A program made the translations under genes and the position numbers. Positions 1-64,000 of a stretch of 64,000 nt of DNA are shown piece by piece. The notes beneath the pieces were generated by a model that made no database searches, was not told the origin of the DNA, and saw only the letters and a list, made by a program, of their open reading frames with translations. Position 1 is the first letter of the stretch. Each line of letters begins with the position of its first letter. This stretch comes from Zanthoxylum bungeanum (Eukaryota; Streptophyta; Magnoliopsida; Sapindales; Rutaceae): positions 124,001 to 188,000 of the forward strand of contig SKCR01038878.1 in NCBI GenBank assembly GCA_019454045.1, written 5' to 3'.

Positions 1-726
1 GTAATCAATATAATTGAATTAAATGATAGTTGATATTATAATTGGATTATAGTAATCAATATTAAAATTATAGTTGATTAAATAAATTGGATTATTGTAA
101 TCATTATAATAAATAGTACCTTATTAAAATTGATTAAATAGTTGGACTATTAAAATCAAGATAGAATTGAAAGGTTGAATATTTAAAATATATAATCCTT
201 GGATTAAATGCTTTAAATGATTTAATTTTCAATTGGGAATTAATAATAGGTTAATTTATTTGATAAAATAACTTATTATGACTAAGCCCATTATTAAGCA
301 AATAGTAGAGCATAAAGTCTTTGGAAGATTTATGTGATGATGACTTTAGTGCTTAATTAATATACTTATAATAAATCTATCTTTAGATTTAAAAGTATTT
401 AAAATTGCAATTAATAATTCTTGGAGAATTAATTGACTATTCTAGTGGAGAAAAGTCAAAGTTTGCAATTGGGCATGTAGCACAAGGTGCACATCATTTC
501 GATATTCTAAAACCAAAGTGGTTTGTGAAATATTGAAAAGGATAATTGACATATCCCAAAGTGACTACCATTTGGATATGGAAGACACGAAGGAATTAAA
601 GAAAGGGCGAGGCTATAACTTTAAAATATTTGTCAAAGTTATGTTCACTACTAGTATTAAATTGGATTTTAAATACTTAGTGTGGTACATAAAACATATA
701 TGTATTGACGTTCAGAATCCGCTGTG
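1..726 (+). other. 5' leader / gag-region remnant of copia element C
   Basis: AT-rich non-coding sequence, colinear with the leader of element A (about 46600-47390) and, in reverse, with that of element B (about 37330-38080). It begins with repeated short palindromes centred on TGG, for example arms ATAAT / ATTAT. A stretch near 540-610 is nearly identical in all three copies. The 69-codon frame at 518-727 is not supported as a gene because the copies do not keep it. Confidence 0.6.
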
Positions 727-3450
727 AGCTGGATACTGGCTTCAAGCCGAGATTTCTCTGCGAATTGGAAACGGGACGAAAGTCGCTGTTTCGACCGTAG
801 ATACCTAAGTTTAGGAACTGCCATTTGGGTATGTACTTAAATTAGGATATTTATAATGTAACTAGTTTGACTAGAGACATTATCTCTATATCAGTGTTTA
901 ATCCATGCGGATAAAACCTTTATATTCTAGAACACTAAAGTGTTTCATTATATAAAGATGATACTGAGATAAATACATTGGATGTAAATAACAGAATTTA
1001 TATTTTGAATATAAAGAAAATCTCAAACATATAAAATGACAAATAAATAGCTCAAATTGATTTGATCAATGGAGACTTATTTGTGGCATTGTTGTCTAGG
1101 ACACAATTAAACAAGACTCGTATATCCACCCTTTTTGAAGAGTGGGTACTAAGACTGATTTGACTATTCAAATAAGGTCTACGAATCTAGTTTATTAGGT
1201 TAAATACCTAAAATACTATTTACTTGGTAATAGTAAAAGGGCCACCGATCTGTTAGCCCTATTCATGGTGAAGTAAGTGGGCCCATATCTAGCTAGGCTA
1301 GATGTGAACATGAATATTTCGTGACCCTAACGGATGTGGCATCACGTTGTGGTTATGTGTTTCTTTTGAAGAACACAGATTGGAAACTTTAGAGTTTCGA
1401 CACGAAGTAGACAAACAGATCGGCTGTAGTATTATTCCGCCACGGTAAAACCGTAATGGAAAATACTTAAGCAGTAAGTTTCATACGTAAATGAAAGAGT
1501 ACGGTATTCTTTCATATGAGGACTCCTCCCGAGACACGTCAGTTAGACGGTGTGTCCGAACTAAAACCGAATTTTGTTGGACATAATAAGGTTTATCACG
1601 AGTCGCTCTGAGCTACTATCTCCTTCAACCGGATATGTATTAACAGTGCAAAACTATTTAGAATAAGGTTCCATATAAATCTGTTGACAGATATCATATA
1701 GGATATGAACAGGAAGAAGAAACGGGGGGTTTCTCATTCCTGATAATTTGGGTATGCCAGGCATAGCGTTTGGATGATACCAAACTAAGGACCCAAATTG
1801 GATAAGTGCCAATATAGGTTATCCTAAGGGAAACCTTAAGTATAGTACTTGTAAATCCCACATGAGAACAATATAATTGTTGCTCACCATGCGGTTTTCC
1901 TGAGAGGAATACCGATATGCAGTGGTTAGTGGGAGGATAGTGATACTCGATGAAAATCGGAGTAATACTGTTCAAGGCACGAAGTCCTTAATGGAACACA
2001 AATAGTTCATCTATGATGAATCTATACCATTAATCTTCAAATACACAAGAACTTCGTAGATCGGATAGAGTCAGAAAACAACCTAGGGTATGGGTTTCTG
2101 ATCTCACCTCATAAAGATGTCAATCTTATGGTGGTGTACCATCCGACTACGTTATGAGGAAGTGATACGAGGTATCGACTCCTGTTATGGCAAAGTGCCA
2201 TGAGTCCGAAATGGATTCCATGTATAACAACTATGTTTGGATACTAGTTGTTGTACCACAAGGCGTTGTGCCTATGGTACATTAAACGTCTTCAAGGAAG
2301 ACATACATGGAGGCAAATACCAACGTGCAAACCTAAGGTTTTGACGGAAAGGTATCGTTATCAACATTGTGTTAATAACGGTTCAACCTTTTACCTGTTG
2401 CCATGGTAATCCCTTTTGAAGATGCTTGTTGATAACTGTATATTTCATTTATGAAATATGTCAGTTACAAATCAAAATCGCTTTCCTGAAAAGGAAACCT
2501 TTTGGAGGATGTTTTCAACATCCTGACGATTTTGTATAACCGACAAACCAGGTTTGCGGGTTATTCGATCCATGTTTGGATTGATGCAAGCATAAGGTTC
2601 TTGGAACTGTCGTTTTGAAATAATCATAATGGTTTATGATTTGACTCAAAACGAAATAATTTCGTCTGTATATAAGGAGGTTAGTGGGAGGAGCGCACTA
2701 ACAGTGAAATTCCCATAAAGCTATTGTTGAAAGCTTGGCTTTCGATATAAATTCTCCGTAGAATTCTGAGAGATAACAACCTTTATTAGAGGAATAAAGA
2801 TCTACTGGGATTAGATTTAGAGTTGTTAAACACTCTCTGGGAAATTGTACATTTAAAATGTACTTGTATTGGTGTCTCATACGCTTCGAGCATATGGAGT
2901 CACAATCGGGTCAATCCAAGTGATAGTCACTGGATTGAAGTTAAGAACATCTGTTAGTATCTCTGAGAACTAAAGATGCTATCTTAAACTATGGAGAAGG
3001 AGAACTTGAAGTGACTAGGATCACTGCTGCAAGTTTCCAAACAGTTAAATACTGTGGTACTATAATGTTTTGAACACGGGACAGTGAGCTGGAAATCTTC
3101 CAAGCAAGATAACTGTTGCCGAATAAAAACAAATGCGGATTATTGCTGCAGCTGAGGCAGCAATAGAAGCCATTTGGATCAAAAATAAATCTAATTAGAT
3201 TAGATATAGTTCTGTTAGCAGCTGAGCTAGGCGTCAGCACAGGCTAAGGAATTAAAGGTCTCATCGACGATCCAGATATATACTTCTATATCATCTGATT
3301 CGTTCGGATCATACATCGTGGCGATGTGATGATCGTATAAATCGCGTCAAATGATAATCGAACAAATCCGCTGACGAAAACCTTTTTCTCAGCAATTTGA
3401 GCGAACCTTACATAGTTCGAGTGTAGGACACTTGAGTGACTCGCTACGTG
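727..3450 (+). pseudogene. pol: Decayed copia pol (protease, integrase, RT, RNase H)
   Basis: Translated pieces match the pol of element H in order, but with many frameshifts and stops. About 727-840 corresponds to the protease-proximal part of the H frame, about 1080-1650 to integrase (a degraded zinc-finger HCxLGH motif is still visible), about 1690-2960 to the integrase end and RT, and 2990-3450 to RNase H. No catalytic YVDD is readable in frame. The same broken sequence recurs in B and A, so much of the decay may predate the insertion of these copies. Not translatable into a working polyprotein. Confidence 0.8.
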
Positions 3451-3452
3451 CC

Positions 3453-3463
3453 AAGTGGGAGAT
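3453..3463 (+). other. Polypurine tract of copia element C
   Basis: The purine run AAGTGGGAGAT lies directly before the TGTTGG start of the 3' LTR. The same run precedes the 3' LTRs of A, B and H. In this superfamily it primes plus-strand DNA synthesis. Confidence 0.8.
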
Positions 3464-5480
3464 TGTTGGATAATATGACCCATAGCGTCACTATTTGCAC
3501 AATCATTGTGTTGTTGTAGCAAATTAACTATGTAATAAGGAAATTGCACTCTCATCATTTGTGATTAGATCACCATAGATATATAAATGAAGAGAGGTCC
3601 CTATGATTAGTTCCTGGATTGAGATGATATGAGACAGTATCAGTCCACGAAGGATTAATCATTAAATATCCCTAGCCGTAGTATTATCGAGACTGGACAT
3701 CGATAATGCGGAATAGGCTAGTATTGCACTTGTGCGCGTTGTGAGGGCACAACGGCATAGTTCTCATATATATAAGTATTGGATACTTGTGCAAGTGCGA
3801 TAAGAGGTCGTGTTTCACCGATGGTACGGGAAACAGCTTCGCTCTGGATAGACCCTTCGGAATCTCATTGGTATTATGAATATGTGTCTATGGGAGGCCG
3901 AAATCAAGGTAGGTGTATATAGTCTTAACCTGAGACTTACATCGCTAATGCTTACGACAATCGATATACTTTAGTTGAGGTCGTCTAGGACTCTAACCGG
4001 TTCTGTGTACGCCAATGCCGGTATATTGAGAATCGTAGTGTATTGGATGTGATGTCAAGACGGAAGTATCACTCCAGTCATAGTGGAGATGATGTCACGC
4101 AGGATACGGTATTAGTGCTCTTAAGAGATGCGCATCCAATCGTGATATTATGACCAGGTCATGAATATCCAATTATAGAGACTAGTTACCAGACATCCGA
4201 TATGTGTTTCGGACGGGGCAGACACTTATCCAGCCCCAGCCCTAGCACGTGACTATCCGATACTGGGCCGATATGCACAATACATTAGTATACTACGCTT
4301 GATACAGATCTTAATATTCTTAAATGGATATGTCCGGAGAATTGGGTAGACTTGGTGCTTTGCTAGGAGTCGACCTTGTCTCGTAAATCGGTAGAACGTA
4401 GTACTTGGTACGTACGTGATTCGAATACTCCGACGACCGTATTTACTGCCAGATTATCCGGAGATCTCATGGGTCGCTTCCCGATAATCCACCGATGACG
4501 CACAACTCGCACTCTTGAATAATCTGGGATTATACATAAGAGAGAGAAAATTAATCTAGGATTAATAACGGAGATATTTTATCCGGGATAAAATGTCGTC
4601 TAAAGAGAGAGAACGATTAATTTGGAATTGATCGATGAATTAATATATTCGATATATTAGACGAAATTAGATTTCGACGCGGAATTAAAATTAGATTTTA
4701 ATTCGGGCAAACGAGTTAATTTAGAATTAATTCGTTAGCGACGTAAATAATAATTTCGCCAGGCGCAATTATTTATTTAAATTCGATTTAATTAATGTCG
4801 CGACGTAAGCTCGGTATTTCGGAAATATCGAACCCGAACGCGTGAGTGCACGTGGGCCCACTTTCATTTGGAAACGTGTGGGGCCCACATGACACATGTC
4901 ATTCTAATGCTTTGCATGTAGATTGTGTACATTGCACTCAATGTCATTGCATGGAGTTTGAGTGTTTGACACTCTAAGCCATTGCATGTTATGTGTCATA
5001 ATTTTATTATTAATTTAATGAAAATTATGGCATAAATATAAATTGATTTTTGGTAAATCATTTTTAACTTAATACACAATTTAATCTCTCTCAAATTCTC
5101 TCCTCTCCTCACGCCCAAAAACTGAAACATGTTACTGGTTTGGAACCAATTCAGGCGTGACTTTAGGGAAGCAAGGGTTGGATTTTCATGGTGAAAATTC
5201 AAGTGCTAGCACACTACGAGTCTTGCGAAGGTGGTAGGGAGGTTCGACCATGAGCCGGGATCCATCCAACGAAGCTAGGAGCTGCGTTTCTCATCTCAAA
5301 ATTCTGTTTTTGGAGGCAGTGGACTGCATGCAGTAAGCTTACCAAGGCAGTGCGTTTTTGGGCATGATTCGTCTTCAAATCGACATAACCGATCAATGTA
5401 AGTATTCCGCTATCTTCATTGGTGTATTCACGCATTATTTCATGTCTTGTTTGATCATGGGACCTTAGAAAAATTCAACA
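3464..5480 (+). repeat. 3' LTR of copia element C
   Basis: A 2017-bp LTR starting TGTTGGATAATATGACCC and ending TCAACA. It matches the LTRs of element B (32546-34557) and element A (42018-44104, 49698-51786) over most of its length. Landmarks are a GC-rich middle with many near-palindromic sites, a ladder of ten short hairpins at 4519-4831, and a GTGGGCCCAC palindrome just after it. Short frames inside it are not genes. Confidence 0.88.
4519..4831. repeat. Ladder of ten Y-N-G-centred palindromes in the LTR of C
   Basis: Ten consecutive interrupted palindromes, each with a three-base centre ending in G. Arms and centres: ATAATC/GATTAT TGG (4519-4533); ATTAATC/GATTAAT TAG (4550-4566); ATTTTATC/GATAAAAT CGG (4576-4594); 9-bp arms TGG, one mismatch (4614-4634); TAATATAT/ATATATTA TCG (4641-4659); CGAAAT/ATTTCG TAG (4662-4676); 10-bp arms TAG (4682-4704); 10-bp arms TAG, one mismatch (4712-4734); 11-bp arms CAG, one mismatch (4749-4773); 9-bp arms CGG, one mismatch (4811-4831). 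All seen directly. Function is unknown. Confidence 0.9.
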
Positions 5481-5650
5481 CTTATCACCTAGCTTTTCCC
5501 CGAAGGGTAGTGAATGAAGGAAAACACCAAGTCATCACCTAGCTTTAACAGTGCCTTTGGTTTAAACCCCCTCAACCCACTATAGAAAAGGTCAACTAAA
5601 GCGCAAATCATACACATCACAAGACATGATTTCGAGGCCAATTCTCAAAA
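5481..5650 (-). other. Leader fragment of a minus-strand gypsy element
   Basis: Non-coding sequence between the end of the LTR of C and a minus-strand primer site. In minus-strand reading it would be the start of the internal region of the gypsy element whose LTR is at 5672-7715, cut off by the insertion of C. No reading frame is supported. Confidence 0.4.
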
Positions 5651-5668
5651 TACCCAGTGGAATCGCCA
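5651..5668 (-). other. Primer binding site, probable tRNA-Arg type
   Basis: On the minus strand this reads TGGCGATTCCACTGGGTA, which resembles the tRNA-Arg-complementary primer sites I recall from Tat/Ogre-type gypsy elements, with changes. It lies three bases inside a TG-starting LTR boundary at 5672. The match is from memory and imperfect. Confidence 0.5.
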
Positions 5669-5671
5669 GAC

Positions 5672-7715
5672 TGTATGACACAGAAACTGGGCGACGCTGT
5701 TCTAGGCTCGCGGCCAAGTTGGGAGTACGGAATAGCTCGCGGGGAACTAAACCGGAGAAATAACATGGAGTCGCCACCCGGTGTGAATCGGGATAAAGAT
5801 TTAAGGCCGCACTCACCTCTCGCAAGGGCAGACCTCAAACCTGTTGGGTTCGGAATGGTCCCTTACTTATGTCACTTGTGATGATATAATTTGTGCAATG
5901 AACTAACCAAGTCTACTCAATAATCATGCTCAAGGGTACTTAGATCTAACATGCTTTCATCCAAATAACTCCATGCAATGTAACACAACGAGCATATTGA
6001 ACCATTAAATCAACATGTATAAATCATTATCCAAACACATCATAAACTAATAACATGCATAAGGAACAACCTAAATATGCTTTAACAACTAAATAACAAA
6101 CTAAATTAAACCATGCTTTAAATAATAAATAAACGGCCTACGAACTATAACATGCTCAAATATAAATTTGGATGAGACGAGATATGTATATCTTAAGTGG
6201 TACGTGGCGTCGTATCCCGAGTGCAGACCGCACTACCGTCCATTCGGTATCGGCTACGGAATTTACGTCCGGGTTTCCATCCAATATACCACAAAAGGGA
6301 ACACATATCCCGCTCATCCAACAATCACATCATGCTTCAAACGAATCTCATGCAATAATATTTTAAAATAAATAAAATAAAAACGAAAGAAGATAAGTGA
6401 AAAGGTGCCCTCAGGTCTAACCTCTTTTGTCGTCTCAGGAAAGGGCGTTACACGTCCGTTGGAAGGGTGAATGATCCGCTACTCTTTTAGTTCACCAACT
6501 CAATGTCTTTCCTCGCTGTTTTGCTGTTCGGGCTGTTGTTTTTACTCCGTTTCGCTGCTGTTTTGCTGCTACGTTTCAGGTCACTGTTTTGGTCGTTTTG
6601 TGGACTGTTTTGGGTGATTTTGGAGGCTAATTGGCTTGCGGTTTTAAGGGCTTTTAGGGAGAACTTTGTGCAGTTTTTTGGTGCAGTTTTTTTGTGTTTT
6701 TGGGGCTGTTTCGTGGTTAAAAGTCTGGCCAAAACCGATCAGGTCAGTGGGCTGATTTGTGGCAGAAAGTGTGCAGTGCAGTGAGTGTTTTTGGGACTGT
6801 TTCAGGCGTGAATTTACGGGCTGTGTGTGGGGACTGTTTGTGCGACTTTAGGGCAATGTTTGGGGCTGTTTATGGCGTGTTTAGAGGGCTATGGAAAGGC
6901 TGAAAGATGCGGCAAAGGGCAGTGTGTTGGGGCTGGTCTACGTGAGTTGGCTGAGTGGAGCAAAGGGGAAGTTTTGGTCAATGAAGGGGTGAGTCGGTTA
7001 ATGGAGCAAGGTGGCGTGAGTGGAAGGTGAGGTCAGGGGCGTGAAGGGCTTGTGGGGTCAAGGGGCTGGTCTACGTGTTGCTATTTGTGGTGTCTTTGGC
7101 GAGTGGCAAGGGCAGGTGGCTTTGAGTAAGGCGTGGTTTGAGGCACCAATTGGCGTGATGAACGAGGGGTTTGAAGGCAATTGGTGAGTGGAGTTTATGC
7201 GTGAGGCAATTTTTGGTTTGTGCGAGAGGGTGAAGGGTGAAGAGCGAGGGAAGCCTTGAGAGTCTTGGGGTTTATTTTTTTTGTTTTTGGCGTGAGTCTC
7301 TGCCAGCCAGGGTTGAATGTGTGGGTTAAAGGTTCTTTTTATAGGTCAAGGGAGCGGGTTTTACCTTATTTGAGAAGGAGAATGATTTTGTGTTTTAATT
7401 GGATATCTTTTTAATTAGTATGTGATAAGGGAAATCTTTTAATTAAGGGAAGTGATTTGATTTATTCTTTTTAGTTAATGATATGATTTATTTAAATTGG
7501 TAGGTGATTTAATTAAATTAGGAGTGTGATTTATTTAATTAGGAATGTTATTTATGGAATTTAATTTGAATCTTTTAATTTGTGAAAGGAATTTAATTTG
7601 TGACATGTATTTTAAATGTTTTAATTATTTAATTTGTGAAATGTGTTTTAAATATTTTAATTATTTTTGGATGTGATTTAATGGGTTTGGTGTGTTTTAA
7701 AACAGAGGTCCAACA
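5672..7715 (-). repeat. LTR of a minus-strand Ty3/gypsy (Tat-like) element
   Basis: Proposed 2044-bp LTR, starting (minus strand) TGTTGGACCTCTG at 7715 and ending next to the primer site at 5672. The middle (about 6480-7280) is strongly strand-biased, with the plus strand rich in T and G and repeated CTGTTTT and GTTTT steps. Several short open frames come from this bias and are not genes. The boundary at 7715 is a best guess from the TG...CA ends; no second LTR copy is in the window to confirm it. Confidence 0.45.
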
Positions 7716-8165
7716 AGCAAACCCGAAGCGAAACAAGCGAGTTAAATCTGACAAAATACTAATTCCCAACTTTACCCTTCCAACGTCTGTTTCCCGCGGC
7801 TTTCACAACTAAAGAGGTAGTGTCTCCATACGAGACTCATCATTGGGCTGATATGCAAAAATGCAATGCCTACAATCCCCTAAATAGTTTCATCGATGGA
7901 TACCACATCTTGGTGTTGGAGGTCCGGACATATGAGTCCTCGAAGGCATTGAGAGCTTCAAATGAGATTTGATGGTTGGGAAATTATGGTCCCACCTAAG
8001 GATCCAAGAGGTACCAGAATATGTTGCGGTCTTGAAGCAGACGAGGATTTTTATGCTATTGGAAGAAGATGAGAAAATAGCCGATGGGGTGTTGCTGGGG
8101 TAAAGAAGTAGCCAAGACAAGAAATTCGGCGTGATATTGGTAATGGTCAGAGAGAACCATTCCCA
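7716..8165 (+). other. Unassigned, possible gag start of element D
   Basis: No frame longer than about 30 codons is supported on the plus strand. Its position directly before a Tat-type gag tail suggests degraded gag sequence, but I recognise no motif. The minus-strand frame at 7890-8120 looks like chance. Confidence 0.3.
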
Positions 8166-8516
8166 ATGTATAGGGAGTTAAGGCCAATAACTCAGGGTAA
8201 CCTGGCGCCCGAGAGGAGACCCCCGATCAAGGTCACTCATGTTACAGAGGGCTTAGCATACACTGCCCTCAACAGGCCATTGACATATGTAGCTCGGGAG
8301 ATTCAAGATAAGGGTCTGTTGACTGAGACCGACCCAAAGAGGTTCCCGATTGAGAAGAGGGATCACAAGGCCTATTGTGCGCATCATAATACTATGGTAT
8401 ATGCCACAGAGAGATGCATTGACTTGCAGGAGCAGGTGGATGACCTGGTGATGAATGACTACTTGAAGAAGTGCATTGATCATGAGGCTATGAGAATCAG
8501 TCAGCGAATGGAGTAG
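8166..8516 (+). pseudogene. gag: Tat-type gypsy gag C-terminal remnant (element D)
   Basis: A 116-codon open segment. Near its middle is a run containing DHKAYCAHHNTMVYATERC, which resembles the Cys/His-containing gag tail of Tat-lineage elements, followed by an acidic leucine-rich helix (residues about 80-105). It ends in a stop and the protease-like frame restarts seven bases later. Family knowledge places this region just before the protease. The N-terminal capsid part is missing or unrecognisable. Confidence 0.6.
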
Positions 8517-8522
8517 AGGCCT

Positions 8523-9170
8523 ATGTTCAAAATAGCCGAGGGAATGACGTTAGTTGGGGATTCAAACTGGGCAAGAAAGAACTATTGCCGCATCAACGAC
8601 CATGAGGTAATAGCTATAGAGAAGGTCTCAGGGATACAGAAATCCAGACTGGTCCCAATAATGTTTACTGAAGAAGACGCTCATGGTGTGAGCTATCCAC
8701 ATGACGACGCATTGATAATAAAGGCCAATATTGGCGGTACAGAGGTGGACATAATATTGTTGGACCCTGGGAGTGCTGAAGATATCATATCCAAGAAAGC
8801 CTTGGATAGCTTGTATGTGGAGTTCACCACTTTGCTTTAGGATGTAACTTCGCTGTAGGGGTTTGGAGGTGCAATGGATTTTCCGTTGGGTCGAGTACAT
8901 CTTACAATGACCATCATAACAGCCCTTTATACTAGGATAATAATGATGGACTTCACCGTGGTAGACTTTCTAAGCAGTTATCAAGTTATTTTGGGAATGC
9001 CCTTCATTATGAAGTCGATGGTAGCAATATCAAGCTACTACTTGAAGCCGAAGTTCCCAATTAAAGATGGGTTCGAGATAGTCTGTGGGAGCCAAAAGGT
9101 GGTTAAGAGCTATTTTGCAGCTTTGTCAAAGGAAACCCTGTGCATTAAAGATGTCGTGGGGCAGAAGTAG
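8523..9170 (+). pseudogene. pol: Gypsy aspartic protease remnant (element D)
   Basis: Two open pieces, 8523-8840 and 8874-9170, split by stops. The first holds a DDAL motif about 20 residues before the active-site region, which reads LLDPGSAEDI. The family has D-S/T-G there, so the active site is altered to D-P-G. The second piece carries the MMDFTVVD...YQVILGMPF strand that ends these proteases. Together they support an inactive Tat-type protease. Confidence 0.7.
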
Positions 9171-9459
9171 AGGGAAATAGAATAATGTGCAATAGAGGTA
9201 GAATCTGATGACCCCTGACCTGAAGACCCCCAGAATATTGGGAAGCAAGGGAAGAGATAGAACTATGGAAACTTTTTGGCCTAAGAAAGACAATCCAGGT
9301 TGGGGTCGGGTTGGAACAAAATCTGAAGAAGAAGCTGGTGGACTTCTTGAAGGAATATGTATATGTTTTCGCATAGGGGTCACGAGGATATGTCTGGGAT
9401 AGATCCTTAGGTTATCAACCACCGTTTGGTAGTAGACCAGGCGCATAAGCCCGTGAAAC

Positions 9460-10298
9460 AAAAGAGATAGATCTTACCCCTAGAAAGATATGAGGCAATT
9501 CACAACGAGGTGGACAAGTTGATAAAAGTCGGATTCATTAGAGAGGTTAAATACCCATAGTGGGTATCGAATGTAGTATTGATGAAGAAGGCCAATGGCA
9601 AGTGGATGATATGTGTGGATTTCTTTGACTTAAACAAAGTTTTCCCAAATGATAGTTTCACACTTCCGAAAGTGGATCAACTGGTTGCCATGGGCTGTAT
9701 AGTTTTATAGTCGTCTTCTCATGGTACAACTAGATCAAAATGCACCCTGAGGATGAAGAGAAGACAACCTCCATTTCTGAGCAAGGTTATAATGTTATAA
9801 GGTTATGCTTTCGGAATGAAGAATGCAGGGGCAACATATCAAAGGTTGGTCAACGAAGTATTTAAGCCCCTCATCAACAAGACAATACAAGTCTATATCA
9901 ACGACATGATAATCATGACGGTAGTGCCCGAGGACTATATGAGGGATCTCAGAGAAACTTTTGAACTCCTGAAAAAGTATAAGATGAGGCTGAACCCGGA
10001 CAAGTGTGCCTTTGGGGTATCATCGGGAAAGGTTTTGGGGGTATATGGTCAGTGCGAGAGGCATTGAGGGCAATCCTTAAAAGATCAGAGCGGTGGTGGA
10101 TCTAAAATCTCTAATGACCGTGAAAGAGGTGCAGAACTTGACCGGTCAGGTAGCAGCGCTCAACCGATTATCTCTAAGGCAACCCATAAGTGACATGTTT
10201 TCTTCCAATTGATCAAGAAGGTAAAGAAGGAAGTCAAATGGACGAGTGAGCGCGAGGATGCATCCAACAACTCAAAAGATACCTAACCCGACCCCTAC
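9460..10298 (+). pseudogene. pol: Gypsy reverse transcriptase remnant (element D)
   Basis: Shows EVDKLIKVGFIREVKYP, KKANGKW and later KNAGATYQRLVNEVF, all typical of plant Ty3/gypsy RT. The catalytic Y-V/I-D-D box reads YINDM at about 9895-9909, so one catalytic Asp is replaced by Asn. Stops occur near 9560 and 9700. The coding trend continues to LKRYLTRP... at about 10271-10298, is interrupted by element E, and resumes at 17885 with PLLATP, as expected for a split gene. Confidence 0.75.
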
Positions 10299-12087
10299 TA
10301 ATGAATGGTAATTATATCACTATTTCCCACTCATTTGACCTAATATTTTGTATAGTTTCTTGAGTTTTGTGAACGTTGTGATGTGTTTTATTGTTATTTT
10401 GTAGATAAATAAAGTTTAGGAAGCATTGGAAGCAATTTGGGGCCAAAATAGACAAAAATGACGCAAAAGAGCATTTTGGTAATTTGGCGCGTCGCAACGT
10501 GCGTCGTGCCACATGATATCATCACAGAAGATCCGCTAACATGCGCCATGACACGTGTCACAATCCTATGGTACCGACACTCCACGTGACATGTGTCATC
10601 TTCTGAATGGACCGCATCATCCGCGAATCACCGTCTACCACTTGTCAACATGTCATTGGACTGATCATACCGCGTGCCACGTGTCACAATTCTATTGGGC
10701 CGATGAAATTCACGTGCCACGTCAGCAACGACCAGGTCAACGCGCTTCAGATCCCGTGTAACCAGCTTGGCATCGCGACGCAAGAATGAATCTCACGTCG
10801 CGACGCGGGCCTGCTCAGCTGCCTATAAATTGAAGCTTTCTGCACCTCATTTGGTGTGCTTTCCTTGGGATTTTTCCTTGATTTTATAGGATAACATCTA
10901 TTTAGTAAATTATTAATAATATTTAAATTATGCATTTTTATTTTTAGTTTTTATTACAACATTTTATTTATTTACCTTTATGTTTTGTAGTTAAAATTTC
11001 GCTAGGGTAAAAGGTGAAATATTTAATATAATTATATAGGTTAATCTCACTTAATTATAATTTTTAAATTATAATTTAACCGGATTAATTAATGACAGAC
11101 TTTATTACCGCCTATATGGTCGGTTTAAATATAAATTACTTTACCGCCTATATGGCTGGTCTTTATGTGACAGATTATTATCGCCTATATGGCTGGTGTA
11201 GTTGGACTAAATGGATTACCGCCTATATGGCTGGTTTTAAATATTTAAAATTATTAATTCCTGAGAAAACGGAACTTAAAATAATTTATATATTATAATA
11301 AGTGAGATTCCTAGATATGAATTATTAAATGTGGATCCTCTAACCCCGGCATTTTATTTTTATTCTAGGGAAGTGATGAACACAATATTCATAAGCTTAA
11401 TAATTGATTTAATTATATATTGAGTAATTCTTTAGTTTGTTTATTGAGTCTTAAGCTTAATGCTTCTTGTTACCTGATCACCAATAAGATTGATGTGCTA
11501 AACTTAAAATGAACTTGGGAAAGAGATTTTAGGTTTTAGCCTTATACTTAATAGCCCACGATCTTCCTTGAGGATATATAACCTTTTAATAGATTTCCTT
11601 ACAGAATAGACATATACATGTCGGGCGGGGTAGCCATAATTGGAACTTGAACTTAATGAATCCAGGTAATTTGGTTGACATAGACACATGGTTCAATTGG
11701 GTTATACTGGGTATTTGCATCTGACCATCGACAGAGGCTTTTGCATATTTTCGTGTTTCAGATTAGCAAACTGATTTATTACACATATATAAGGGAATCA
11801 ATTCATCATTAGAATAATATTGTGTGGATTCACAACCTTAGATCTTTGAGTCTTTTGTTATTTTCCTTAGTATTTTCTTTTGTGTCTTTAAGTATTTTAT
11901 TTATCAAATCCACATTCAACCAACCAATCAAGCAATCAGTCTATTCTCTCTATAATTAGATACATGTAAATAAATAGTATCAATAATTAATAACAACAAT
12001 ATGAATTAAGTCCTCGTGCGATCAATATTTTTATACTACTTGAACGATACGTGCGCTTGCGTTATACGTGTGTGTTTCCACCGGTCA
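10299..12087 (+). repeat. 5' LTR of element E
   Basis: Starts TAATGAATGG (3' copy TGATGAGTGG) and ends ...CCGGTCA. It is 1789 bp against 1883 bp for the 3' copy; the gap is mostly a block of about 95 bp near 10490, which holds GC-rich CGCGACG repeats in the 3' copy. It contains CACGTGTC sites at 10552 and 10678 and a four-fold motif at 11107-11235. A TATAAATTGAAGC stretch near 10824 is a possible promoter. Confidence 0.85.
11107..11235 (+). repeat. Four phased 18-bp motifs in the 5' LTR of E
   Basis: Four copies of ACCGCCTATATGGCTGGT or close variants start at 11107, 11143, 11180 and 11218. Spacings are 36, 37 and 38 bp, about 3.5 turns of B-DNA. The 3' LTR keeps the same spacing. This may be a regulatory array; that is inference. 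Confidence 0.85.
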
Positions 12088-12093
12088 AGTTTT

Positions 12094-12111
12094 TGGTGCC
12101 GTTGCCGGGGA
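12094..12111 (+). other. Primer binding site, tRNA-Asp type
   Basis: TGGTGCCGTTGCCGGGGA lies six bases after the 5' LTR. From family knowledge, the tRNA-Asp-complementary site of Athila and related gypsy elements is TGGCGCCGTTGCCGGGGA, so there is one difference. It confirms plus-strand orientation and the 5' LTR end. Confidence 0.8.
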
Positions 12112-12221
12112 CTTATGTTTCTTGAGTTATTAATTTTGAAGCTATCTAATTTACTTGTATCTAATTTTCTTTATTTTTATCGGTAATTTTTATTTCCTTC
12201 TTTTATTTTTCAGGTGGTTGA

Positions 12222-13311
12222 TATGGATTTTTATTGGGAGATAGAGAGATAACGAGCTTTACTAGAAGAAAATACACCCCAAATCAGAGAGCAACAATCC
12301 GGTTTTCTGAGGCCTGTTGTCCAGCCCAACAAATGTCACTGGATGCCAGAACCAAACAATAATACATTTGTTCAACAGAACGCAATGGGGAGATGTATGA
12401 TATGAGATTGTAAACACCCGAGCGATCAATACATATACATTTCAGAGTGGCATAATTATCGGAATCAATCAAGGTACGAAGATGCAGCATATTTCACAGA
12501 ACCACATTTTCCATCTTATCCACCATCCACCTATGATTTTCATCAAGAACCAGAACCATCAGAGGAAGATCAGACGGTTGACATGTTCAAATATTGGTTC
12601 AAGGAACGAGAAGCTCAATTTGATGCACAATTTCAGAGTCAAGCAGAATCCATATAGAGAATGACAGATCAAATTAGACAATTAACAGACAACCTGAATT
12701 ACATATCTCACGGAGCAAATGACACTGAAGAAGCCTTCGAGTACCAAGCATTTCACAATGACACTTTAGCAGAGGAAGAGGCTGAGCAATATCAAGAACC
12801 AGAGATATTAGTTCAAGAACCCAAACCAGCAAAGTCTCTGTTTGATTTCTATTATTCGAACTCTGACGAGGATGAAGAAGTTGAGCTGTTTGTACCAACA
12901 AAAACTGAGGACAAAATTCTCTATCTTCAAAATGAAGATCTTGGAGCATTCTTTGCACAAATGTTTGAAGAAGATCTATCTGAGCCAATCACATCAGCCT
13001 CAGAGGATGAAGACATAATGTCAGACACATCTTTACATCCTCACGTTGATACTTATGGAGCATGCATTTCACAGATGACAGATGAAGAATTGAATGCGGA
13101 AATCCTAAAATATATATGTGAAGAAAAGGTGGAGCAAAAAGCAGAGCAAATGGAGGAGCAAATGTCTGACCTTATTGAAGATCCAAAGAATTCAGGCGAA
13201 ACATCACTATTTTGGGGAGTACTGATCAAAGATATCACCCAGAAGCTTGACAGAATGAAACTTCCATTTCAAGTCAAGCATCATACGAGACCTCCTGATT
13301 TTTTTTTTTAG
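12222..13311 (+). pseudogene. gag: gag-region remnant of element E
   Basis: Starts with ATGGATTTTTATTGGGAG soon after the primer site but meets stops. The longest open part is 12661-13311 (216 codons): an N-terminal heptad-like stretch (MTDQIRQLTDNLNYIS) and then a very acidic, Glu/Gln-rich region, with no zinc knuckle. The residues just before it (FKEREAQFDAQFQSQAES) run into the open part apart from one stop. The helix and acidic spacer resemble the post-nucleocapsid part of Athila-type gag. The capsid core is not recognisable. It is not a complete gag gene. Confidence 0.5.
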
Positions 13312-13319
13312 GAACCACT

Positions 13320-13600
13320 GGAGCAACAAAGGTTAAAAAGGTGGCACAAGCACTGAATGAGACAAAATATTTTTTGCCACTTTACCGTTGGAAGAGACCC
13401 TTCAAATATAATGCTCATGGGATTGTCTTTAATCGGACATCCAAAAAGACACTAAAACCTCCTTCACATATGGATTTCAGTCACGTCTGGCTAAAGACGA
13501 AAAATTTAGCGCTAGTAGGGAGGCAACCCATGCAATTTGTTGTAATTTCTGTTTCCATATTTTATGTATACATGTTGTAGAGTTTTTTAATATTGTGTGA
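13320..13600 (+). pseudogene. Integrase tail and post-integrase motif of element E
   Basis: This follows directly after the acidic gag remnant, so protease to integrase core has been deleted. The clearest mark is GGGAGGCAACCCATGCAA at 13518-13535, also found after the integrase end in element F at 52404. I recognise this as a sequence conserved after integrase in Athila-related plant elements. The 79-codon frame at 13341-13580 spans it but shows no domain. The piece at 13690-13720 (around TTGAGACGCATCC) matches a short part of the unknown frame 52790-53035 of F, so E has lost most of that gene. Confidence 0.55.
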
Positions 13601-13876
13601 TATTTTTGTAGGGAAAAGCACAAACGAAGCATTTTAAGACAGAAGGAATGATGTTTGGCAATCACAAAGAAGAGAGCTAATTCATTTGTGATGGCTGAGT
13701 AAAGAATGGATTCTTGAGACGCATCCTTATGAATTTATACTAAGCTAGTAGCGTATTACGTACACAATTTCGTTGCCTTAATAATTGCTTTGATTTGCTT
13801 TCTGTTTTTATTTCCTTTATTTTCGCCGACAAGATCAAAACTTTTTCACTTTTTCACGATTTATTTTAAAGTTCAT

Positions 13877-13897
13877 CTAATAATTGTCATTTGGCAG
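13877..13897 (+). promoter_or_regulatory. Conserved branch point and 3' splice site before LOG (E)
   Basis: CTAAT at 13877-13881 is followed 16 bases later by CAG at 13895-13897, as in element F (53179-53199). The segment TAATAATTGTCATTTGGCAG is identical in both. It could be the acceptor of a spliced subgenomic RNA carrying LOG. A TATAAAT at 13935-13941 lies between it and the start codon, also shared with F. Predicted by eye only. Confidence 0.45.
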
Positions 13898-14000
13898 ATA
13901 CTAGTGCTACTATTACTCACCCATTTTCAGGTTCTATAAATTCAGCTCATCATTTCTCTCTTCGACACATCCAGATATACATCCAAATAATAGAGAGTAA

Positions 14001-14651
14001 ATGGAAGCAACTTCACAGCAGCGAGTCAAACGAATTTGTGTTTTCTGTGGATCCAACTCTGGTAATAAACCAGAGTTCATTGAGGCTGCAAAGGAATTGG
14101 GGAGTCATAGCAGAACGAAATATGGACCTAGTACATGGCGGTGGCAATCTTGGATTAATTGGAAGCATTCAAAAACAGTTCAGGAGGGTGGCGGTCATGT
14201 TTTGGGAATCATTCCAAAAACTTTGGTGGACGAACACATAATCGGAAAAACAAATGGAGATGAACGCATTGTCTCGGGGATATCCGAACAACTCCTTGAA
14301 ATGGTTAATACTGCTGATGCGTTTATTGCTTTACCAGGTGGGCTCGGAACATTTGAAGAGATATTCACAGTAGCATCATGAGCGCATTTGAACATTCATC
14401 GGAAGCCCATTGGATTACTCAGCATTGAACATTTTTTCAATTTTCTGTTTGTATTTCTTGCGGAAGCTAAAAGACATGAGTTCGTCACAAAATCAATACA
14501 AGATATTTTCCTGACTGCAATAAAGGCCGATGAATTAATTGACCAAATCATAGCCTTTGAACCAAAAATCGACCTCATTCTTTCCAACTTGAACTGGTCA
14601 GATAGCGATCGTGGTAAGAAGCGTAAATTGGACATAGATCTTAATCGATAA
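14001..14651 (+). pseudogene. LOG: Broken LOG-like cytokinin riboside 5'-monophosphate phosphoribohydrolase
   Basis: Colinear with the intact LOG frame of element F from ATGGAAGC to the stop. Lesions seen: a 2-base deletion after the ELG motif (near 14103); a 1-base deletion near 14173 that restores the frame; a TGA at 14379-14381 replacing the Trp of the SWAxLNIH motif; and CGA to CAA at the Arg of the SERLVEM motif, a position I recall as catalytic in LOGs. The PGGLGTFEE nucleotide-binding motif remains. The end reads KRKLDIDLNR. It has no introns. Divergence from the F copy is substantial, so the two are old relatives. Confidence 0.9.
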
Positions 14652-14713
14652 TTTTGTTCGTAGAATTTATGTTAACCAGATATGATCTTCTAAACTCTTC
14701 TTCTACCTTTTAA

Positions 14714-14750
14714 GACATTGGGGACAATGTCTCATTTAGGTTTGGGGGAG
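14714..14750 (+). other. Hairpin and purine motif downstream of LOG (E)
   Basis: GACATTG and CAATGTC form a 7-bp hairpin around GGGA, followed by a CATTTAGGTTTGGGGGAG purine run. The same block lies at 54002 in F. A similar 'ggacaatg...gtttgggggag' motif is known to me from Athila-type elements between pol and the 3' LTR. It may act as an internal polypurine tract or RNA signal. Confidence 0.6.
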
Positions 14751-15222
14751 AAAATAGTTGATTAGTATCTAGTTTATTTTGTGTTATTTTTATTAGATTT
14801 TTAGTCAAAATGTTTTTCGAAAAATACAAAAAAAAATTGAAAAATTTTCAAAAATAATATTTTTTTTTTTTTACGTTTTAATGTTTTTTATTTTGACTAA
14901 AAATGTGAAATTGGTGAGAGATAGCTGTGTAAGGAGTTTCCACTCTTGATACATATCTCAAACCCATTTTTGAACTAAGTTGATTTTTGTTTATTTCCTT
15001 TTGAATTATTTAATTTGTAAATTCTCCATAAAACTGACTAAAATGAATCTTCATATGCTTAGTTGGCAGATATTATCAACATGCATGGTAACATACGGAC
15101 ATGATCTGTAATTGAAAAGTTTGTAATATTCAGTGCTCTAGTTTAATTGGAGGAAGCATCTATAAATGGCAATGAAGTAAAAAAAAGTGTGAAAAAAAAA
15201 AGGTCTGAGATTCGAGTTATTA

Positions 15223-15426
15223 AGTCGGTAGGGGTGTTTTAACACCTAGTGCCCTAAAGCCAACTGGTTTGGGAGTCACTGGCCCAAAGCTCATTACATG
15301 GATCAACGATGTTGCCAAATAAATATATATATTGAAGTCTGAGTAATTAAGTTCGTAGGGGTGTCTTAACACCTGGTGCCCTAAAGCCAACTGGTTTGGG
15401 AGGCACCGACCCAAAGCTCGTTACAT
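15223..15426 (+). repeat. Duplicated 75-bp hairpin block before the 3' LTR (E)
   Basis: Two direct copies (15223-15297 and 15351-15426) of a unit containing GGTGTTTTAACACC or GGTGTCTTAACACC (a tight hairpin), then GTGCCCTAAAGCCAACTGG. Element F has the same pair with a 128-bp period. Function is unknown. Confidence 0.8.
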
Positions 15427-15990
15427 AAACGGAAGATATTGTATATAAATAAAAAAATAAAATCAGAAAAAGAAAGAAAAAATCAGAAAAATCAGAAAAA
15501 TTATTCCATTGCTACAAAAAGGTGTGAAATCTGATATAACTTTAGGACAAAAATATTACTCTCTTTTCAACTACCCTTGTGACTGTTGTGGGCAAAAATG
15601 ATTTGATTAATATTTTGTTAGCTGTGTATATGGAGAATGGTAAATATAATCGGAGAATTTACTTATTCGGTAATTTAGAAAGAAAGAAAACAATTAGTAA
15701 CTTGGAGTATAAGTTTCACCTGATTAGTCACTAAATTCTTTATTCACTTTTCTCGTCTTTTTGCTTTTGTGTGCATTAGTTTTACTATCTTTTACTTTTA
15801 TAAGACGTTTGTGGGTATCATTGCTGTAAACCCTCACGAGACTACAAATCGTCCACTAGGGATACCTAGGGGTTTAAAGGCTTGTTGCATACGCTAAATG
15901 CAACCGTGATCCCTACGAAAGTGGCTTAGCTTAATTTTATTTTTATGTTATTTTATTTTGTGTTTTGCTCGAGGACTAGCAAAATGTTAG

Positions 15991-16001
15991 GTTTTGGGGT
16001 G
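15991..16001 (+). other. Polypurine tract of element E
   Basis: GTTTTGGGGTG directly precedes the TGATGAGTGG start of the 3' LTR. The preceding GCTCGAGGACTAGC stretch is shared with F and is typical of this lineage's 3' end. Confidence 0.65.
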
Positions 16002-17884
16002 TGATGAGTGGTAATTATATCACTATTTCTCACTCATTTGACCTAATATTTTGTATAGTTTCTTGAGTTTTGTAAACGTTTTGATGTGTTTTATTGTTAT
16101 TTTGCAAATAAATAAAGTTTGGGAAGCATTGGAAGTAATTTGGGGACAAAATAGACAAAAATGACGTAAAAGGGCATTTTGGTAATTTGGCGCATCGCGA
16201 CGCGCTGCCCGCGTCGCGACGTCTAACGTGCGCCGCATTCTGTTAACATGCGACGGGGACACGTGTCAAAATCTGAGAAATTTGACTTGCTAACGTGCGT
16301 CGTGCCACATGTCATCATCACAGAAGATCCGCTAACATGCGCCGTGACACGTGTCACAATCCTATGGTACCGACACTCCGTGTGACACGTGTAATCTTCT
16401 TAATGGACCGCATCATCCGCGAATCACCGTCTACCACGTGTCAACATGTCATTGGATCGATCATACCGCGTGCCACGTGTCACAATTCTATTGGGCCGAT
16501 GAAATTCGCGTGCCACGTCAGCAACGACCAGGTCAACGCGCTTCAGATCCCGTGTAACCAGCTTGGCGTCGCGACGCAAGAAGGAATCTCGCGTCGCGAC
16601 GCGGGCCTGCTCAGCTGCCTATAAATTGAAGCTTTCTGCACCTCATTTGGTGTGCTTTCCTTGGGATTTTTCCCTGATTTTATATGATATCATCTATTTT
16701 GTAAATTATTAATAATATTTAAATTATGTATTTTTATTTTTAGTTTTTATTACAGAATTTTATTTATTTACTTTTATGTTTTGTAGTTAAAATTTCGCTG
16801 GGGTAAAATGTGAAACATTTAATATAATTATATAGGTTAATCCCACTTAATTATAATATTTAAATTATAATTTAACTAGATTAATTAATGGCAGACTTTA
16901 TTACCCCATATATGGTCGGTTTAAATATAAATTACTTTACCGCCCATATGACTGGTATTTATGTGAGAGATAATTACCGCCTATATGGCTGGTGTAGTTG
17001 GACTAAATGGATTACCGCCTATATGGCTGGTTTTAAATGTTTAACATTATTCATTCCTGAGAAAGCATAACATAAAATAATTTATATATTATAATAAGTG
17101 AGATTCCTAGATATGAAATATTAAATGTGGATCCTCTAACCCCAGCATTTTATTTTTATTATAGTGAAGTGATGAAACACAATATTCATAAGCTTAATAA
17201 TTGATTTAATTATATATTGGGTAATTCTTTAGTTTGTTTATTGAGTCTTAAGCTTAATGCTTCTTGTTGCCTGATCACCAATAAGATTGATGTGGTAAAC
17301 TAAAATGAACTTGGAAAAGAGATTTTAGGTTTCAGCCTTAGACTTAATAGTCCACGATATTCCTTGAGGATAGATAACCATTTAATAGATTTTCTTACAG
17401 GATAGACATATACCTGTAGGGCGGGGTAGCCATAATTGGAACTTGAACTTAATGAATCCAGGTAATTTGGTTGACATAGACATATGGTTCAATTGGGTTT
17501 ATACTGGGTATTTGCATCTGAACATCGACAGAGGCTTTTGTATATTTTCGTGTTTCAGGTTAGCAAACTGATTTATTACACATATATAAGGGAATCAATT
17601 CATCATTAGAATAATATTGTGTGGATTCACAACCTTAGATCTTTGAGTATTTTTTTATTTTCCTTAGTATTTTCTTTTGTGTCTTTAAGTATTTTATTTA
17701 TCAAATCCACATTCAACCAACCAATCAAGCAATCAGTCCATTCTCCCTATAATTAGATACCTGTAAATAATTAGTATCAATAATTAATAACAACAATAGG
17801 AATTAAGTCATCGTGGGATCGATATTTTTATACTACTTGAACGATACATGCGCTTGCGTTATACGTGTGTGTTTACGCTGGTCA
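16002..17884 (+). repeat. 3' LTR of element E
   Basis: An 1883-bp copy ending ...CGCTGGTCA. It keeps the GC-rich CGCGACG block near 16190-16240 that the 5' copy lacks, and has exact CACGTGTC sites at 16260, 16348, 16435 and 16474. TATAAATTGAAGC near 16620 is a candidate TATA box. The phased motif array is at 16903-17031. Confidence 0.87.
16903..17031 (+). repeat. Four phased 18-bp motifs in the 3' LTR of E
   Basis: Copies begin at 16903, 16939, 16976 and 17014, again 36, 37 and 38 bp apart. The first two have drifted (ACCCCATATATGG, ACCGCCCATATGAC); the last two match the 5' LTR consensus. Confidence 0.8.
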
Positions 17885-18290
17885 CCCACTTCTGGCTACT
17901 CCAATTCCATGTGAGAAGTTATTTTTTTTAGCTGTTTAAAACATGTTTTAAGTTATGTGCTAGTGCAAGAAATAGACAATATATAGAGATTGGTGTATTA
18001 CTCTAGCAAGACCTTATTAGATGCGAAACTCGATACCCGGCCTATGAGCTGATGGCCCTATCGTTGGTTACTACGATAAAGAAGTCGCATCCATACTTCC
18101 AAGCTCACCCCATTAGGGTATATACCGACCACCTACTAAGATAAAATATTGCATAGACCAAATACCTCGGGTTACCTTGTGAAATTGGTAGTAGAGCTGA
18201 GCGAGTACGACATATCCTGCCTACCCTAAGTGTCAATCAAGGGGCAAGATCTGGCTGACTTTGTAGCAGAGTTCACTAGGCCCTAAGTCA
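17885..18290 (+). pseudogene. pol: RT end and RNase H remnant of element D
   Basis: Resumes the D pol after element E. PLLATP completes the RT C-terminal motif, and further on YYSSKTLLDAKLDTRP, a Y-T-D-like site and GQDLADFVAEF appear, in the order usual for Ty3/gypsy RNase H and its end. Several stops and indels make it non-functional. Confidence 0.65.
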
Positions 18291-18299
18291 TGATAACCA

Positions 18300-18680
18300 G
18301 AGAAGAGAAGTGAGAACTATTTGTGGATGGGTCAGTTAGCTCACAAGGGTGCAATGGTAGAATTATTCTCATAAACGAAAATGGTGAAGAACTGAGTTAT
18401 GCATTGAAGTTTGCATTTGAGGCAACCAATAATGAGGCAGAATATGAAGCAATCATGGCCAAGATGTGGCTTTGTGAGGCGGTCGGGGTAGAGATAAAAC
18501 AGTGAAAAGTGATTCTTAACTGGCCGTTCAGTAGCTGAATAGTGGGTTCCAAGAAAGAGAGCCCAATATAATAACCTATCTCATAGAGGTGAAAAAAATG
18601 GTCGAAAGAATGATAAGTGTGACGTTCGAGCAGGTCGGTCAGGAGAATAATCAGCAAGTAGATTCATTGGCTTGTTTAGC
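18300..18680 (+). pseudogene. Second (archaeal-type) RNase H remnant of element D
   Basis: LFVDGSVSSQGCNG followed by FEATNNEAEYEAIMAK are the first two blocks of the additional RNase H domain found in Tat-lineage gypsy elements (catalytic D of VDGS and E of NNEAEYEA both present). The third block (xDSQLVVNQ) is broken by a stop near 18504; the later SLACLAS piece follows in another frame. Two RNase H-like domains in a row place D in the Tat lineage. Confidence 0.75.
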
Positions 18681-18689
18681 TTCTTCCAA

Positions 18690-19060
18690 CAAGTCAAAGG
18701 TTTCTCGCATCATTCCATTTGAGATTGTGGAGCCCAAAAGCATAGGAGAACCGTGCATGATGAAGGTAGAAATTGAAGTCAAACCGACCTAGATGGACTC
18801 GATCATGAGATATTTAGAATTTTGAGATTTACCCGAGGGCAAGCATGAAACAGAAGGTTGAAATATCGGTGCGCGTGTTTTTGCCTGATAGATAAGGTGC
18901 TGTATATAAGGGGCTACACGATACCATATCTGAGGTGTCTTGGGCATGATGAGGTAAATTACGTGCTTAGGGAAATCCATGAAGGAATTTGCGGAAGCCA
19001 CTCTAGTGGTAAATCAATCGCCCACAAGACACTCATTCATACTAATCTTGTTAACCAATG
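18690..19060 (+). pseudogene. pol: Integrase N-terminal remnant of element D
   Basis: Contains the linker and the start of the integrase zinc finger: RGYTIPYLRCLGHDEVNYVL then REIHEGICGSHSSGKSIAHKT. The remaining integrase and the 3' LTR are missing; similarity stops near 19045. D therefore lacks both ends in this window. Confidence 0.7.
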
Positions 19061-19223
19061 TTATTGTTAATATATAAATATCTCCTCAAAGCTCAATAAT
19101 GCTTGAGGCAATTCCTTTCAAGAGTGTTTTAACCAAGTGAACTAACACTTTTTGGCCAATTGCAAAATTATATGTGCACATAACATAAAAGAGACACTCC
19201 GTTTATCTTAGTAAAAAGAACTA
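19061..19223. other. AT-rich spacer
   Basis: Non-coding sequence between the truncated D element and the MITE. I see no recognisable feature in it. Confidence 0.5.
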
Positions 19224-19231
19224 CTCCACTA

Positions 19232-19771
19232 TAGGGGTGACAAAATAAATCAACGAATCGAATTGTAATACACTAAATTTGAATTCGATTCGTTTATTAG
19301 ATAAATCATGATATTAGGATTTAGATTCGATTCGTTTAATAAACGGATATTCACATTCGATTAGTTTATTCGTTTATTAAACGAATATTCGCATCCAATT
19401 CGTTTATATAAAATTAAATGAATCAGGTTTACTTTATATACTTAAGATTTTAGGTTAAACATAAAAAAAGTACTAAAATATCCTTCGTGTTTAACAAATA
19501 TAATAAAAAAAATAAGGATAAATTTGTAATATAATTAAACAGGTATTAAACGAATTCGATTTGAATTCTATTCGTTTATGATTCTTTTAATAAACGAATT
19601 CGAAACTAATAAATAAATTGATGAACTCAAATTCGGATTCGATTCGTTTATTAAATGAATCGAATCGAATTGACCCATTTATTAAACGAATTCATTTTTC
19701 CAAACCCAAATTCATTTAAAGTGAATCAAATTGAACGAATAAACGAATCATGACCCAAACTACCACCCCTA
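19232..19771. mobile_element. hAT-type MITE
   Basis: A 540-bp element with terminal inverted repeats TAGGGGTG / CACCCCTA and an exact 8-bp direct repeat CTCCACTA on both sides (19224-19231 and 19772-19779). An 8-bp duplication and this kind of terminus are diagnostic of hAT transposons. The inside has no coding frame and consists largely of repeats of TTCGTTTATTAAACGAAT and related palindromes. It would depend on a transposase encoded elsewhere. Confidence 0.82.
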
Positions 19772-19779
19772 CTCCACTA

Positions 19780-20640
19780 TGAGAAATCACTGCATTTATT
19801 TATTATTACTCATATTTAAGTGAGTTACAAAACAATTATATTAATAATATAAGCATGAAAGTTACACCTGAATATAAATGATTTTTAGATTTTTAATGAA
19901 CAGAAGTGGACGTGACCAAGCCCAACCCAATATTCGTTAACAAAGCCCATTTTAAATAAAGATAGTTACCAAACCAACCCAATAAAGCCCATTTTTGAAA
20001 CCAAGTTACTAGTGACCAATCCCAGTATTCTGTGCAAACTGAACCGTTTTTGCTAAACAACCCAAGATCCGGCGAGGGAGACCAAGCCCAGTATATTATA
20101 AAGGAAACTGTTTATGGTACCATTTGTATAGAGGATTTTTTGTAATGGTTACATTATTAGATCATGAAATACTTGACAGATTGATAATAGACTACAAATA
20201 TATATAAGTTTTCCTAAGGATATCTACCAATGTTCTATGCGTGGTATTTACCTTATTTTTAAATCAAATATATCTCAAAATTTTATGAAACCCTAATTGA
20301 GAATTTAATTGAAGAGAAAATGAAATTTGGGTGAGAGGTACTTGAACCGAACTGCAGGAGATTGGAATGGCCGCATCAGAGGCAAAGTTGGTTTTAAGCA
20401 AATAAAGGATACCCAACAAAATTGAAAATGAATTACATAAAATCCACAAAACTTAAACTAAAAATCAAGAGTGGAAACGATTTTAGGTTTCTCTTTACAC
20501 AACGAATTCGATCTCGAACTTTTTAATTTTTTTTTTTTATTACATGTGTTCACTGTTGTCTCTCAAAAGTAATGTATGCTTGGGGTTTTAAAGTCTCTCA
20601 AATTTGTGAGTTAAAAGTCTATGTAGAATAAGAAAACACT
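19780..20640. other. Unassigned AT-rich sequence
   Basis: No supported gene. It includes repeated AAGCCCA/AACCCAA words (19915-20090). A short ATG frame near 20369 (MAASEAKLVLSK then stop) is too short to call. The minus-strand 61-codon frame at 20264-20449 has no recognised motif. Part of it may belong to the copia LTR that follows. Confidence 0.4.
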
Positions 20641-22078
20641 TTTCTTTGACAATTAGATTAATCGTAATTAAATTTGAATTGAGAAAATTGCCTGTAAACT
20701 TCGGCCAAACCTAGTGTTTTCTAGAGTTGCGAAATTTGGCTCTCTAAAATAGAAATGGAGTATTTTTAAAACTCTTTTAAAATTAAATATTTTATTTTAA
20801 ATAAAATACTATAATATTTATTTAAAAAATAATTATCTAATAAATAGTTTTTTAGATAATAATAATTATTTCTTAGTAATCAAAATACTTAAAGTTTCCT
20901 AATATATTATTGATTCATTATTTGCGAGTTATGAAATTCGCAAATCCATTGAACTTTCGTAATTATGTAAATGCATACTTTTGATAATAATTCACAATTA
21001 TTATTATTTATAAATTAATTTGAATAATCGAATTATTCATTTAATTCTATGAACCGTTGATTGGACAATCCAATTATTTATTATTGATTTCCTAAAGTGT
21101 TAACAAGCTAACAATGAGACCAAATAGATCTAAAGTTCTTAATTCCAATAAATTAGAACTATTGATTAAACTCTTCAATTAATGATCCTATATTATTAGC
21201 TTTGAAGTTACTCAACGATATATATTTTACATAAACCAAAACATTCAGTTATTATAAATGTTTCAATTCTCCACAAGTATCTCATAATTAGAGTTATGTC
21301 ATAAAGTCAGTTATACCTATCTAATTATATCATACTCTTTTATATATCATTAATTCTCTAATGAATAATATGTCCATAACATTTAGTAATATTTATTTCT
21401 GTTTGAGTAACAGAAATATGAACGCTCTTATTGTTTAAGTACCGAATCAATCTTTAAATGAAATACTTATCTATTTCTCGCAGAAGGAGTGGATTTCACT
21501 ATTGTGTAAAATATTCTCAGCTACTTATATATGTAAAATACGAAGTATTGATAGAAAATACTATATCAATCTCATCTATGTAGATCAAAATACATAACAT
21601 AATATATAAGAGTTTATAGAACACTGAGGATTAAGATTAACTCATATATGATCATCAATTTAGATAAATAGGAATTCCTTTTATTCAACAGATATTTAAA
21701 AGAAATTTATTTTTATCATGATCCAATCACATATAATCGTATTATACTAGTCACCTCCACTTTCATATCATTACATGAATGATTTTGGATTTAAATCATT
21801 GTATTAGATATGAAATGGACTTCAATAATATATAAACCTTAAACAAAGTACCTAATTTTGTTTACTCTATATGGATTATTTAGGATTATTAATATCAAAC
21901 TCAAAACCTCTTTTATATCATATCTATATACTAAGTTTGAGATTATATTAGTAATCAATAGCATTTATGACTATTTATGATATGAAAATGTACAAAAGAC
22001 TGATGATAGAATAATGCATGTCTTATTAGTCTAAATGATTACTTATTACATTAAGCTTTTAAGGCATAAACACTAACA
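20641..22078 (-). repeat. 3' LTR of a minus-strand copia element (J)
   Basis: On the minus strand an LTR starts TGTTAGTGTTTATGCC at 22078, directly after the AAGTGGAAGAA purine tract and the RNase H end. Its far end is not defined; 20641 is approximate. Very AT-rich. A related LTR segment recurs at 22300-22451 and 25287-25432. Confidence 0.55.
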
Positions 22079-22290
22079 TTCTTCCACTTGTCCAAGCGTA
22101 AATAAGATATGTCTCGTAATCCTAAACCTTCTAAATGACCTTCAAATACTTTAGTCGTTAAGGTATTTGTAAATGGATTAATCAGGTTGTCCTGAGAATC
22201 TATCTTCATTACCATTACATATTTTATTTGCACTATATCTCTAATAAGATGATATTCCCTCTCTATATGCTTTTCTATTTTGTGGCTTAT
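22079..22290 (-). pseudogene. pol: Copia RNase H C-terminal fragment (element J)
   Basis: The minus-strand frame 22051-22233 reads IDSQDNLINPFTNTLTTKVFEGHLEGLGLRD over its core, the typical end of a copia RNase H (the family motif is close to NxADPFTKxLxxKxFExH). It then runs through the polypurine tract. Only the last ~45 codons remain; upstream sequence turns into LTR-like DNA. Confidence 0.65.
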
Positions 22291-22299
22291 TAGTTCTTG

Positions 22300-22451
22300 G
22301 AATTAGCTTCTAATATTGTGTTAAATATCTTCAGCCACATATTAAACTATGTCTCTAAAGTACGAAGTTATTAATCAAAATCCATAACCATTCTCATACA
22401 TGTGTAAATCAAAAGGCAAAATCAAATATGCAGAAGTTCATAGAACACTCA
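22300..22451 (-). repeat. LTR fragment of the J family, left of the solo LTR
   Basis: Resembles 21510-21625 (CAGCCACATATTAAA, AAAGTACGAAGT, TAGAACACT). It is interrupted at 22451 by the solo LTR and continues at 25287. The junction with the RNase H piece on its left indicates a rearranged or partial second LTR. Confidence 0.5.
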
Positions 22452-25281
22452 TGTAACATCCCCCATTTGAAGATGCTACCGGCATGGAATAGACTGACCT
22501 ATCCCCCTAAGACTCTGACTTTCTGATTATGATCAACACCACTACTCCCATCTAAAAATACAAACTCATGCATATGGACCATTGCCCAACTCAACAACAT
22601 AAAATGCATATTAATATTTATAACTGTGAACTCAATAATACTTCTCTTTACAACTCTGTTCATGGACTCTTTTAGCACATACAATGACTTATACAATACT
22701 ATTGTCTGACATGCATCTTTATTTTGACAGTGACTGTGCTGAACCTCTGTACTCGACCTGATGGACTCAAACACCCTAGTGACTATCATTAGTATCCATC
22801 CTCTCGAGCTCGTCCTCCGAGTAAATCTGTAAAATAAAAACACTAGGAGTGTGGGGGTTAGATCGTTTGAACGACCTAGTGAGTGAACAATTAAAAACGA
22901 AAAATGAAATACTTTATAAAAAATCCATTTTTCTGAATTCGAAACCATCTCGAGAAAACTGATCTTTTCTGAATTTATTTTTATATCTGAAAACCAATCT
23001 TTTTCTGTGAAACTTTTATGTAAACTCTTTCATAAAACCATTCTGCTGAAAGTCTATCATAAAACTGATCTTTCAAAACTCTTTTGTAAAACTGCTGTAT
23101 CTGTAAATCATATATCTGAAAATTCTATGGAAAAAACCTGACGTATGGGGGCGTTACGTATCGCCGTCCCCCATACGCCTAACTAGTAGTCTTGGGGAGT
23201 TACGTATCGCTGTCCCCCAAGCCACTGAACTAGAGCCAAATTTGCAAATCCATTCCATTGGGGCTTTACGTATCGCCGTCTCCCAATGCATGCCACCATC
23301 ATGTCCCTGAATCTAGGGTCTATGGTGTTATGTCTCGCCATCCACCTAGCCTTGAAATCTAGGATCTAGGGGCGTTACTTCTCGCCGTCCCCCTAGTCAT
23401 GCTTTACATATGTATATGTTATATCCTTTAATTCCAACAACCGTCAATTTCATAAGTCACAACTGAGGTGTGTTTTCCCCCCCATGCCTAAAAAAATCAT
23501 AAAATCATTCTTTTATAGTCAAAACTTTCCAAAATTTTTTCATTAATAATGTAACAGAAATAAACTTAGCTAACGCCATATGCGCTTAAAAGTAAGTCTC
23601 ATTTAACAACAAATAAGTAATATCAATTTGAAAAGAAAGGTTCACTCACTGATTCGGAACTTGCTGGTGACGCTTGTGACGGTGGCAGAACCATATCTCT
23701 TGGTGATAATCTAGAATTAGCAAAATTTGTTAATACCAAGGTTGCACATTATATCCTTACTTAACAAAATTTATTCGCTATTCATGATGACTCATACTCG
23801 CTATGTTACTAATATTTTAGGGTGGTCTAACAATTTTTACTACGCTCGTTCAATGATCTCACAAGCTACTTCGCAAAACTCCATATTCTGCCCTCTTTCC
23901 AGAGAATTTCAGTGCACTAACACTGACTTTGAAAATTTAATACTCTTAACCGGGGTTGAATTTAAGGCTGAAATTTTAATAAAATACTCGCTTATGTGTC
24001 TATTTTATGTTGGATTTTACGGATCGTTCTTAGAACTCAAGTTATGGACTAAAGTTCAGGGGCTGTACAACTGGAAAAATTGGGCACAAAGGCAGAAGAT
24101 AGCCCGACTTCAAAAATTCGATCTGGTCTCATATTAAATCCAAAAATTCTACATTTTGGATATGTTACTACCTTATGTGTTTAGTTTTACTCAAAAATTT
24201 ACGCTTCATCAATTGGACATCACAAACTTGACTTACAAGTAAATCTTAACAGCATGTCTGGAAGCATCCTAACCCAACATTGTTACTTAACTTTCTTATT
24301 TCACCTTCTCATTTAATTCTTCCAATCCAATGACCCTCAACATAATTTTCAGTTTTATAAGCACTCTTCATAACCTATAAACATGCTTAATTTCCTAATT
24401 TAATAATATGCAATTTAATTTTCAACTTAAACCAAAATAAACTCATATAAAACATCATTCCAAGCATACTTCATCATTATTTTTCATTAAAGCAACAAAA
24501 ACACTCCCCCATAAGATCATAACAGTTTCGAACAGCCCTAATCTTGGGGAAAAATTGGACATTTACAAAAAGAAGCTTAATCCATGCTCATACTATCATG
24601 AATTACTTAAATATGTATGCTAGTAACACTACTGAAGCTAAAATGCAAAAAATAAATTTCTAGGGTTCTTCTAGTTCAAATTTAGGGGAAGAAGTTTCAT
24701 GCTATAAACACAAGATTAGAGCAAGGAAGAAGAAAAAGAAGCTTACTTGCATGAATAGAACTTGAAATCATCAATTTTCCTTCACTATTTGGCATGAGAA
24801 AAGAAGAAATTTTTGGGACCGATTTTGTGACTTCAAGGAGAGAAAGAAGATGATGAATAGTATTTTCTATATAAAATACATAGGCTGATTTTTTTGTTTG
24901 GCATGAGTAGCTAGGGTGGTGCCACCTCACCAATTTCTAGCTCATTCCCGAATTTTACTATAGCAGACACGGAAATTATGATTTTTGACCTGATTCTGAT
25001 TCGATTTTGGAAACATATCTAACTCAAATATTGTAGGTCTTGGTCGTATCTTTCCGATGATATAAAGTTCATAAAAATCAGAGACCGTATGAAGAAGTTA
25101 TGGCCCAAATACCAAGGACTGTTCGGAGTGGTACTGAAGATAAATTTCGTATCGGAACTACAAAGGATTTACCGAATGTCCGCAAAGTAATTTCACAAGC
25201 ACATACACGCCTGAACATAATTTATATTATATGTTACGCCATCTATAACATAATTTTTGTGGGAATTACCGGGGTGTTACA
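22452..25281 (+). mobile_element. Solo LTR of a Ty3/gypsy element (2.83 kb)
   Basis: Begins TGTAACATCCCCCAT and ends ACCGGGGTGTTACA, inverted termini of the TGTAACA...TGTTACA type common in chromovirus-like (Del/Tekay-type) LTRs. Flanking 5-mers are ACTCA (22447-22451) and GCTCA (25282-25286), one mismatch. The flanking J-family LTR sequence is continuous across it. No primer site, polypurine tract or pol gene lies inside, so it is a solo LTR rather than a full element. Frames at 22499-22948 and 23727-24137 show no domain. Strand is assigned arbitrarily. Confidence 0.7.
23142..23396. repeat. Row of five hairpins with a common loop, in the solo LTR
   Basis: Hairpin stems: CGTATGGGGG/CCCCCATACG (23142-23177, perfect 10 bp), CTTGGGG/CCCCAAG (23191-23221), CATTGGG/CCCAATG (23256-23288), a degraded one at about 23320-23348, and CTAGGGG/CCCCTAG (23366-23396). 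The loops share GTTACGTATCGCCGT or close forms. Stems differ in sequence yet still pair. Confidence 0.88.
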
Positions 25282-25286
25282 GCTCA

Positions 25287-25432
25287 GGATTGAGATTAAC
25301 ATATATATGATCATTATTTAGATAGATTAATTTATTTTTCTAACAAATCTTCTCAAGAAATTCATATCTATTAGGATTTAGTCCTGTATAATCACATGAT
25401 ACAATCCACCTCTATTTACATGTCATTACATG
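25287..25432 (-). repeat. LTR fragment of the J family, right of the solo LTR
   Basis: Continues the 22300-22451 fragment and resembles 21625-21780 (GGATTGAGATTAAC, ATATGATCAT, CATGTCATTACATG). It ends where a different LTR starts at 25433. Confidence 0.5.
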
Positions 25433-26775
25433 TGTTGGGATATATGCCATAGAGCATCATGTACCATGTAAATGGGTTATTATTGTAATAATCAACGATG
25501 CAGTATTCATTTGTCATTTGTTAGAATTATTCACATATGTAAATTATATGTGATACCCATGATTCCTTATGTAGTTACAGACTTAGTGTATAAGTGTCAT
25601 ACATAAAAGGGTTTAAGTCTGAAATCAGTAATATAAAATAGTCAGTAGAGAGCAAACAAAGATGAATACTTTATTTGTGGTTTATCTACAGCTACAATCT
25701 ATTTAAATAAATATTTGATGACCTTAATACGATATTGTTCATGTGGCGACATGGGAATGAAGACACCTTATATGATGTGATCATATAAGATTAGACCTAG
25801 AAAAAAATGAATTTCTTTTAATATCCGTTAGATAAAGAAATTCGTATTAGTCTACTAGATGATCATATATGGGTTGATCTAAATTCTTCGGGTACTACAA
25901 ACTCCTACATGATAGACTATGTCTTTTGATTTACGTGGGTGAGATCGGTGTAGAATTCATGGTCAATAACTTCGTACCTTGGAAGCATGGTTTGATATAT
26001 AGTTGGGAATGTCTTATATAGATATAGAGTCCACTCCTTACGAGAAGTAGATGAGTATTTTCCTTAAAGATTGATTCGATATTTGAACAATTAGAACGTT
26101 CAATTATTTCTATTACAAATAGAAAGATAAAATTCATAATAGTTATGGATAAATCGTTCATTATAGAACAATAATATTTAAGGTAAAAGAAATAATTAGA
26201 GAGGTATAACATATATTATGACTCGACTCTAATTATAAGATACTCGTGAAGGGTTAACCTATATGAAATAATTATATCGATAGACGTCGACGTATCTCGG
26301 TTTAAATTAAAAAATATGTAGTTGACGAGAGTGTAACTTTAGCTTTTTAGTTGAATAATATAAAGTTAATACTTTAGAATATTTGATTAAAGAGTTTTAA
26401 TCAATATCCTATTATTATTGAAGCTTAGAACTATGAGTCCATTTGGTGCATGTGCTATTTGTCATGTCATGCAATTATCCTAATCTGATGTGCAATTTTT
26501 GGGACTGCATGTGGTGTTTTTAGGACTGTATTTCACTATTATGATGGTGTAGAATCTGTTCAAAATCACTATGGCACTATGGCACTGTTAGGCTGTTCAG
26601 GGTTGCTGATTTTGGTGATTACAGAAATTGCACAATGTCGTTTTCTTCTCTGCAATTTTAGTAGTGAATCTGAAGGGAGCATAAATTTTTTTCCATATTC
26701 GATCTTGAGGGCCAAGTGCATTTCTGCTGAGCGAGGTGATTTCCTGTGAAGTGTTTGTGTGGAAATCTAAATAAT
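25433..26775 (+). repeat. 5' LTR of a plus-strand copia element (K)
   Basis: Starts TGTTGGGATATATGCC, a common copia LTR start, and is followed at 26776 by TGGTATCATAGAA, an imperfect match to the copia tRNA-Met primer site TGGTATCAGAGC. That makes it a 5' LTR of about 1.34 kb. The exact 3' end is uncertain because the terminal CA is not clear. No gag or pol follows, so K is truncated. Confidence 0.5.
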
Positions 26776-27360
26776 TGGTATCATAGAATATTGAAAGGTA
26801 TTCCAAATTCTTAATCTTTTTTAATTATATGATATTTTTTTATGTATTTTATGAATGAAATAAAATGTCAAGATGAGTGGGCAACTGATTAAATATTATT
26901 TCTGTGATAAATCTAATCATGTGATGAATGAACATAAAATTTTCAGGATATTAGTTTTTAATTTTTAGGAAATGTAAGGCTATAAGGCCATTTGCAAATG
27001 TTGCAAATAATTTTAATTTTTCACATAATTAAAATTATGTAATTTTTAGAGTTTATTGTTTTAGATCCCAAAAGAGTGGTAATTGAGCAAGTTTGGTAGA
27101 GATGTGGCTCGCGGTTATGGGAGCTATGATAAGTATAGGCGTGATAAGTTCAACGACATCGTGTTGGGGTAATGACCACACAAAAGCATGTCTTACGAAC
27201 CAAACTGCTAATGTGGTCTGTAGTGTGCACACGACTACATAAAGCCTAATAATCATATATTGTAGTTACTAATCAAATGAGTAAATTGCGCAAGCTATTC
27301 CATAAAGCCAAGAGTTGAAGATCAAGGAATGCCATGGTAATTTTATTTTAAGTTGTATAT
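26776..27360. other. Remnant leader of K and unassigned sequence
   Basis: After the imperfect primer site there are about 270 bases of AT-rich sequence, then a region (27060-27360) of mixed composition with no supported frame. The minus-strand frame 27053-27256 has no recognised domain. Confidence 0.35.
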
Positions 27361-27779
27361 GTTGGGGTGGATGTGGGACCCCTAGGGTCGGATCGATGTC
27401 CTGTACAATGGAAGTGGGTCTAACCAATGGATATTAAGCATGGGTGTATTTTTAAATTATTTTAATGAAAACTATATTCCGTAAAGAGTCCGTAGGGAAA
27501 AACGGGAACCAAATCAGAGTCTGAAAACTCCGGAATGAAGAAAAGTGAAGTTTCAGAACTAATGACCATCACCTCTCGGCGCATCGCGATTCGCAGGCTT
27601 AGGAATTGCAATGCCCAATCTGTGAGAGCCGGCATCATGCCGCGCAAAGGTATCGCGACTCTTAATCTGCGAGAGCTCAGCGTCGCGCCGCGCAAGAGTT
27701 AGCATCGTGATGTTGGGTTAGTGTCGCGACGCGGCCCTGTGTAAATATTGGTAGAGAGCATTTTAACCTTCAAATCAAT
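27361..27779 (+). repeat. GC-rich LTR-like fragment
   Basis: Contains repeated GTCGCGACGCG-like words and a GACGCGGCCCTGTGTAAATATTGG promoter-like stretch near 27727, resembling the GACGCGGGCCTG...TATAAATTG stretch of the element E LTR (about 16598-16627). It is probably a piece of a related gypsy LTR; boundaries are unclear. Confidence 0.35.
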
Positions 27780-29929
27780 TCTAAACACTTCTAATTTTCT
27801 CTAAACACTTCTATACACTTAAAATCCAATTTTAACATCAAAACCAACATCAACACATGTTATACAACAAACATACATGTATTCTAAATACATATATGTA
27901 TTTCTTTGAATCAAAACACAAATCAAAATAGAATCTCACAATGAAATGACTCATGAACAAATCTAGGTCACTCAAAGGTGGTCAAGTGATTATAGAATGG
28001 TAGCCATAGCTCCAAGCTATAATCTAGAGTTCCAAACTATAATTTAATGTTCATGTCCAACATGAACATATTTGACCCAATTACATGCATATTGTGTTTA
28101 TGCTTCCAAAGCATCCATACACAATTCATTAGCATAATTTCAACTTCAAGCTATGTTATTACATATCCAATACATAATACATCAAAATATACTTCATTAT
28201 TGAAAACAACTCACTAATGAAAACATAGCTTTAGATAAGATCAAACTCACATAGTAAGCTTGATTCCAAGATCTAATCTTCTTCTCCTTGTTGAAAAAAT
28301 GTGAAAAACTTCCAACGTTAGCAAGTTTGACTCCAAGTTCCAATCTTGACTCCAATGCTAGCAAGCTTCATTCCAAGATCCAATCTTGACTCCAATATTT
28401 GTAATTCTTGCTTGTTTTAGCTTTCACAAGCTTAACTTTCTTAAGCTCAAACTTAATTAAAACCTTGCTCAAGCTTGCATTTTATAGCAAAACTTATGCA
28501 ATTTTTAATTAATAAAAGTTCTAATCAACTTTTAGGTGAGCTTAATCCAATTTATCTAAATATGTTTAATTATGTGTGACTAATCATCTTTGTCTACCAC
28601 TTTGATTGAATCCAATTAAATCAAGACAAAGATTAGAAAATGGATTAGTTCATTGTCTACTACTTTGATTTAATCCAATTAAATCAAGCCAAAAACATTT
28701 ATAATTACATATTTTGTAATTACCAAAATATCCTCCATTAGTAGAGATATTTATGAAATTACAATAAAGCCCTTATGTGATTTTGGATTAATCCAATTGG
28801 GTCAAAGTAAATAATTAATGTTATCCAATAACACTTAATTATTTTAGTTGATAATTATAATATCAAATATTATTTATTATTAAAAATTATCGGCTACCAA
28901 AGTGCTCAATGAGTACACTTGATATTGTGAGACTCTCTAAGTCCAGACACGTTCGTCATATAATCCTAGCATATATGTACACAATTCAGCCACCTACGAA
29001 TTTTTGAAGATACGAATGGACTTTATGAACTATACAAGTCCAGGTCATCACATATATTTAATAATCCCTCTGTCGTAGACTATCCGAGTTGTGCTTAGGA
29101 AACATAGATTACACTGTCAAGTTTTCGAGGCGCATAGCTCATGTCGTCATGTCCATAATTCTTTACAACTAATCAGAAACCATTTTTGATATATGCGATC
29201 CACCTTTGGTCATTGGCTTTGGCACCAAAGTATTAAAAATCGTGACTTACTCACATGGATACCTAAACCTCTTATGGTATATATACGGGCCGACCAATTA
29301 TATCTTGATATGTATTTTATTAACTAGTACATCGATCCACACCTTACAAACATCTAGCGGCTAGACTATGAAAAGTGTCTGACATACATGGCATCAAAAT
29401 GTGGAGGATTACACACAAAATCAATGTTATCCTATAGTCAAAGGATAACAAATGCTACTCGAATCGAGGAGATTCCTATTGACGGTGGTGTGTACTTCCA
29501 ACTATTAGGAATCACCTGTGAGTCATTCAGTATTCGCTCCAACGAATAAATAGATGTCTATACGAGCTTCACATGCTCATGGTTCATCGAATTAAACCAT
29601 TGGAACTCCAATTTCCAATATACGATATATGCTAGTCTTATAATGTATAGGAATTCGACCGTATTCCAAAATCAACGACTATGAATACTTACTTAAAGAA
29701 TAGTTATAATAGTAATACTATCCTAATATCCACCTAGTGTCTAATATTACTACTTGACTATTCTAAGGTCGATTTCATTCTTAGTATATTTATATATCAA
29801 TCTAATATGCATAATGACATTACCATTAATAAGGTTTGAAATGAAAAAAATAATTTTTGTATTAATAAAAAATAAAATATAATGTACAATACTTTTTTTG
29901 GATTGGCTCTCCAAGCACCAACTCCAACA
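27780..29929 (-). repeat. 3' LTR region of a minus-strand copia element (G)
   Basis: On the minus strand an LTR starts TGTTGGAGTTGGTGCTTGG at 29929, just after the purine tract CTAGTGGGAGTTTG. Its distal end is not resolved, so 27780 is a limit, not a boundary. Inside are repeats of TTCCAAGATCTAATCTT-like words (28260-28400) and a 34-bp direct repeat at 28591 and 28654. No coding frame. Confidence 0.45.
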
Positions 29930-29941
29930 AACTCCCACTAG

Positions 29942-30894
29942 TTTAGTGCCAATCCGTATGGTACCGTAGTCTCATCTCCTTCACATGTCTATCAAATAAC
30001 TTAGGAGGTATGGCCTTAGTAAGCGGTTCTGCTATGTTGTCTTGTCCTTGGACCTTTAAGACCACTATGTATTTTCGATCGACAATTTCTCTAATCACGA
30101 TATATTTAATTTCCATGTGTTTAGACTTGGAATGCGCTCTCAGCTCCTAGCCTATGCAATGGCTCCACTATTATCACAGTACAATGGGATCAAATCCGCA
30201 ATACTAGGCACAATATCAAGTTCTGTGATAAAATTTCTAATCCAAATACCTTCTTTAGCAGCTTCTGAAGCCGCTATAAATTCATCCTCCGTGGTGGAAT
30301 CAGCTGTTGAACCTTGCTTTGAACATCGCCAACTAATTACACTGCTATTAAGAGTAAATATGTATCCAGATGTAGACTTTCTATCATCTGGATCCCCTTG
30401 GAAGTCGGAGTCTGTATAACCTTTAACTTGTACTCATCTTTTCCATATATGAGAAACTTATCCTTAGTACTCTTAAGATATTTCAGGATATGTTTCACGA
30501 CTGTCCAATGATTATTACCCGGATCGGATTGATATCGGCTAGTCACCTGACGCCGAAACTAATGTCAGGTCTTGTACATAGTATAACATACAATATGCTT
30601 CTGATACAAGAAGCATATGAAAATTTAGACATTCTAACTCTTTCTTCCTCAGTACGAGGTGCCATTTTCTTAGAAAGATGTATGCCGCATCTGAAAGGTA
30701 CATTTACTGCCTTGCGGTCGGTAAAACCGCACCTTTCTAACACTTTATCTATGTACGTGGATTGCGAAAACCCTATAAGCTTCCTAACTCTATCCCGGTA
30801 GAGCCTTATACCCAATATATAAGAAGCTTCACCCATGTCTTTCATGGAGAAGTGTAATCAAAGGTAGGCTTTCACACTTTGCATCAATCCTACA
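29942..30894 (-). pseudogene. pol: Copia RT C-terminus and RNase H remnant (element G)
   Basis: Minus strand: MKDMGEASYILGIRLYRDR (30845 downward), SQSTYIDKVLERCGF, CTRPDISF and RYQSDPG are the RT C-terminal motifs of Ty1/copia. RNase H follows in pieces to about 29945 (a QGQDNIAEPLTKAI motif is readable). Frames 30543-30845 and 30337-30546 are the longest open parts. The gene is cut at 30894, where the 5' LTR of F begins, so F inserted into this RT. Confidence 0.75.
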
Positions 30895-31568
30895 TGATGA
30901 GTGGTAATTATATCACTATTTCCCACTCATTTAACCTAATTTTGATATTTTCTTGAGTTTTGTGAATATTTTGATGTGTTTTGTGTTATTTTGTAGATAA
31001 ATAAAGTTTCAGGACATTTTGGAGGTGATTTGGGGCCAAAATAGTGAAAAACGGACAAAATGGCATTTTCGTCATTTCACACGTCGTGACGAGCAAGCCT
31101 TGCGAGTCCCGACGCCTAACAAGCACCGAGACTTGCTAACGTGTACCGGGTCCACAAGTCAAAATCTGAGAAGTTTGACTTTGCTAACATGCGCCGTGCC
31201 ACGTGTCACCATCACAGCCGATTTGCTAACGTGCGCCGTGCCACGTGTCATTATCCTACGGTGCCGACAGTCGCCATCGCCATGTGCTGCCACGTGTCAC
31301 TCCACGTCATCGTCCACATCACCAGTTGACCAAGTCAAAGTGCTACTCATCATTAGCCAATCACATCATGCCACGTGTCACCATTTTATGGTGCCGACAG
31401 TCACTTTCACCACATGTCGCCACGTCAGCGCCACGTCTTCGCCCCGTCAGCTCAATCATTCAGCTCCCAGCCGCCTTGCCATGTGTCACCTTATCAACTT
31501 ATCCATAATCCCACGTGTCGAGCTCTTAGCACTCCTCGTCGACAATCATGCGCGTCACGAAGCGTAGT
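30895..31568 (+). repeat. Partial 5' LTR of element F
   Basis: Starts TGATGAGTGGTAATTATATC and matches the 3' LTR of F (55269-55920) until about 31566, where it jumps to sequence normally found before the 3' LTR. Exact CACGTGTC (G-box/ABRE core) sites are at 31200, 31242, 31291, 31372 and 31512, several within the larger unit CGCCGTGCCACGTGTCA. The 182-codon frame at 31019-31567 lies wholly in the LTR and is not considered a gene. Confidence 0.75.
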
Positions 31569-31717
31569 GACACCTAGGGGTTTAAAGGCTTGTTGCATAT
31601 GCTAAATACAACCGTGATCCCTACGAAAGTGGCTTAGTTAAATTTTATTTTAAAGATGTGTAATGTTATTTTACTCTATGTTTTGCTCGAGGACTAGCAA
31701 ATGTTAGGTTTGGGGTG
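31569..31717 (+). other. Misplaced 3'-end internal segment of F
   Basis: GACACCTAGGGGTTTAAAGG through the GCTCGAGGACTAGC and GGTTTGGGGTG polypurine stretch corresponds to 55119-55268, that is, the sequence just before a 3' LTR. Here it follows a 5' LTR fragment directly, so most of an internal region has been deleted. Confidence 0.7.
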
Positions 31718-31801
31718 TAATGAGTGGTAATTATATAACTATTCCCCACTCATTTAACCTAATATTTTGTATAGTTTTCTTGAGTTTTGTGAATATTTTG
31801 A
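31718..31801 (+). repeat. Short LTR start fragment in F
   Basis: TAATGAGTGGTAATTATATA... to GAATATTTTGA repeats the first 84 bases of the LTR, then jumps into protease sequence. With the two pieces before it, this shows LTR - 3' end - LTR order, as expected from unequal recombination or deletion among tandem copies. Confidence 0.65.
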
Positions 31802-32150
31802 GAACATAACTTTGGTAAGGCTTTATGTGATTTAGGTGCAAGTGTTTAACTTGATGCCTTTTTTCTATTTTCAGAAAACTGCAGATTGGAGAACAATGCC
31901 CAGTTCAGTCTCTCTACAACTTGCTGATAGAACTCTTGTATTTCCAAGAGGCGTGGTTGAGGATGTGCTGGTCAAGGTTGACAAATTCATTTTCCCTCAG
32001 CAGATTTTATGTTTTTGATATTAGGAAGACACAGACGTGCCATTCATCATCGAGAGACCATTTTTGGCTACAGGTCGAACCATTATTGATATACAAAAAG
32101 AGAATTAAACCATGAGGGTAAACAGGGCCAGGAAGAACATTCAATATTTT
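31802..32150 (+). pseudogene. pol: Athila-type aspartic protease remnant (element F)
   Basis: KALCDLGAS near 31828-31855 is the D-L-G active-site form typical of this lineage. A 1-base insertion follows, then NLMP, SVSLQLADRTLVFPRG and GVVEDVLVKVDKFIFP (open frame 31836-32018), then a frameshift and EDTDVPFIIERPF and ATGRTIID. Order and spacing match the family protease. It is inactivated by at least two frameshifts. Confidence 0.75.
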
Positions 32151-32289
32151 CAGGCCTGAATTTCCCAGATGATGAAAAGAGGAGGAATGTTCAGACCTTG
32201 ATGTGAACACAGTTTACATTCGAACATCCAATGCAATGCAAGTTCTCCTGACAAAACTTAAAACATGTCCAATTGCCCCTGTGGAGCCT

Positions 32290-32545
32290 GAAGATAAAGC
32301 CGTCCTTTTGCACTGAAAAGGCCAATTCTTGCACTACAAGCAACAAAGAGAAAAAAGTTCCACCAGCTCAACGAATTGGAGGAATGTCACAATTAGCCTT
32401 TTGAGGATGCCAAATTGTATAAAGAAAAGGCAAGGAAAAGACATGATTGAAAGTTATCTCATACAACTGGAACCAGGGCAGAATGTACTTTTAAACCATC
32501 CAAAGTTAATTCTTCCCAAATGGAAGCCAAAATCACGGTGGTCAG
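32290..32545 (+). pseudogene. pol: Integrase C-terminal fragment, left half (element F)
   Basis: The frame 32329-32586 includes EPGQNVLLNHPKLILPKWKPKSRWS, matching the PGQKVLL...KSRWSGPF C-terminal block of gypsy integrases. The block is broken exactly after S by element B, and the next bases of the motif (Gly-Pro-Phe) appear at 52201, after the duplicated GTCAG. The frame beyond 32545 is copia LTR and not part of the gene. Confidence 0.75.
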
Positions 32546-34557
32546 TGTTGGTTTTCTATAAGGTCCCAAGATCAAACAAGACATGAAATTATGTGTGAAC
32601 ACATCAACGAGGTAGCGGAATACTCACATTGATCGGTAGAGTCGATTTGGAGACGATTCAAGCCCAAAAACGCACTGCTTTGTAAGCTCACTGCAGCAGT
32701 CCACTGCCCTGCAAACAGAAAATTGGGTGAAGAAACGAGCTCCAATCTTCGTCGGATGGATCCCGTCTCATGGGGGAACCTCCCTACCACCTTCGCAAGA
32801 CTCGTAGTGTGCTAGCACTTGCGGTTTTCACCATGAAAACCCAACTCTTGCTTCCCTAAACTCACGCCCAAACTGGTTCAAAACCAGTGAAGAAATGGCC
32901 ACCATTACCGTGAGAGGAGAGAGAAATTTTTGAGAGAAAAATGTGTTATGTTAATTAAAATGATTTACCAAAATCAATTTATATTTATGCCATAATTTAT
33001 TAAATTAATAATAAATTTATGACACAACACATGCAATAGCTTAGAGTGTCAAACACTCAATTTCCATGCAATAACATTGAGTGCATTGTACACTATCTAC
33101 ATGCAAAGCATTAGAATGACATGTGTCATGTGGGCCCCACACGTTTCCAAATGAAAGTGGGCCCACGTGCACTCACGCGTTCGGGTTCGATATTTCCGAA
33201 ATACCGAGCTTACGTCGCGACGTTAATTCAATCGAATTTAAATAAATAATTGCGCCTGGCGAAATTATTATTTACGTCGCTAACGAATTAATTCTAAATT
33301 AACTCGTTTGCCCGAATTAAAATCTAATTTTAATTCCGCGTCGAAATCTAATTTCGTTTAATATATCGAATATATTAATTCATCGATTAATTCCAAATTA
33401 ATCGTTATCTCTCTCTAGACGATATTTTATCCCGGATAAAATATCTCCGTAATTAATCCTAGATTAATTTTCTCTCTCTTCTATTATAATCCCAGATTAT
33501 TCAAGAGTGCGAGTTGTGCGTCATCGGTGGATTATCGGGAAGCGACCCATGAGATCCCCGGATAATCTGGCAGTAAATACGGTCGTCGGAGTATCCGAAT
33601 CACGTACGTACCAAGTACTACGTTCTACCGATTTACGAGACAAGGTCGACTCCTAGCAAAGCACCAAGTCTTCCCGGTTCTCCGGACATATTCATCAAAG
33701 AATATCTAGATCTGTATCAAGCGTAGTATACAATTGTATTGTGCATATTGGCCCAGTATCGGATAATCACGTGCTAGGGCTGGGGCTGGATAAGTGTCTG
33801 CCCCGTCCGAAACACATATCGGATGTCTGGTAACTAGTCTCTATAATCGGATATTCATGACCTGGTCATAATATCACGATTGGATGCGCATCACTTTAAG
33901 AGCACTAATACCGTATCCTGCGTGACATCATCTCCATATGACTGGAGTGACACTTCCGTCTCGACATCACATCCAATACACTACGATTCCTGATAAACCC
34001 AGAAGAGGTGAACACAGAACCAGTTAAGATCCCCCACCACCAAAACCAAAGTTTACCGATTGTCGTAAGTATTAGCGATGTAAGTCTCAGGTTAAGACTA
34101 TACACACCTACCTTGATTTCGGCCTCCCATAGACACCTAGTCATAATACCAATGGGATTCCGAAGGGTCTATCCAGAGCGAAGCTGTTTCCCGTACCATC
34201 GGTGAAACACGACCTCCTATCGCACTTGCACAAGTATCCAATACTTATATATATGAGAACTATGCCGTTGTGCCCTCACAACGCGCACAAGTGCAATACT
34301 AGCCTATTCCGCATTATCGATGTCCAGTCTCGATAATACTACGGCTAGGGATATTTAATGATTAATCCTTCGTGGACTGATACTGTCTCATATCATCTCA
34401 ATCCAGGAACTAATCATAGGGACCTCTCTTCATTTATATATCTAAGGTGATCTAATCACAAATGACGAGAGTGCAATTTCCTTGTTACATAGTTAATTTG
34501 CTACAACAACACAATGATCTGTGCAAATAGTGACGCTATGGGTCATTTTGTCCAACA
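32546..34557 (-). repeat. 3' LTR of copia element B
   Basis: A 2012-bp LTR. Minus-strand start TGTTGGACAAAATGACCC at 34557, end ...AAAACCAACA at 32546. It closely matches 40418-42017 plus 51787-52197 and is related to the LTR of C. The palindrome ladder lies at 33187-33500. Confidence 0.9.
33187..33500. repeat. Palindrome ladder in the 3' LTR of B
   Basis: The same series as at 4519-4831 in reverse orientation, including TCGATATTT/AAATACCGA, ATTTTATC/GATAAAAT with centre CCG, and ATAATC/GATTAT with centre CCA. Read in element sense the centres are again Y-N-G. Confidence 0.8.
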
Positions 34558-37330
34558 ATCTCCCACTTGGCACGTAGCGAGTCACTCAAGTGTCCTACAC
34601 CCGAACTATGTACGGTTCGCTCAAATTGCTGAGGAAAGGTTTTCGTCAGCGGATTTGTTCGATTATCGTTTGACGCGATTTATACGATCATCACATCGCC
34701 ACGATGTATGATCCGAACGAATCAGATGATATAGAAGTATATATCTGGATCGTCGATGAGACCTTTAATTCCTTAGCCTGTGCTGACGCCTAGCTCAGCT
34801 GCTAACAGAACTATATCTAATCTAATTAGATTTATTTCGATCCAAATGGCTTCTATTGCTGCCTCAGCTGCAGCAATAATCCGCATTTGTTGTTTATTCG
34901 GCAACAGTTATCTTGCTTGGAAGATTTCCAGCTCACTGTCCCGTTATTCAAACTTTATAGTACCGCAGTATTTAATCGTTTGGAAACTTGCTGCAGTGAT
35001 CCCAGTCACTTCAAGTTCTCCTCTCTCCATAGTTTAAGATAGCATCTTTAGTTCTCAGAGATACTAACAGATGTTCTTAATTTCAATCCAGTGACTGTCA
35101 CTTGGATTGACCTGATTGTGACTCCATATGCTTGAAGCGTATGAGACACCAATACAAGTACATTTTAAATGTACAATTTCCCAGAGAGTGTTAACAAACT
35201 CCAAATCTATCCCAGTAGATCTTTATTCCTTGAATAAAGGTTGTTACTCCCCAGAATTCTACGGAGAATTTCTATGAAGAATATCTATGAAAGCCAAGCT
35301 TTCACCAATTGCTTTATGGGAATTTCACTGTCAGTGCGCTCTCCCACTAACCTCCTTATATACACAAGAATTATTTCGTTTTGAGTCAAATCATAAACCA
35401 TTATGATTATTTCAAAAACAGTTCCAAGAACCTTATGCTTGCATCAATCCAAACATGGATCGAATAACCCGCAAACCTTGTTTGTCGGTTATACAAAATC
35501 GTCAGGATGTTGTAAACATCCTCCAAAAGGTTTCCTTTTCAGGAAAGCGATTTTGATCTATAACTGACATATTTCATAAATGAAATATATAGTTATTTTC
35601 AAGCATTTTCAAAATGGATTTACCATGGCAACAGGTAAAAGGTTGAACCGTTATTAACATAATGTTGATAACGATACCTTTCCGTCAAAAGCCTAGCTTT
35701 GTACGTTGGTATGTTGCCATCCATGTATGTCTTCCTTGAAGACGTTAATGTACTACCATAGGCACAATGCCTTGTGGTACAACAACTAGTATCCAAATAG
35801 TTGTTATACATGGAATCCATTTCGGACTCATGGCACTTTGCCATAACAGGGAGTCGATACCTCGTATCACTTCCTCATAACGTAGTCGGATGGTACACCT
35901 CCATAAGATTGACATCTTTATGAGGTTAGATCAGAAACCCATACCCTAGGTTGTTTTCTGACTCTATCCGATCTACGAAGTTCTTGTGTATTTGAAGATT
36001 AATGGTATAGATTCATCATAGATGAACTATTTGTGTTCCATTAAGGACTTCGTGCCTTGAAGGTATTACTTACTCCGATTTTCATCGAGTATCACTATCC
36101 TCCCACTGACCACTGCATATCGGTATTCCTCTCAGGAAAACCGCATGGTGAGCAACAATTACATTGTTCTCATGTGGGATTTATAAGTACTATACTTAAG
36201 GTTTCCCTTAGATAACCTATATTGGCACTTATCCAATTTGGGTCCTTAGTTTGGTATCATCCAAACGCTATGCCTGGCATACCCAAATTATCAGGAATGA
36301 GAAACCTCGTTTCTTCCCTGTTCATATCCTATATGATATCTGTCAAACAGATTTATATGGAACCTTATTCTAAATAAGTTTTGCACTGTTAATACATATC
36401 CTGTTGAAGGAAATAGTAGCTCAGAGCGACTCGTGATAAACCTTATCATGTCCAACAAAATTCGGTTTTAGTTCAGACACACCGTCTAACTGACGTGTCT
36501 CGAGAGGAGTCCTCATCTGAAAGAATACCGTACTCTTTCATGTACGTATGAAACTTACTGCTTAAGTATTTTCCATTACGGTCTTACCGTGGCGGAATAA
36601 CACTATAGCCGATCTGTTTGTCTACTTCGTGTCGAAACTCTAAAGTTTCCGATTTGTGTTCTTCAAAGAAACACATAACCACAACGTGATGTCACACATC
36701 CGTTAAGGTCACGAAATATTCATGTTCACATCTAGCCTAGCTAGATATGGGCCCACTTACTTCACCATGAATAGGGCTAACAGATCGGTGGCCCTTTTAC
36801 TATTACCAAGTAATAGTATTTTAGGTATTTAACCTAATAAACTAGATTCGTAGACCTTATTTGAATAGTCAAATCAGTCCTAGTACCCACTCTTAAAAAG
36901 TGTGGATATACGAGTCTTGTTTAATTGTGTCCTGACAACAATGCCACAAATAAGTCTCTATTGATCAAATCAATTTGAGCTATTTATTTGTCATTTTATA
37001 TGTTTGAGATTTTATTTATATTCAAAATATAAATTCTGTTATTTACATCCAATGTATTTATCTCAGTATCATCTTTATATAATGAAACACTTTAGTGTTC
37101 TAGAATATAAAGGTTTTATCCGCATCGGATTAAACACTGATATAGAGATAATGTCTCTAGTCAAACTAGTTACATTATAACATTTCCTAATTTAAGTACA
37201 TACCCAAAGGGTAGTTCCTAAACTTAGGTATCTACGGTCGAAACAGCGACTTTCGTCCCGTTTCCAATTCGCAGAGAAATCTCGGCTTGAAGCCAGTATC
37301 CAGCTCACAGCGGATTCTGAACGTCAATAC
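34558..37330 (-). pseudogene. pol: Decayed copia pol of element B
   Basis: Minus-strand order from 37330 down: protease-proximal part, zinc-finger/integrase, RT, RNase H, purine tract at 34558-34568. The sequence is colinear with C (727-3450) and carries the same kind of frame breaks. Plus-strand frames such as 34514-34711 and 34780-35037 are shadows. No YVDD box or DDE triad is readable in one frame. Confidence 0.8.
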
Positions 37331-40300
37331 ATATATGTATTATGTACCACACTAAGTATTTAAAATCCAATTTTAATACTAGTAGTGAACATAACTTTGA
37401 CAAATATTTTAAAGTTAGAGCCTCGCCCTTTCTTTAATTCCTTCGTGTCTTCCATATCCAAATGGTAGTCACTTTGGGATATGTCAATTACCTTTTCAAT
37501 ATTTCACAAACCTTTGGCCAAGCCTTGGGTTTAGAATATCGAAATGATGTGCACCTTGTGCTACATGCCCAATTGCAAACTTTGACTTTTCTCCACTAGA
37601 ATAGTCAATTAATTCTCCAAGATTATTAATTGCAATTTTAATACTTTTAAATCTAAAGATAGATTTATTATAAGTATATTAATTAAGCACTAAAGTCATC
37701 ATCACATAAATCTTCCAAAGACTTTATGCTCTACTATTTGCTTAATTATGGCTTAGTATAATAAGTTATTTTTATTTTATCAAATAAATAAACCTATTAT
37801 TAATTCCCAATTGAAATTAAATCATTTAAAACATTTAATCCAAGGATTATATATTTTAAATATTCAACCTTTTCAATTCTTTCTTGATTTTAATAGTCCA
37901 ACTATTTAATCAATTTATTAAGGTACTATTTATTATAATGATTACAATAATCCAATTATTTAATCAACTATAATTTTAATATTGATTACTATAATCCCAT
38001 TATAAAATCAACTATCATTTAATTCAATTATATTGATTACTATAATCCAATTATAAAATCAACTATATATTGAATGAGTTTGTATATAGTCCAACTATAT
38101 ATATTTTAAAACAACATAAAATATTAGTCCAACTAATACTTTTGATTAATATGACGAGTAAAATATAATGAGCGTGTTTAGCGAGTAATTGAACGAATGT
38201 TGCAAATTCAATACTTGCCTCCCACTATTTTTCGTCGAGCCTCTAACCCTCTGTGGAGTACTCGGGAAACCGTGTTTCCTAGTGGGCTAGGATCCCGTTA
38301 AATAACACACAACCCTGACTTTGGCCAATAAAAGCTGTATGCTATTTAACTAGGTAGATCTCAGATCAATTGGATCTCATCCAATTCCTAGATCCGGTTA
38401 GGTGGACATCCAAGTCCGAAACATATGTATAATGTCAATGTATCCATTACATTTTCCTAACCATATCCTCCGAATCATTAGGCCTTGGCTTTGGCCAAAA
38501 CACAAACCTAATGATTCCAGTTAAGCGGACCCATTGACGAGGAAAGTTTCGTAATCAATGTCATTGGACAAAAGTGATCTGACTTTGGTCAATAAAAATC
38601 ACGATTTGGACAAGACACCGATATGCAAACAACTCTCATGATTCAAGTACATCCTTGATTGACAAAGGTCTTGACTTTGGTCAAAAAAAACCAATGCCAA
38701 CTTCGGATCTTGAACAAGAATCATTCAATGGAAGGATATTTGCTTAATATAGAACGAGGGTTTTTTCGCGTGCAAATTGGCTACCAATTTAATTATCTTT
38801 GTTAGGTCTCATCATCATACACCCTTAAACATGCATTCTAAATACATAATAAAGCGAGTATGAAATAAAATAATAATGATATGCGGATGGATACTTAACA
38901 CATTGATCCTAGATCAAATCTCTCCCTTTCTCACTCAAGCTAGCACTTGTACTACTTCTACCCGTTACACTACACTTCTAAAGAAACCTCATATACATAG
39001 AGGGAATAGGTGAGAAGAGAATACAAAGAGAAAGAAGGTGATAAGGCTGGACACGCAGGTCCAATTTAATAAATCGAATTTATTACAACAATTTCTAAAA
39101 TTGCCCACCCGACTAATATCCATCCGATATACATTATTCATTCAACACAACCACGTATTCACACACATAAGCATGCTATCAATCAATCTAATCAAATTAA
39201 TTAATCTGATAATTAAGTGATCATCCAATGTTCAAACAACGATTTGATTTTGTTCGAGTCAAACTCGTTTTTGCGAATAAGTACTCAAAGTACGAATTCA
39301 TGAATTAAATTAAACTACATCATTAAATCTAATTTAACATGTATTTAATACTAATTCACTATTCAATTCCAAATTAAATATTACACTTTATTTAATAAAC
39401 CTTTTACGATTTAAATTCCAAATCTAATCGTAACGCGTCTCAAAGACCGATTAACGTCCAACGTCAATTCAATTAAAGTCCAATGGGCTTTTGATTGATT
39501 TCTTAAGGCGTGGACTTTTGGTCAACTCGGGTCAAACCGATAACCAAAGTCCAATCCGGGATTTACCCACATAAGCCCATAAATCAATCTTGGCCCATTA
39601 GGCCCAATTGAACATTAAAGGTTCATTAGTCGCAATTGGGCTTTATGGTTAAGGTTTTGGGCCCAATTGGATCCAATCCACTTGGCCTAAACCAAACTTG
39701 ATAAATCAAGCCCAAAAGGCCCAATTACAACATTAAATTCTAATTTCCAAAATTAGGCCCAATTAATTAAATCCAAAAATCCAATTTTCACAATTTAATT
39801 ACCAAAGTGCATTATATGATTAATCGACTAAATCGATATTTCCGAAGCACCAAATTAGTCCAATTAATCATGCTTAATTCATTATTACATGTCAAACCAC
39901 ATAATGAAAAATCAAACCCATTTACATGCTTTCATGCTCTCTCGGCCAAGGAGTGATTTCATGTCCATTTCGGTTTCAATCCAATTAATCCGCAATCGAC
40001 ATTAAATACATCCCGAATGATTTTCAATACATCCAATTATCAAAATCAAAAATTTCCAAGACAACACTAGGGCATATCCAATTCATTCGGCCAACACATG
40101 GATTTTAGGGTTTATGTTCAATTCAAAGTACAATCCAATTGACATTAAATTAACATCATCCTACATGATTTTAACTCATCCAATGAATTAAAATCAACAA
40201 ATTCCAATGATTCAAAATCATTTGCATTCGGCCAAGGCATATAATTTGGGGAAATAATTCCAAATCATTTTTCATCAAATTAGTCCAACCAAAATGAATT

Positions 40301-40403
40301 TAAACATGTTATAAGCATACTCAAACAAACAATTCATTCAAATCATGCTCAACAAACATTTACCCAAATTTTAAACCCTACAAATTTCATGCTTGCAACA
40401 TTA
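37331..40403 (-). other. 5' leader of element B (non-coding)
   Basis: About 3.1 kb between primer site and pol remnant with no gag. Shared with A and with the leader of H. Includes spaced variants of CTTGACTTTGGCCAACAA (about 38311, 38580, 38670) and AT-rich palindromes near 37900-38130. The frame at 39038-39220 is unsupported. Confidence 0.65.
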
Positions 40404-40416
40404 GCTCTTGATGCCA
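40404..40416 (-). other. Primer binding site of element B
   Basis: Minus-strand TGGCATCAAGAGC, one base inside the LTR. It is close to the copia initiator tRNA-Met site TGGTATCAGAGC and identical to the site in A. Confidence 0.75.
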
Positions 40417-40417
40417 T

Positions 40418-42017
40418 TGTTGGTTTTCTATAAGGTCCCAAGATCAAACAAGACATGAAATTATGTGTGAACACATCAACGGAGGTAGCGGAATACTCAC
40501 ATTGATCGGTAGAGTCGATTTGGAGACGATTCAAGCCCAAAACGCACTGCCTTTGTAAGCTCACTGCAGCAGTCCACTGCCCTGCAAACAGAAAATTGGG
40601 TGAAGAAACGGAGCTCCAATCTTCGTCGGATGGATCCCGTCTCATGGGGGAACCTCCCTACCACCTTCGCAAGACTCGTAGTGTGCTAGCACTTGCGGTT
40701 TTCACCATGAAAACCCAACTCTTGCTCCCCTAAACTCACGCCCAAACTGGTTCAAAACCAGTGAAGAATGGCCACCATTACCGTGAGAGAGAGAGAAATT
40801 TTTGAGAGAAAATGTGTTATGTTAATTAAATGATTTACCAAAAATCAATTTATATTTATGCCATAATTTATTAAATTAATAATAAATTTATGACACAACA
40901 CATGCAATAGCTTAGAGTGTCAAACACTCAATTTCCATGCAATAACATTGAGTGCAATGTACACTATCTACATGCAAAGCATTAGAATGACATGTGTCAT
41001 GTGGGCCCCACACGTTTCCAAATGAAAGTGGGCCCACGTGCACTCACGCGTTCGGGTTCGATATTTCCGAAATACCGAGCTTACGTCGCGACGTTAATTC
41101 AATCGAATTTAAATAAATAATTGCGCCTGGCGAAATTATTATTTACGTCGCTAACGAATTAATTCTAAATTAACTCGTTTGCCCGAATTAAAATCTAATT
41201 TTAATTCCGCGTCGAAATCTAATTTCGTTTAATATATCGAATATATTAATTTATCGATTAATTCCAAATTAATCGTTATCTCTCTCTAGACGATTTTATC
41301 CTGGATAAAATATCTCCGTATTAATCCTAGATTAATTTTCTCTCTCTTCTATATAATCCCAGATTATTCAAGAGTGCGAGTTGTGCGTCATCGGTGGATT
41401 ATCGGGAAGCGACCCATGAGATCCCCGGATAATCTGGCAGTAAATACGGTCGTCGGAGTATCCGAATCACGTACGTACCAAGTACTACGTTCTACCGATT
41501 TACGAGACAAGGTTGACTCCTAGCAAAGCACCAAGTCTTCCCAGGTTCTCCGGACATATTCATCAAAGAATATCTAGATCTGTATCAAGCGTAGTATACA
41601 ATTGTATTGTGCATATTGGCCCAGTATCGGATAATCACGTGCTAGGGCTGGGGCTGGATAAGTGTCTGCCCCATCCGAAACACATATCGGATGTCTGGTA
41701 ACTAGTCTCTAATCGGATATTCATGACCTGGTCATAATATCACGATTGGATGCGCATCACTTTAAGAGCCCAATACCGTATCCTGCGTGACAATCATCTC
41801 CATAATGACTGGAGTGACACTTTCCATCTCGACATCACATCCAATACACTACGATTCCTGATAAACCAGAAAGGTGAACACAGAACCATTAAGATCCCCC
41901 ACCACCAAAACCAAAGTTTACCGATTGTCGTAAGTATTAGCGATGTAATTCTCAGGTTAAGACTATACACACCTACCTTGATTTCGGCCCTCCCATAGAC
42001 ACCTGTCATAATACCAA
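40418..42017 (-). repeat. 5' LTR of copia element B, larger part
   Basis: 1600 bp, from the CCAACA end (plus-strand start TGTTGG at 40418) to the insertion point of A. It continues at 51787. The palindrome ladder is at 41058-41367. Confidence 0.9.
41058..41367. repeat. Palindrome ladder in the 5' LTR of B
   Basis: The same series as at 33187-33500, with a few single-base indels. Confidence 0.75.
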
Positions 42018-44104
42018 TGTTGGTAATATGACCCATAGCGTCACTATTTGTACAGATCACGGTGTTGCTGTACAAATTAACTATGTGACAAGGAAATTGC
42101 ACTCTCATCATCATTTGTGATTAGATCACCATAGATGTATAAATGAAGAGAGGTCCATATGATTAGTTCCTGGATTGAGATGATATGAGACAGTATCAAT
42201 CCCGAAGGATTAATCATTAAATATCCCTAGCCGAAGTATTATCGAGACTGGACATCGATAATGCGGAATAGGCTAGTATTGCACTTGTGCGCATTGTGAG
42301 GGCACAACGGCATAGTTCTCATATATATAAGTATTGGATACTTATGCAAGTGCGATAGGAGGTCGTGTTTCACCGATGGTACGGGAAACAGCTTCGCTCT
42401 GGATAGACCCCTCGGAATCCCATTGGTATTATGACTATGTGTCTATGGGAGGCCGAATCGAGGTAGGTGTGTATAGTCTTAACCTGAGACTTACATCGCT
42501 AATACTTGCGATAATCGGTAAACTTTGGTCTTGGTGGTACAGGGCTTTAACCGGTTCTGGGTACACCGCTTCTGGGTTTATCAGAGAGTCGTAGTGTATT
42601 GGGTGTGATGTCGAGACGGAAGTGTCACTTCAGTCATATTGGAGAGATGTCACGCAGGATACGGTACTAGTGCTCTTGAGTGTTGCGCAACCAATCGGGA
42701 TATTGTGACCAGGTCATGTATATCCGATTATAGAGACTATGTTACCAAACATCCGACATGTGTTTCGGACGGGGCAGACACTTATCCAGCCCCAGCCCTA
42801 GCACGTGATTATCCGATACTGGGCCGATATACACAATACTACGGTATACTACGCTTGATACAGATCTTAATATTCTTATGAGAATATATCCGGAGAATTG
42901 GGAAGACTTGGTGCTTTGCTAGGAGTCGACCTTGTCTCGTAAATCGGTAGAACGTAGTACTTGGTACGTACGTGATTCGGATACACCGACGACCGTATTT
43001 ACTGCCAACATATCCGGGGATCTCATGGGTCGCTTCCCAAAGATTCACCGATGACGTATGACTCGCACTTATATTAATCTGGGATTAATATGATGAGAGA
43101 GAGAATTAATCTGGGATTAATTTCGGAGACATTTTATCTAGGATAAAATATCAATTGAAGAGAGAGAAACATTGATTTGGAATTAATCGAGGAATTAATA
43201 TATTTGATATATTAAACGAAATTAGATTTCGACGCGGAATAAAATTAGATTTTAATTCGGGCGAGCGAATTAATTTAGAATTAATTCGTTAGCGACGTGA
43301 ATAATAATTCCGCTAGGCGTAATTATTTAATTCTCGTCGCGACGGAAATTAGTTAATTCGGAATTAGCGAATTTGGGCCCGAAAGTGTTTGCGGACACAT
43401 TCGTATTTTGAAACGGGTGGAATCCGCAAATCACCGCGATATCTCATTACTTGACACGAATAGATGATGGATGTATCTAGTCACCTTTGAGGGATGATAC
43501 ATTGTCTCTATTCTCAAAAGAGGTAATGATGGCATATAATGAATTTTAAAAAGGTGATGTGTGTTTTTGGGAATAAAACCCAAATGTGTTTGAAATGAAT
43601 TTCAAATGAAATTCAAATGCATTTGATGCATAAAGTAAAACACAAAACCGTATACACACAACACTTCATTTTCCCTCCTCTCTCTCTTCTCTTCTTCTCC
43701 TCTTCTCTCTCACGACATTTCTGGTTTTGCAAGGCAGTGAACTGCCGAATTTAAGAAGCAAAATGGAGGGAAGCAAGTGTGTTTTGTGGCAAAACAAGAG
43801 TGCTAGCACACTCCGGGATCATGCCAAGGTGATAAGGGAAGTATACCCATGAGCAAGGAACGTTTTGATGAAGCTTGGAGCTCGTTTTTCTTGATCAAAA
43901 TGGCACAAAACAGAAGCCAAAATCTGCAGCAGTGGGCGCACTTGACAGTGACTGCCGTGAGCAGTGGCAGTGGGCAGTGAGTTCGTTTTTTGTGCCAAAT
44001 CGCATCTCAACACCGCTCGATGTAAGTATTCCGCACTTAAATCGTTGTATTCGCTTATGATTCATGCTTGAGTTTTGATCTTGGGACCTCTAGAAACTCC
44101 AACA
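42018..44104 (+). repeat. 5' LTR of element A
   Basis: Starts TGTTGGTAATATGACCC and ends AAACTCCAACA. Its last ~700 bp differ from the LTRs of B and C (a CTCTCT-rich stretch at 43670-43710, ACTGCCG repeats), marking a subfamily. The 86-codon frame 42334-42594 recurs in the 3' LTR and is not a gene. Confidence 0.92.
43071..43373. repeat. Palindrome ladder in the 5' LTR of A
   Basis: Includes ATATTAATC/GATTAATAT centre TGG (43071-43091), ATTTTATC/GATAAAAT centre TAG, TAATATAT/ATATATTA centre TTG, CGAATTAATT/AATTAATTCG centre TAG, and a final imperfect palindrome centred on CGG (43347-43373) whose arms differ from those in C. Architecture is kept while bases change. Confidence 0.82.
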
Positions 44105-44105
44105 A

Positions 44106-44118
44106 TGGCATCAAGAGC
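44106..44118 (+). other. Primer binding site of element A
   Basis: TGGCATCAAGAGC, one base after the LTR; same as in B. Copia initiator tRNA-Met type with changes. Confidence 0.78.
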
Positions 44119-45998
44119 ATAGGTTAAAAGCATGAAAAATGTTAGGGCTAAAATTTGGGCAAACTTGAATTTGAGCATGATAAATGAAATTGGATGGATT
44201 TGTATGCTTAATTGTGTTTGTATTGAAGATTGATTATGTCAATTTGAAGAAAATATGATTGGATCAATTTTTCCCCAAATTGCTACCTTGGCCGAAATTG
44301 ATATTGATTTTATGTCTTGGGATTTTTGATTTTTGACAATTGGAAGTGTTGGAAATCATTCGGGATGATGATTTAACGTCAATTGCGGAATCAATTGGAT
44401 TGAATTCGATTTGGACGAAAAATCCCCAAATTGCCAAGTATGTCATGAAACTTTAAATTGGGTAAAATTGATTTAAGCATGCAATTATGAAATTGGATGA
44501 TTAAGTATGCTTAATACATGTTTTAATTGATGATTGGTTGGATCAATTTGATTAAATATTGTTTGGAACAAATTTCCCCAATTTTGATGTGTTGGCCGAG
44601 AGTTATGCCCCTTTGTGTTCTTGGTGAATTTTGATTTTTGAAACATTGGATGTGTTGAAAATCATTAGAGTATATTGATTTAATGTCGAATTGGGTTTAA
44701 TTGGATTGAAACAAATCGGACATGTAATTAACCTTATTGCCGAGAACAAAGTGAGCATGTAATGGGTTTGATTTTAATCTTAATATGTTGGACATGTGAT
44801 GATGAAATTGAGTATGATTAATTGGACTAATTTAGTGTTTTGGAAATGTTGATTTAGTTGATTAATCATGTAATGCACTTTAAGTAATTAAATTGTTAAA
44901 TTGGATTTATGTAATTTAATTATTTGAGGCCTTAAATTGGATTTGGGCTTCTAATGTTGTAATTGGGCCTATTGGGCTTGATTTTATCAAGTTGGGTTTG
45001 GGGCAAATGGATTGGATCCAATTGGGCCCAAAACCTTAACCATAAAGCCCAAATGCAACTAATGGACCTTTGTAATTTAATTGGGCCTAATGGGCCAAAA
45101 TTAATTTAAAGGCTTATGGGGTAAATCCCGGATTGGACTTTGGTTGCGGGTTTGACCCGAGTTGACCAAAAGACCACGCCTTAAGAAATTAATTAAAAGC
45201 CCATTAGACTTTAATTAAATTAATATTGGATATTAATCGGGCTTTGAGACCCGTAGCGATTAAATTTGGAATTTAAGTCGAAAAAGGTTTATTAATAAAG
45301 TGTGATATTTAATTTGGAATTAAATAGTGAATTAGAATTAAATACAAATTGAATTGGATTTAATTGTGTAGTTTAATTTAATTCGGGAATTCGTACTTTA
45401 AGTACTTATTCGCAAAAACGAGTTTGACTCGAACAAAATCAAATCGTTGTTTGAACATTGGATGATCACATAATTATCAGATTAATTAATTTGATTAGAT
45501 TGATTGATAGCATGCTTATATGAGTGAATACATGGTTGTGATGCATGAATAATGTATATCGGATGGATATTAGATGGGTGGGGCAATTTTAGAAATTGTT
45601 GTAATAAATTTTCGATTTATTAATTGGACCTGCGTGTCCAGCCTTATCACCTTCATTCTCTTTGTATTCTCTTCTCACCTATTCCCCTCTATGTATATGA
45701 GGTTTCTTTAGAAGTGTAGTGTAACGGGTAGAAGTAGTACAAGTGCTAGCTTGAGTGAGAAAGGGAGAGATTTGATCTAGGATCAATGTGTTAAGTATCC
45801 ATCCGCATATCATTATTATTTTATTTCATACTCGCTTTATTATGTGTTTAGAATGCATGCTTAAGGGTGTATGATGATGAGACCTTAACAAAGATAATTA
45901 AATTGGTAGCCAATTTGCACGCGAAAAACCCTCGTTAAATATCATGCGTTTTTCCTTCCATTGAGTGATTCTTACTCAAGATCCGAGATTGGCAGGGG

Positions 45999-46372
45999 TT
46001 GTTGGCCAAAGTCAAGCCCTTGTCCATCAAAGATGTGTTTTAATCACGAGGCTTTGTTCCATATCGGTGTCGTGTCCAAGTTGTGGTTTGTTGGCCAAAG
46101 TCAAGACCACTTCTTGTCCATTGACATTGATTACGAAGCTTCCATGTCAATGGGTCCGCGCTTGACTGGGATCATTAGGTTTGTTGTGCCAAAGCCAAGG
46201 CCTAGTTGATTCAGAGGAAAAGGTTAGGATATACATTCGATGTATAGGCATATATAAGATATATGTTTGGGACTTGGATGTCCACCTACTGGATCTAGGA
46301 GTTGGATGAGATCCAATTGATCTTCGAGATCTACCTAGTTAATTATCATACAATTTGTTGGCCAAAGTCAAG
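45999..46372 (+). repeat. Spaced copies of an 18-mer in the leader of A
   Basis: TTGTTGGCCAAAGTCAAG occurs exactly at 45999-46016, 46088-46105 and 46355-46372, with a variant near 46180. The same word in reverse occurs three times in the leader of H (62569, 62832, 62923). Confidence 0.85.
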
Positions 46373-46546
46373 ATTGTGTGATATTTAACGGGATCCTAGC
46401 CCACTAGGAAACACGGTTTCCCGAGTACTCGACAGAGGGTTAGAGGCTCGACGAAAAATAGTGGGAGGCAAGTATTGAATTTGCAACATTCGTTCGAATA
46501 CTCGCTAAACGCGCTCATTTAATTTATTTCGTCGTTATATTAAATG

Positions 46547-46855
46547 TTAGTTAGACTAATATTTAAATTGTTGTTTTAATAAACAGTTGGACTGTATTAT
46601 ACTTGATTATATATAATTGGATTATATTAATCAATATATTTGAATTAATTAATTTCAGTTTACAGTTGATTTTATAATTGGATTATAGTAATCAATGTAA
46701 TTGAGGTTAATTAATTTGGATTATATTTGATTATATAGTTGGACTATTATAATCATTATAATATATAAAGTACCACTAATCGTTGATTAAATAGTTGGAC
46801 TATTGTAATCAAGATAAAATTGAAAAGTTGGATATTTAAAATATAATCTGGGATT
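46547..46855. repeat. Cluster of TGG/TAG-centred palindromes in the leader of A
   Basis: TTAGT/ACTAA centre TAG (46547-46559); ACAGT/ACTGT centre TGG (46583-46595); ATATAAT/ATTATAT centre TGG (46611-46627); TTATAAT/ATTATA centre TGG (46672-46687); ATAGT/ACTAT centre TGG (near 46740); AATAGT/ACTATT centre TGG (46790-46804); AATC/GATT centre TGG (46845-46855). The same three-base-centre design as in the LTR ladder. Confidence 0.8.
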
Positions 46856-47389
46856 AAAATATTTTAAATGATTTAATTTTCAAATTGGGAATAAATAATA
46901 GGTTACTTTATTTGATAAAATAACTTATTATACCTTAAGCCCAAAATTAAGCAATATAAGTAGAGCATAAAATCTTTGGAAGATTCATGTGATGATGACT
47001 TTAATGCTTAATTTAATATACTTGTCATAAATCTAATTTTTGGATTTAAGAAGTATTAAAATTGCAATTTATAATTCTTGGAGAATTAATTGACTATTCA
47101 TGTAAAGTCAAAGTTTGCAATTGGGCATGTAGCACGAGGTGCACATTCCTTCATATTCTAAAACCCAAGGCTTGGCCTAAGGTTCCTAAAATATTGAAAA
47201 GGATAATTGACATATCCCAAAGTGACTACCATTTGGATATGGAAGACACGAAGGAATTAAAGAAAGGGCGAGGCTCTAACTTTAAATATGTTTGTCTTAG
47301 TTATGTTCACAGCTAGTATTGAAATTAGATTTTAAATACTTAGTGTGGTACATAAAATATATGTATTGATATTCAGAATCTGCTTTGAG

Positions 47390-49690
47390 CAGGATACTGA
47401 CTTCAAGCTGAGATTCCTCTGCGAATCGGAAACGGGACGAAAGTCGCTGTTTCGACCGTAGATACCTAAGTTTAGGAACTAACCTGGGGTGTGTACTTAA
47501 ATTAGGAACTGTTATAATGTAACTAGTTTGACTAGAAACATTATCTCTTTATCAGTGTTTAACCCACTGCGGGTGAACCTTTATATTCTAAAACACTAAA
47601 GTGTTTTATTATATAAGATGATACTGAGATAAATACATTAGATGTAAATAACAGAATTTATATTTTGAATATAATAAAATCTCAAACATATAAATGACAA
47701 ATTAATAGCTCAAATTGATTTGATCAATAGAGACTTATTTATGGCATTGTTGTCTAGGACACAATTAAACGAGACATGTCAGTTAGACGGTGTGTCCGAA
47801 CTAAAACCGAATTTTGTTGGACATGATAAGGTTTATCACGAGTCGCTCTGAGCTATCATTTCCTTCAAACAGGATATGTATTAACAGTGCAAAACTTATT
47901 TAGAATAAGGTTCCATGTAAATCTGTTTGACAGATATCGTATAGGATATGAACGGAAAGAAACTGGGTTTCTCATTCCTAACAATTTGGGTATGCCAGGC
48001 ATAAAGTTTGGATGATACCAAACTAAGAACCCAAATTGGATTAGTGCCAATATAGGTTATCCTAAGGGAAACCATAAGTATAGTACTTATAAATCCCACA
48101 TGAGAACAATGTGATTGTTGCTCACCATGCGGTTTTCCTGAGAGGAATACCGATATGCAGTGGTCAGTGGGAGGATAGTGATACTCGATGAAAATCGGAG
48201 TAATACTATTCAAGGCACGAAGTCCGTAATGGAACACAAATAGTTCATCTATGATGAATCTATACCATTAATCTTCAAATACACAAGAAACCGCGTAGAT
48301 CAGAGAGAGTCAGAAAACAACCTGGGGTATGGGTTTCTGATCTCACCTCATAAAGATTTTAATCTTTTAAGGTACACCAACTGATTACGTATGAGGTAGT
48401 GATACACGGTATCGACTCCCTATTATGGCAAAGTGCCATGAATCGAAAATGGATTCCATGTTTAACAACTATTTTGGATACTAGTTGTTGTACCACAAGG
48501 CATTGTGCCTATGGTACATTAAACGTCTTCAAGGAAGACATACATGGAAGGCAACATACCAACGTACAAAGCTGGGCTTTTGACGGAAAGGTATCGTTAT
48601 CAACATTGTGTTAATAACGGTTCAACCTTTTACCTGTTGCCATGGTAAATCCATTTTGAAGATGCTTGTTGATAACTGCGTATTTCATTTATGAAATGTG
48701 TCAGTTACAGATCAAAATCGCTTTCCTGAAAAGGAAACCTTTTGGAGGATGTTTTCAACATCCTGACGATTTTATATAACCGACAAACAAGGTTTGCGGG
48801 TTATTCGATCCACGTTTGGATCAATGCAAGCATAAGGTTCTTGGAACTGTCGTTTTGAAATAATCATAATGATTTATGATTTAATTCAAAACGAAATAAT
48901 TCTTGTGTATATAAGGAGGTTAGTGGGAGATTGCACTAACAGTGAAATTCCCATAAAGCAATTGGTGAAAGCTTGGCTTTCATAGAAATTCTCCGTAGAA
49001 TTCTAGGGAGTAACAACCTTTATTCAAGGAATAAAGATCTACTGGGATAGATTTGGAGTTTGTTAACACTCTCTGGGAAATTGTACATTTAAAATGTACT
49101 TGTATTGGTGTCTCATATGCTTTGAGCATATGGAGTCACAATCGAGTCAATCCAAGTGATAGTCACTGGATTGAAATTAAGAACATCTGTTAGTATCTGA
49201 GAGAACTAAAGATGTTGTCTTAAACTATGGAGATAGAGAACTTGAAGTGACTGGGATCACTGCTGCAAGTTTCCAAACCGGTAAATACTGCGGTACTATA
49301 AATTTGAACACTGGGACAGTGAGCTGGAAATCTTCCTAGCAAGATAACTGTTGCCGAATAACAACAAATGCGGATTATTGCTGCAGCTGAGGCAGCAATA
49401 GAAGCCATTTGGATCGATAATAAATCTAATTAGATTAGATATAGTTCTGTTAGCAGCTGAGCTAGGCGTCAGCACAGGCTAAAGAATTAAAGGTCTCATC
49501 GACGATCCAGATATATACTTCTATATCATCTGATTCGTTCGGATCATACATCGTGGCGATGTGATGATCGTGTAAATCGCGTCAGACGATAATTAAGCAA
49601 ATCCGCTGACGAAAACCTTTCCTCAGCAATTTGAGCGAATTGTACATAGTTCGAGTGTTAGACACTCGAGTGACTGGCTATGTGCCAAGT
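47390..49690 (+). pseudogene. pol: Decayed copia pol of element A
   Basis: Colinear with C, but about 425 bp of integrase are missing. At 47760-47790 the zinc-finger region jumps to the part near the integrase end, and the breakpoint lies at a short GAGAC-like word present on both sides in C. RT and RNase H parts are full of stops. No gene product is expected. Confidence 0.8.
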
Positions 49691-49697
49691 GGGAGAT

Positions 49698-51786
49698 TGT
49701 TGGATAATATGACCCATAGCGTCACTATTTGTACAGATCACGGTGTTGCTGTACAAATTAACTATGTGACAAGGAAATTGCACTCTCATCATTTGTGATT
49801 AGATCACCATAGATGTATAAATGAAGAGAGGTCCATATGATTAGTTCCTGGATTGAGATGATATGAGACAGTATCAGTCCCCGAAGGATTAATCATTAAA
49901 TATCCCTAGCCGAAGTATTATCGAGACTGGACATCGATAATGCGGAATAGGCTAGTATTGCACTTGTGCGCGTTGTGAGGGCACAACGGCATAGTTCTCA
50001 TATATATAAGTATTGGATACTTATGCAAGTGCAATAGGAGGTCGTGTTTCACCGATGGTACGGGAAACAGCTTCGCTCTGGATAGACCCCTCGGAATCCC
50101 ATTGGTATTATGACTATGTGTCTATGGGAGGCCGAATCGAGGTAGGTGTGTATAGTCTTAACCTGAGACTTGCATCGCTAATACTTGCGATAATCGGTAA
50201 ACTCTGGTCTTGGTGGTACAGGGCTTTAACCGGTTCTGGGTACACCGCTTCTGGGTTTATCAGGGAGTCGTAGTGTATTGGGTGTGATGTCGAGACGGAA
50301 GTGTCACTTCAGTCATATTGGAGTAGATGTCACGCAGGATATGGTACTAGTGCTCTTGAGTGTTGCGCAACCAATCGGGATATTGTGACCAGGTCATGTA
50401 TATCCGATTATAGAGACTATGTTACCAAACATCCGACATGTGTTTCGGACGGGGCAGACACTTATCCAGCCCCAGCCCTAGCACGTGATTATCCGATACT
50501 GGGCCGATATACACAATACTACTACGTATACTACGCTTGATACAGATCTTAATATTCTTATGAGAATATATCCGGAGAATTGGGAAGACTTGGTGCTTTG
50601 CTAGGAGTCGACCTTGTCTCGTAAATCGGTAGAACGTAGTACTTGGTACGTACGTGATTCGGATACACCGACGACCGTATTTACTGCCAACATATCCGGG
50701 GATCTCATGGGTCGCTTCCCACAGATTCACCGATGACGTATGACTCGCACTTATATTAATCTGGGATTAATAAGATGAGAGAGAGAATTAATCTGGGATT
50801 AATTTCGGAGACATTTTATCTAGGATAAAATATCAATTGAAGAGAGAGAAACATTGATTTGGAATTAATCGAGGAATTAATATATTTGATATATTAAACG
50901 AAATTAGATTTCGACGCGGAATAAAATTAGATTTTAATTCGGGCGAGCGAATTAATTTAGAATTAATTCGTTAGCGACGTGAATAATAATTCCGCTAGGC
51001 GTAATTATTTAATTCTCGTCGCGACGGAAATTAGTTAATTCGGAATTAGCGAATTTGGGCCCGAAAGTGTTTGCGGACACATTCGTATTTTGAAACGGGT
51101 GGAATCCGCAAATCACATCGCGATATCTCATTACTTGACACGAATAGATGATGGATGTATCTAGTCACCTTTGAGGGATGATACATTGTCTCTATTCTCA
51201 AGAGAGGTAATGATGGCATTAATGAATTTAAAAAGGTGATGTGTGTGGTTTGGGAATTAAAACCCAAATGTGTTTGAAATGAATTTCAAATGAAATTCAA
51301 ATGCATTTGATGCATAAAGTAAACACAAAACCGTATACACACAACACTTTCATTTTCCCTCCTCTCTCTCTTCTTCTTCTTCTCTCTTCTCTCTCACGAC
51401 ATTTTCTGGTTTTGCAAAGGCAGTGAACTGCCGAACAGAAGCAAAAATGGAGGGAAGCAAGTGTGTTTTGTGGCAAAACAAGAGTGCTAGCACACTCCGG
51501 GATCATGCCAAGGTGATAAGGGAAGTATACCCATGAGCAAGGAACGTTTTGATGAAGCTTGGAGCTCGTTTTTCTTGATCAAAATGGCACAAAACAGAAG
51601 CCAAATCTGCAGCAGTGGGCGCACATGACAGTGAACTGCCGTGAGCAGTGGCAGTGGGCAGTGAGTTCGTTTTTGTGGCCAAATCGCATCTCCACCGCTC
51701 GATGTAAGTATTCCGCACTTAAATCGTTGTATTCGCTTATGATTCATGCTTGAGTTTTGATCTTGGGACCTCTAGAAACTCCAACA
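49698..51786 (+). repeat. 3' LTR of element A
   Basis: 2089 bp, preceded by the purine tract AAGTGGGAGAT (49687-49697). Starts TGTTGGATAATATGACCC and ends CTCCAACA. It differs from the 5' copy by few substitutions and single-base or triplet indels. The palindrome ladder is at 50753-51056. Confidence 0.92.
50753..51056. repeat. Palindrome ladder in the 3' LTR of A
   Basis: The same ladder as at 43071-43373, ending in the CGG-centred imperfect palindrome at 51028-51056. Confidence 0.82.
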
Positions 51787-52197
51787 CCCAATGGGATTTC
51801 CGAAGGTCTATCCAGAGCGAAGCCTGTTTCCCGTACCATCGGTTAAACACGACCTCCTATCCCGCACTTGCACAAGTATCCATACTTATATAATGAGACT
51901 ATGCCGTTGTTCCTCACAAGCGCACAAGTGCAATACTAGCCTATTCCGCATTATCGATGTCCAGTCCTCGTAATACTACGGCTAGGGATATTTAAATGAT
52001 TAATCCTTCGTGACTGATACTGTCTCATTCATCTCAATCCACCAGGAACTAATCATAGGGACCTCTCCTTCATTTATAATCTAAGTGATCTCATCACAAA
52101 AAAGAGAGTGCAATTTCCTTTCCTTGTTACATTTAATTTGCTACAAACAACACAATGTCTGTGCAAATAGTGACGCTATGGGTCATTTTGTCCAACA
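51787..52197 (-). repeat. 5' LTR of copia element B, remaining part
   Basis: Continues the LTR interrupted at 42017 and ends with the TGTTGGACAAAATGACCC start at 52197. Compared with 34144-34557 it has an unusually high number of single-base indels, many in homopolymers. Confidence 0.88.
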
Positions 52198-52380
52198 GTC
52201 AGGTCCTTTGTGATCACCAAGGTTTTACCAGACAGAGCCGTTGTACGTGATCCTAAATCCACAAAACTTTCAAGGTTAAACAAGCGTATCACACTACTGG
52301 GAGAATCATTTGAGCGACAAAAAAATAAAGTGTCCTACTTTCAGATCCAGCCTAACATTCGAGAAGTCACCGTCTAGCTG
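52198..52380 (+). pseudogene. pol: Integrase C-terminal fragment, right half (element F)
   Basis: Begins with the duplicated GTCAG and continues the SRWS-GPF motif with GPF, VITKVLPDRAVV and SRLNKRITLL after a 1-base deletion. This is the end of the gypsy integrase C-terminal domain. Together with 32290-32545 it fixes the position of the B insertion. Confidence 0.72.
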
Positions 52381-52403
52381 ACGACGTTAACTTAGGGCTC
52401 GCA

Positions 52404-52424
52404 GGGAGGCAACCCATGCAATTT
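52404..52424 (+). other. Conserved post-integrase motif (F)
   Basis: GGGAGGCAACCCATGCAA, also at 13518 in E. It lies just after the integrase stop, as in related plant gypsy elements I recall. Confidence 0.7.
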
Positions 52425-52476
52425 GTGTATATATTGTGATCTGTTGTGTTTTATTTTTGTGTGTTTTACTTTTTGC

Positions 52477-52478
52477 AG
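52477..52478 (+). promoter_or_regulatory. Candidate 3' splice site before the unknown frame
   Basis: A T-rich run then TTTTTGCAG/GT, 13 bases before ATGATGG. It fits a plant acceptor consensus. Predicted by eye. Confidence 0.35.
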
Positions 52479-52491
52479 GTAAAGTCATTTC

Positions 52492-52713
52492 ATGATGGAA
52501 GAAGCTTGCAAATCTTCACAAGCAATTTCTCCTCTCTCCCTCAAAATCTCTGATGAAAGTCTACAAAGCTCGCTTGAACGGATGAGGTTACTGAGGATCA
52601 AAGGTATTCCTACTGACATTTGTTGGATTATTGAAGCACGGGTCCGATTGCAGGTGAGTCTTCTGACTCTTTTATTTCACATCTGCCTGGTTAGGAAGGA
52701 GCACTTATGCTAA
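52492..52713 (+). CDS. Unknown small frame 1 between integrase and LOG (F)
   Basis: 73 codons starting MMEEACKSSQAIS. The first 54 residues look protein-like (LQSSLERMRLLRIKGIP, then CWIIEARVRLQ). After codon 54 there is CAG/GTGAGT, a strong 5' splice-site consensus (52651-52659), and the rest reads like intron. A possible acceptor TTATTTAG lies at 52780-52787. Joining them would not keep the phase of the next frame, so either the intron is wrong or a 1-base change has occurred. Not recognised. Most of it is lost in element E. Confidence 0.35.
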   Translation: MMEEACKSSQAISPLSLKISDESLQSSLERMRLLRIKGIPTDICWIIEARVRLQVSLLTLLFHICLVRKEHLC

Positions 52714-52789
52714 AAGAGAAGAGCCAAAAGAATTTGTGTTTGTTATAAATGTGCTGTATTTTTGTGATACTCATTGTCGTTATTTAGGA

Positions 52790-53035
52790 ATGGTGTCTGA
52801 TAACCGGGAAGATAAGATTAATTTCATTAGGGATGACTTGAGTAAGGAGTCTTTGGATGATATATCTAAAACTCTTGAGACGCATCCCAATGGATATGTG
52901 TATCACAAAATTCGTTTGTTATATGCACAATTTCAAAAAGAAAGACAACATTTAAGTCTTGGGAATCTGACTCAAAAAGACTCTGTTTGCCAATTTATAA
53001 GAAAATTAGATAGGAAGCTTGTCCCTGACGCATAG
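52790..53035 (+). CDS. Unknown small frame 2 between integrase and LOG (F)
   Basis: An 81-residue frame from MVSDNREDKINFI to KLDRKLVPDA; highly charged, with predicted helices and no motif I know. The LETHP segment (about residues 29-33) has a trace in E near 13712, showing that this gene belongs to the family and is not a chance frame. It may be the second exon of the preceding frame. Position between integrase and 3' LTR is where Tat/Athila elements carry extra genes. Confidence 0.4.
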   Translation: MVSDNREDKINFIRDDLSKESLDDISKTLETHPNGYVYHKIRLLYAQFQKERQHLSLGNLTQKDSVCQFIRKLDRKLVPDA

Positions 53036-53178
53036 ACGTCAATCAAGCCGCTACTTTTCTTGTACATATTATATCTCTTTGTCTTTTCTTAATAATTGTA
53101 ATTTGTTTTGTTGTTTTCTTTTATTTTCTCCAACAGGATCCATACCTTTTTGACTATCACGATTTCTTTTACTATTAA

Positions 53179-53199
53179 CTAATAATTGTCATTTGGCAG
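53179..53199 (+). promoter_or_regulatory. Conserved branch point and 3' splice site before LOG (F)
   Basis: CTAAT at 53179-53183 and CAG at 53197-53199; TAATAATTGTCATTTGGCAG is identical in E. It could give a spliced mRNA with LOG as first frame. A second possible acceptor TTTTCAG/GT is at 53228-53235, also shared with E. Confidence 0.45.
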
Positions 53200-53237
53200 G
53201 TACTAGTGCTATTATTTTACTCACCCTTTTCAGGTGT

Positions 53238-53244
53238 TATAAAT
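53238..53244 (+). promoter_or_regulatory. TATA-like element before LOG (F)
   Basis: TATAAAT 41 bases before the start codon, followed by TCAACTCATCATT. The same block lies at 13935 in E. Either a captured core promoter or chance in an AT-rich leader. Confidence 0.35.
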
Positions 53245-53285
53245 TCAACTCATCATTGCACTTTTGAAGACATCCAGAGTAAAAC

Positions 53286-53939
53286 ATGGAAGCCACTTCA
53301 AGAAGACGAGTTGTAAACATCTGTGTGTTTTGCGGTACTAGTGTTGGTGTTAAGCCACAATACGTAGAAGCAACACAAGAATTGGGTCGAGTCTTAGCTG
53401 CAAGGAATATGCACTTAGTATATGGCGGAGGCAATCTTGGACTAATGAGGATCGTTTCAAAGGCCGTACAGGAAGGAGGCAGTCACATTTTGGGAATCAT
53501 CCCAAAACCTTTGGCAGAGGCAAATCTTATTGAACCATCAAACGGAGAGGAACTGATCGTGCCAAGTATGTCTGAACGATTGGTAGAAATGATTAACCGT
53601 GCTGATGCTTTTATTGTTTTGCCAGGTGGTTTGGGCACATTAGAGGAAATTTTTACAGTGTTATCTTGGGCGAACCTGAACATACACCAGAAACCGCTTG
53701 GACTGTACAACGTTGAAGGATTTTATGATTTTCTTTGTGTGTTTCTTGATGATGCTCGGAGAAATGGGTTCGTGTCAAAACCTTTAAAAGAACTCTTCTT
53801 CACTGCCAGAACTGCTCCGGATCTAATTGAGCAAATCTTAGCCTATGAACCACAAGTTGACCCTATCCTTTCAAAGTTAAATTGGTCCGAGGACGATCGT
53901 GGTAAGAGGCGTCTGATTAATCTGGATCTTAACCTTTAA
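53286..53939 (+). CDS. LOG: LOG-like cytokinin riboside 5'-monophosphate phosphoribohydrolase, carried by gypsy element F
   Basis: 217 codons, full length for a plant LOG (about 210-225). LOG enzymes release active free-base cytokinin from its ribotide in one step. Seen: VCFCG-type N-terminus with NICVFCGTS (11-19), Rossmann motif YGGGNLGLM (46-54; usual form YGGGSIGLM), SERLVEM with Arg98, PGGLGTLEE (113-121) with the catalytic Glu, and SKLNW near the end. Arg98 and the Glu pair that family knowledge marks as catalytic are present; the Lys usual after that Arg is Leu. The tail DDRGKRR...LDLNL is unusual. There are no introns although plant LOG genes normally have several, so it probably came from a spliced mRNA. 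The start ATGGAAG has A at -3 and G at +4. Paralogue: broken copy at 14001-14651 in element E. Confidence 0.93.
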   Translation: MEATSRRRVVNICVFCGTSVGVKPQYVEATQELGRVLAARNMHLVYGGGNLGLMRIVSKAVQEGGSHILGIIPKPLAEANLIEPSNGEELIVPSMSERLVEMINRADAFIVLPGGLGTLEEIFTVLSWANLNIHQKPLGLYNVEGFYDFLCVFLDDARRNGFVSKPLKELFFTARTAPDLIEQILAYEPQVDPILSKLNWSEDDRGKRRLINLDLNL

Positions 53940-54001
53940 CTTTTCGTGTAGAATTTCAGTTAACCAGGTACTATCTTCTAAACTATTCTTCTATTGTTTA
54001 A

Positions 54002-54037
54002 GACATTGGGGACAATGTCTCATTTAGGTTTGGGGGA
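54002..54037 (+). other. Hairpin and purine motif downstream of LOG (F)
   Basis: GACATTG/CAATGTC hairpin around GGGA, then TTTAGGTTTGGGGGAG. The same as at 14714 in E, about 62 bases after the LOG stop in both. Confidence 0.6.
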
Positions 54038-54487
54038 GGGAATTAGTTGATCAATTTCTTGTTTTTAGTTGTGTGTTGTTTTTATTTTTACTCCAAAATT
54101 TTTCAAAAAAAACAAAAAAATTGAAATTTTTTCAAAAATTACAAAAATATTTTGCGTTTTTGTGTTTTTATTTTGACTAAAAAGGTGAAATTGGTGAGAG
54201 ATAGCTGTGTAAGGAGTTTCCACTCCTGAGACGTATCTCAAACCTAATTCGGAACAAGTTAATTTTGTTTATTTCATTTTAAATTATTTAATTTATAAAT
54301 TCTCCATAAAACTGACTAAAATGGATCTTCATATGCTCAGTTGGCAGGTATTATCAACATGCATAGTAACATACGAACATGAGCTAAAATTGAAAAGTTC
54401 GTAATATTCAGTGCTCTAGTTTAATTGGAGGAAGCATCTAAAAAAGTGATGGAGTAAAAAAAAAACATCTGAGATCCGTGTTATTAA

Positions 54488-54691
54488 GTCCGTAGGGGTG
54501 TTTTAACACCTAGTGCCCTAAAGCCAACTGGTTTGGGAGTCACTGGCCCAAAGCTCGCTACATGGATCAAAGATGATGCAAATATATATATATATATCTG
54601 AAGTCTGAGTATTAAGTCCGTAGGGGTGTCTTAACACCTGGTGCCCTAAAGCCAACTGGTTTGGGAGCCACTGACCCAACACTCGCTACAT
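54488..54691 (+). repeat. Duplicated 75-bp hairpin block before the 3' LTR (F)
   Basis: Copies at 54488-54563 and 54616-54691, with GGTGTT/AACACC hairpin and the GTGCCCTAAAGCCAACTGG stretch. The same pair as at 15223-15426 in E. Confidence 0.8.
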
Positions 54692-55255
54692 AGACGTAAG
54701 ATATTGTATATAAATAAAAAAAAAATCAAAGAAAAAATCAGAAAAATCAGAAAAATTATTCCATTGCTGCAAAAAGGTGTGAATTCTGATAAAACTTTAG
54801 GACACAAATATTACTCTCTTATCAACTGCACTTATGACTGTTGTGGGCAAAAATGAGTTGTTTAATATTTTGTTTGCTATGTATATGGAGAATGGTAAAT
54901 ATAATCGGAGAATTTACTTATTCAATAATTTAGAAATAAAGAAAACAACTAGTAACTTGGAGTAGAAGTTTCACCTGATTAGTCACTAACTTCTTTATTC
55001 TATTTTCTCTTGTCTTTTTGCTTTTGTGTGCATTAGTTTCACTACCTTTTTACTTTTGTAAAATGTTTGTGGGTATCATTGATGTAAACCCTCACGAGAC
55101 TACAACTCGTCCACTAAGGACACCTAGGGGTTTAAAGGCTTGTTGCATATGCTAAATGCAACTGTGATCCCTACGGAAGTGGCTTAGTTAAATTTTATTT
55201 TAAAGATGTTAATGTTATTTTACTCTATGTTTTGCTAGAGGACTAGCAAAATGTT

Positions 55256-55268
55256 AGGTTTGGCGGTG
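55256..55268 (+). other. Polypurine tract of element F
   Basis: AGGTTTGGCGGTG directly before the 3' LTR start. It contains one C that the E copy lacks. Confidence 0.6.
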
Positions 55269-56354
55269 TGATGAGTGGTAATTATATCACCATTTCCCAC
55301 TCATTTAACCTAATATTTTGTATAGTTTCTTGAGTTTTATGAATATTTTGATGTGTTTTGTATTATTGTGTAGATAAATAAAGTTTCAGGACATTCTGGA
55401 GGTGATTTGTGGCCAAAATAGTGAAAAACGGACAAAAGGGCATTTTCTTCATTTCGCGTGTTGCGACGCGCCAGCCTTGCGAGTCGCGACGCCTAACATG
55501 CACCAAGACTTGCTAACGTGCGCCGAGTCCACAAGTCAGAATCTTAGAAGTTTGACTTTGCTAACATGCGCCGTGCCACGTGTCACCATCACAGCCGATT
55601 TGCTAACGTGCGCCATGCCACGTGTCATCATCCTACGGCGACGACAGTCGCTATCCCCATGTGCCGCCACGTGTCACTCCACGTCATCATCCACATCACC
55701 AGTTGACCGAGTCAAAGTGCCACGTCATCACCAAGTCATAATTAGCCAATCACAGCATGCCATGTGTCATCATTCTATGGTGCCGACAGTCACTTTCGCC
55801 ATGTGTCGCCACGTCAGCTCAATCATTCAGCTCCCAGCCGCCTTGCCACGTGTCACATTATCACCTTATCCAGAATCCACTGTCGAGCTCTCAGCACTCT
55901 ACGTCGACAATCACGGGGGTCGCGACGCGAGGGCGAGGGGGGTCACCGAGGCCTATAAATAAAGCTCGAAATTTCAGTGTCAGATGCACCTTCTCTCTAA
56001 TTCTCGATTGATGTAAATAGGGAGTTTTCTATCTAGTTCTTTTAATTTCAGTTTTGTAATTAATTTTAATTACGGTTATATAATAGTTAATAGTAATAGA
56101 ATTACTTTCTTTACTTTTTACAAGTTTTTACTATCAACCATTGAGGAGTGGTGGTAACTTCCCCCTGCTAGGTGTGAAGATTGAAAGGTAAGTCTTTACT
56201 ATGCTATTTAGATTAATCTCCCTTAAATATAATATATTCACATTAAAAATATTGACTTATGAGGATACCGCCATATTGGTCGTGGGTAAGTCATTTTAAT
56301 ATGGTTCAAACCTGACTAATCAGGAGGATACCGCCAGATTAGGCAGTTGGTAAT
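55269..56354 (+). repeat. 3' LTR of element F, truncated by H
   Basis: Starts TGATGAGTGG. CACGTGTC sites at 55577, 55619, 55668 and 55847. A GGCCTATAAATAAAGC promoter-like stretch lies near 55950. Two ACCGCC... motifs at 56277 and 56330 are diverged relatives of the phased array in E. It ends at 56354, where copia H starts; GTAAT (56350-56354) should be duplicated at the far side of H, outside the window. The 186-codon frame 55402-55962 lies in the LTR and is not called. Confidence 0.82.
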
Positions 56355-58331
56355 TGTTGGTTTCTATAATATGTCCCAAACAAAGATTAAGCATGTGAAA
56401 TACTATAAAGAATATATATGAACATGAAGTATGGCGGAATCATACTTACAATGCCTTGTGATGAAGTAGATGATCAAATGGTAGAAGCTCCAAGTGGTGG
56501 AGATTCGGCCAAGAGGAGGAAGAAGACTTGAAGCTCCAAGCTATTGTATTCCAAGCTCTTTGATGGTTTCCCTATCACCTCTTTTGATCCCTTGCTTGTG
56601 CTAGCAAAAATGGAGAAATGGAAGATCAAATCTTCCTTGCCCTTGTCAATGGAGTTCACGGCAATTTGAGAGAGAAGAGAGAGTTTTTTGTGTAATGTCT
56701 TGATTAATTAATTTTTGTATTACCAAAAATCAATTTATATTTATGTTATAATTATTAAATTAATATAAATCTATGACATAAACCATGCAATGGCTTAGAG
56801 TGTCAAACACTCAAACTCCATGCAAAGCCTTTGAGTGAAATGCACACTATCACCATGCAATGCCTTAGAGTGTTTTGTACACTATTAACATGCAATGCCT
56901 TATCAATAAAATAATGCATATAATGACAAGTGTCATGTGGGCCCCACACGTTTCCCAATGAAAGTGGGCCCACGTCCACTCACGCGTTCGGGTTCGATAT
57001 TTCCGAAATACCGAGCTAGCGTCGCGACGTTAATTAAATCGGATTTAAATAAATAATCGCTCCTAGCGAAATTATTATTTACGTCGCTTACGAATTAATT
57101 CTAAATTAACTCGTATGCCCGAATTAAAATCTAATTTTAATTTCGCGTCGAAATCGAATTTCGATTATTATATCGAATATAATAATTTTATCGATTAATT
57201 CCAAATTAATCGTTCTCTCTCTCTGAATAAGGCACTTTATCCGAGATAAAGTTTCTCCGCAATTAATCCAAGATTAATTAAGTTCGAATCAAATATCATA
57301 GGTGAATCTTCAGGAAGCGACCCAAGAGATCTCCGGATATTTTGGCAGTAAATACGGTCGTCGGATAATCCGAACACGTACGTACCTCGTACTACGTCTT
57401 TACCGATTTACAAGACAAGGTTGGCTTCTAGCAAAGCGCCATGCCTACCCAATTCTCCAGAAATATTCTTATAGGAATATAAGATCTGTATCAGGCGTAG
57501 TATACCGTAGTATTGCGTACATCGATCCAGTATCGGATGATCACATGCTAGGCCTAGGGCTGGAGATGTGTCCCCCCGTACGAAACATATATCGGACATC
57601 AAGCAACTAGTCTCTTTAAATCGGACAATCCTGACCTGGTCATATTGTCCCGACGGTTGCAACCTTTTATAGAGTACTAGTTCTGTGCCCTGCGTGATCA
57701 TCGCCTCCATATGTCTGAAGCGATACTTCCATCTTGACATCACATCCAGTACACTACGCTTCTCGATAAACCCAGAAGAGGTGTACACAGAACCGGTTAA
57801 GGTCCCCAACCACCAAAACCAAAGTTTACCGATTGTCGCAAGTACTAGCGATGTAAGTCTCAGGTTAAGACCATATACACCTACCCTGATGCGGCCTCCC
57901 ATAGACACATAGACATACTACCAATGGGATTCCGCGGGGGGTCTATCCAGAGCGAAGAAGCTGTTTTCCGTACCATCGGTAAAACACAACCTCCTATCGC
58001 ACTTGCATAAGTATCCAATACTTAAATATATGAGAACTATGCCGTTGTGCCCTCACAACGTGCACAAGCGCAATACTAGCCTATTCCGCATTATCGATGT
58101 CCAGTCTCGATAATACTACGGCTAGGGATATTTAATGATTAAACCTTTATGGATTGATACTGTCTCATATCATCTCAATCCAGTACTAATCATATGGACT
58201 TTTGCCATTTATATTCAAAGTAAAAAAAATTACAAAACGGCAAAAGGCAATTTCATTATCACATAGTTAATTTTGTACAATAATACAATATCATTTACAA
58301 ACAGTGACGCTATGGGACATAATGTCTAACA
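56355..58331 (-). repeat. 3' LTR of copia element H
   Basis: 1977 bp. Minus-strand start TGTTAGACATTATGTCCC at 58331, end CCAACA at 56355. Diverged from the LTRs of A/B/C but colinear. The palindrome ladder is at 56993-57279. The 166-codon minus frame at 57408-57908 is LTR sequence, not a gene. Confidence 0.9.
56993..57279. repeat. Palindrome ladder in the LTR of H
   Basis: Includes TCGATATTT/AAATACCGA centre CCG; ACTTTATC/GATAAAGT centre CGA (57234-57252); AATTAATC/GATTAATT centre CAA (57261-57279). In element sense the centres are CGG, TCG and TTG. The second differs from ATTTTATC/GATAAAAT of A/B/C by a paired T-A to C-G change. Confidence 0.8.
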
Positions 58332-58345
58332 ATCTCCCACTTGGC

Positions 58346-58756
58346 CTATAGCCAGTCACTCAAGCATCTAATACCCGAACTATGTATGTGTCGTTCAAAA
58401 ACTTGCTGAATGACAGCCTTCGTCAGCGGGTCTGCAATGTTATCATCTGATGTGACCTTCTCGACTTTTACATCGCCACGATGTATGATCTCCCGAATCA
58501 GATGGTAACGTCGAAGAACATGCTTGGACCGTTGATGAGACCTTGGTTCCTTAGCCTGTGCTATGGCCCCGTTATTGTCACAATACAATGGAACGGGCTC
58601 TGCTGCTAACGGAACTACTCCTAATCCGATTAGGAACTTTCGGATCCAAACTGCCTCCTTTGCTGCTTCAGATGCAGCGATGTACTCCGCTTCTGTTGTT
58701 GAATCGGCAACAGTATCTTGCTTGGAAGATTTCCAGCTCACTGCTCCGTTATTCAA
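58346..58756 (-). CDS. pol: Copia RNase H segment of the H polyprotein
   Basis: 136 codons: AVSWKSSKQDTVADSTTEAE, CDNNGAIAQAKEP and DNIADPLTKAVIQQVFERH are standard copia RNase H motifs, ending just before the purine tract. One frameshift near 58860 separates it from RT. Its start is internal to the polyprotein, so the first Met is not a real start. Confidence 0.8.
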   Translation of the reverse strand: MNNGAVSWKSSKQDTVADSTTEAEYIAASEAAKEAVWIRKFLIGLGVVPLAAEPVPLYCDNNGAIAQAKEPRSHQRSKHVLRRYHLIREIIHRGDVKVEKVTSDDNIADPLTKAVIQQVFERHIHSSGIRCLSDWL

Positions 58757-58854
58757 ACAAAAAATGTACCCGGATTGTGACCTGTAGTCATCCTTGTCGG
58801 TTTGGAAACTTGCATCGGTATACCCAGATACCGCAAGTTCTCCACCTCCATAAA

Positions 58855-60552
58855 TTAAGAAAGCATCCTTAGTTCGTTTAAGATATTAAGGATATTCTTA
58901 ACTGCTATCCAGTGACCTTCACCTGGATCGGCCTGATAGCGACTACACATGCTCAAAGCATATGAGACATCAGGTCGTGTACATATCATGGCATACATGA
59001 TCGATCCGACTGCCGAGGCGAACGGTATCCGACTCATGTTGTCTCTCTCTTCCTGAGTCTTAGGACACATGTCCTTAGACAGAGAGGTACCACGTATCAT
59101 TGGAACCAATCCCTTCTTGGATTGTTCCATGTTGAATCGCTTCAACACTTTATCAATGTATGTACTCTGGGAGAGTCCAAGCAGCTTTCTAGATCTATCC
59201 CGGTAGATCTTTATTCCAAGAATAAAGGCTGCTTCTCCCAGATCTTTCATGGAGAATTTTAATGAAAGCCAAGCTTTCACCGACGTTAGCATGGGAATGT
59301 CATTGCCTATCAGCAATACGTCGTCGACATAAAGGACGATAAAAGTAAGTGCTCTCCCACTAACCTTCTTGTATACACAAGGGTCATCTGCGTTTTGCAT
59401 GAAATCATATTCTTTTATGATCTCATCAAAACGTTGATTCCATGACCGTGATGCTTGCTTCAATCCATAAATGGATCGATTTAACTTACAAACCTTGTTT
59501 GCAAGTCTTGGCACGATAAAACCGTCAGGCTGTTGCATATAAACATCCTCCAAAAGGTTTCCGTTAAGGAAAGCGGTTTTAACGTCCATCTGCCATATCT
59601 CGAAGTCGAAATATGCAGCTATTGCAAGCATTATCCGAATGGATTTAATCATGGCAACGGGTGAGAAGGTCTCGTCATAATCAATACCGTATTGTTGACG
59701 ATACCCCTTCGCTACAAGCCTAGCTTTGTACGTTTGTACGTTGCCATCCATGTCGGTCTTCTTCTTGAAGATCCATCTGCATCCAATAGGCTTTACGCCT
59801 TCTGGTGCATCAACCAGTGTCCAAACTTGGTTGGCGTACATGGAATCCATCTCGGACTTCATGGCTTCTTGCCATAAAGCGGAATCGATATTTTGTATCG
59901 CTTCCTCATACGTAGCCGGCTCATTATCCTCAATAAGATTAATATCTATATGAGGTGAGATCAGGAACCCATACCTCTCAGGTACTGTTCTGACTCTCTC
60001 CGACCTACGCGGTCCTTGTGTATGTGAAGTTTGTGGTACAGACTCATCCCGGACGGTCTGTTCTTGTTCCGTCGTTGATTCATTGCCAGGAACAGTATCA
60101 CTACGATCTTCATCGATTTCTACTTTCCTCCCACTTACCACTGCATTTAGGAATTCCTTCTCAAGGAAAACCGCATGTAGAGCAACAAATACTTTGTTCT
60201 CTTGTGGGTAATAGAAGTAATATCCTTTGGTTTCCCTAGGATATCCTACGAAAAGGCATTTATCCGATTTGGGTTCAAGTTTGGTACCTTCCAAACGTTT
60301 AACATATGCCCAGCATCCCCAAATCTTTAGGAAAGAGAAACCTGGTTTCCTTCCTGTCCATATCTCATATGGAGTCTGTTCAACAGACTTCGACGGTACC
60401 TTATTCAAAATAAGTATAGCACTGTTTAATGCGTATCCCCAGAAGGATATTGGTAGCTCAGTGCGACTCATCATTGACCTCACCATGTCCAATAAGGTGC
60501 GGTTCTCCGTTCGGACACACCGTTTAATTGCGGTGTTCCAGGAGGAGTCCAC
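58855..60552 (-). CDS. pol: Copia integrase end and reverse transcriptase of element H
   Basis: A 565-codon open frame. Residues 15-100: integrase C-terminal part (RTLLDMVRSMMSRTELPISF, then KPGFSFLKIWGCWAYVK). Residues 230-540: RT, with WQEAMKSEMDSM, GCRWIFKKK, YKARLVAKGY, QMDVKTAFLNG, IYGLKQASRSW, and the catalytic YVDD at 408-411, intact. It is joined to the upstream frame by a frameshift near 60530 inside the SERRxRT motif. Expressed as part of one gag-pol polyprotein in the family. Breaks are few and may be real mutations or sequencing errors. Confidence 0.88.
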   Translation of the reverse strand: MDSSWNTAIKRCVRTENRTLLDMVRSMMSRTELPISFWGYALNSAILILNKVPSKSVEQTPYEIWTGRKPGFSFLKIWGCWAYVKRLEGTKLEPKSDKCLFVGYPRETKGYYFYYPQENKVFVALHAVFLEKEFLNAVVSGRKVEIDEDRSDTVPGNESTTEQEQTVRDESVPQTSHTQGPRRSERVRTVPERYGFLISPHIDINLIEDNEPATYEEAIQNIDSALWQEAMKSEMDSMYANQVWTLVDAPEGVKPIGCRWIFKKKTDMDGNVQTYKARLVAKGYRQQYGIDYDETFSPVAMIKSIRIMLAIAAYFDFEIWQMDVKTAFLNGNLLEDVYMQQPDGFIVPRLANKVCKLNRSIYGLKQASRSWNQRFDEIIKEYDFMQNADDPCVYKKVSGRALTFIVLYVDDVLLIGNDIPMLTSVKAWLSLKFSMKDLGEAAFILGIKIYRDRSRKLLGLSQSTYIDKVLKRFNMEQSKKGLVPMIRGTSLSKDMCPKTQEERDNMSRIPFASAVGSIMYAMICTRPDVSYALSMCSRYQADPGEGHWIAVKNILNILNELRMLS

Positions 60553-61364
60553 TGTGAAAGAATACCATATTCTTTCAAGTAATCTTGAAACTCATAACTT
60601 AAGTATTCGCCACCACGGTCTGACCGTAATGTCTTAATACTCTTCCCTGTTTGTTTCTCCACTTCGTGTCGAAACTCTTTGAATTTCTCAAAAGTTTCCG
60701 ACTTGTGTCTCATAAGATACACATAACCGTAACGAGATGCATCATCTGTAAAGGTTACGAAGTAGTGAAATCCACCTCTAGCCTGGCTAGACATGGGCCC
60801 GCATACGTCAGTATGAACGAGAGCTAACAGTTCTGTGGTACGTTCACCTTTACCGCTAAAAGGTGATTTAGGCATTTTGCCTAAAAGACAAGATTCGCAG
60901 ACGTCATATGAATTGAGATCAAATTCGTCCAAGTACCCACTCTTCGAAAGTGTGGATATGCGAGTCTTGTTAATGTGTCCTAGACGACAATGCCACATAT
61001 AAGCTTCATCTTTTAGATTACTCCTTTTGAGCCTTTTGTTTGTCATTTTAGGAGATTCATTTATATTCAAAATATAAAGACCGTTATTTGCAACAGCTAT
61101 GCAAATTTCTGCATCATTTTTATATAAATAACACCCAGTGTTTCTAAATACAAAAGTGTAACCCTGCTGGGTTAACAAGGATACAGATATAATATTCCTA
61201 GTTAAACTAGGTACAAAATAACAGTTTAAAAGTTTAAGTACATGCCCTGAGGGCAGTTCTAAAACAAAAGTCCCTACGGCCAAAACAGCAACTGGTGTTC
61301 CGTTTCCGACCCGTAGATCCATCTCCCCTGTCGCCAGCATCCTGCTATCATGCAGATCCTGCAC
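60480..61364 (-). CDS. pol: Copia protease end and integrase of element H
   Basis: 294 codons opening at a GTG. A protease active-site motif DSGCGAHIC lies just upstream in the same frame (about 61370-61396). Zinc finger H125/H130/C156/C159 (WHCRLGH and CESCLLGK) and catalytic D186, D249, E285 with 35-residue spacing are all present. The end runs into a frameshift. In the cell it would cut and join cDNA into the genome; here the polyprotein is interrupted. Confidence 0.85.
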   Translation of the reverse strand: MQDLHDSRMLATGEMDLRVGNGTPVAVLAVGTFVLELPSGHVLKLLNCYFVPSLTRNIISVSLLTQQGYTFVFRNTGCYLYKNDAEICIAVANNGLYILNINESPKMTNKRLKRSNLKDEAYMWHCRLGHINKTRISTLSKSGYLDEFDLNSYDVCESCLLGKMPKSPFSGKGERTTELLALVHTDVCGPMSSQARGGFHYFVTFTDDASRYGYVYLMRHKSETFEKFKEFRHEVEKQTGKSIKTLRSDRGGEYLSYEFQDYLKEYGILSQWTPPGTPQLNGVSERRTAPYWTW

Positions 61365-61499
61365 ATCAGTACAAATATGAGCACCACAACCAGAATCAAA
61401 AATCCAATTTTAAAACTAGAAGTATTCATATTTATCTCAATAACAAACATACCAGAGGCGGTAGCCTTGCCACCTTGCTATCCTCCTTCTGCACAATGT

Positions 61500-62033
61500 T
61501 TATTTGGCAGTCACGTTTCCAGTGACCCCTTTGCCGCAGTTAAGGCAGATGTCGCGAGATTTGTCCTTTGGCTTCCTAGAAGCCACTGTCAACTTGCCTT
61601 TGCCCTTCTTTTTGAACTTCCTCTTCCTCGCACCTCCAATTGCCATGGGCCTAGCCTTTGGCGCATGAGAGGTCGATGCATAATGCGCCTCGCGCTTGCT
61701 CCCCTTTAGGAGTTCCCTTTCGGACTCCTTCAGCACGGACAACAACTCTCCAAGAGTGTCGTCAGTATCCATCAACTTATAGTTGACGATGATTTGTTTC
61801 CAAGTATCGGGCAGCGATTGTAATATCATATCAATCGTCAGCTCTGCCTCCAAGACAATGCCCATATTGGCTAACTCATCTATGTCAGCGATCATTTGAG
61901 TCCCGTGGGCCTCAACTGATGCGCCATCTGTCATCCGGGAGCGGAAGAGTTTCCTTACTAGCTCGTACCTCTTCATCCGCTTGTTAGTGCGGTGAAGATC
62001 ACGCAATCTTGCCATCATGTTATAGGGATCCAA
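61500..62033 (-). CDS. gag: Copia gag C-terminal part and zinc knuckle of element H
   Basis: 177 codons. YNMMARLRDLHRTNKRMKRY and LPDTWKQIIVNYKL are typical gag (UBN2-type) motifs, followed by a basic stretch GGARKRKFKKKGKGK. The zinc knuckle begins CLNCGK but a 1-base deletion (near 61532) shifts the frame; the His and last Cys of the CCHC motif are readable in the next frame. Confidence 0.8.
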   Translation of the reverse strand: MDPYNMMARLRDLHRTNKRMKRYELVRKLFRSRMTDGASVEAHGTQMIADIDELANMGIVLEAELTIDMILQSLPDTWKQIIVNYKLMDTDDTLGELLSVLKESERELLKGSKREAHYASTSHAPKARPMAIGGARKRKFKKKGKGKLTVASRKPKDKSRDICLNCGKGVTGNVTAK

Positions 62034-62293
62034 GTCCCTGTTTTGCGTCTGAAATGCTGGGTCATTGCAGCTAGCATAACTGACTGAGCTTGGTCACAAT
62101 CGTCACTATGAGTCTTCCATAACTCTAGCTCCAGTGGCTCAGTGGGTTTAGGCGGGAGAGGCCTCTGAATAGTATACAGTACCCTCTCAGCCCCAAGCAC
62201 TATCTTGAGGTTCATTTCCCAGTCGGCAAAGTTTGTCCCTTTGAAGACATTATCGCCCATGATTATGTCGCGGATATTACCTTTGCCAGTCAT
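62015..62293 (-). CDS. gag: Copia gag N-terminal part of element H
   Basis: 92 codons from ATG: MTGKGNIRDIIMGDNVFKGT, then NFADWEMNLKIVL, the standard copia gag start. It shifts frame near 62045 to the following gag segment. The start codon is supported by position after a long stop-rich leader. Confidence 0.82.
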   Translation of the reverse strand: MTGKGNIRDIIMGDNVFKGTNFADWEMNLKIVLGAERVLYTIQRPLPPKPTEPLELELWKTHSDDCDQAQSVMLAAMTQHFRRKTGTWIPIT

Positions 62294-64000
62294 CTTGACA
62301 ACTATAGTCCAACTATAAAGTCAACGATGTTATGGGTACAGTCAAACTGTTACAAGTAAAATAACAATATATTAGTCCAACTAATCAAATAAAATATTGA
62401 CGAAATAATTTTGAAAGACGAGTAAGGCTAATTATCTGAACGAGATTGCAAATTCAATAATAGCCTCCCACTATTTTCTTCAAGTTTCTAACCCTCTGTA
62501 GACAACTCGGGAAATCTAATTTCCTAGTGGGCTAGGATCCCGTTAAATAACACACAACCTTGACTTTGGCCAACAAGTTGTATGATATTTAACTAGGTAG
62601 ATCTCGAAGATCAATTGGATCCCATCCAATTCCTAGATCCGGTTAGGTGGACATCCAAGTCCGAAACATATATATCTAATACATATGTCAATGTATCCAA
62701 TACATTTTCCTAACCATTTCCTCTGAATCAACTAAGCCTTGGCTTTGGCACAACAAACCTAATGATTCCAGTTAAGCGGGACCCATTGACAAGGAAAATT
62801 TCGTAATCAATGTCGATGGACAAGAAGTGATCTTGACTTTGGCCAACAAATCACAACTTGGACAGGACACCGATGTGGAACAAAATTCTCATGATTCAAA
62901 CACATCCTCAATTGACAAAGGTCTTGACTTTGGCCAACAAACCAATGCCAATTTCGGATCTTGAGAAAGAATCATTCAACGGAAGGAAAATCGCTTAATA
63001 TTGTTGAGGGATTTTTCGCGTAATTGGCAACCAATTTATTTATCTTTGTTAGGTCTCATCATCATACACCCTTAAGCATGCTTCTAAAACATCATAAAGC
63101 GCGTAAAGTAAAGTAATAGTGATATGCGGATGGATATTTAAACAACTTGTTCCTAGAACAAATCACTCCCTTTCCTCTCCCCGCTAGCACTATTCTACAA
63201 CTACCCAATTACATAATACAATAAGAGAAACCTCATTTACATTGAGGGGAATTAGGTGAGAAGAGAATACAAAGAGATAAAGAGATAAGGCTGGACACGC
63301 AGGTCCAATTTATAAATTCCAAATTTACAATAATTTCTAAAATTACCCTTTCCCTTCTAATATCCATCCGATATACACTATTCATTCATCACATACATAT
63401 ATATTCAAACAAGACATGCTTTTACAACCAATCTAATCCAATTAATTAGTCTTGTTTAAAGTGATCATCCAATGTTCAAACAACGGTTTGATTTTGTGCG
63501 AGTCCAACTCGATTGAGAATAAGTACATAAGGTACGAATTCGCGAATTATATCGAACTACTTATTAAATCTTATTTAATTCGTATTCAATACTAATTCAT
63601 TATTTAATTCCAAATTAAATGTTTACACTTTTAATTGCTTTAAAGACTTAGATTCTAAATCTAATCCTATTGGGTCTCAAAGCCCAACTAACATCCAATG
63701 TTGAATTTAATTCAAGTCAAATGGGCTTAGAATTGATTTATTAAGGCTTGGGCTTTGGTCAATTGGGTCAAACCCAATTGCCAAGCCCAAATAAGGAATC
63801 ACCCTTAAGTGCCATAAAACCAATTTTAAGCCCATAAGGCCCAATTAAATTATTAAAGCCCATTAATTAAATTTTAATATTCCAAACATTAAAGTCCAAT
63901 TAATTAAAGTGTAATACCAAGATTAATATATTAAACCAAATATTTCAAAAATACCCATTTAATTTATTAATCATGTATTTATCAAATTAAATGTCCAACA
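62294..64000 (-). other. 5' leader of element H, incomplete
   Basis: Non-coding, related to the leaders of A and B (for example TTCCTAGTGGGCTAGGATCC at 62521). Exact CTTGACTTTGGCCAACAA at 62569, 62832 and 62923, with a variant near 62737. The 5' LTR lies beyond base 64000. Confidence 0.75.

Follow-up and report, generated by a model that had tools for sequence, protein, structure and literature searches.

Within the window (the whole stretch of 64,000 nucleotides that was analysed), a Ty3/gypsy element, referred to here as F, carries an open frame for a LOG-family protein. The explanation that best covers the observations as a whole, and that we regard as probable, is that this frame belongs to an Athila-like lineage as a resident accessory gene, i.e., a captured and constrained LOG that may encode a hydrolase with an altered substrate. 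Plant LTR elements are, to our knowledge, usually thought to need gag and pol only, and here an enzyme of hormone metabolism is an old and constrained element gene that numbers many thousands of copies and persists in polymerase-less derivatives. If the enzyme were active, bursts of the element would alter the dosage of an enzyme of growth-hormone or nucleotide metabolism and, if its substrate had changed, it would represent a natural case of a mobile element rebuilding a host enzyme.

The LOG frame and the element that carries it

The features referred to below are the following, in window coordinates.

10301-17884, plus strand: second LOG element, with LTR matches at 10301-12087 and about 16004-17884 (93-95% identical)
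14001-14645, plus strand: LOG of the second element, belonging to a different subfamily (53% identical), its frame broken and containing one stop
30895-31801, plus strand: to the left of F, pieces resembling the LTR and the 3'UTR/LTR junction, in rearranged order (matching 55269-55929 and 55119-55351)
31800-32545, plus strand: left part of F, i.e., the region after gag and the start of the pol C-terminal remnant (matching 4979-5719 of copy L014)
32546-52197, no strand assigned: nested insertion of ~19.65 kb inside F, made of several elements, with ends TGTTGG...CCAACA and a 5-bp target duplication, GTCAG
52198-53285, plus strand: remainder of the pol C-terminal remnant, plus spacer from the integrase end to LOG, F DNA resuming at 52198 after the insertion
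53222-53233, plus strand: putative 3' splice acceptor CACCCTTTTCAG, 52 nt 5' of the LOG ATG, with no intervening ATG
53286-53939, plus strand: LOG frame of F, ATG to stop, 217 aa, with R98, E121, PGGLGTLEE at 113-121, S96, L99, T124 and a GKRR...LDLNL tail
53940-55268, plus strand: 3' untranslated region of F (~1.3 kb), between the LOG stop and the LTR
55269-56355, plus strand: 3' LTR of F, beginning TGATGAGTGG; similarity to other copies stops at 56355

The product of the LOG frame matches the profiles PF03641 (1.3e-35, 122.9 bits against a cut-off of 27) and TIGR00730 (7.3e-49, 165.9 bits against a cut-off of 96.35), as well as the Arabidopsis LOG structure 2a33 (4.4e-56), and scores 111.1 bits, below the cut-off of 300, with NF058542, the equivalog profile of cytokinin-activating LOGs. 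Its predicted fold has a mean pLDDT of 84.9, with residues 1-4 and 204-217 below 50; the best Foldseek match is 2a33 (E 3.0e-21), and the solved structures closest to it are those of the Arabidopsis LOGs 2a33 and 1ydh. The PGGxGTxxE signature is present as PGGLGTLEE, together with the catalytic Arg and Glu (R98 and E121), just as the initial annotation had read it, and across 38 F copies the catalytic Arg is found in 37 and E121 in all 38. Position 55, in the GGGxxGLMG motif, is Arg in the window copy and, in the 37 other copies, Arg (6), Gly (30) or Trp (1). Frame, profile, fold and position together confirm that an Athila-like element carries an open 217-codon LOG frame, located after its integrase end and before its 3' LTR. 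That lineage name, which is probably appropriate, comes from reverse transcriptase motifs and an earlier report.

The same annotation described the LOG frame as standing next to a broken pol, and this stands only in part. No full gag-pol order was found in the window for F: only a pol C-terminal remnant is present, with pol residues 831-910 located by tblastn at 32307-32544 in its left part. Copy L014, whose own pol was found only from residue 817, is matched without break by 31800-32545 plus 52198 onward, and this contiguity indicates that the region from reverse transcriptase to the integrase core is absent from F rather than merely broken. Downstream of the insertion, 52198-55378 is contiguous with five compared copies at 88-92%. 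As for the remaining parts, the nested insertion contains two near-identical stretches (42018-44104 and 49698-51786, 97.9%), and the 3' untranslated region of F holds an imperfect pair of 107-nt repeats (54482-54588 and 54610-54716, 86%), with a similar pair in 10 of the 17 long copies.

The primer-binding site adjoining the 5' LTR, TGGCGCCGTTGCCGGGGA, which we take to be typical of Athila/Tat and to fit tRNA-Asp, is exact in three of the seven copies examined (L014, L020 and L022) and one base shorter in L018, whereas an exact search gave none in L012, L015 or L019, nor any for F within the window. In three copies, about 1.75-2.1 kb separate the LTR start from this site. A pyrimidine-run-CAG acceptor-like site lies within 75 nt 5' of the LOG ATG in 28 of 39 upstream regions, at 52 nt in 19 of them, and it is followed by no ATG in 27 of those 28.

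In the second LOG element of the window, a site resembling a primer-binding site, TGGTGCCGTTGCCGGGGA, follows the 5' LTR. The gag and pol queries matched nothing inside it (10301-17884), and an ORF at 12661-13311 has no Pfam match; by eye, this ORF resembles that of a third class of elements described below (copy L017).

Copies in the genome and element classes

The genome searched comprises 3.956 Gb in 51,709 contigs. With the window LOG protein as query, every one of the 150 places scored, out of 70,234 first-look candidates, matches, the 149 other ones at 88-94% identity along the whole protein or lacking just its final residue, which excludes chance. The pattern PGG[LF]GT[LF]EE, carried by 37 of the 38 F copies, has 18,429 exact matches genome-wide (9,187 and 9,242 per strand) against 0 for the reversed control, and more than one codon style is seen among the first hundred pattern places listed. 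With a probe from the 3' untranslated region (54780-55260), each of the 40 places scored, out of 4,317 candidates, reached at least 95%. If all pattern matches lay in elements of 9-10 kb they would make up ~4-5% of the genome, and many of them may be fragments. The proposal that LOG frames would be found beside element sequence elsewhere in the genome is thereby borne out, other copies carrying the same frame with element flanks, and it is on the motif matches with their empty control, plus the uniform result at the scored places, that we take LOG to be a gene of the element. Two observations made along the way are that copies L049 and L050 carry PGGYGT in place of PGGLGT, as canonical LOGs do, by chance reversal or gene conversion, and that a 180-kb contig holds a damaged plastid matK fragment (C40003:160540-161640, L051), for which the closest entries listed are Zanthoxylum and other Rutaceae (86% over 72% of the query), so that Rutaceae is probably the host family.

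Besides the window copy, 37 copies were read: 17 at 10 kb (ranks 2-18 by similarity to the window LOG) and 20 at ~3 kb (ranks 19-38, one of them ending at a contig end). The gag and pol queries were the frames of one copy, identified by the Pfam families Retrotrans_gag, RVT_1, RT_RNaseH and rve; in the related copy L022 these four domains, arranged in gypsy order, score over their cut-offs, and RVP_2 under its own (18 against 20.3). Three kinds of element can be told apart among the 17 long copies. Six are of an autonomous type, with pol matches covering much of the stretch from reverse transcriptase to integrase, and in three of these gag lies inside the stretch read. Eight are pol-deleted, with gag but with pol only from about residue 817, and it is this kind that F resembles. 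The remaining three form a third class, in which the gag and pol queries located no capsid and no pol apart from one weak gag match at 26%; an ORF of ~310 codons is found in two of these copies and shorter ORFs in the third, none with a significant Pfam match. The two ~310-codon ORFs are at L017:5219-6145 and L028:3821-4750, and clear LTR pairs are seen in L017 and L027. Two LTRs could be recognised in 10 of the 17 long copies (90.6-98.9% identical), and in 9 of these 10 LOG is open through codon 217. LOG is, then, retained in forms without a detected reverse transcriptase or integrase core.

Do the pol-less forms constitute one old branch with a LOG of its own? The LOG tree does not support this, as it mixes the element classes: 15 changes of class are needed where 3 would be possible, against a shuffled mean of 17.7, and a value as low was obtained in 13 of 200 shuffles, i.e., the classes are only slightly clustered. 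Such mixing would fit exchange between elements by template switching. Recombination may in this way refresh LOG in the pol-deleted forms, so that selection measured within those forms would not be independent.

Active site and C-terminal tail

Arg99 and Glu122 are the proposed catalytic residues, Met96, Lys100 and Glu121 make up the adenine site, and a proposed prenyl site of Met96, His97, Lys100, Glu125 and Trp129 is identical in CgLOG, AtLOG3, OsLOG and CpLOG (passages of PMC4979012). The window LOG keeps the Met and the Trp of the prenyl site, and the other three of its five residues are changed (His97 to Ser, Lys100 to Leu and Glu125 to Thr). The same holds across the 38 F copies, with Ser at the His97 site in 36, Leu at the Lys100 site in 38, and Thr (21) or Ile (17) at the Glu125 site. 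At the sites compared, all 13 canonical rows read Met, His, Arg, Lys, Glu, Glu, Glu and Trp, and the 35 element-type rows have the catalytic Arg in 32, the catalytic Glu in 35, His97 in 19, Lys100 in 6 and Glu125 in 6. The rows bearing Lys100 are those of Xanthoceras and Acer plus two further rows, and they branch first in the clade.

A cytokinin-activating role is uncertain, as these residues of the adenine and prenyl pocket are altered and the window copy also has the Arg at position 55. A true cytokinin-activating LOG, which is how the initial annotation took it and by which the element would raise active cytokinin and keep cells dividing or meristematic, and hence favour its transmission through the germ line, is a doubtful reading, to which the family membership, the predicted fold and the catalytic Arg and Glu lend weight, as does the retention of Lys100 and Glu125 in the early-branching Acer and Xanthoceras members of the clade. 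It has to contend with the substitutions at the three pocket positions in nearly every F copy, at a site invariant in four LOGs, and with alanine exchanges of AMP-binding and catalytic residues that, S19A excepted, nearly abolish activity (passages of PMC4979012). Judged from these residues, a LOG-fold hydrolase with an altered substrate would be at least as likely as an intact cytokinin-activating enzyme, and it is the role that we tentatively assign to the protein.

The C-terminus also distinguishes the element-type proteins. A basic cluster is present in 35 of 35 element-type rows and in 0 of 13 canonical ones, a strict LxLxL in 26 of 35 and 0 of 13, respectively, and LxLxL falls within the last nine residues in 32 of the 38 F copies, a sequence that agrees with the EAR consensus as given in passages of PMC9956375. 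This would suit a non-catalytic use, in which the nucleotide-binding LOG fold carries a nuclear EAR-type tail that recruits co-repressors or hinders silencing, all the more with the tail predicted to be disordered (pLDDT below 50 at 204-217). We consider such a use rather improbable, for a pure scaffold would not need the catalytic Glu and Arg that the element-type rows largely keep, and LxLxL is a short motif, easily met, whose binding of co-repressors is putative. Bolder still, and to our minds improbable, would be that the captured hormone enzyme has become a new element protein, its pocket rebuilt for another nucleotide and its tail leading it to the nucleus and to co-repressors, where it would reshape nucleotide metabolism or silencing; on that reading, the polymerase-less forms must still carry LOG, as if it served their own copy.

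Selection on the LOG frame

Selection was assessed on 38 aligned LOG frames (the window copy and the 37 others), omitting 45 sites with more than two states, and these 37 copies are the ones ranked highest for protein similarity to the window LOG, a choice that favours conserved frames. Variants seen once comprise 62 nonsynonymous and 33 synonymous changes and 7 stops, those seen twice also look neutral (15 nonsynonymous, 7 synonymous and 1 stop), and those common to at least three copies show 23 nonsynonymous and 40 synonymous changes with no stop. The contrast with the singletons has p=5.8e-4 for variants in at least three copies and p=0.007 for those in at least two, and with CpG-type sites removed the counts of nonsynonymous and synonymous changes are 55:29 for singletons and 18:31 for shared variants. 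For LOG read in its two wrong frames the p values are 0.71 and 0.19, and the variants of at least three copies then include 7 and 6 stops (none in the true frame); a non-coding control of three regions in three frames each gives p from 0.016 to 1, with one of nine below 0.05. Within the 17 long copies the contrast in LOG is weak (36 nonsynonymous to 33 synonymous once, 5:11 twice and 17:23 shared), and for gag and pol the coverage was too low at every site for this comparison.

The ratios of nonsynonymous to synonymous divergence, which the initial annotation had proposed to compute between copies, point the same way. Pairwise dN/dS is 0.26 within the autonomous-type class, 0.20 within the pol-deleted one and 0.19 within the third, and between the F copies and the LOG of the second element dN is 0.25 and dS 1.39 (near saturation), for a ratio of 0.18 (range 0.14-0.22, n=38). 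Frames running from ATG to the usual stop number 25 of 38; by class, LOG is open through codon 217 in 8 of 14 autonomous-type, 12 of 16 pol-deleted and 5 of 7 third-class copies, the 20 short loci having been classed by similarity of the region 5' of LOG, with some assignments close. These open-frame fractions are too favourable because the sample was ranked by similarity to the window LOG. We read these counts as suggesting that changes arising after insertion are near neutral and that the lineages still replicating are purged of amino-acid changes, so that LOG appears to be kept by natural selection across copies, in a sample biased to conserved frames. The open frame of the window copy had been taken as a hint of constraint by itself, and this does not hold: with 4 private sites, and an end branch of about 18 changes in the tree, it would be open by chance with a probability of 0.28-0.84, depending on the stop fractions used.

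That LOG is a neutral passenger of a successful element would explain the near-neutral singletons with their 7 stops, and LTR elements are on record as having captured host genes (passages of PMC7264820). We nevertheless hold it to be very improbable in view of the shared variants, whose pattern is lost in the wrong frames, the low ratio between subfamilies, and the extent to which the clade has preserved the length of the frame and, for the most part, its catalytic residues; the passenger and any other reading taken together are left with a small share of the probability.

The host's own LOG genes were found neither with the pattern PGGYGTLEE, which occurs at 4 places genome-wide, the two of them that were read being element copies, nor with a Citrus LOG7 query, for which all 150 scored places (the best of 59,288 candidates) are nearly full-length at 51-53%, most of them open frames of about the length of the element LOG. 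Host LOG genes must exist in the plant, as general knowledge has it, and yet that the frame is an ordinary host LOG gene beside transposons is practically negligible as an explanation, the frame being intronless and recurring at the 150 scored places and in the 17 long copies, with element flanks wherever a copy was read, and the motif having 18,429 matches.

Origin and proposed course of events

A tree was built of 50 rows, i.e., the window protein, 47 chosen from two protein-search listings of 120 rows each and two Arabidopsis LOGs, with the tandem rows and most partial-length rows left out. The listings contain many single-frame LOGs of ~217 aa, including Populus, Xanthoceras, Acer and Reevesia records, and the tree separates the 35 element-type LOGs, as a single clade, from the 15 canonical plant LOGs (support 100/100 and 200/200 bootstraps, 100%). 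The canonical set consists of LOG7-type rows and the two Arabidopsis LOGs, and for this reason the donor LOG cannot be named. This has a consequence for annotation, as the element-type clade takes in a Populus gene named LOGL10 and annotated genes from Xanthoceras, Acer and Reevesia. Three Xanthoceras proteins (P0019, P0035 and P0121) are annotated with two LOG copies, or parts of copies, in tandem. In viral contigs, 26 stretches with the pattern were found, and no relative was among them. Outside the window genome, the clade rows would be element genes on the strength of passages of PMC9289625 for Citrus and Populus.

On the resident-gene explanation favoured here, a single capture of an intronless plant LOG cDNA would have taken place before the lineage spread through rosids or at an early stage of that spread. 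The captured gene would then have gained the basic LxLxL tail, Lys100 and Glu125 being lost later from the adenine/prenyl pocket with the catalytic pair kept. This order, tail first and pocket later, is suggested by the tree. An internal or spliced transcript of the element would make the LOG-type hydrolase, which would still split base from ribose in a nucleoside 5'-monophosphate but accept a changed range of substrates, and the cell may thereby be shifted, in its cytokinin or purine-nucleotide state and possibly in the nucleus, toward conditions that favour the element.

Comparison with known systems

Compared with AtLOG3 (2a33) and the LOG7 orthologues, the element LOG shares the fold, the PGGxGTxxE signature and the catalytic Arg and Glu, but it has Leu instead of Tyr in PGGxGT, its His97, Lys100 and Glu125 are replaced, it bears the basic LxLxL tail and it is intronless here. 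Steinbauerova et al. 2011 reportedly found two Athila-like elements similar to LOGL4. The initial annotation knew of no LTR element carrying LOG, a view that has to be given up, given that a YgdH/LONELY GUY domain is already recorded in Gypsy consensuses of Citrus sinensis, C. clementina and Populus trichocarpa in passages of PMC9289625, which call the finding consistent with Steinbauerova et al. 2011. Those consensuses are, like the elements described here, LTR Gypsy with a LOG-family domain, and Citrus is probably of the host's own family, Rutaceae; however, these passages deal with the presence of the domain only, to which copy number, selection, the pocket and tail changes, the pol-less forms and the single clade are added here. 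LOG in LTR elements does not appear in the passages of PMC4979012, PMC7264820, PMC11963269 and PMC13317346. Elements with a LOG are thus themselves already known, and what is added here is the altered active site, the tail, the selection and the retention without pol, none of which appears in the papers cited. Another known Gypsy family also retains a host-type enzyme domain, although the enzyme and the plants are different. Plant TR-GAG and other non-autonomous LTR elements have lost pol and retained gag, as the pol-deleted forms described here have, but the latter keep LOG too.
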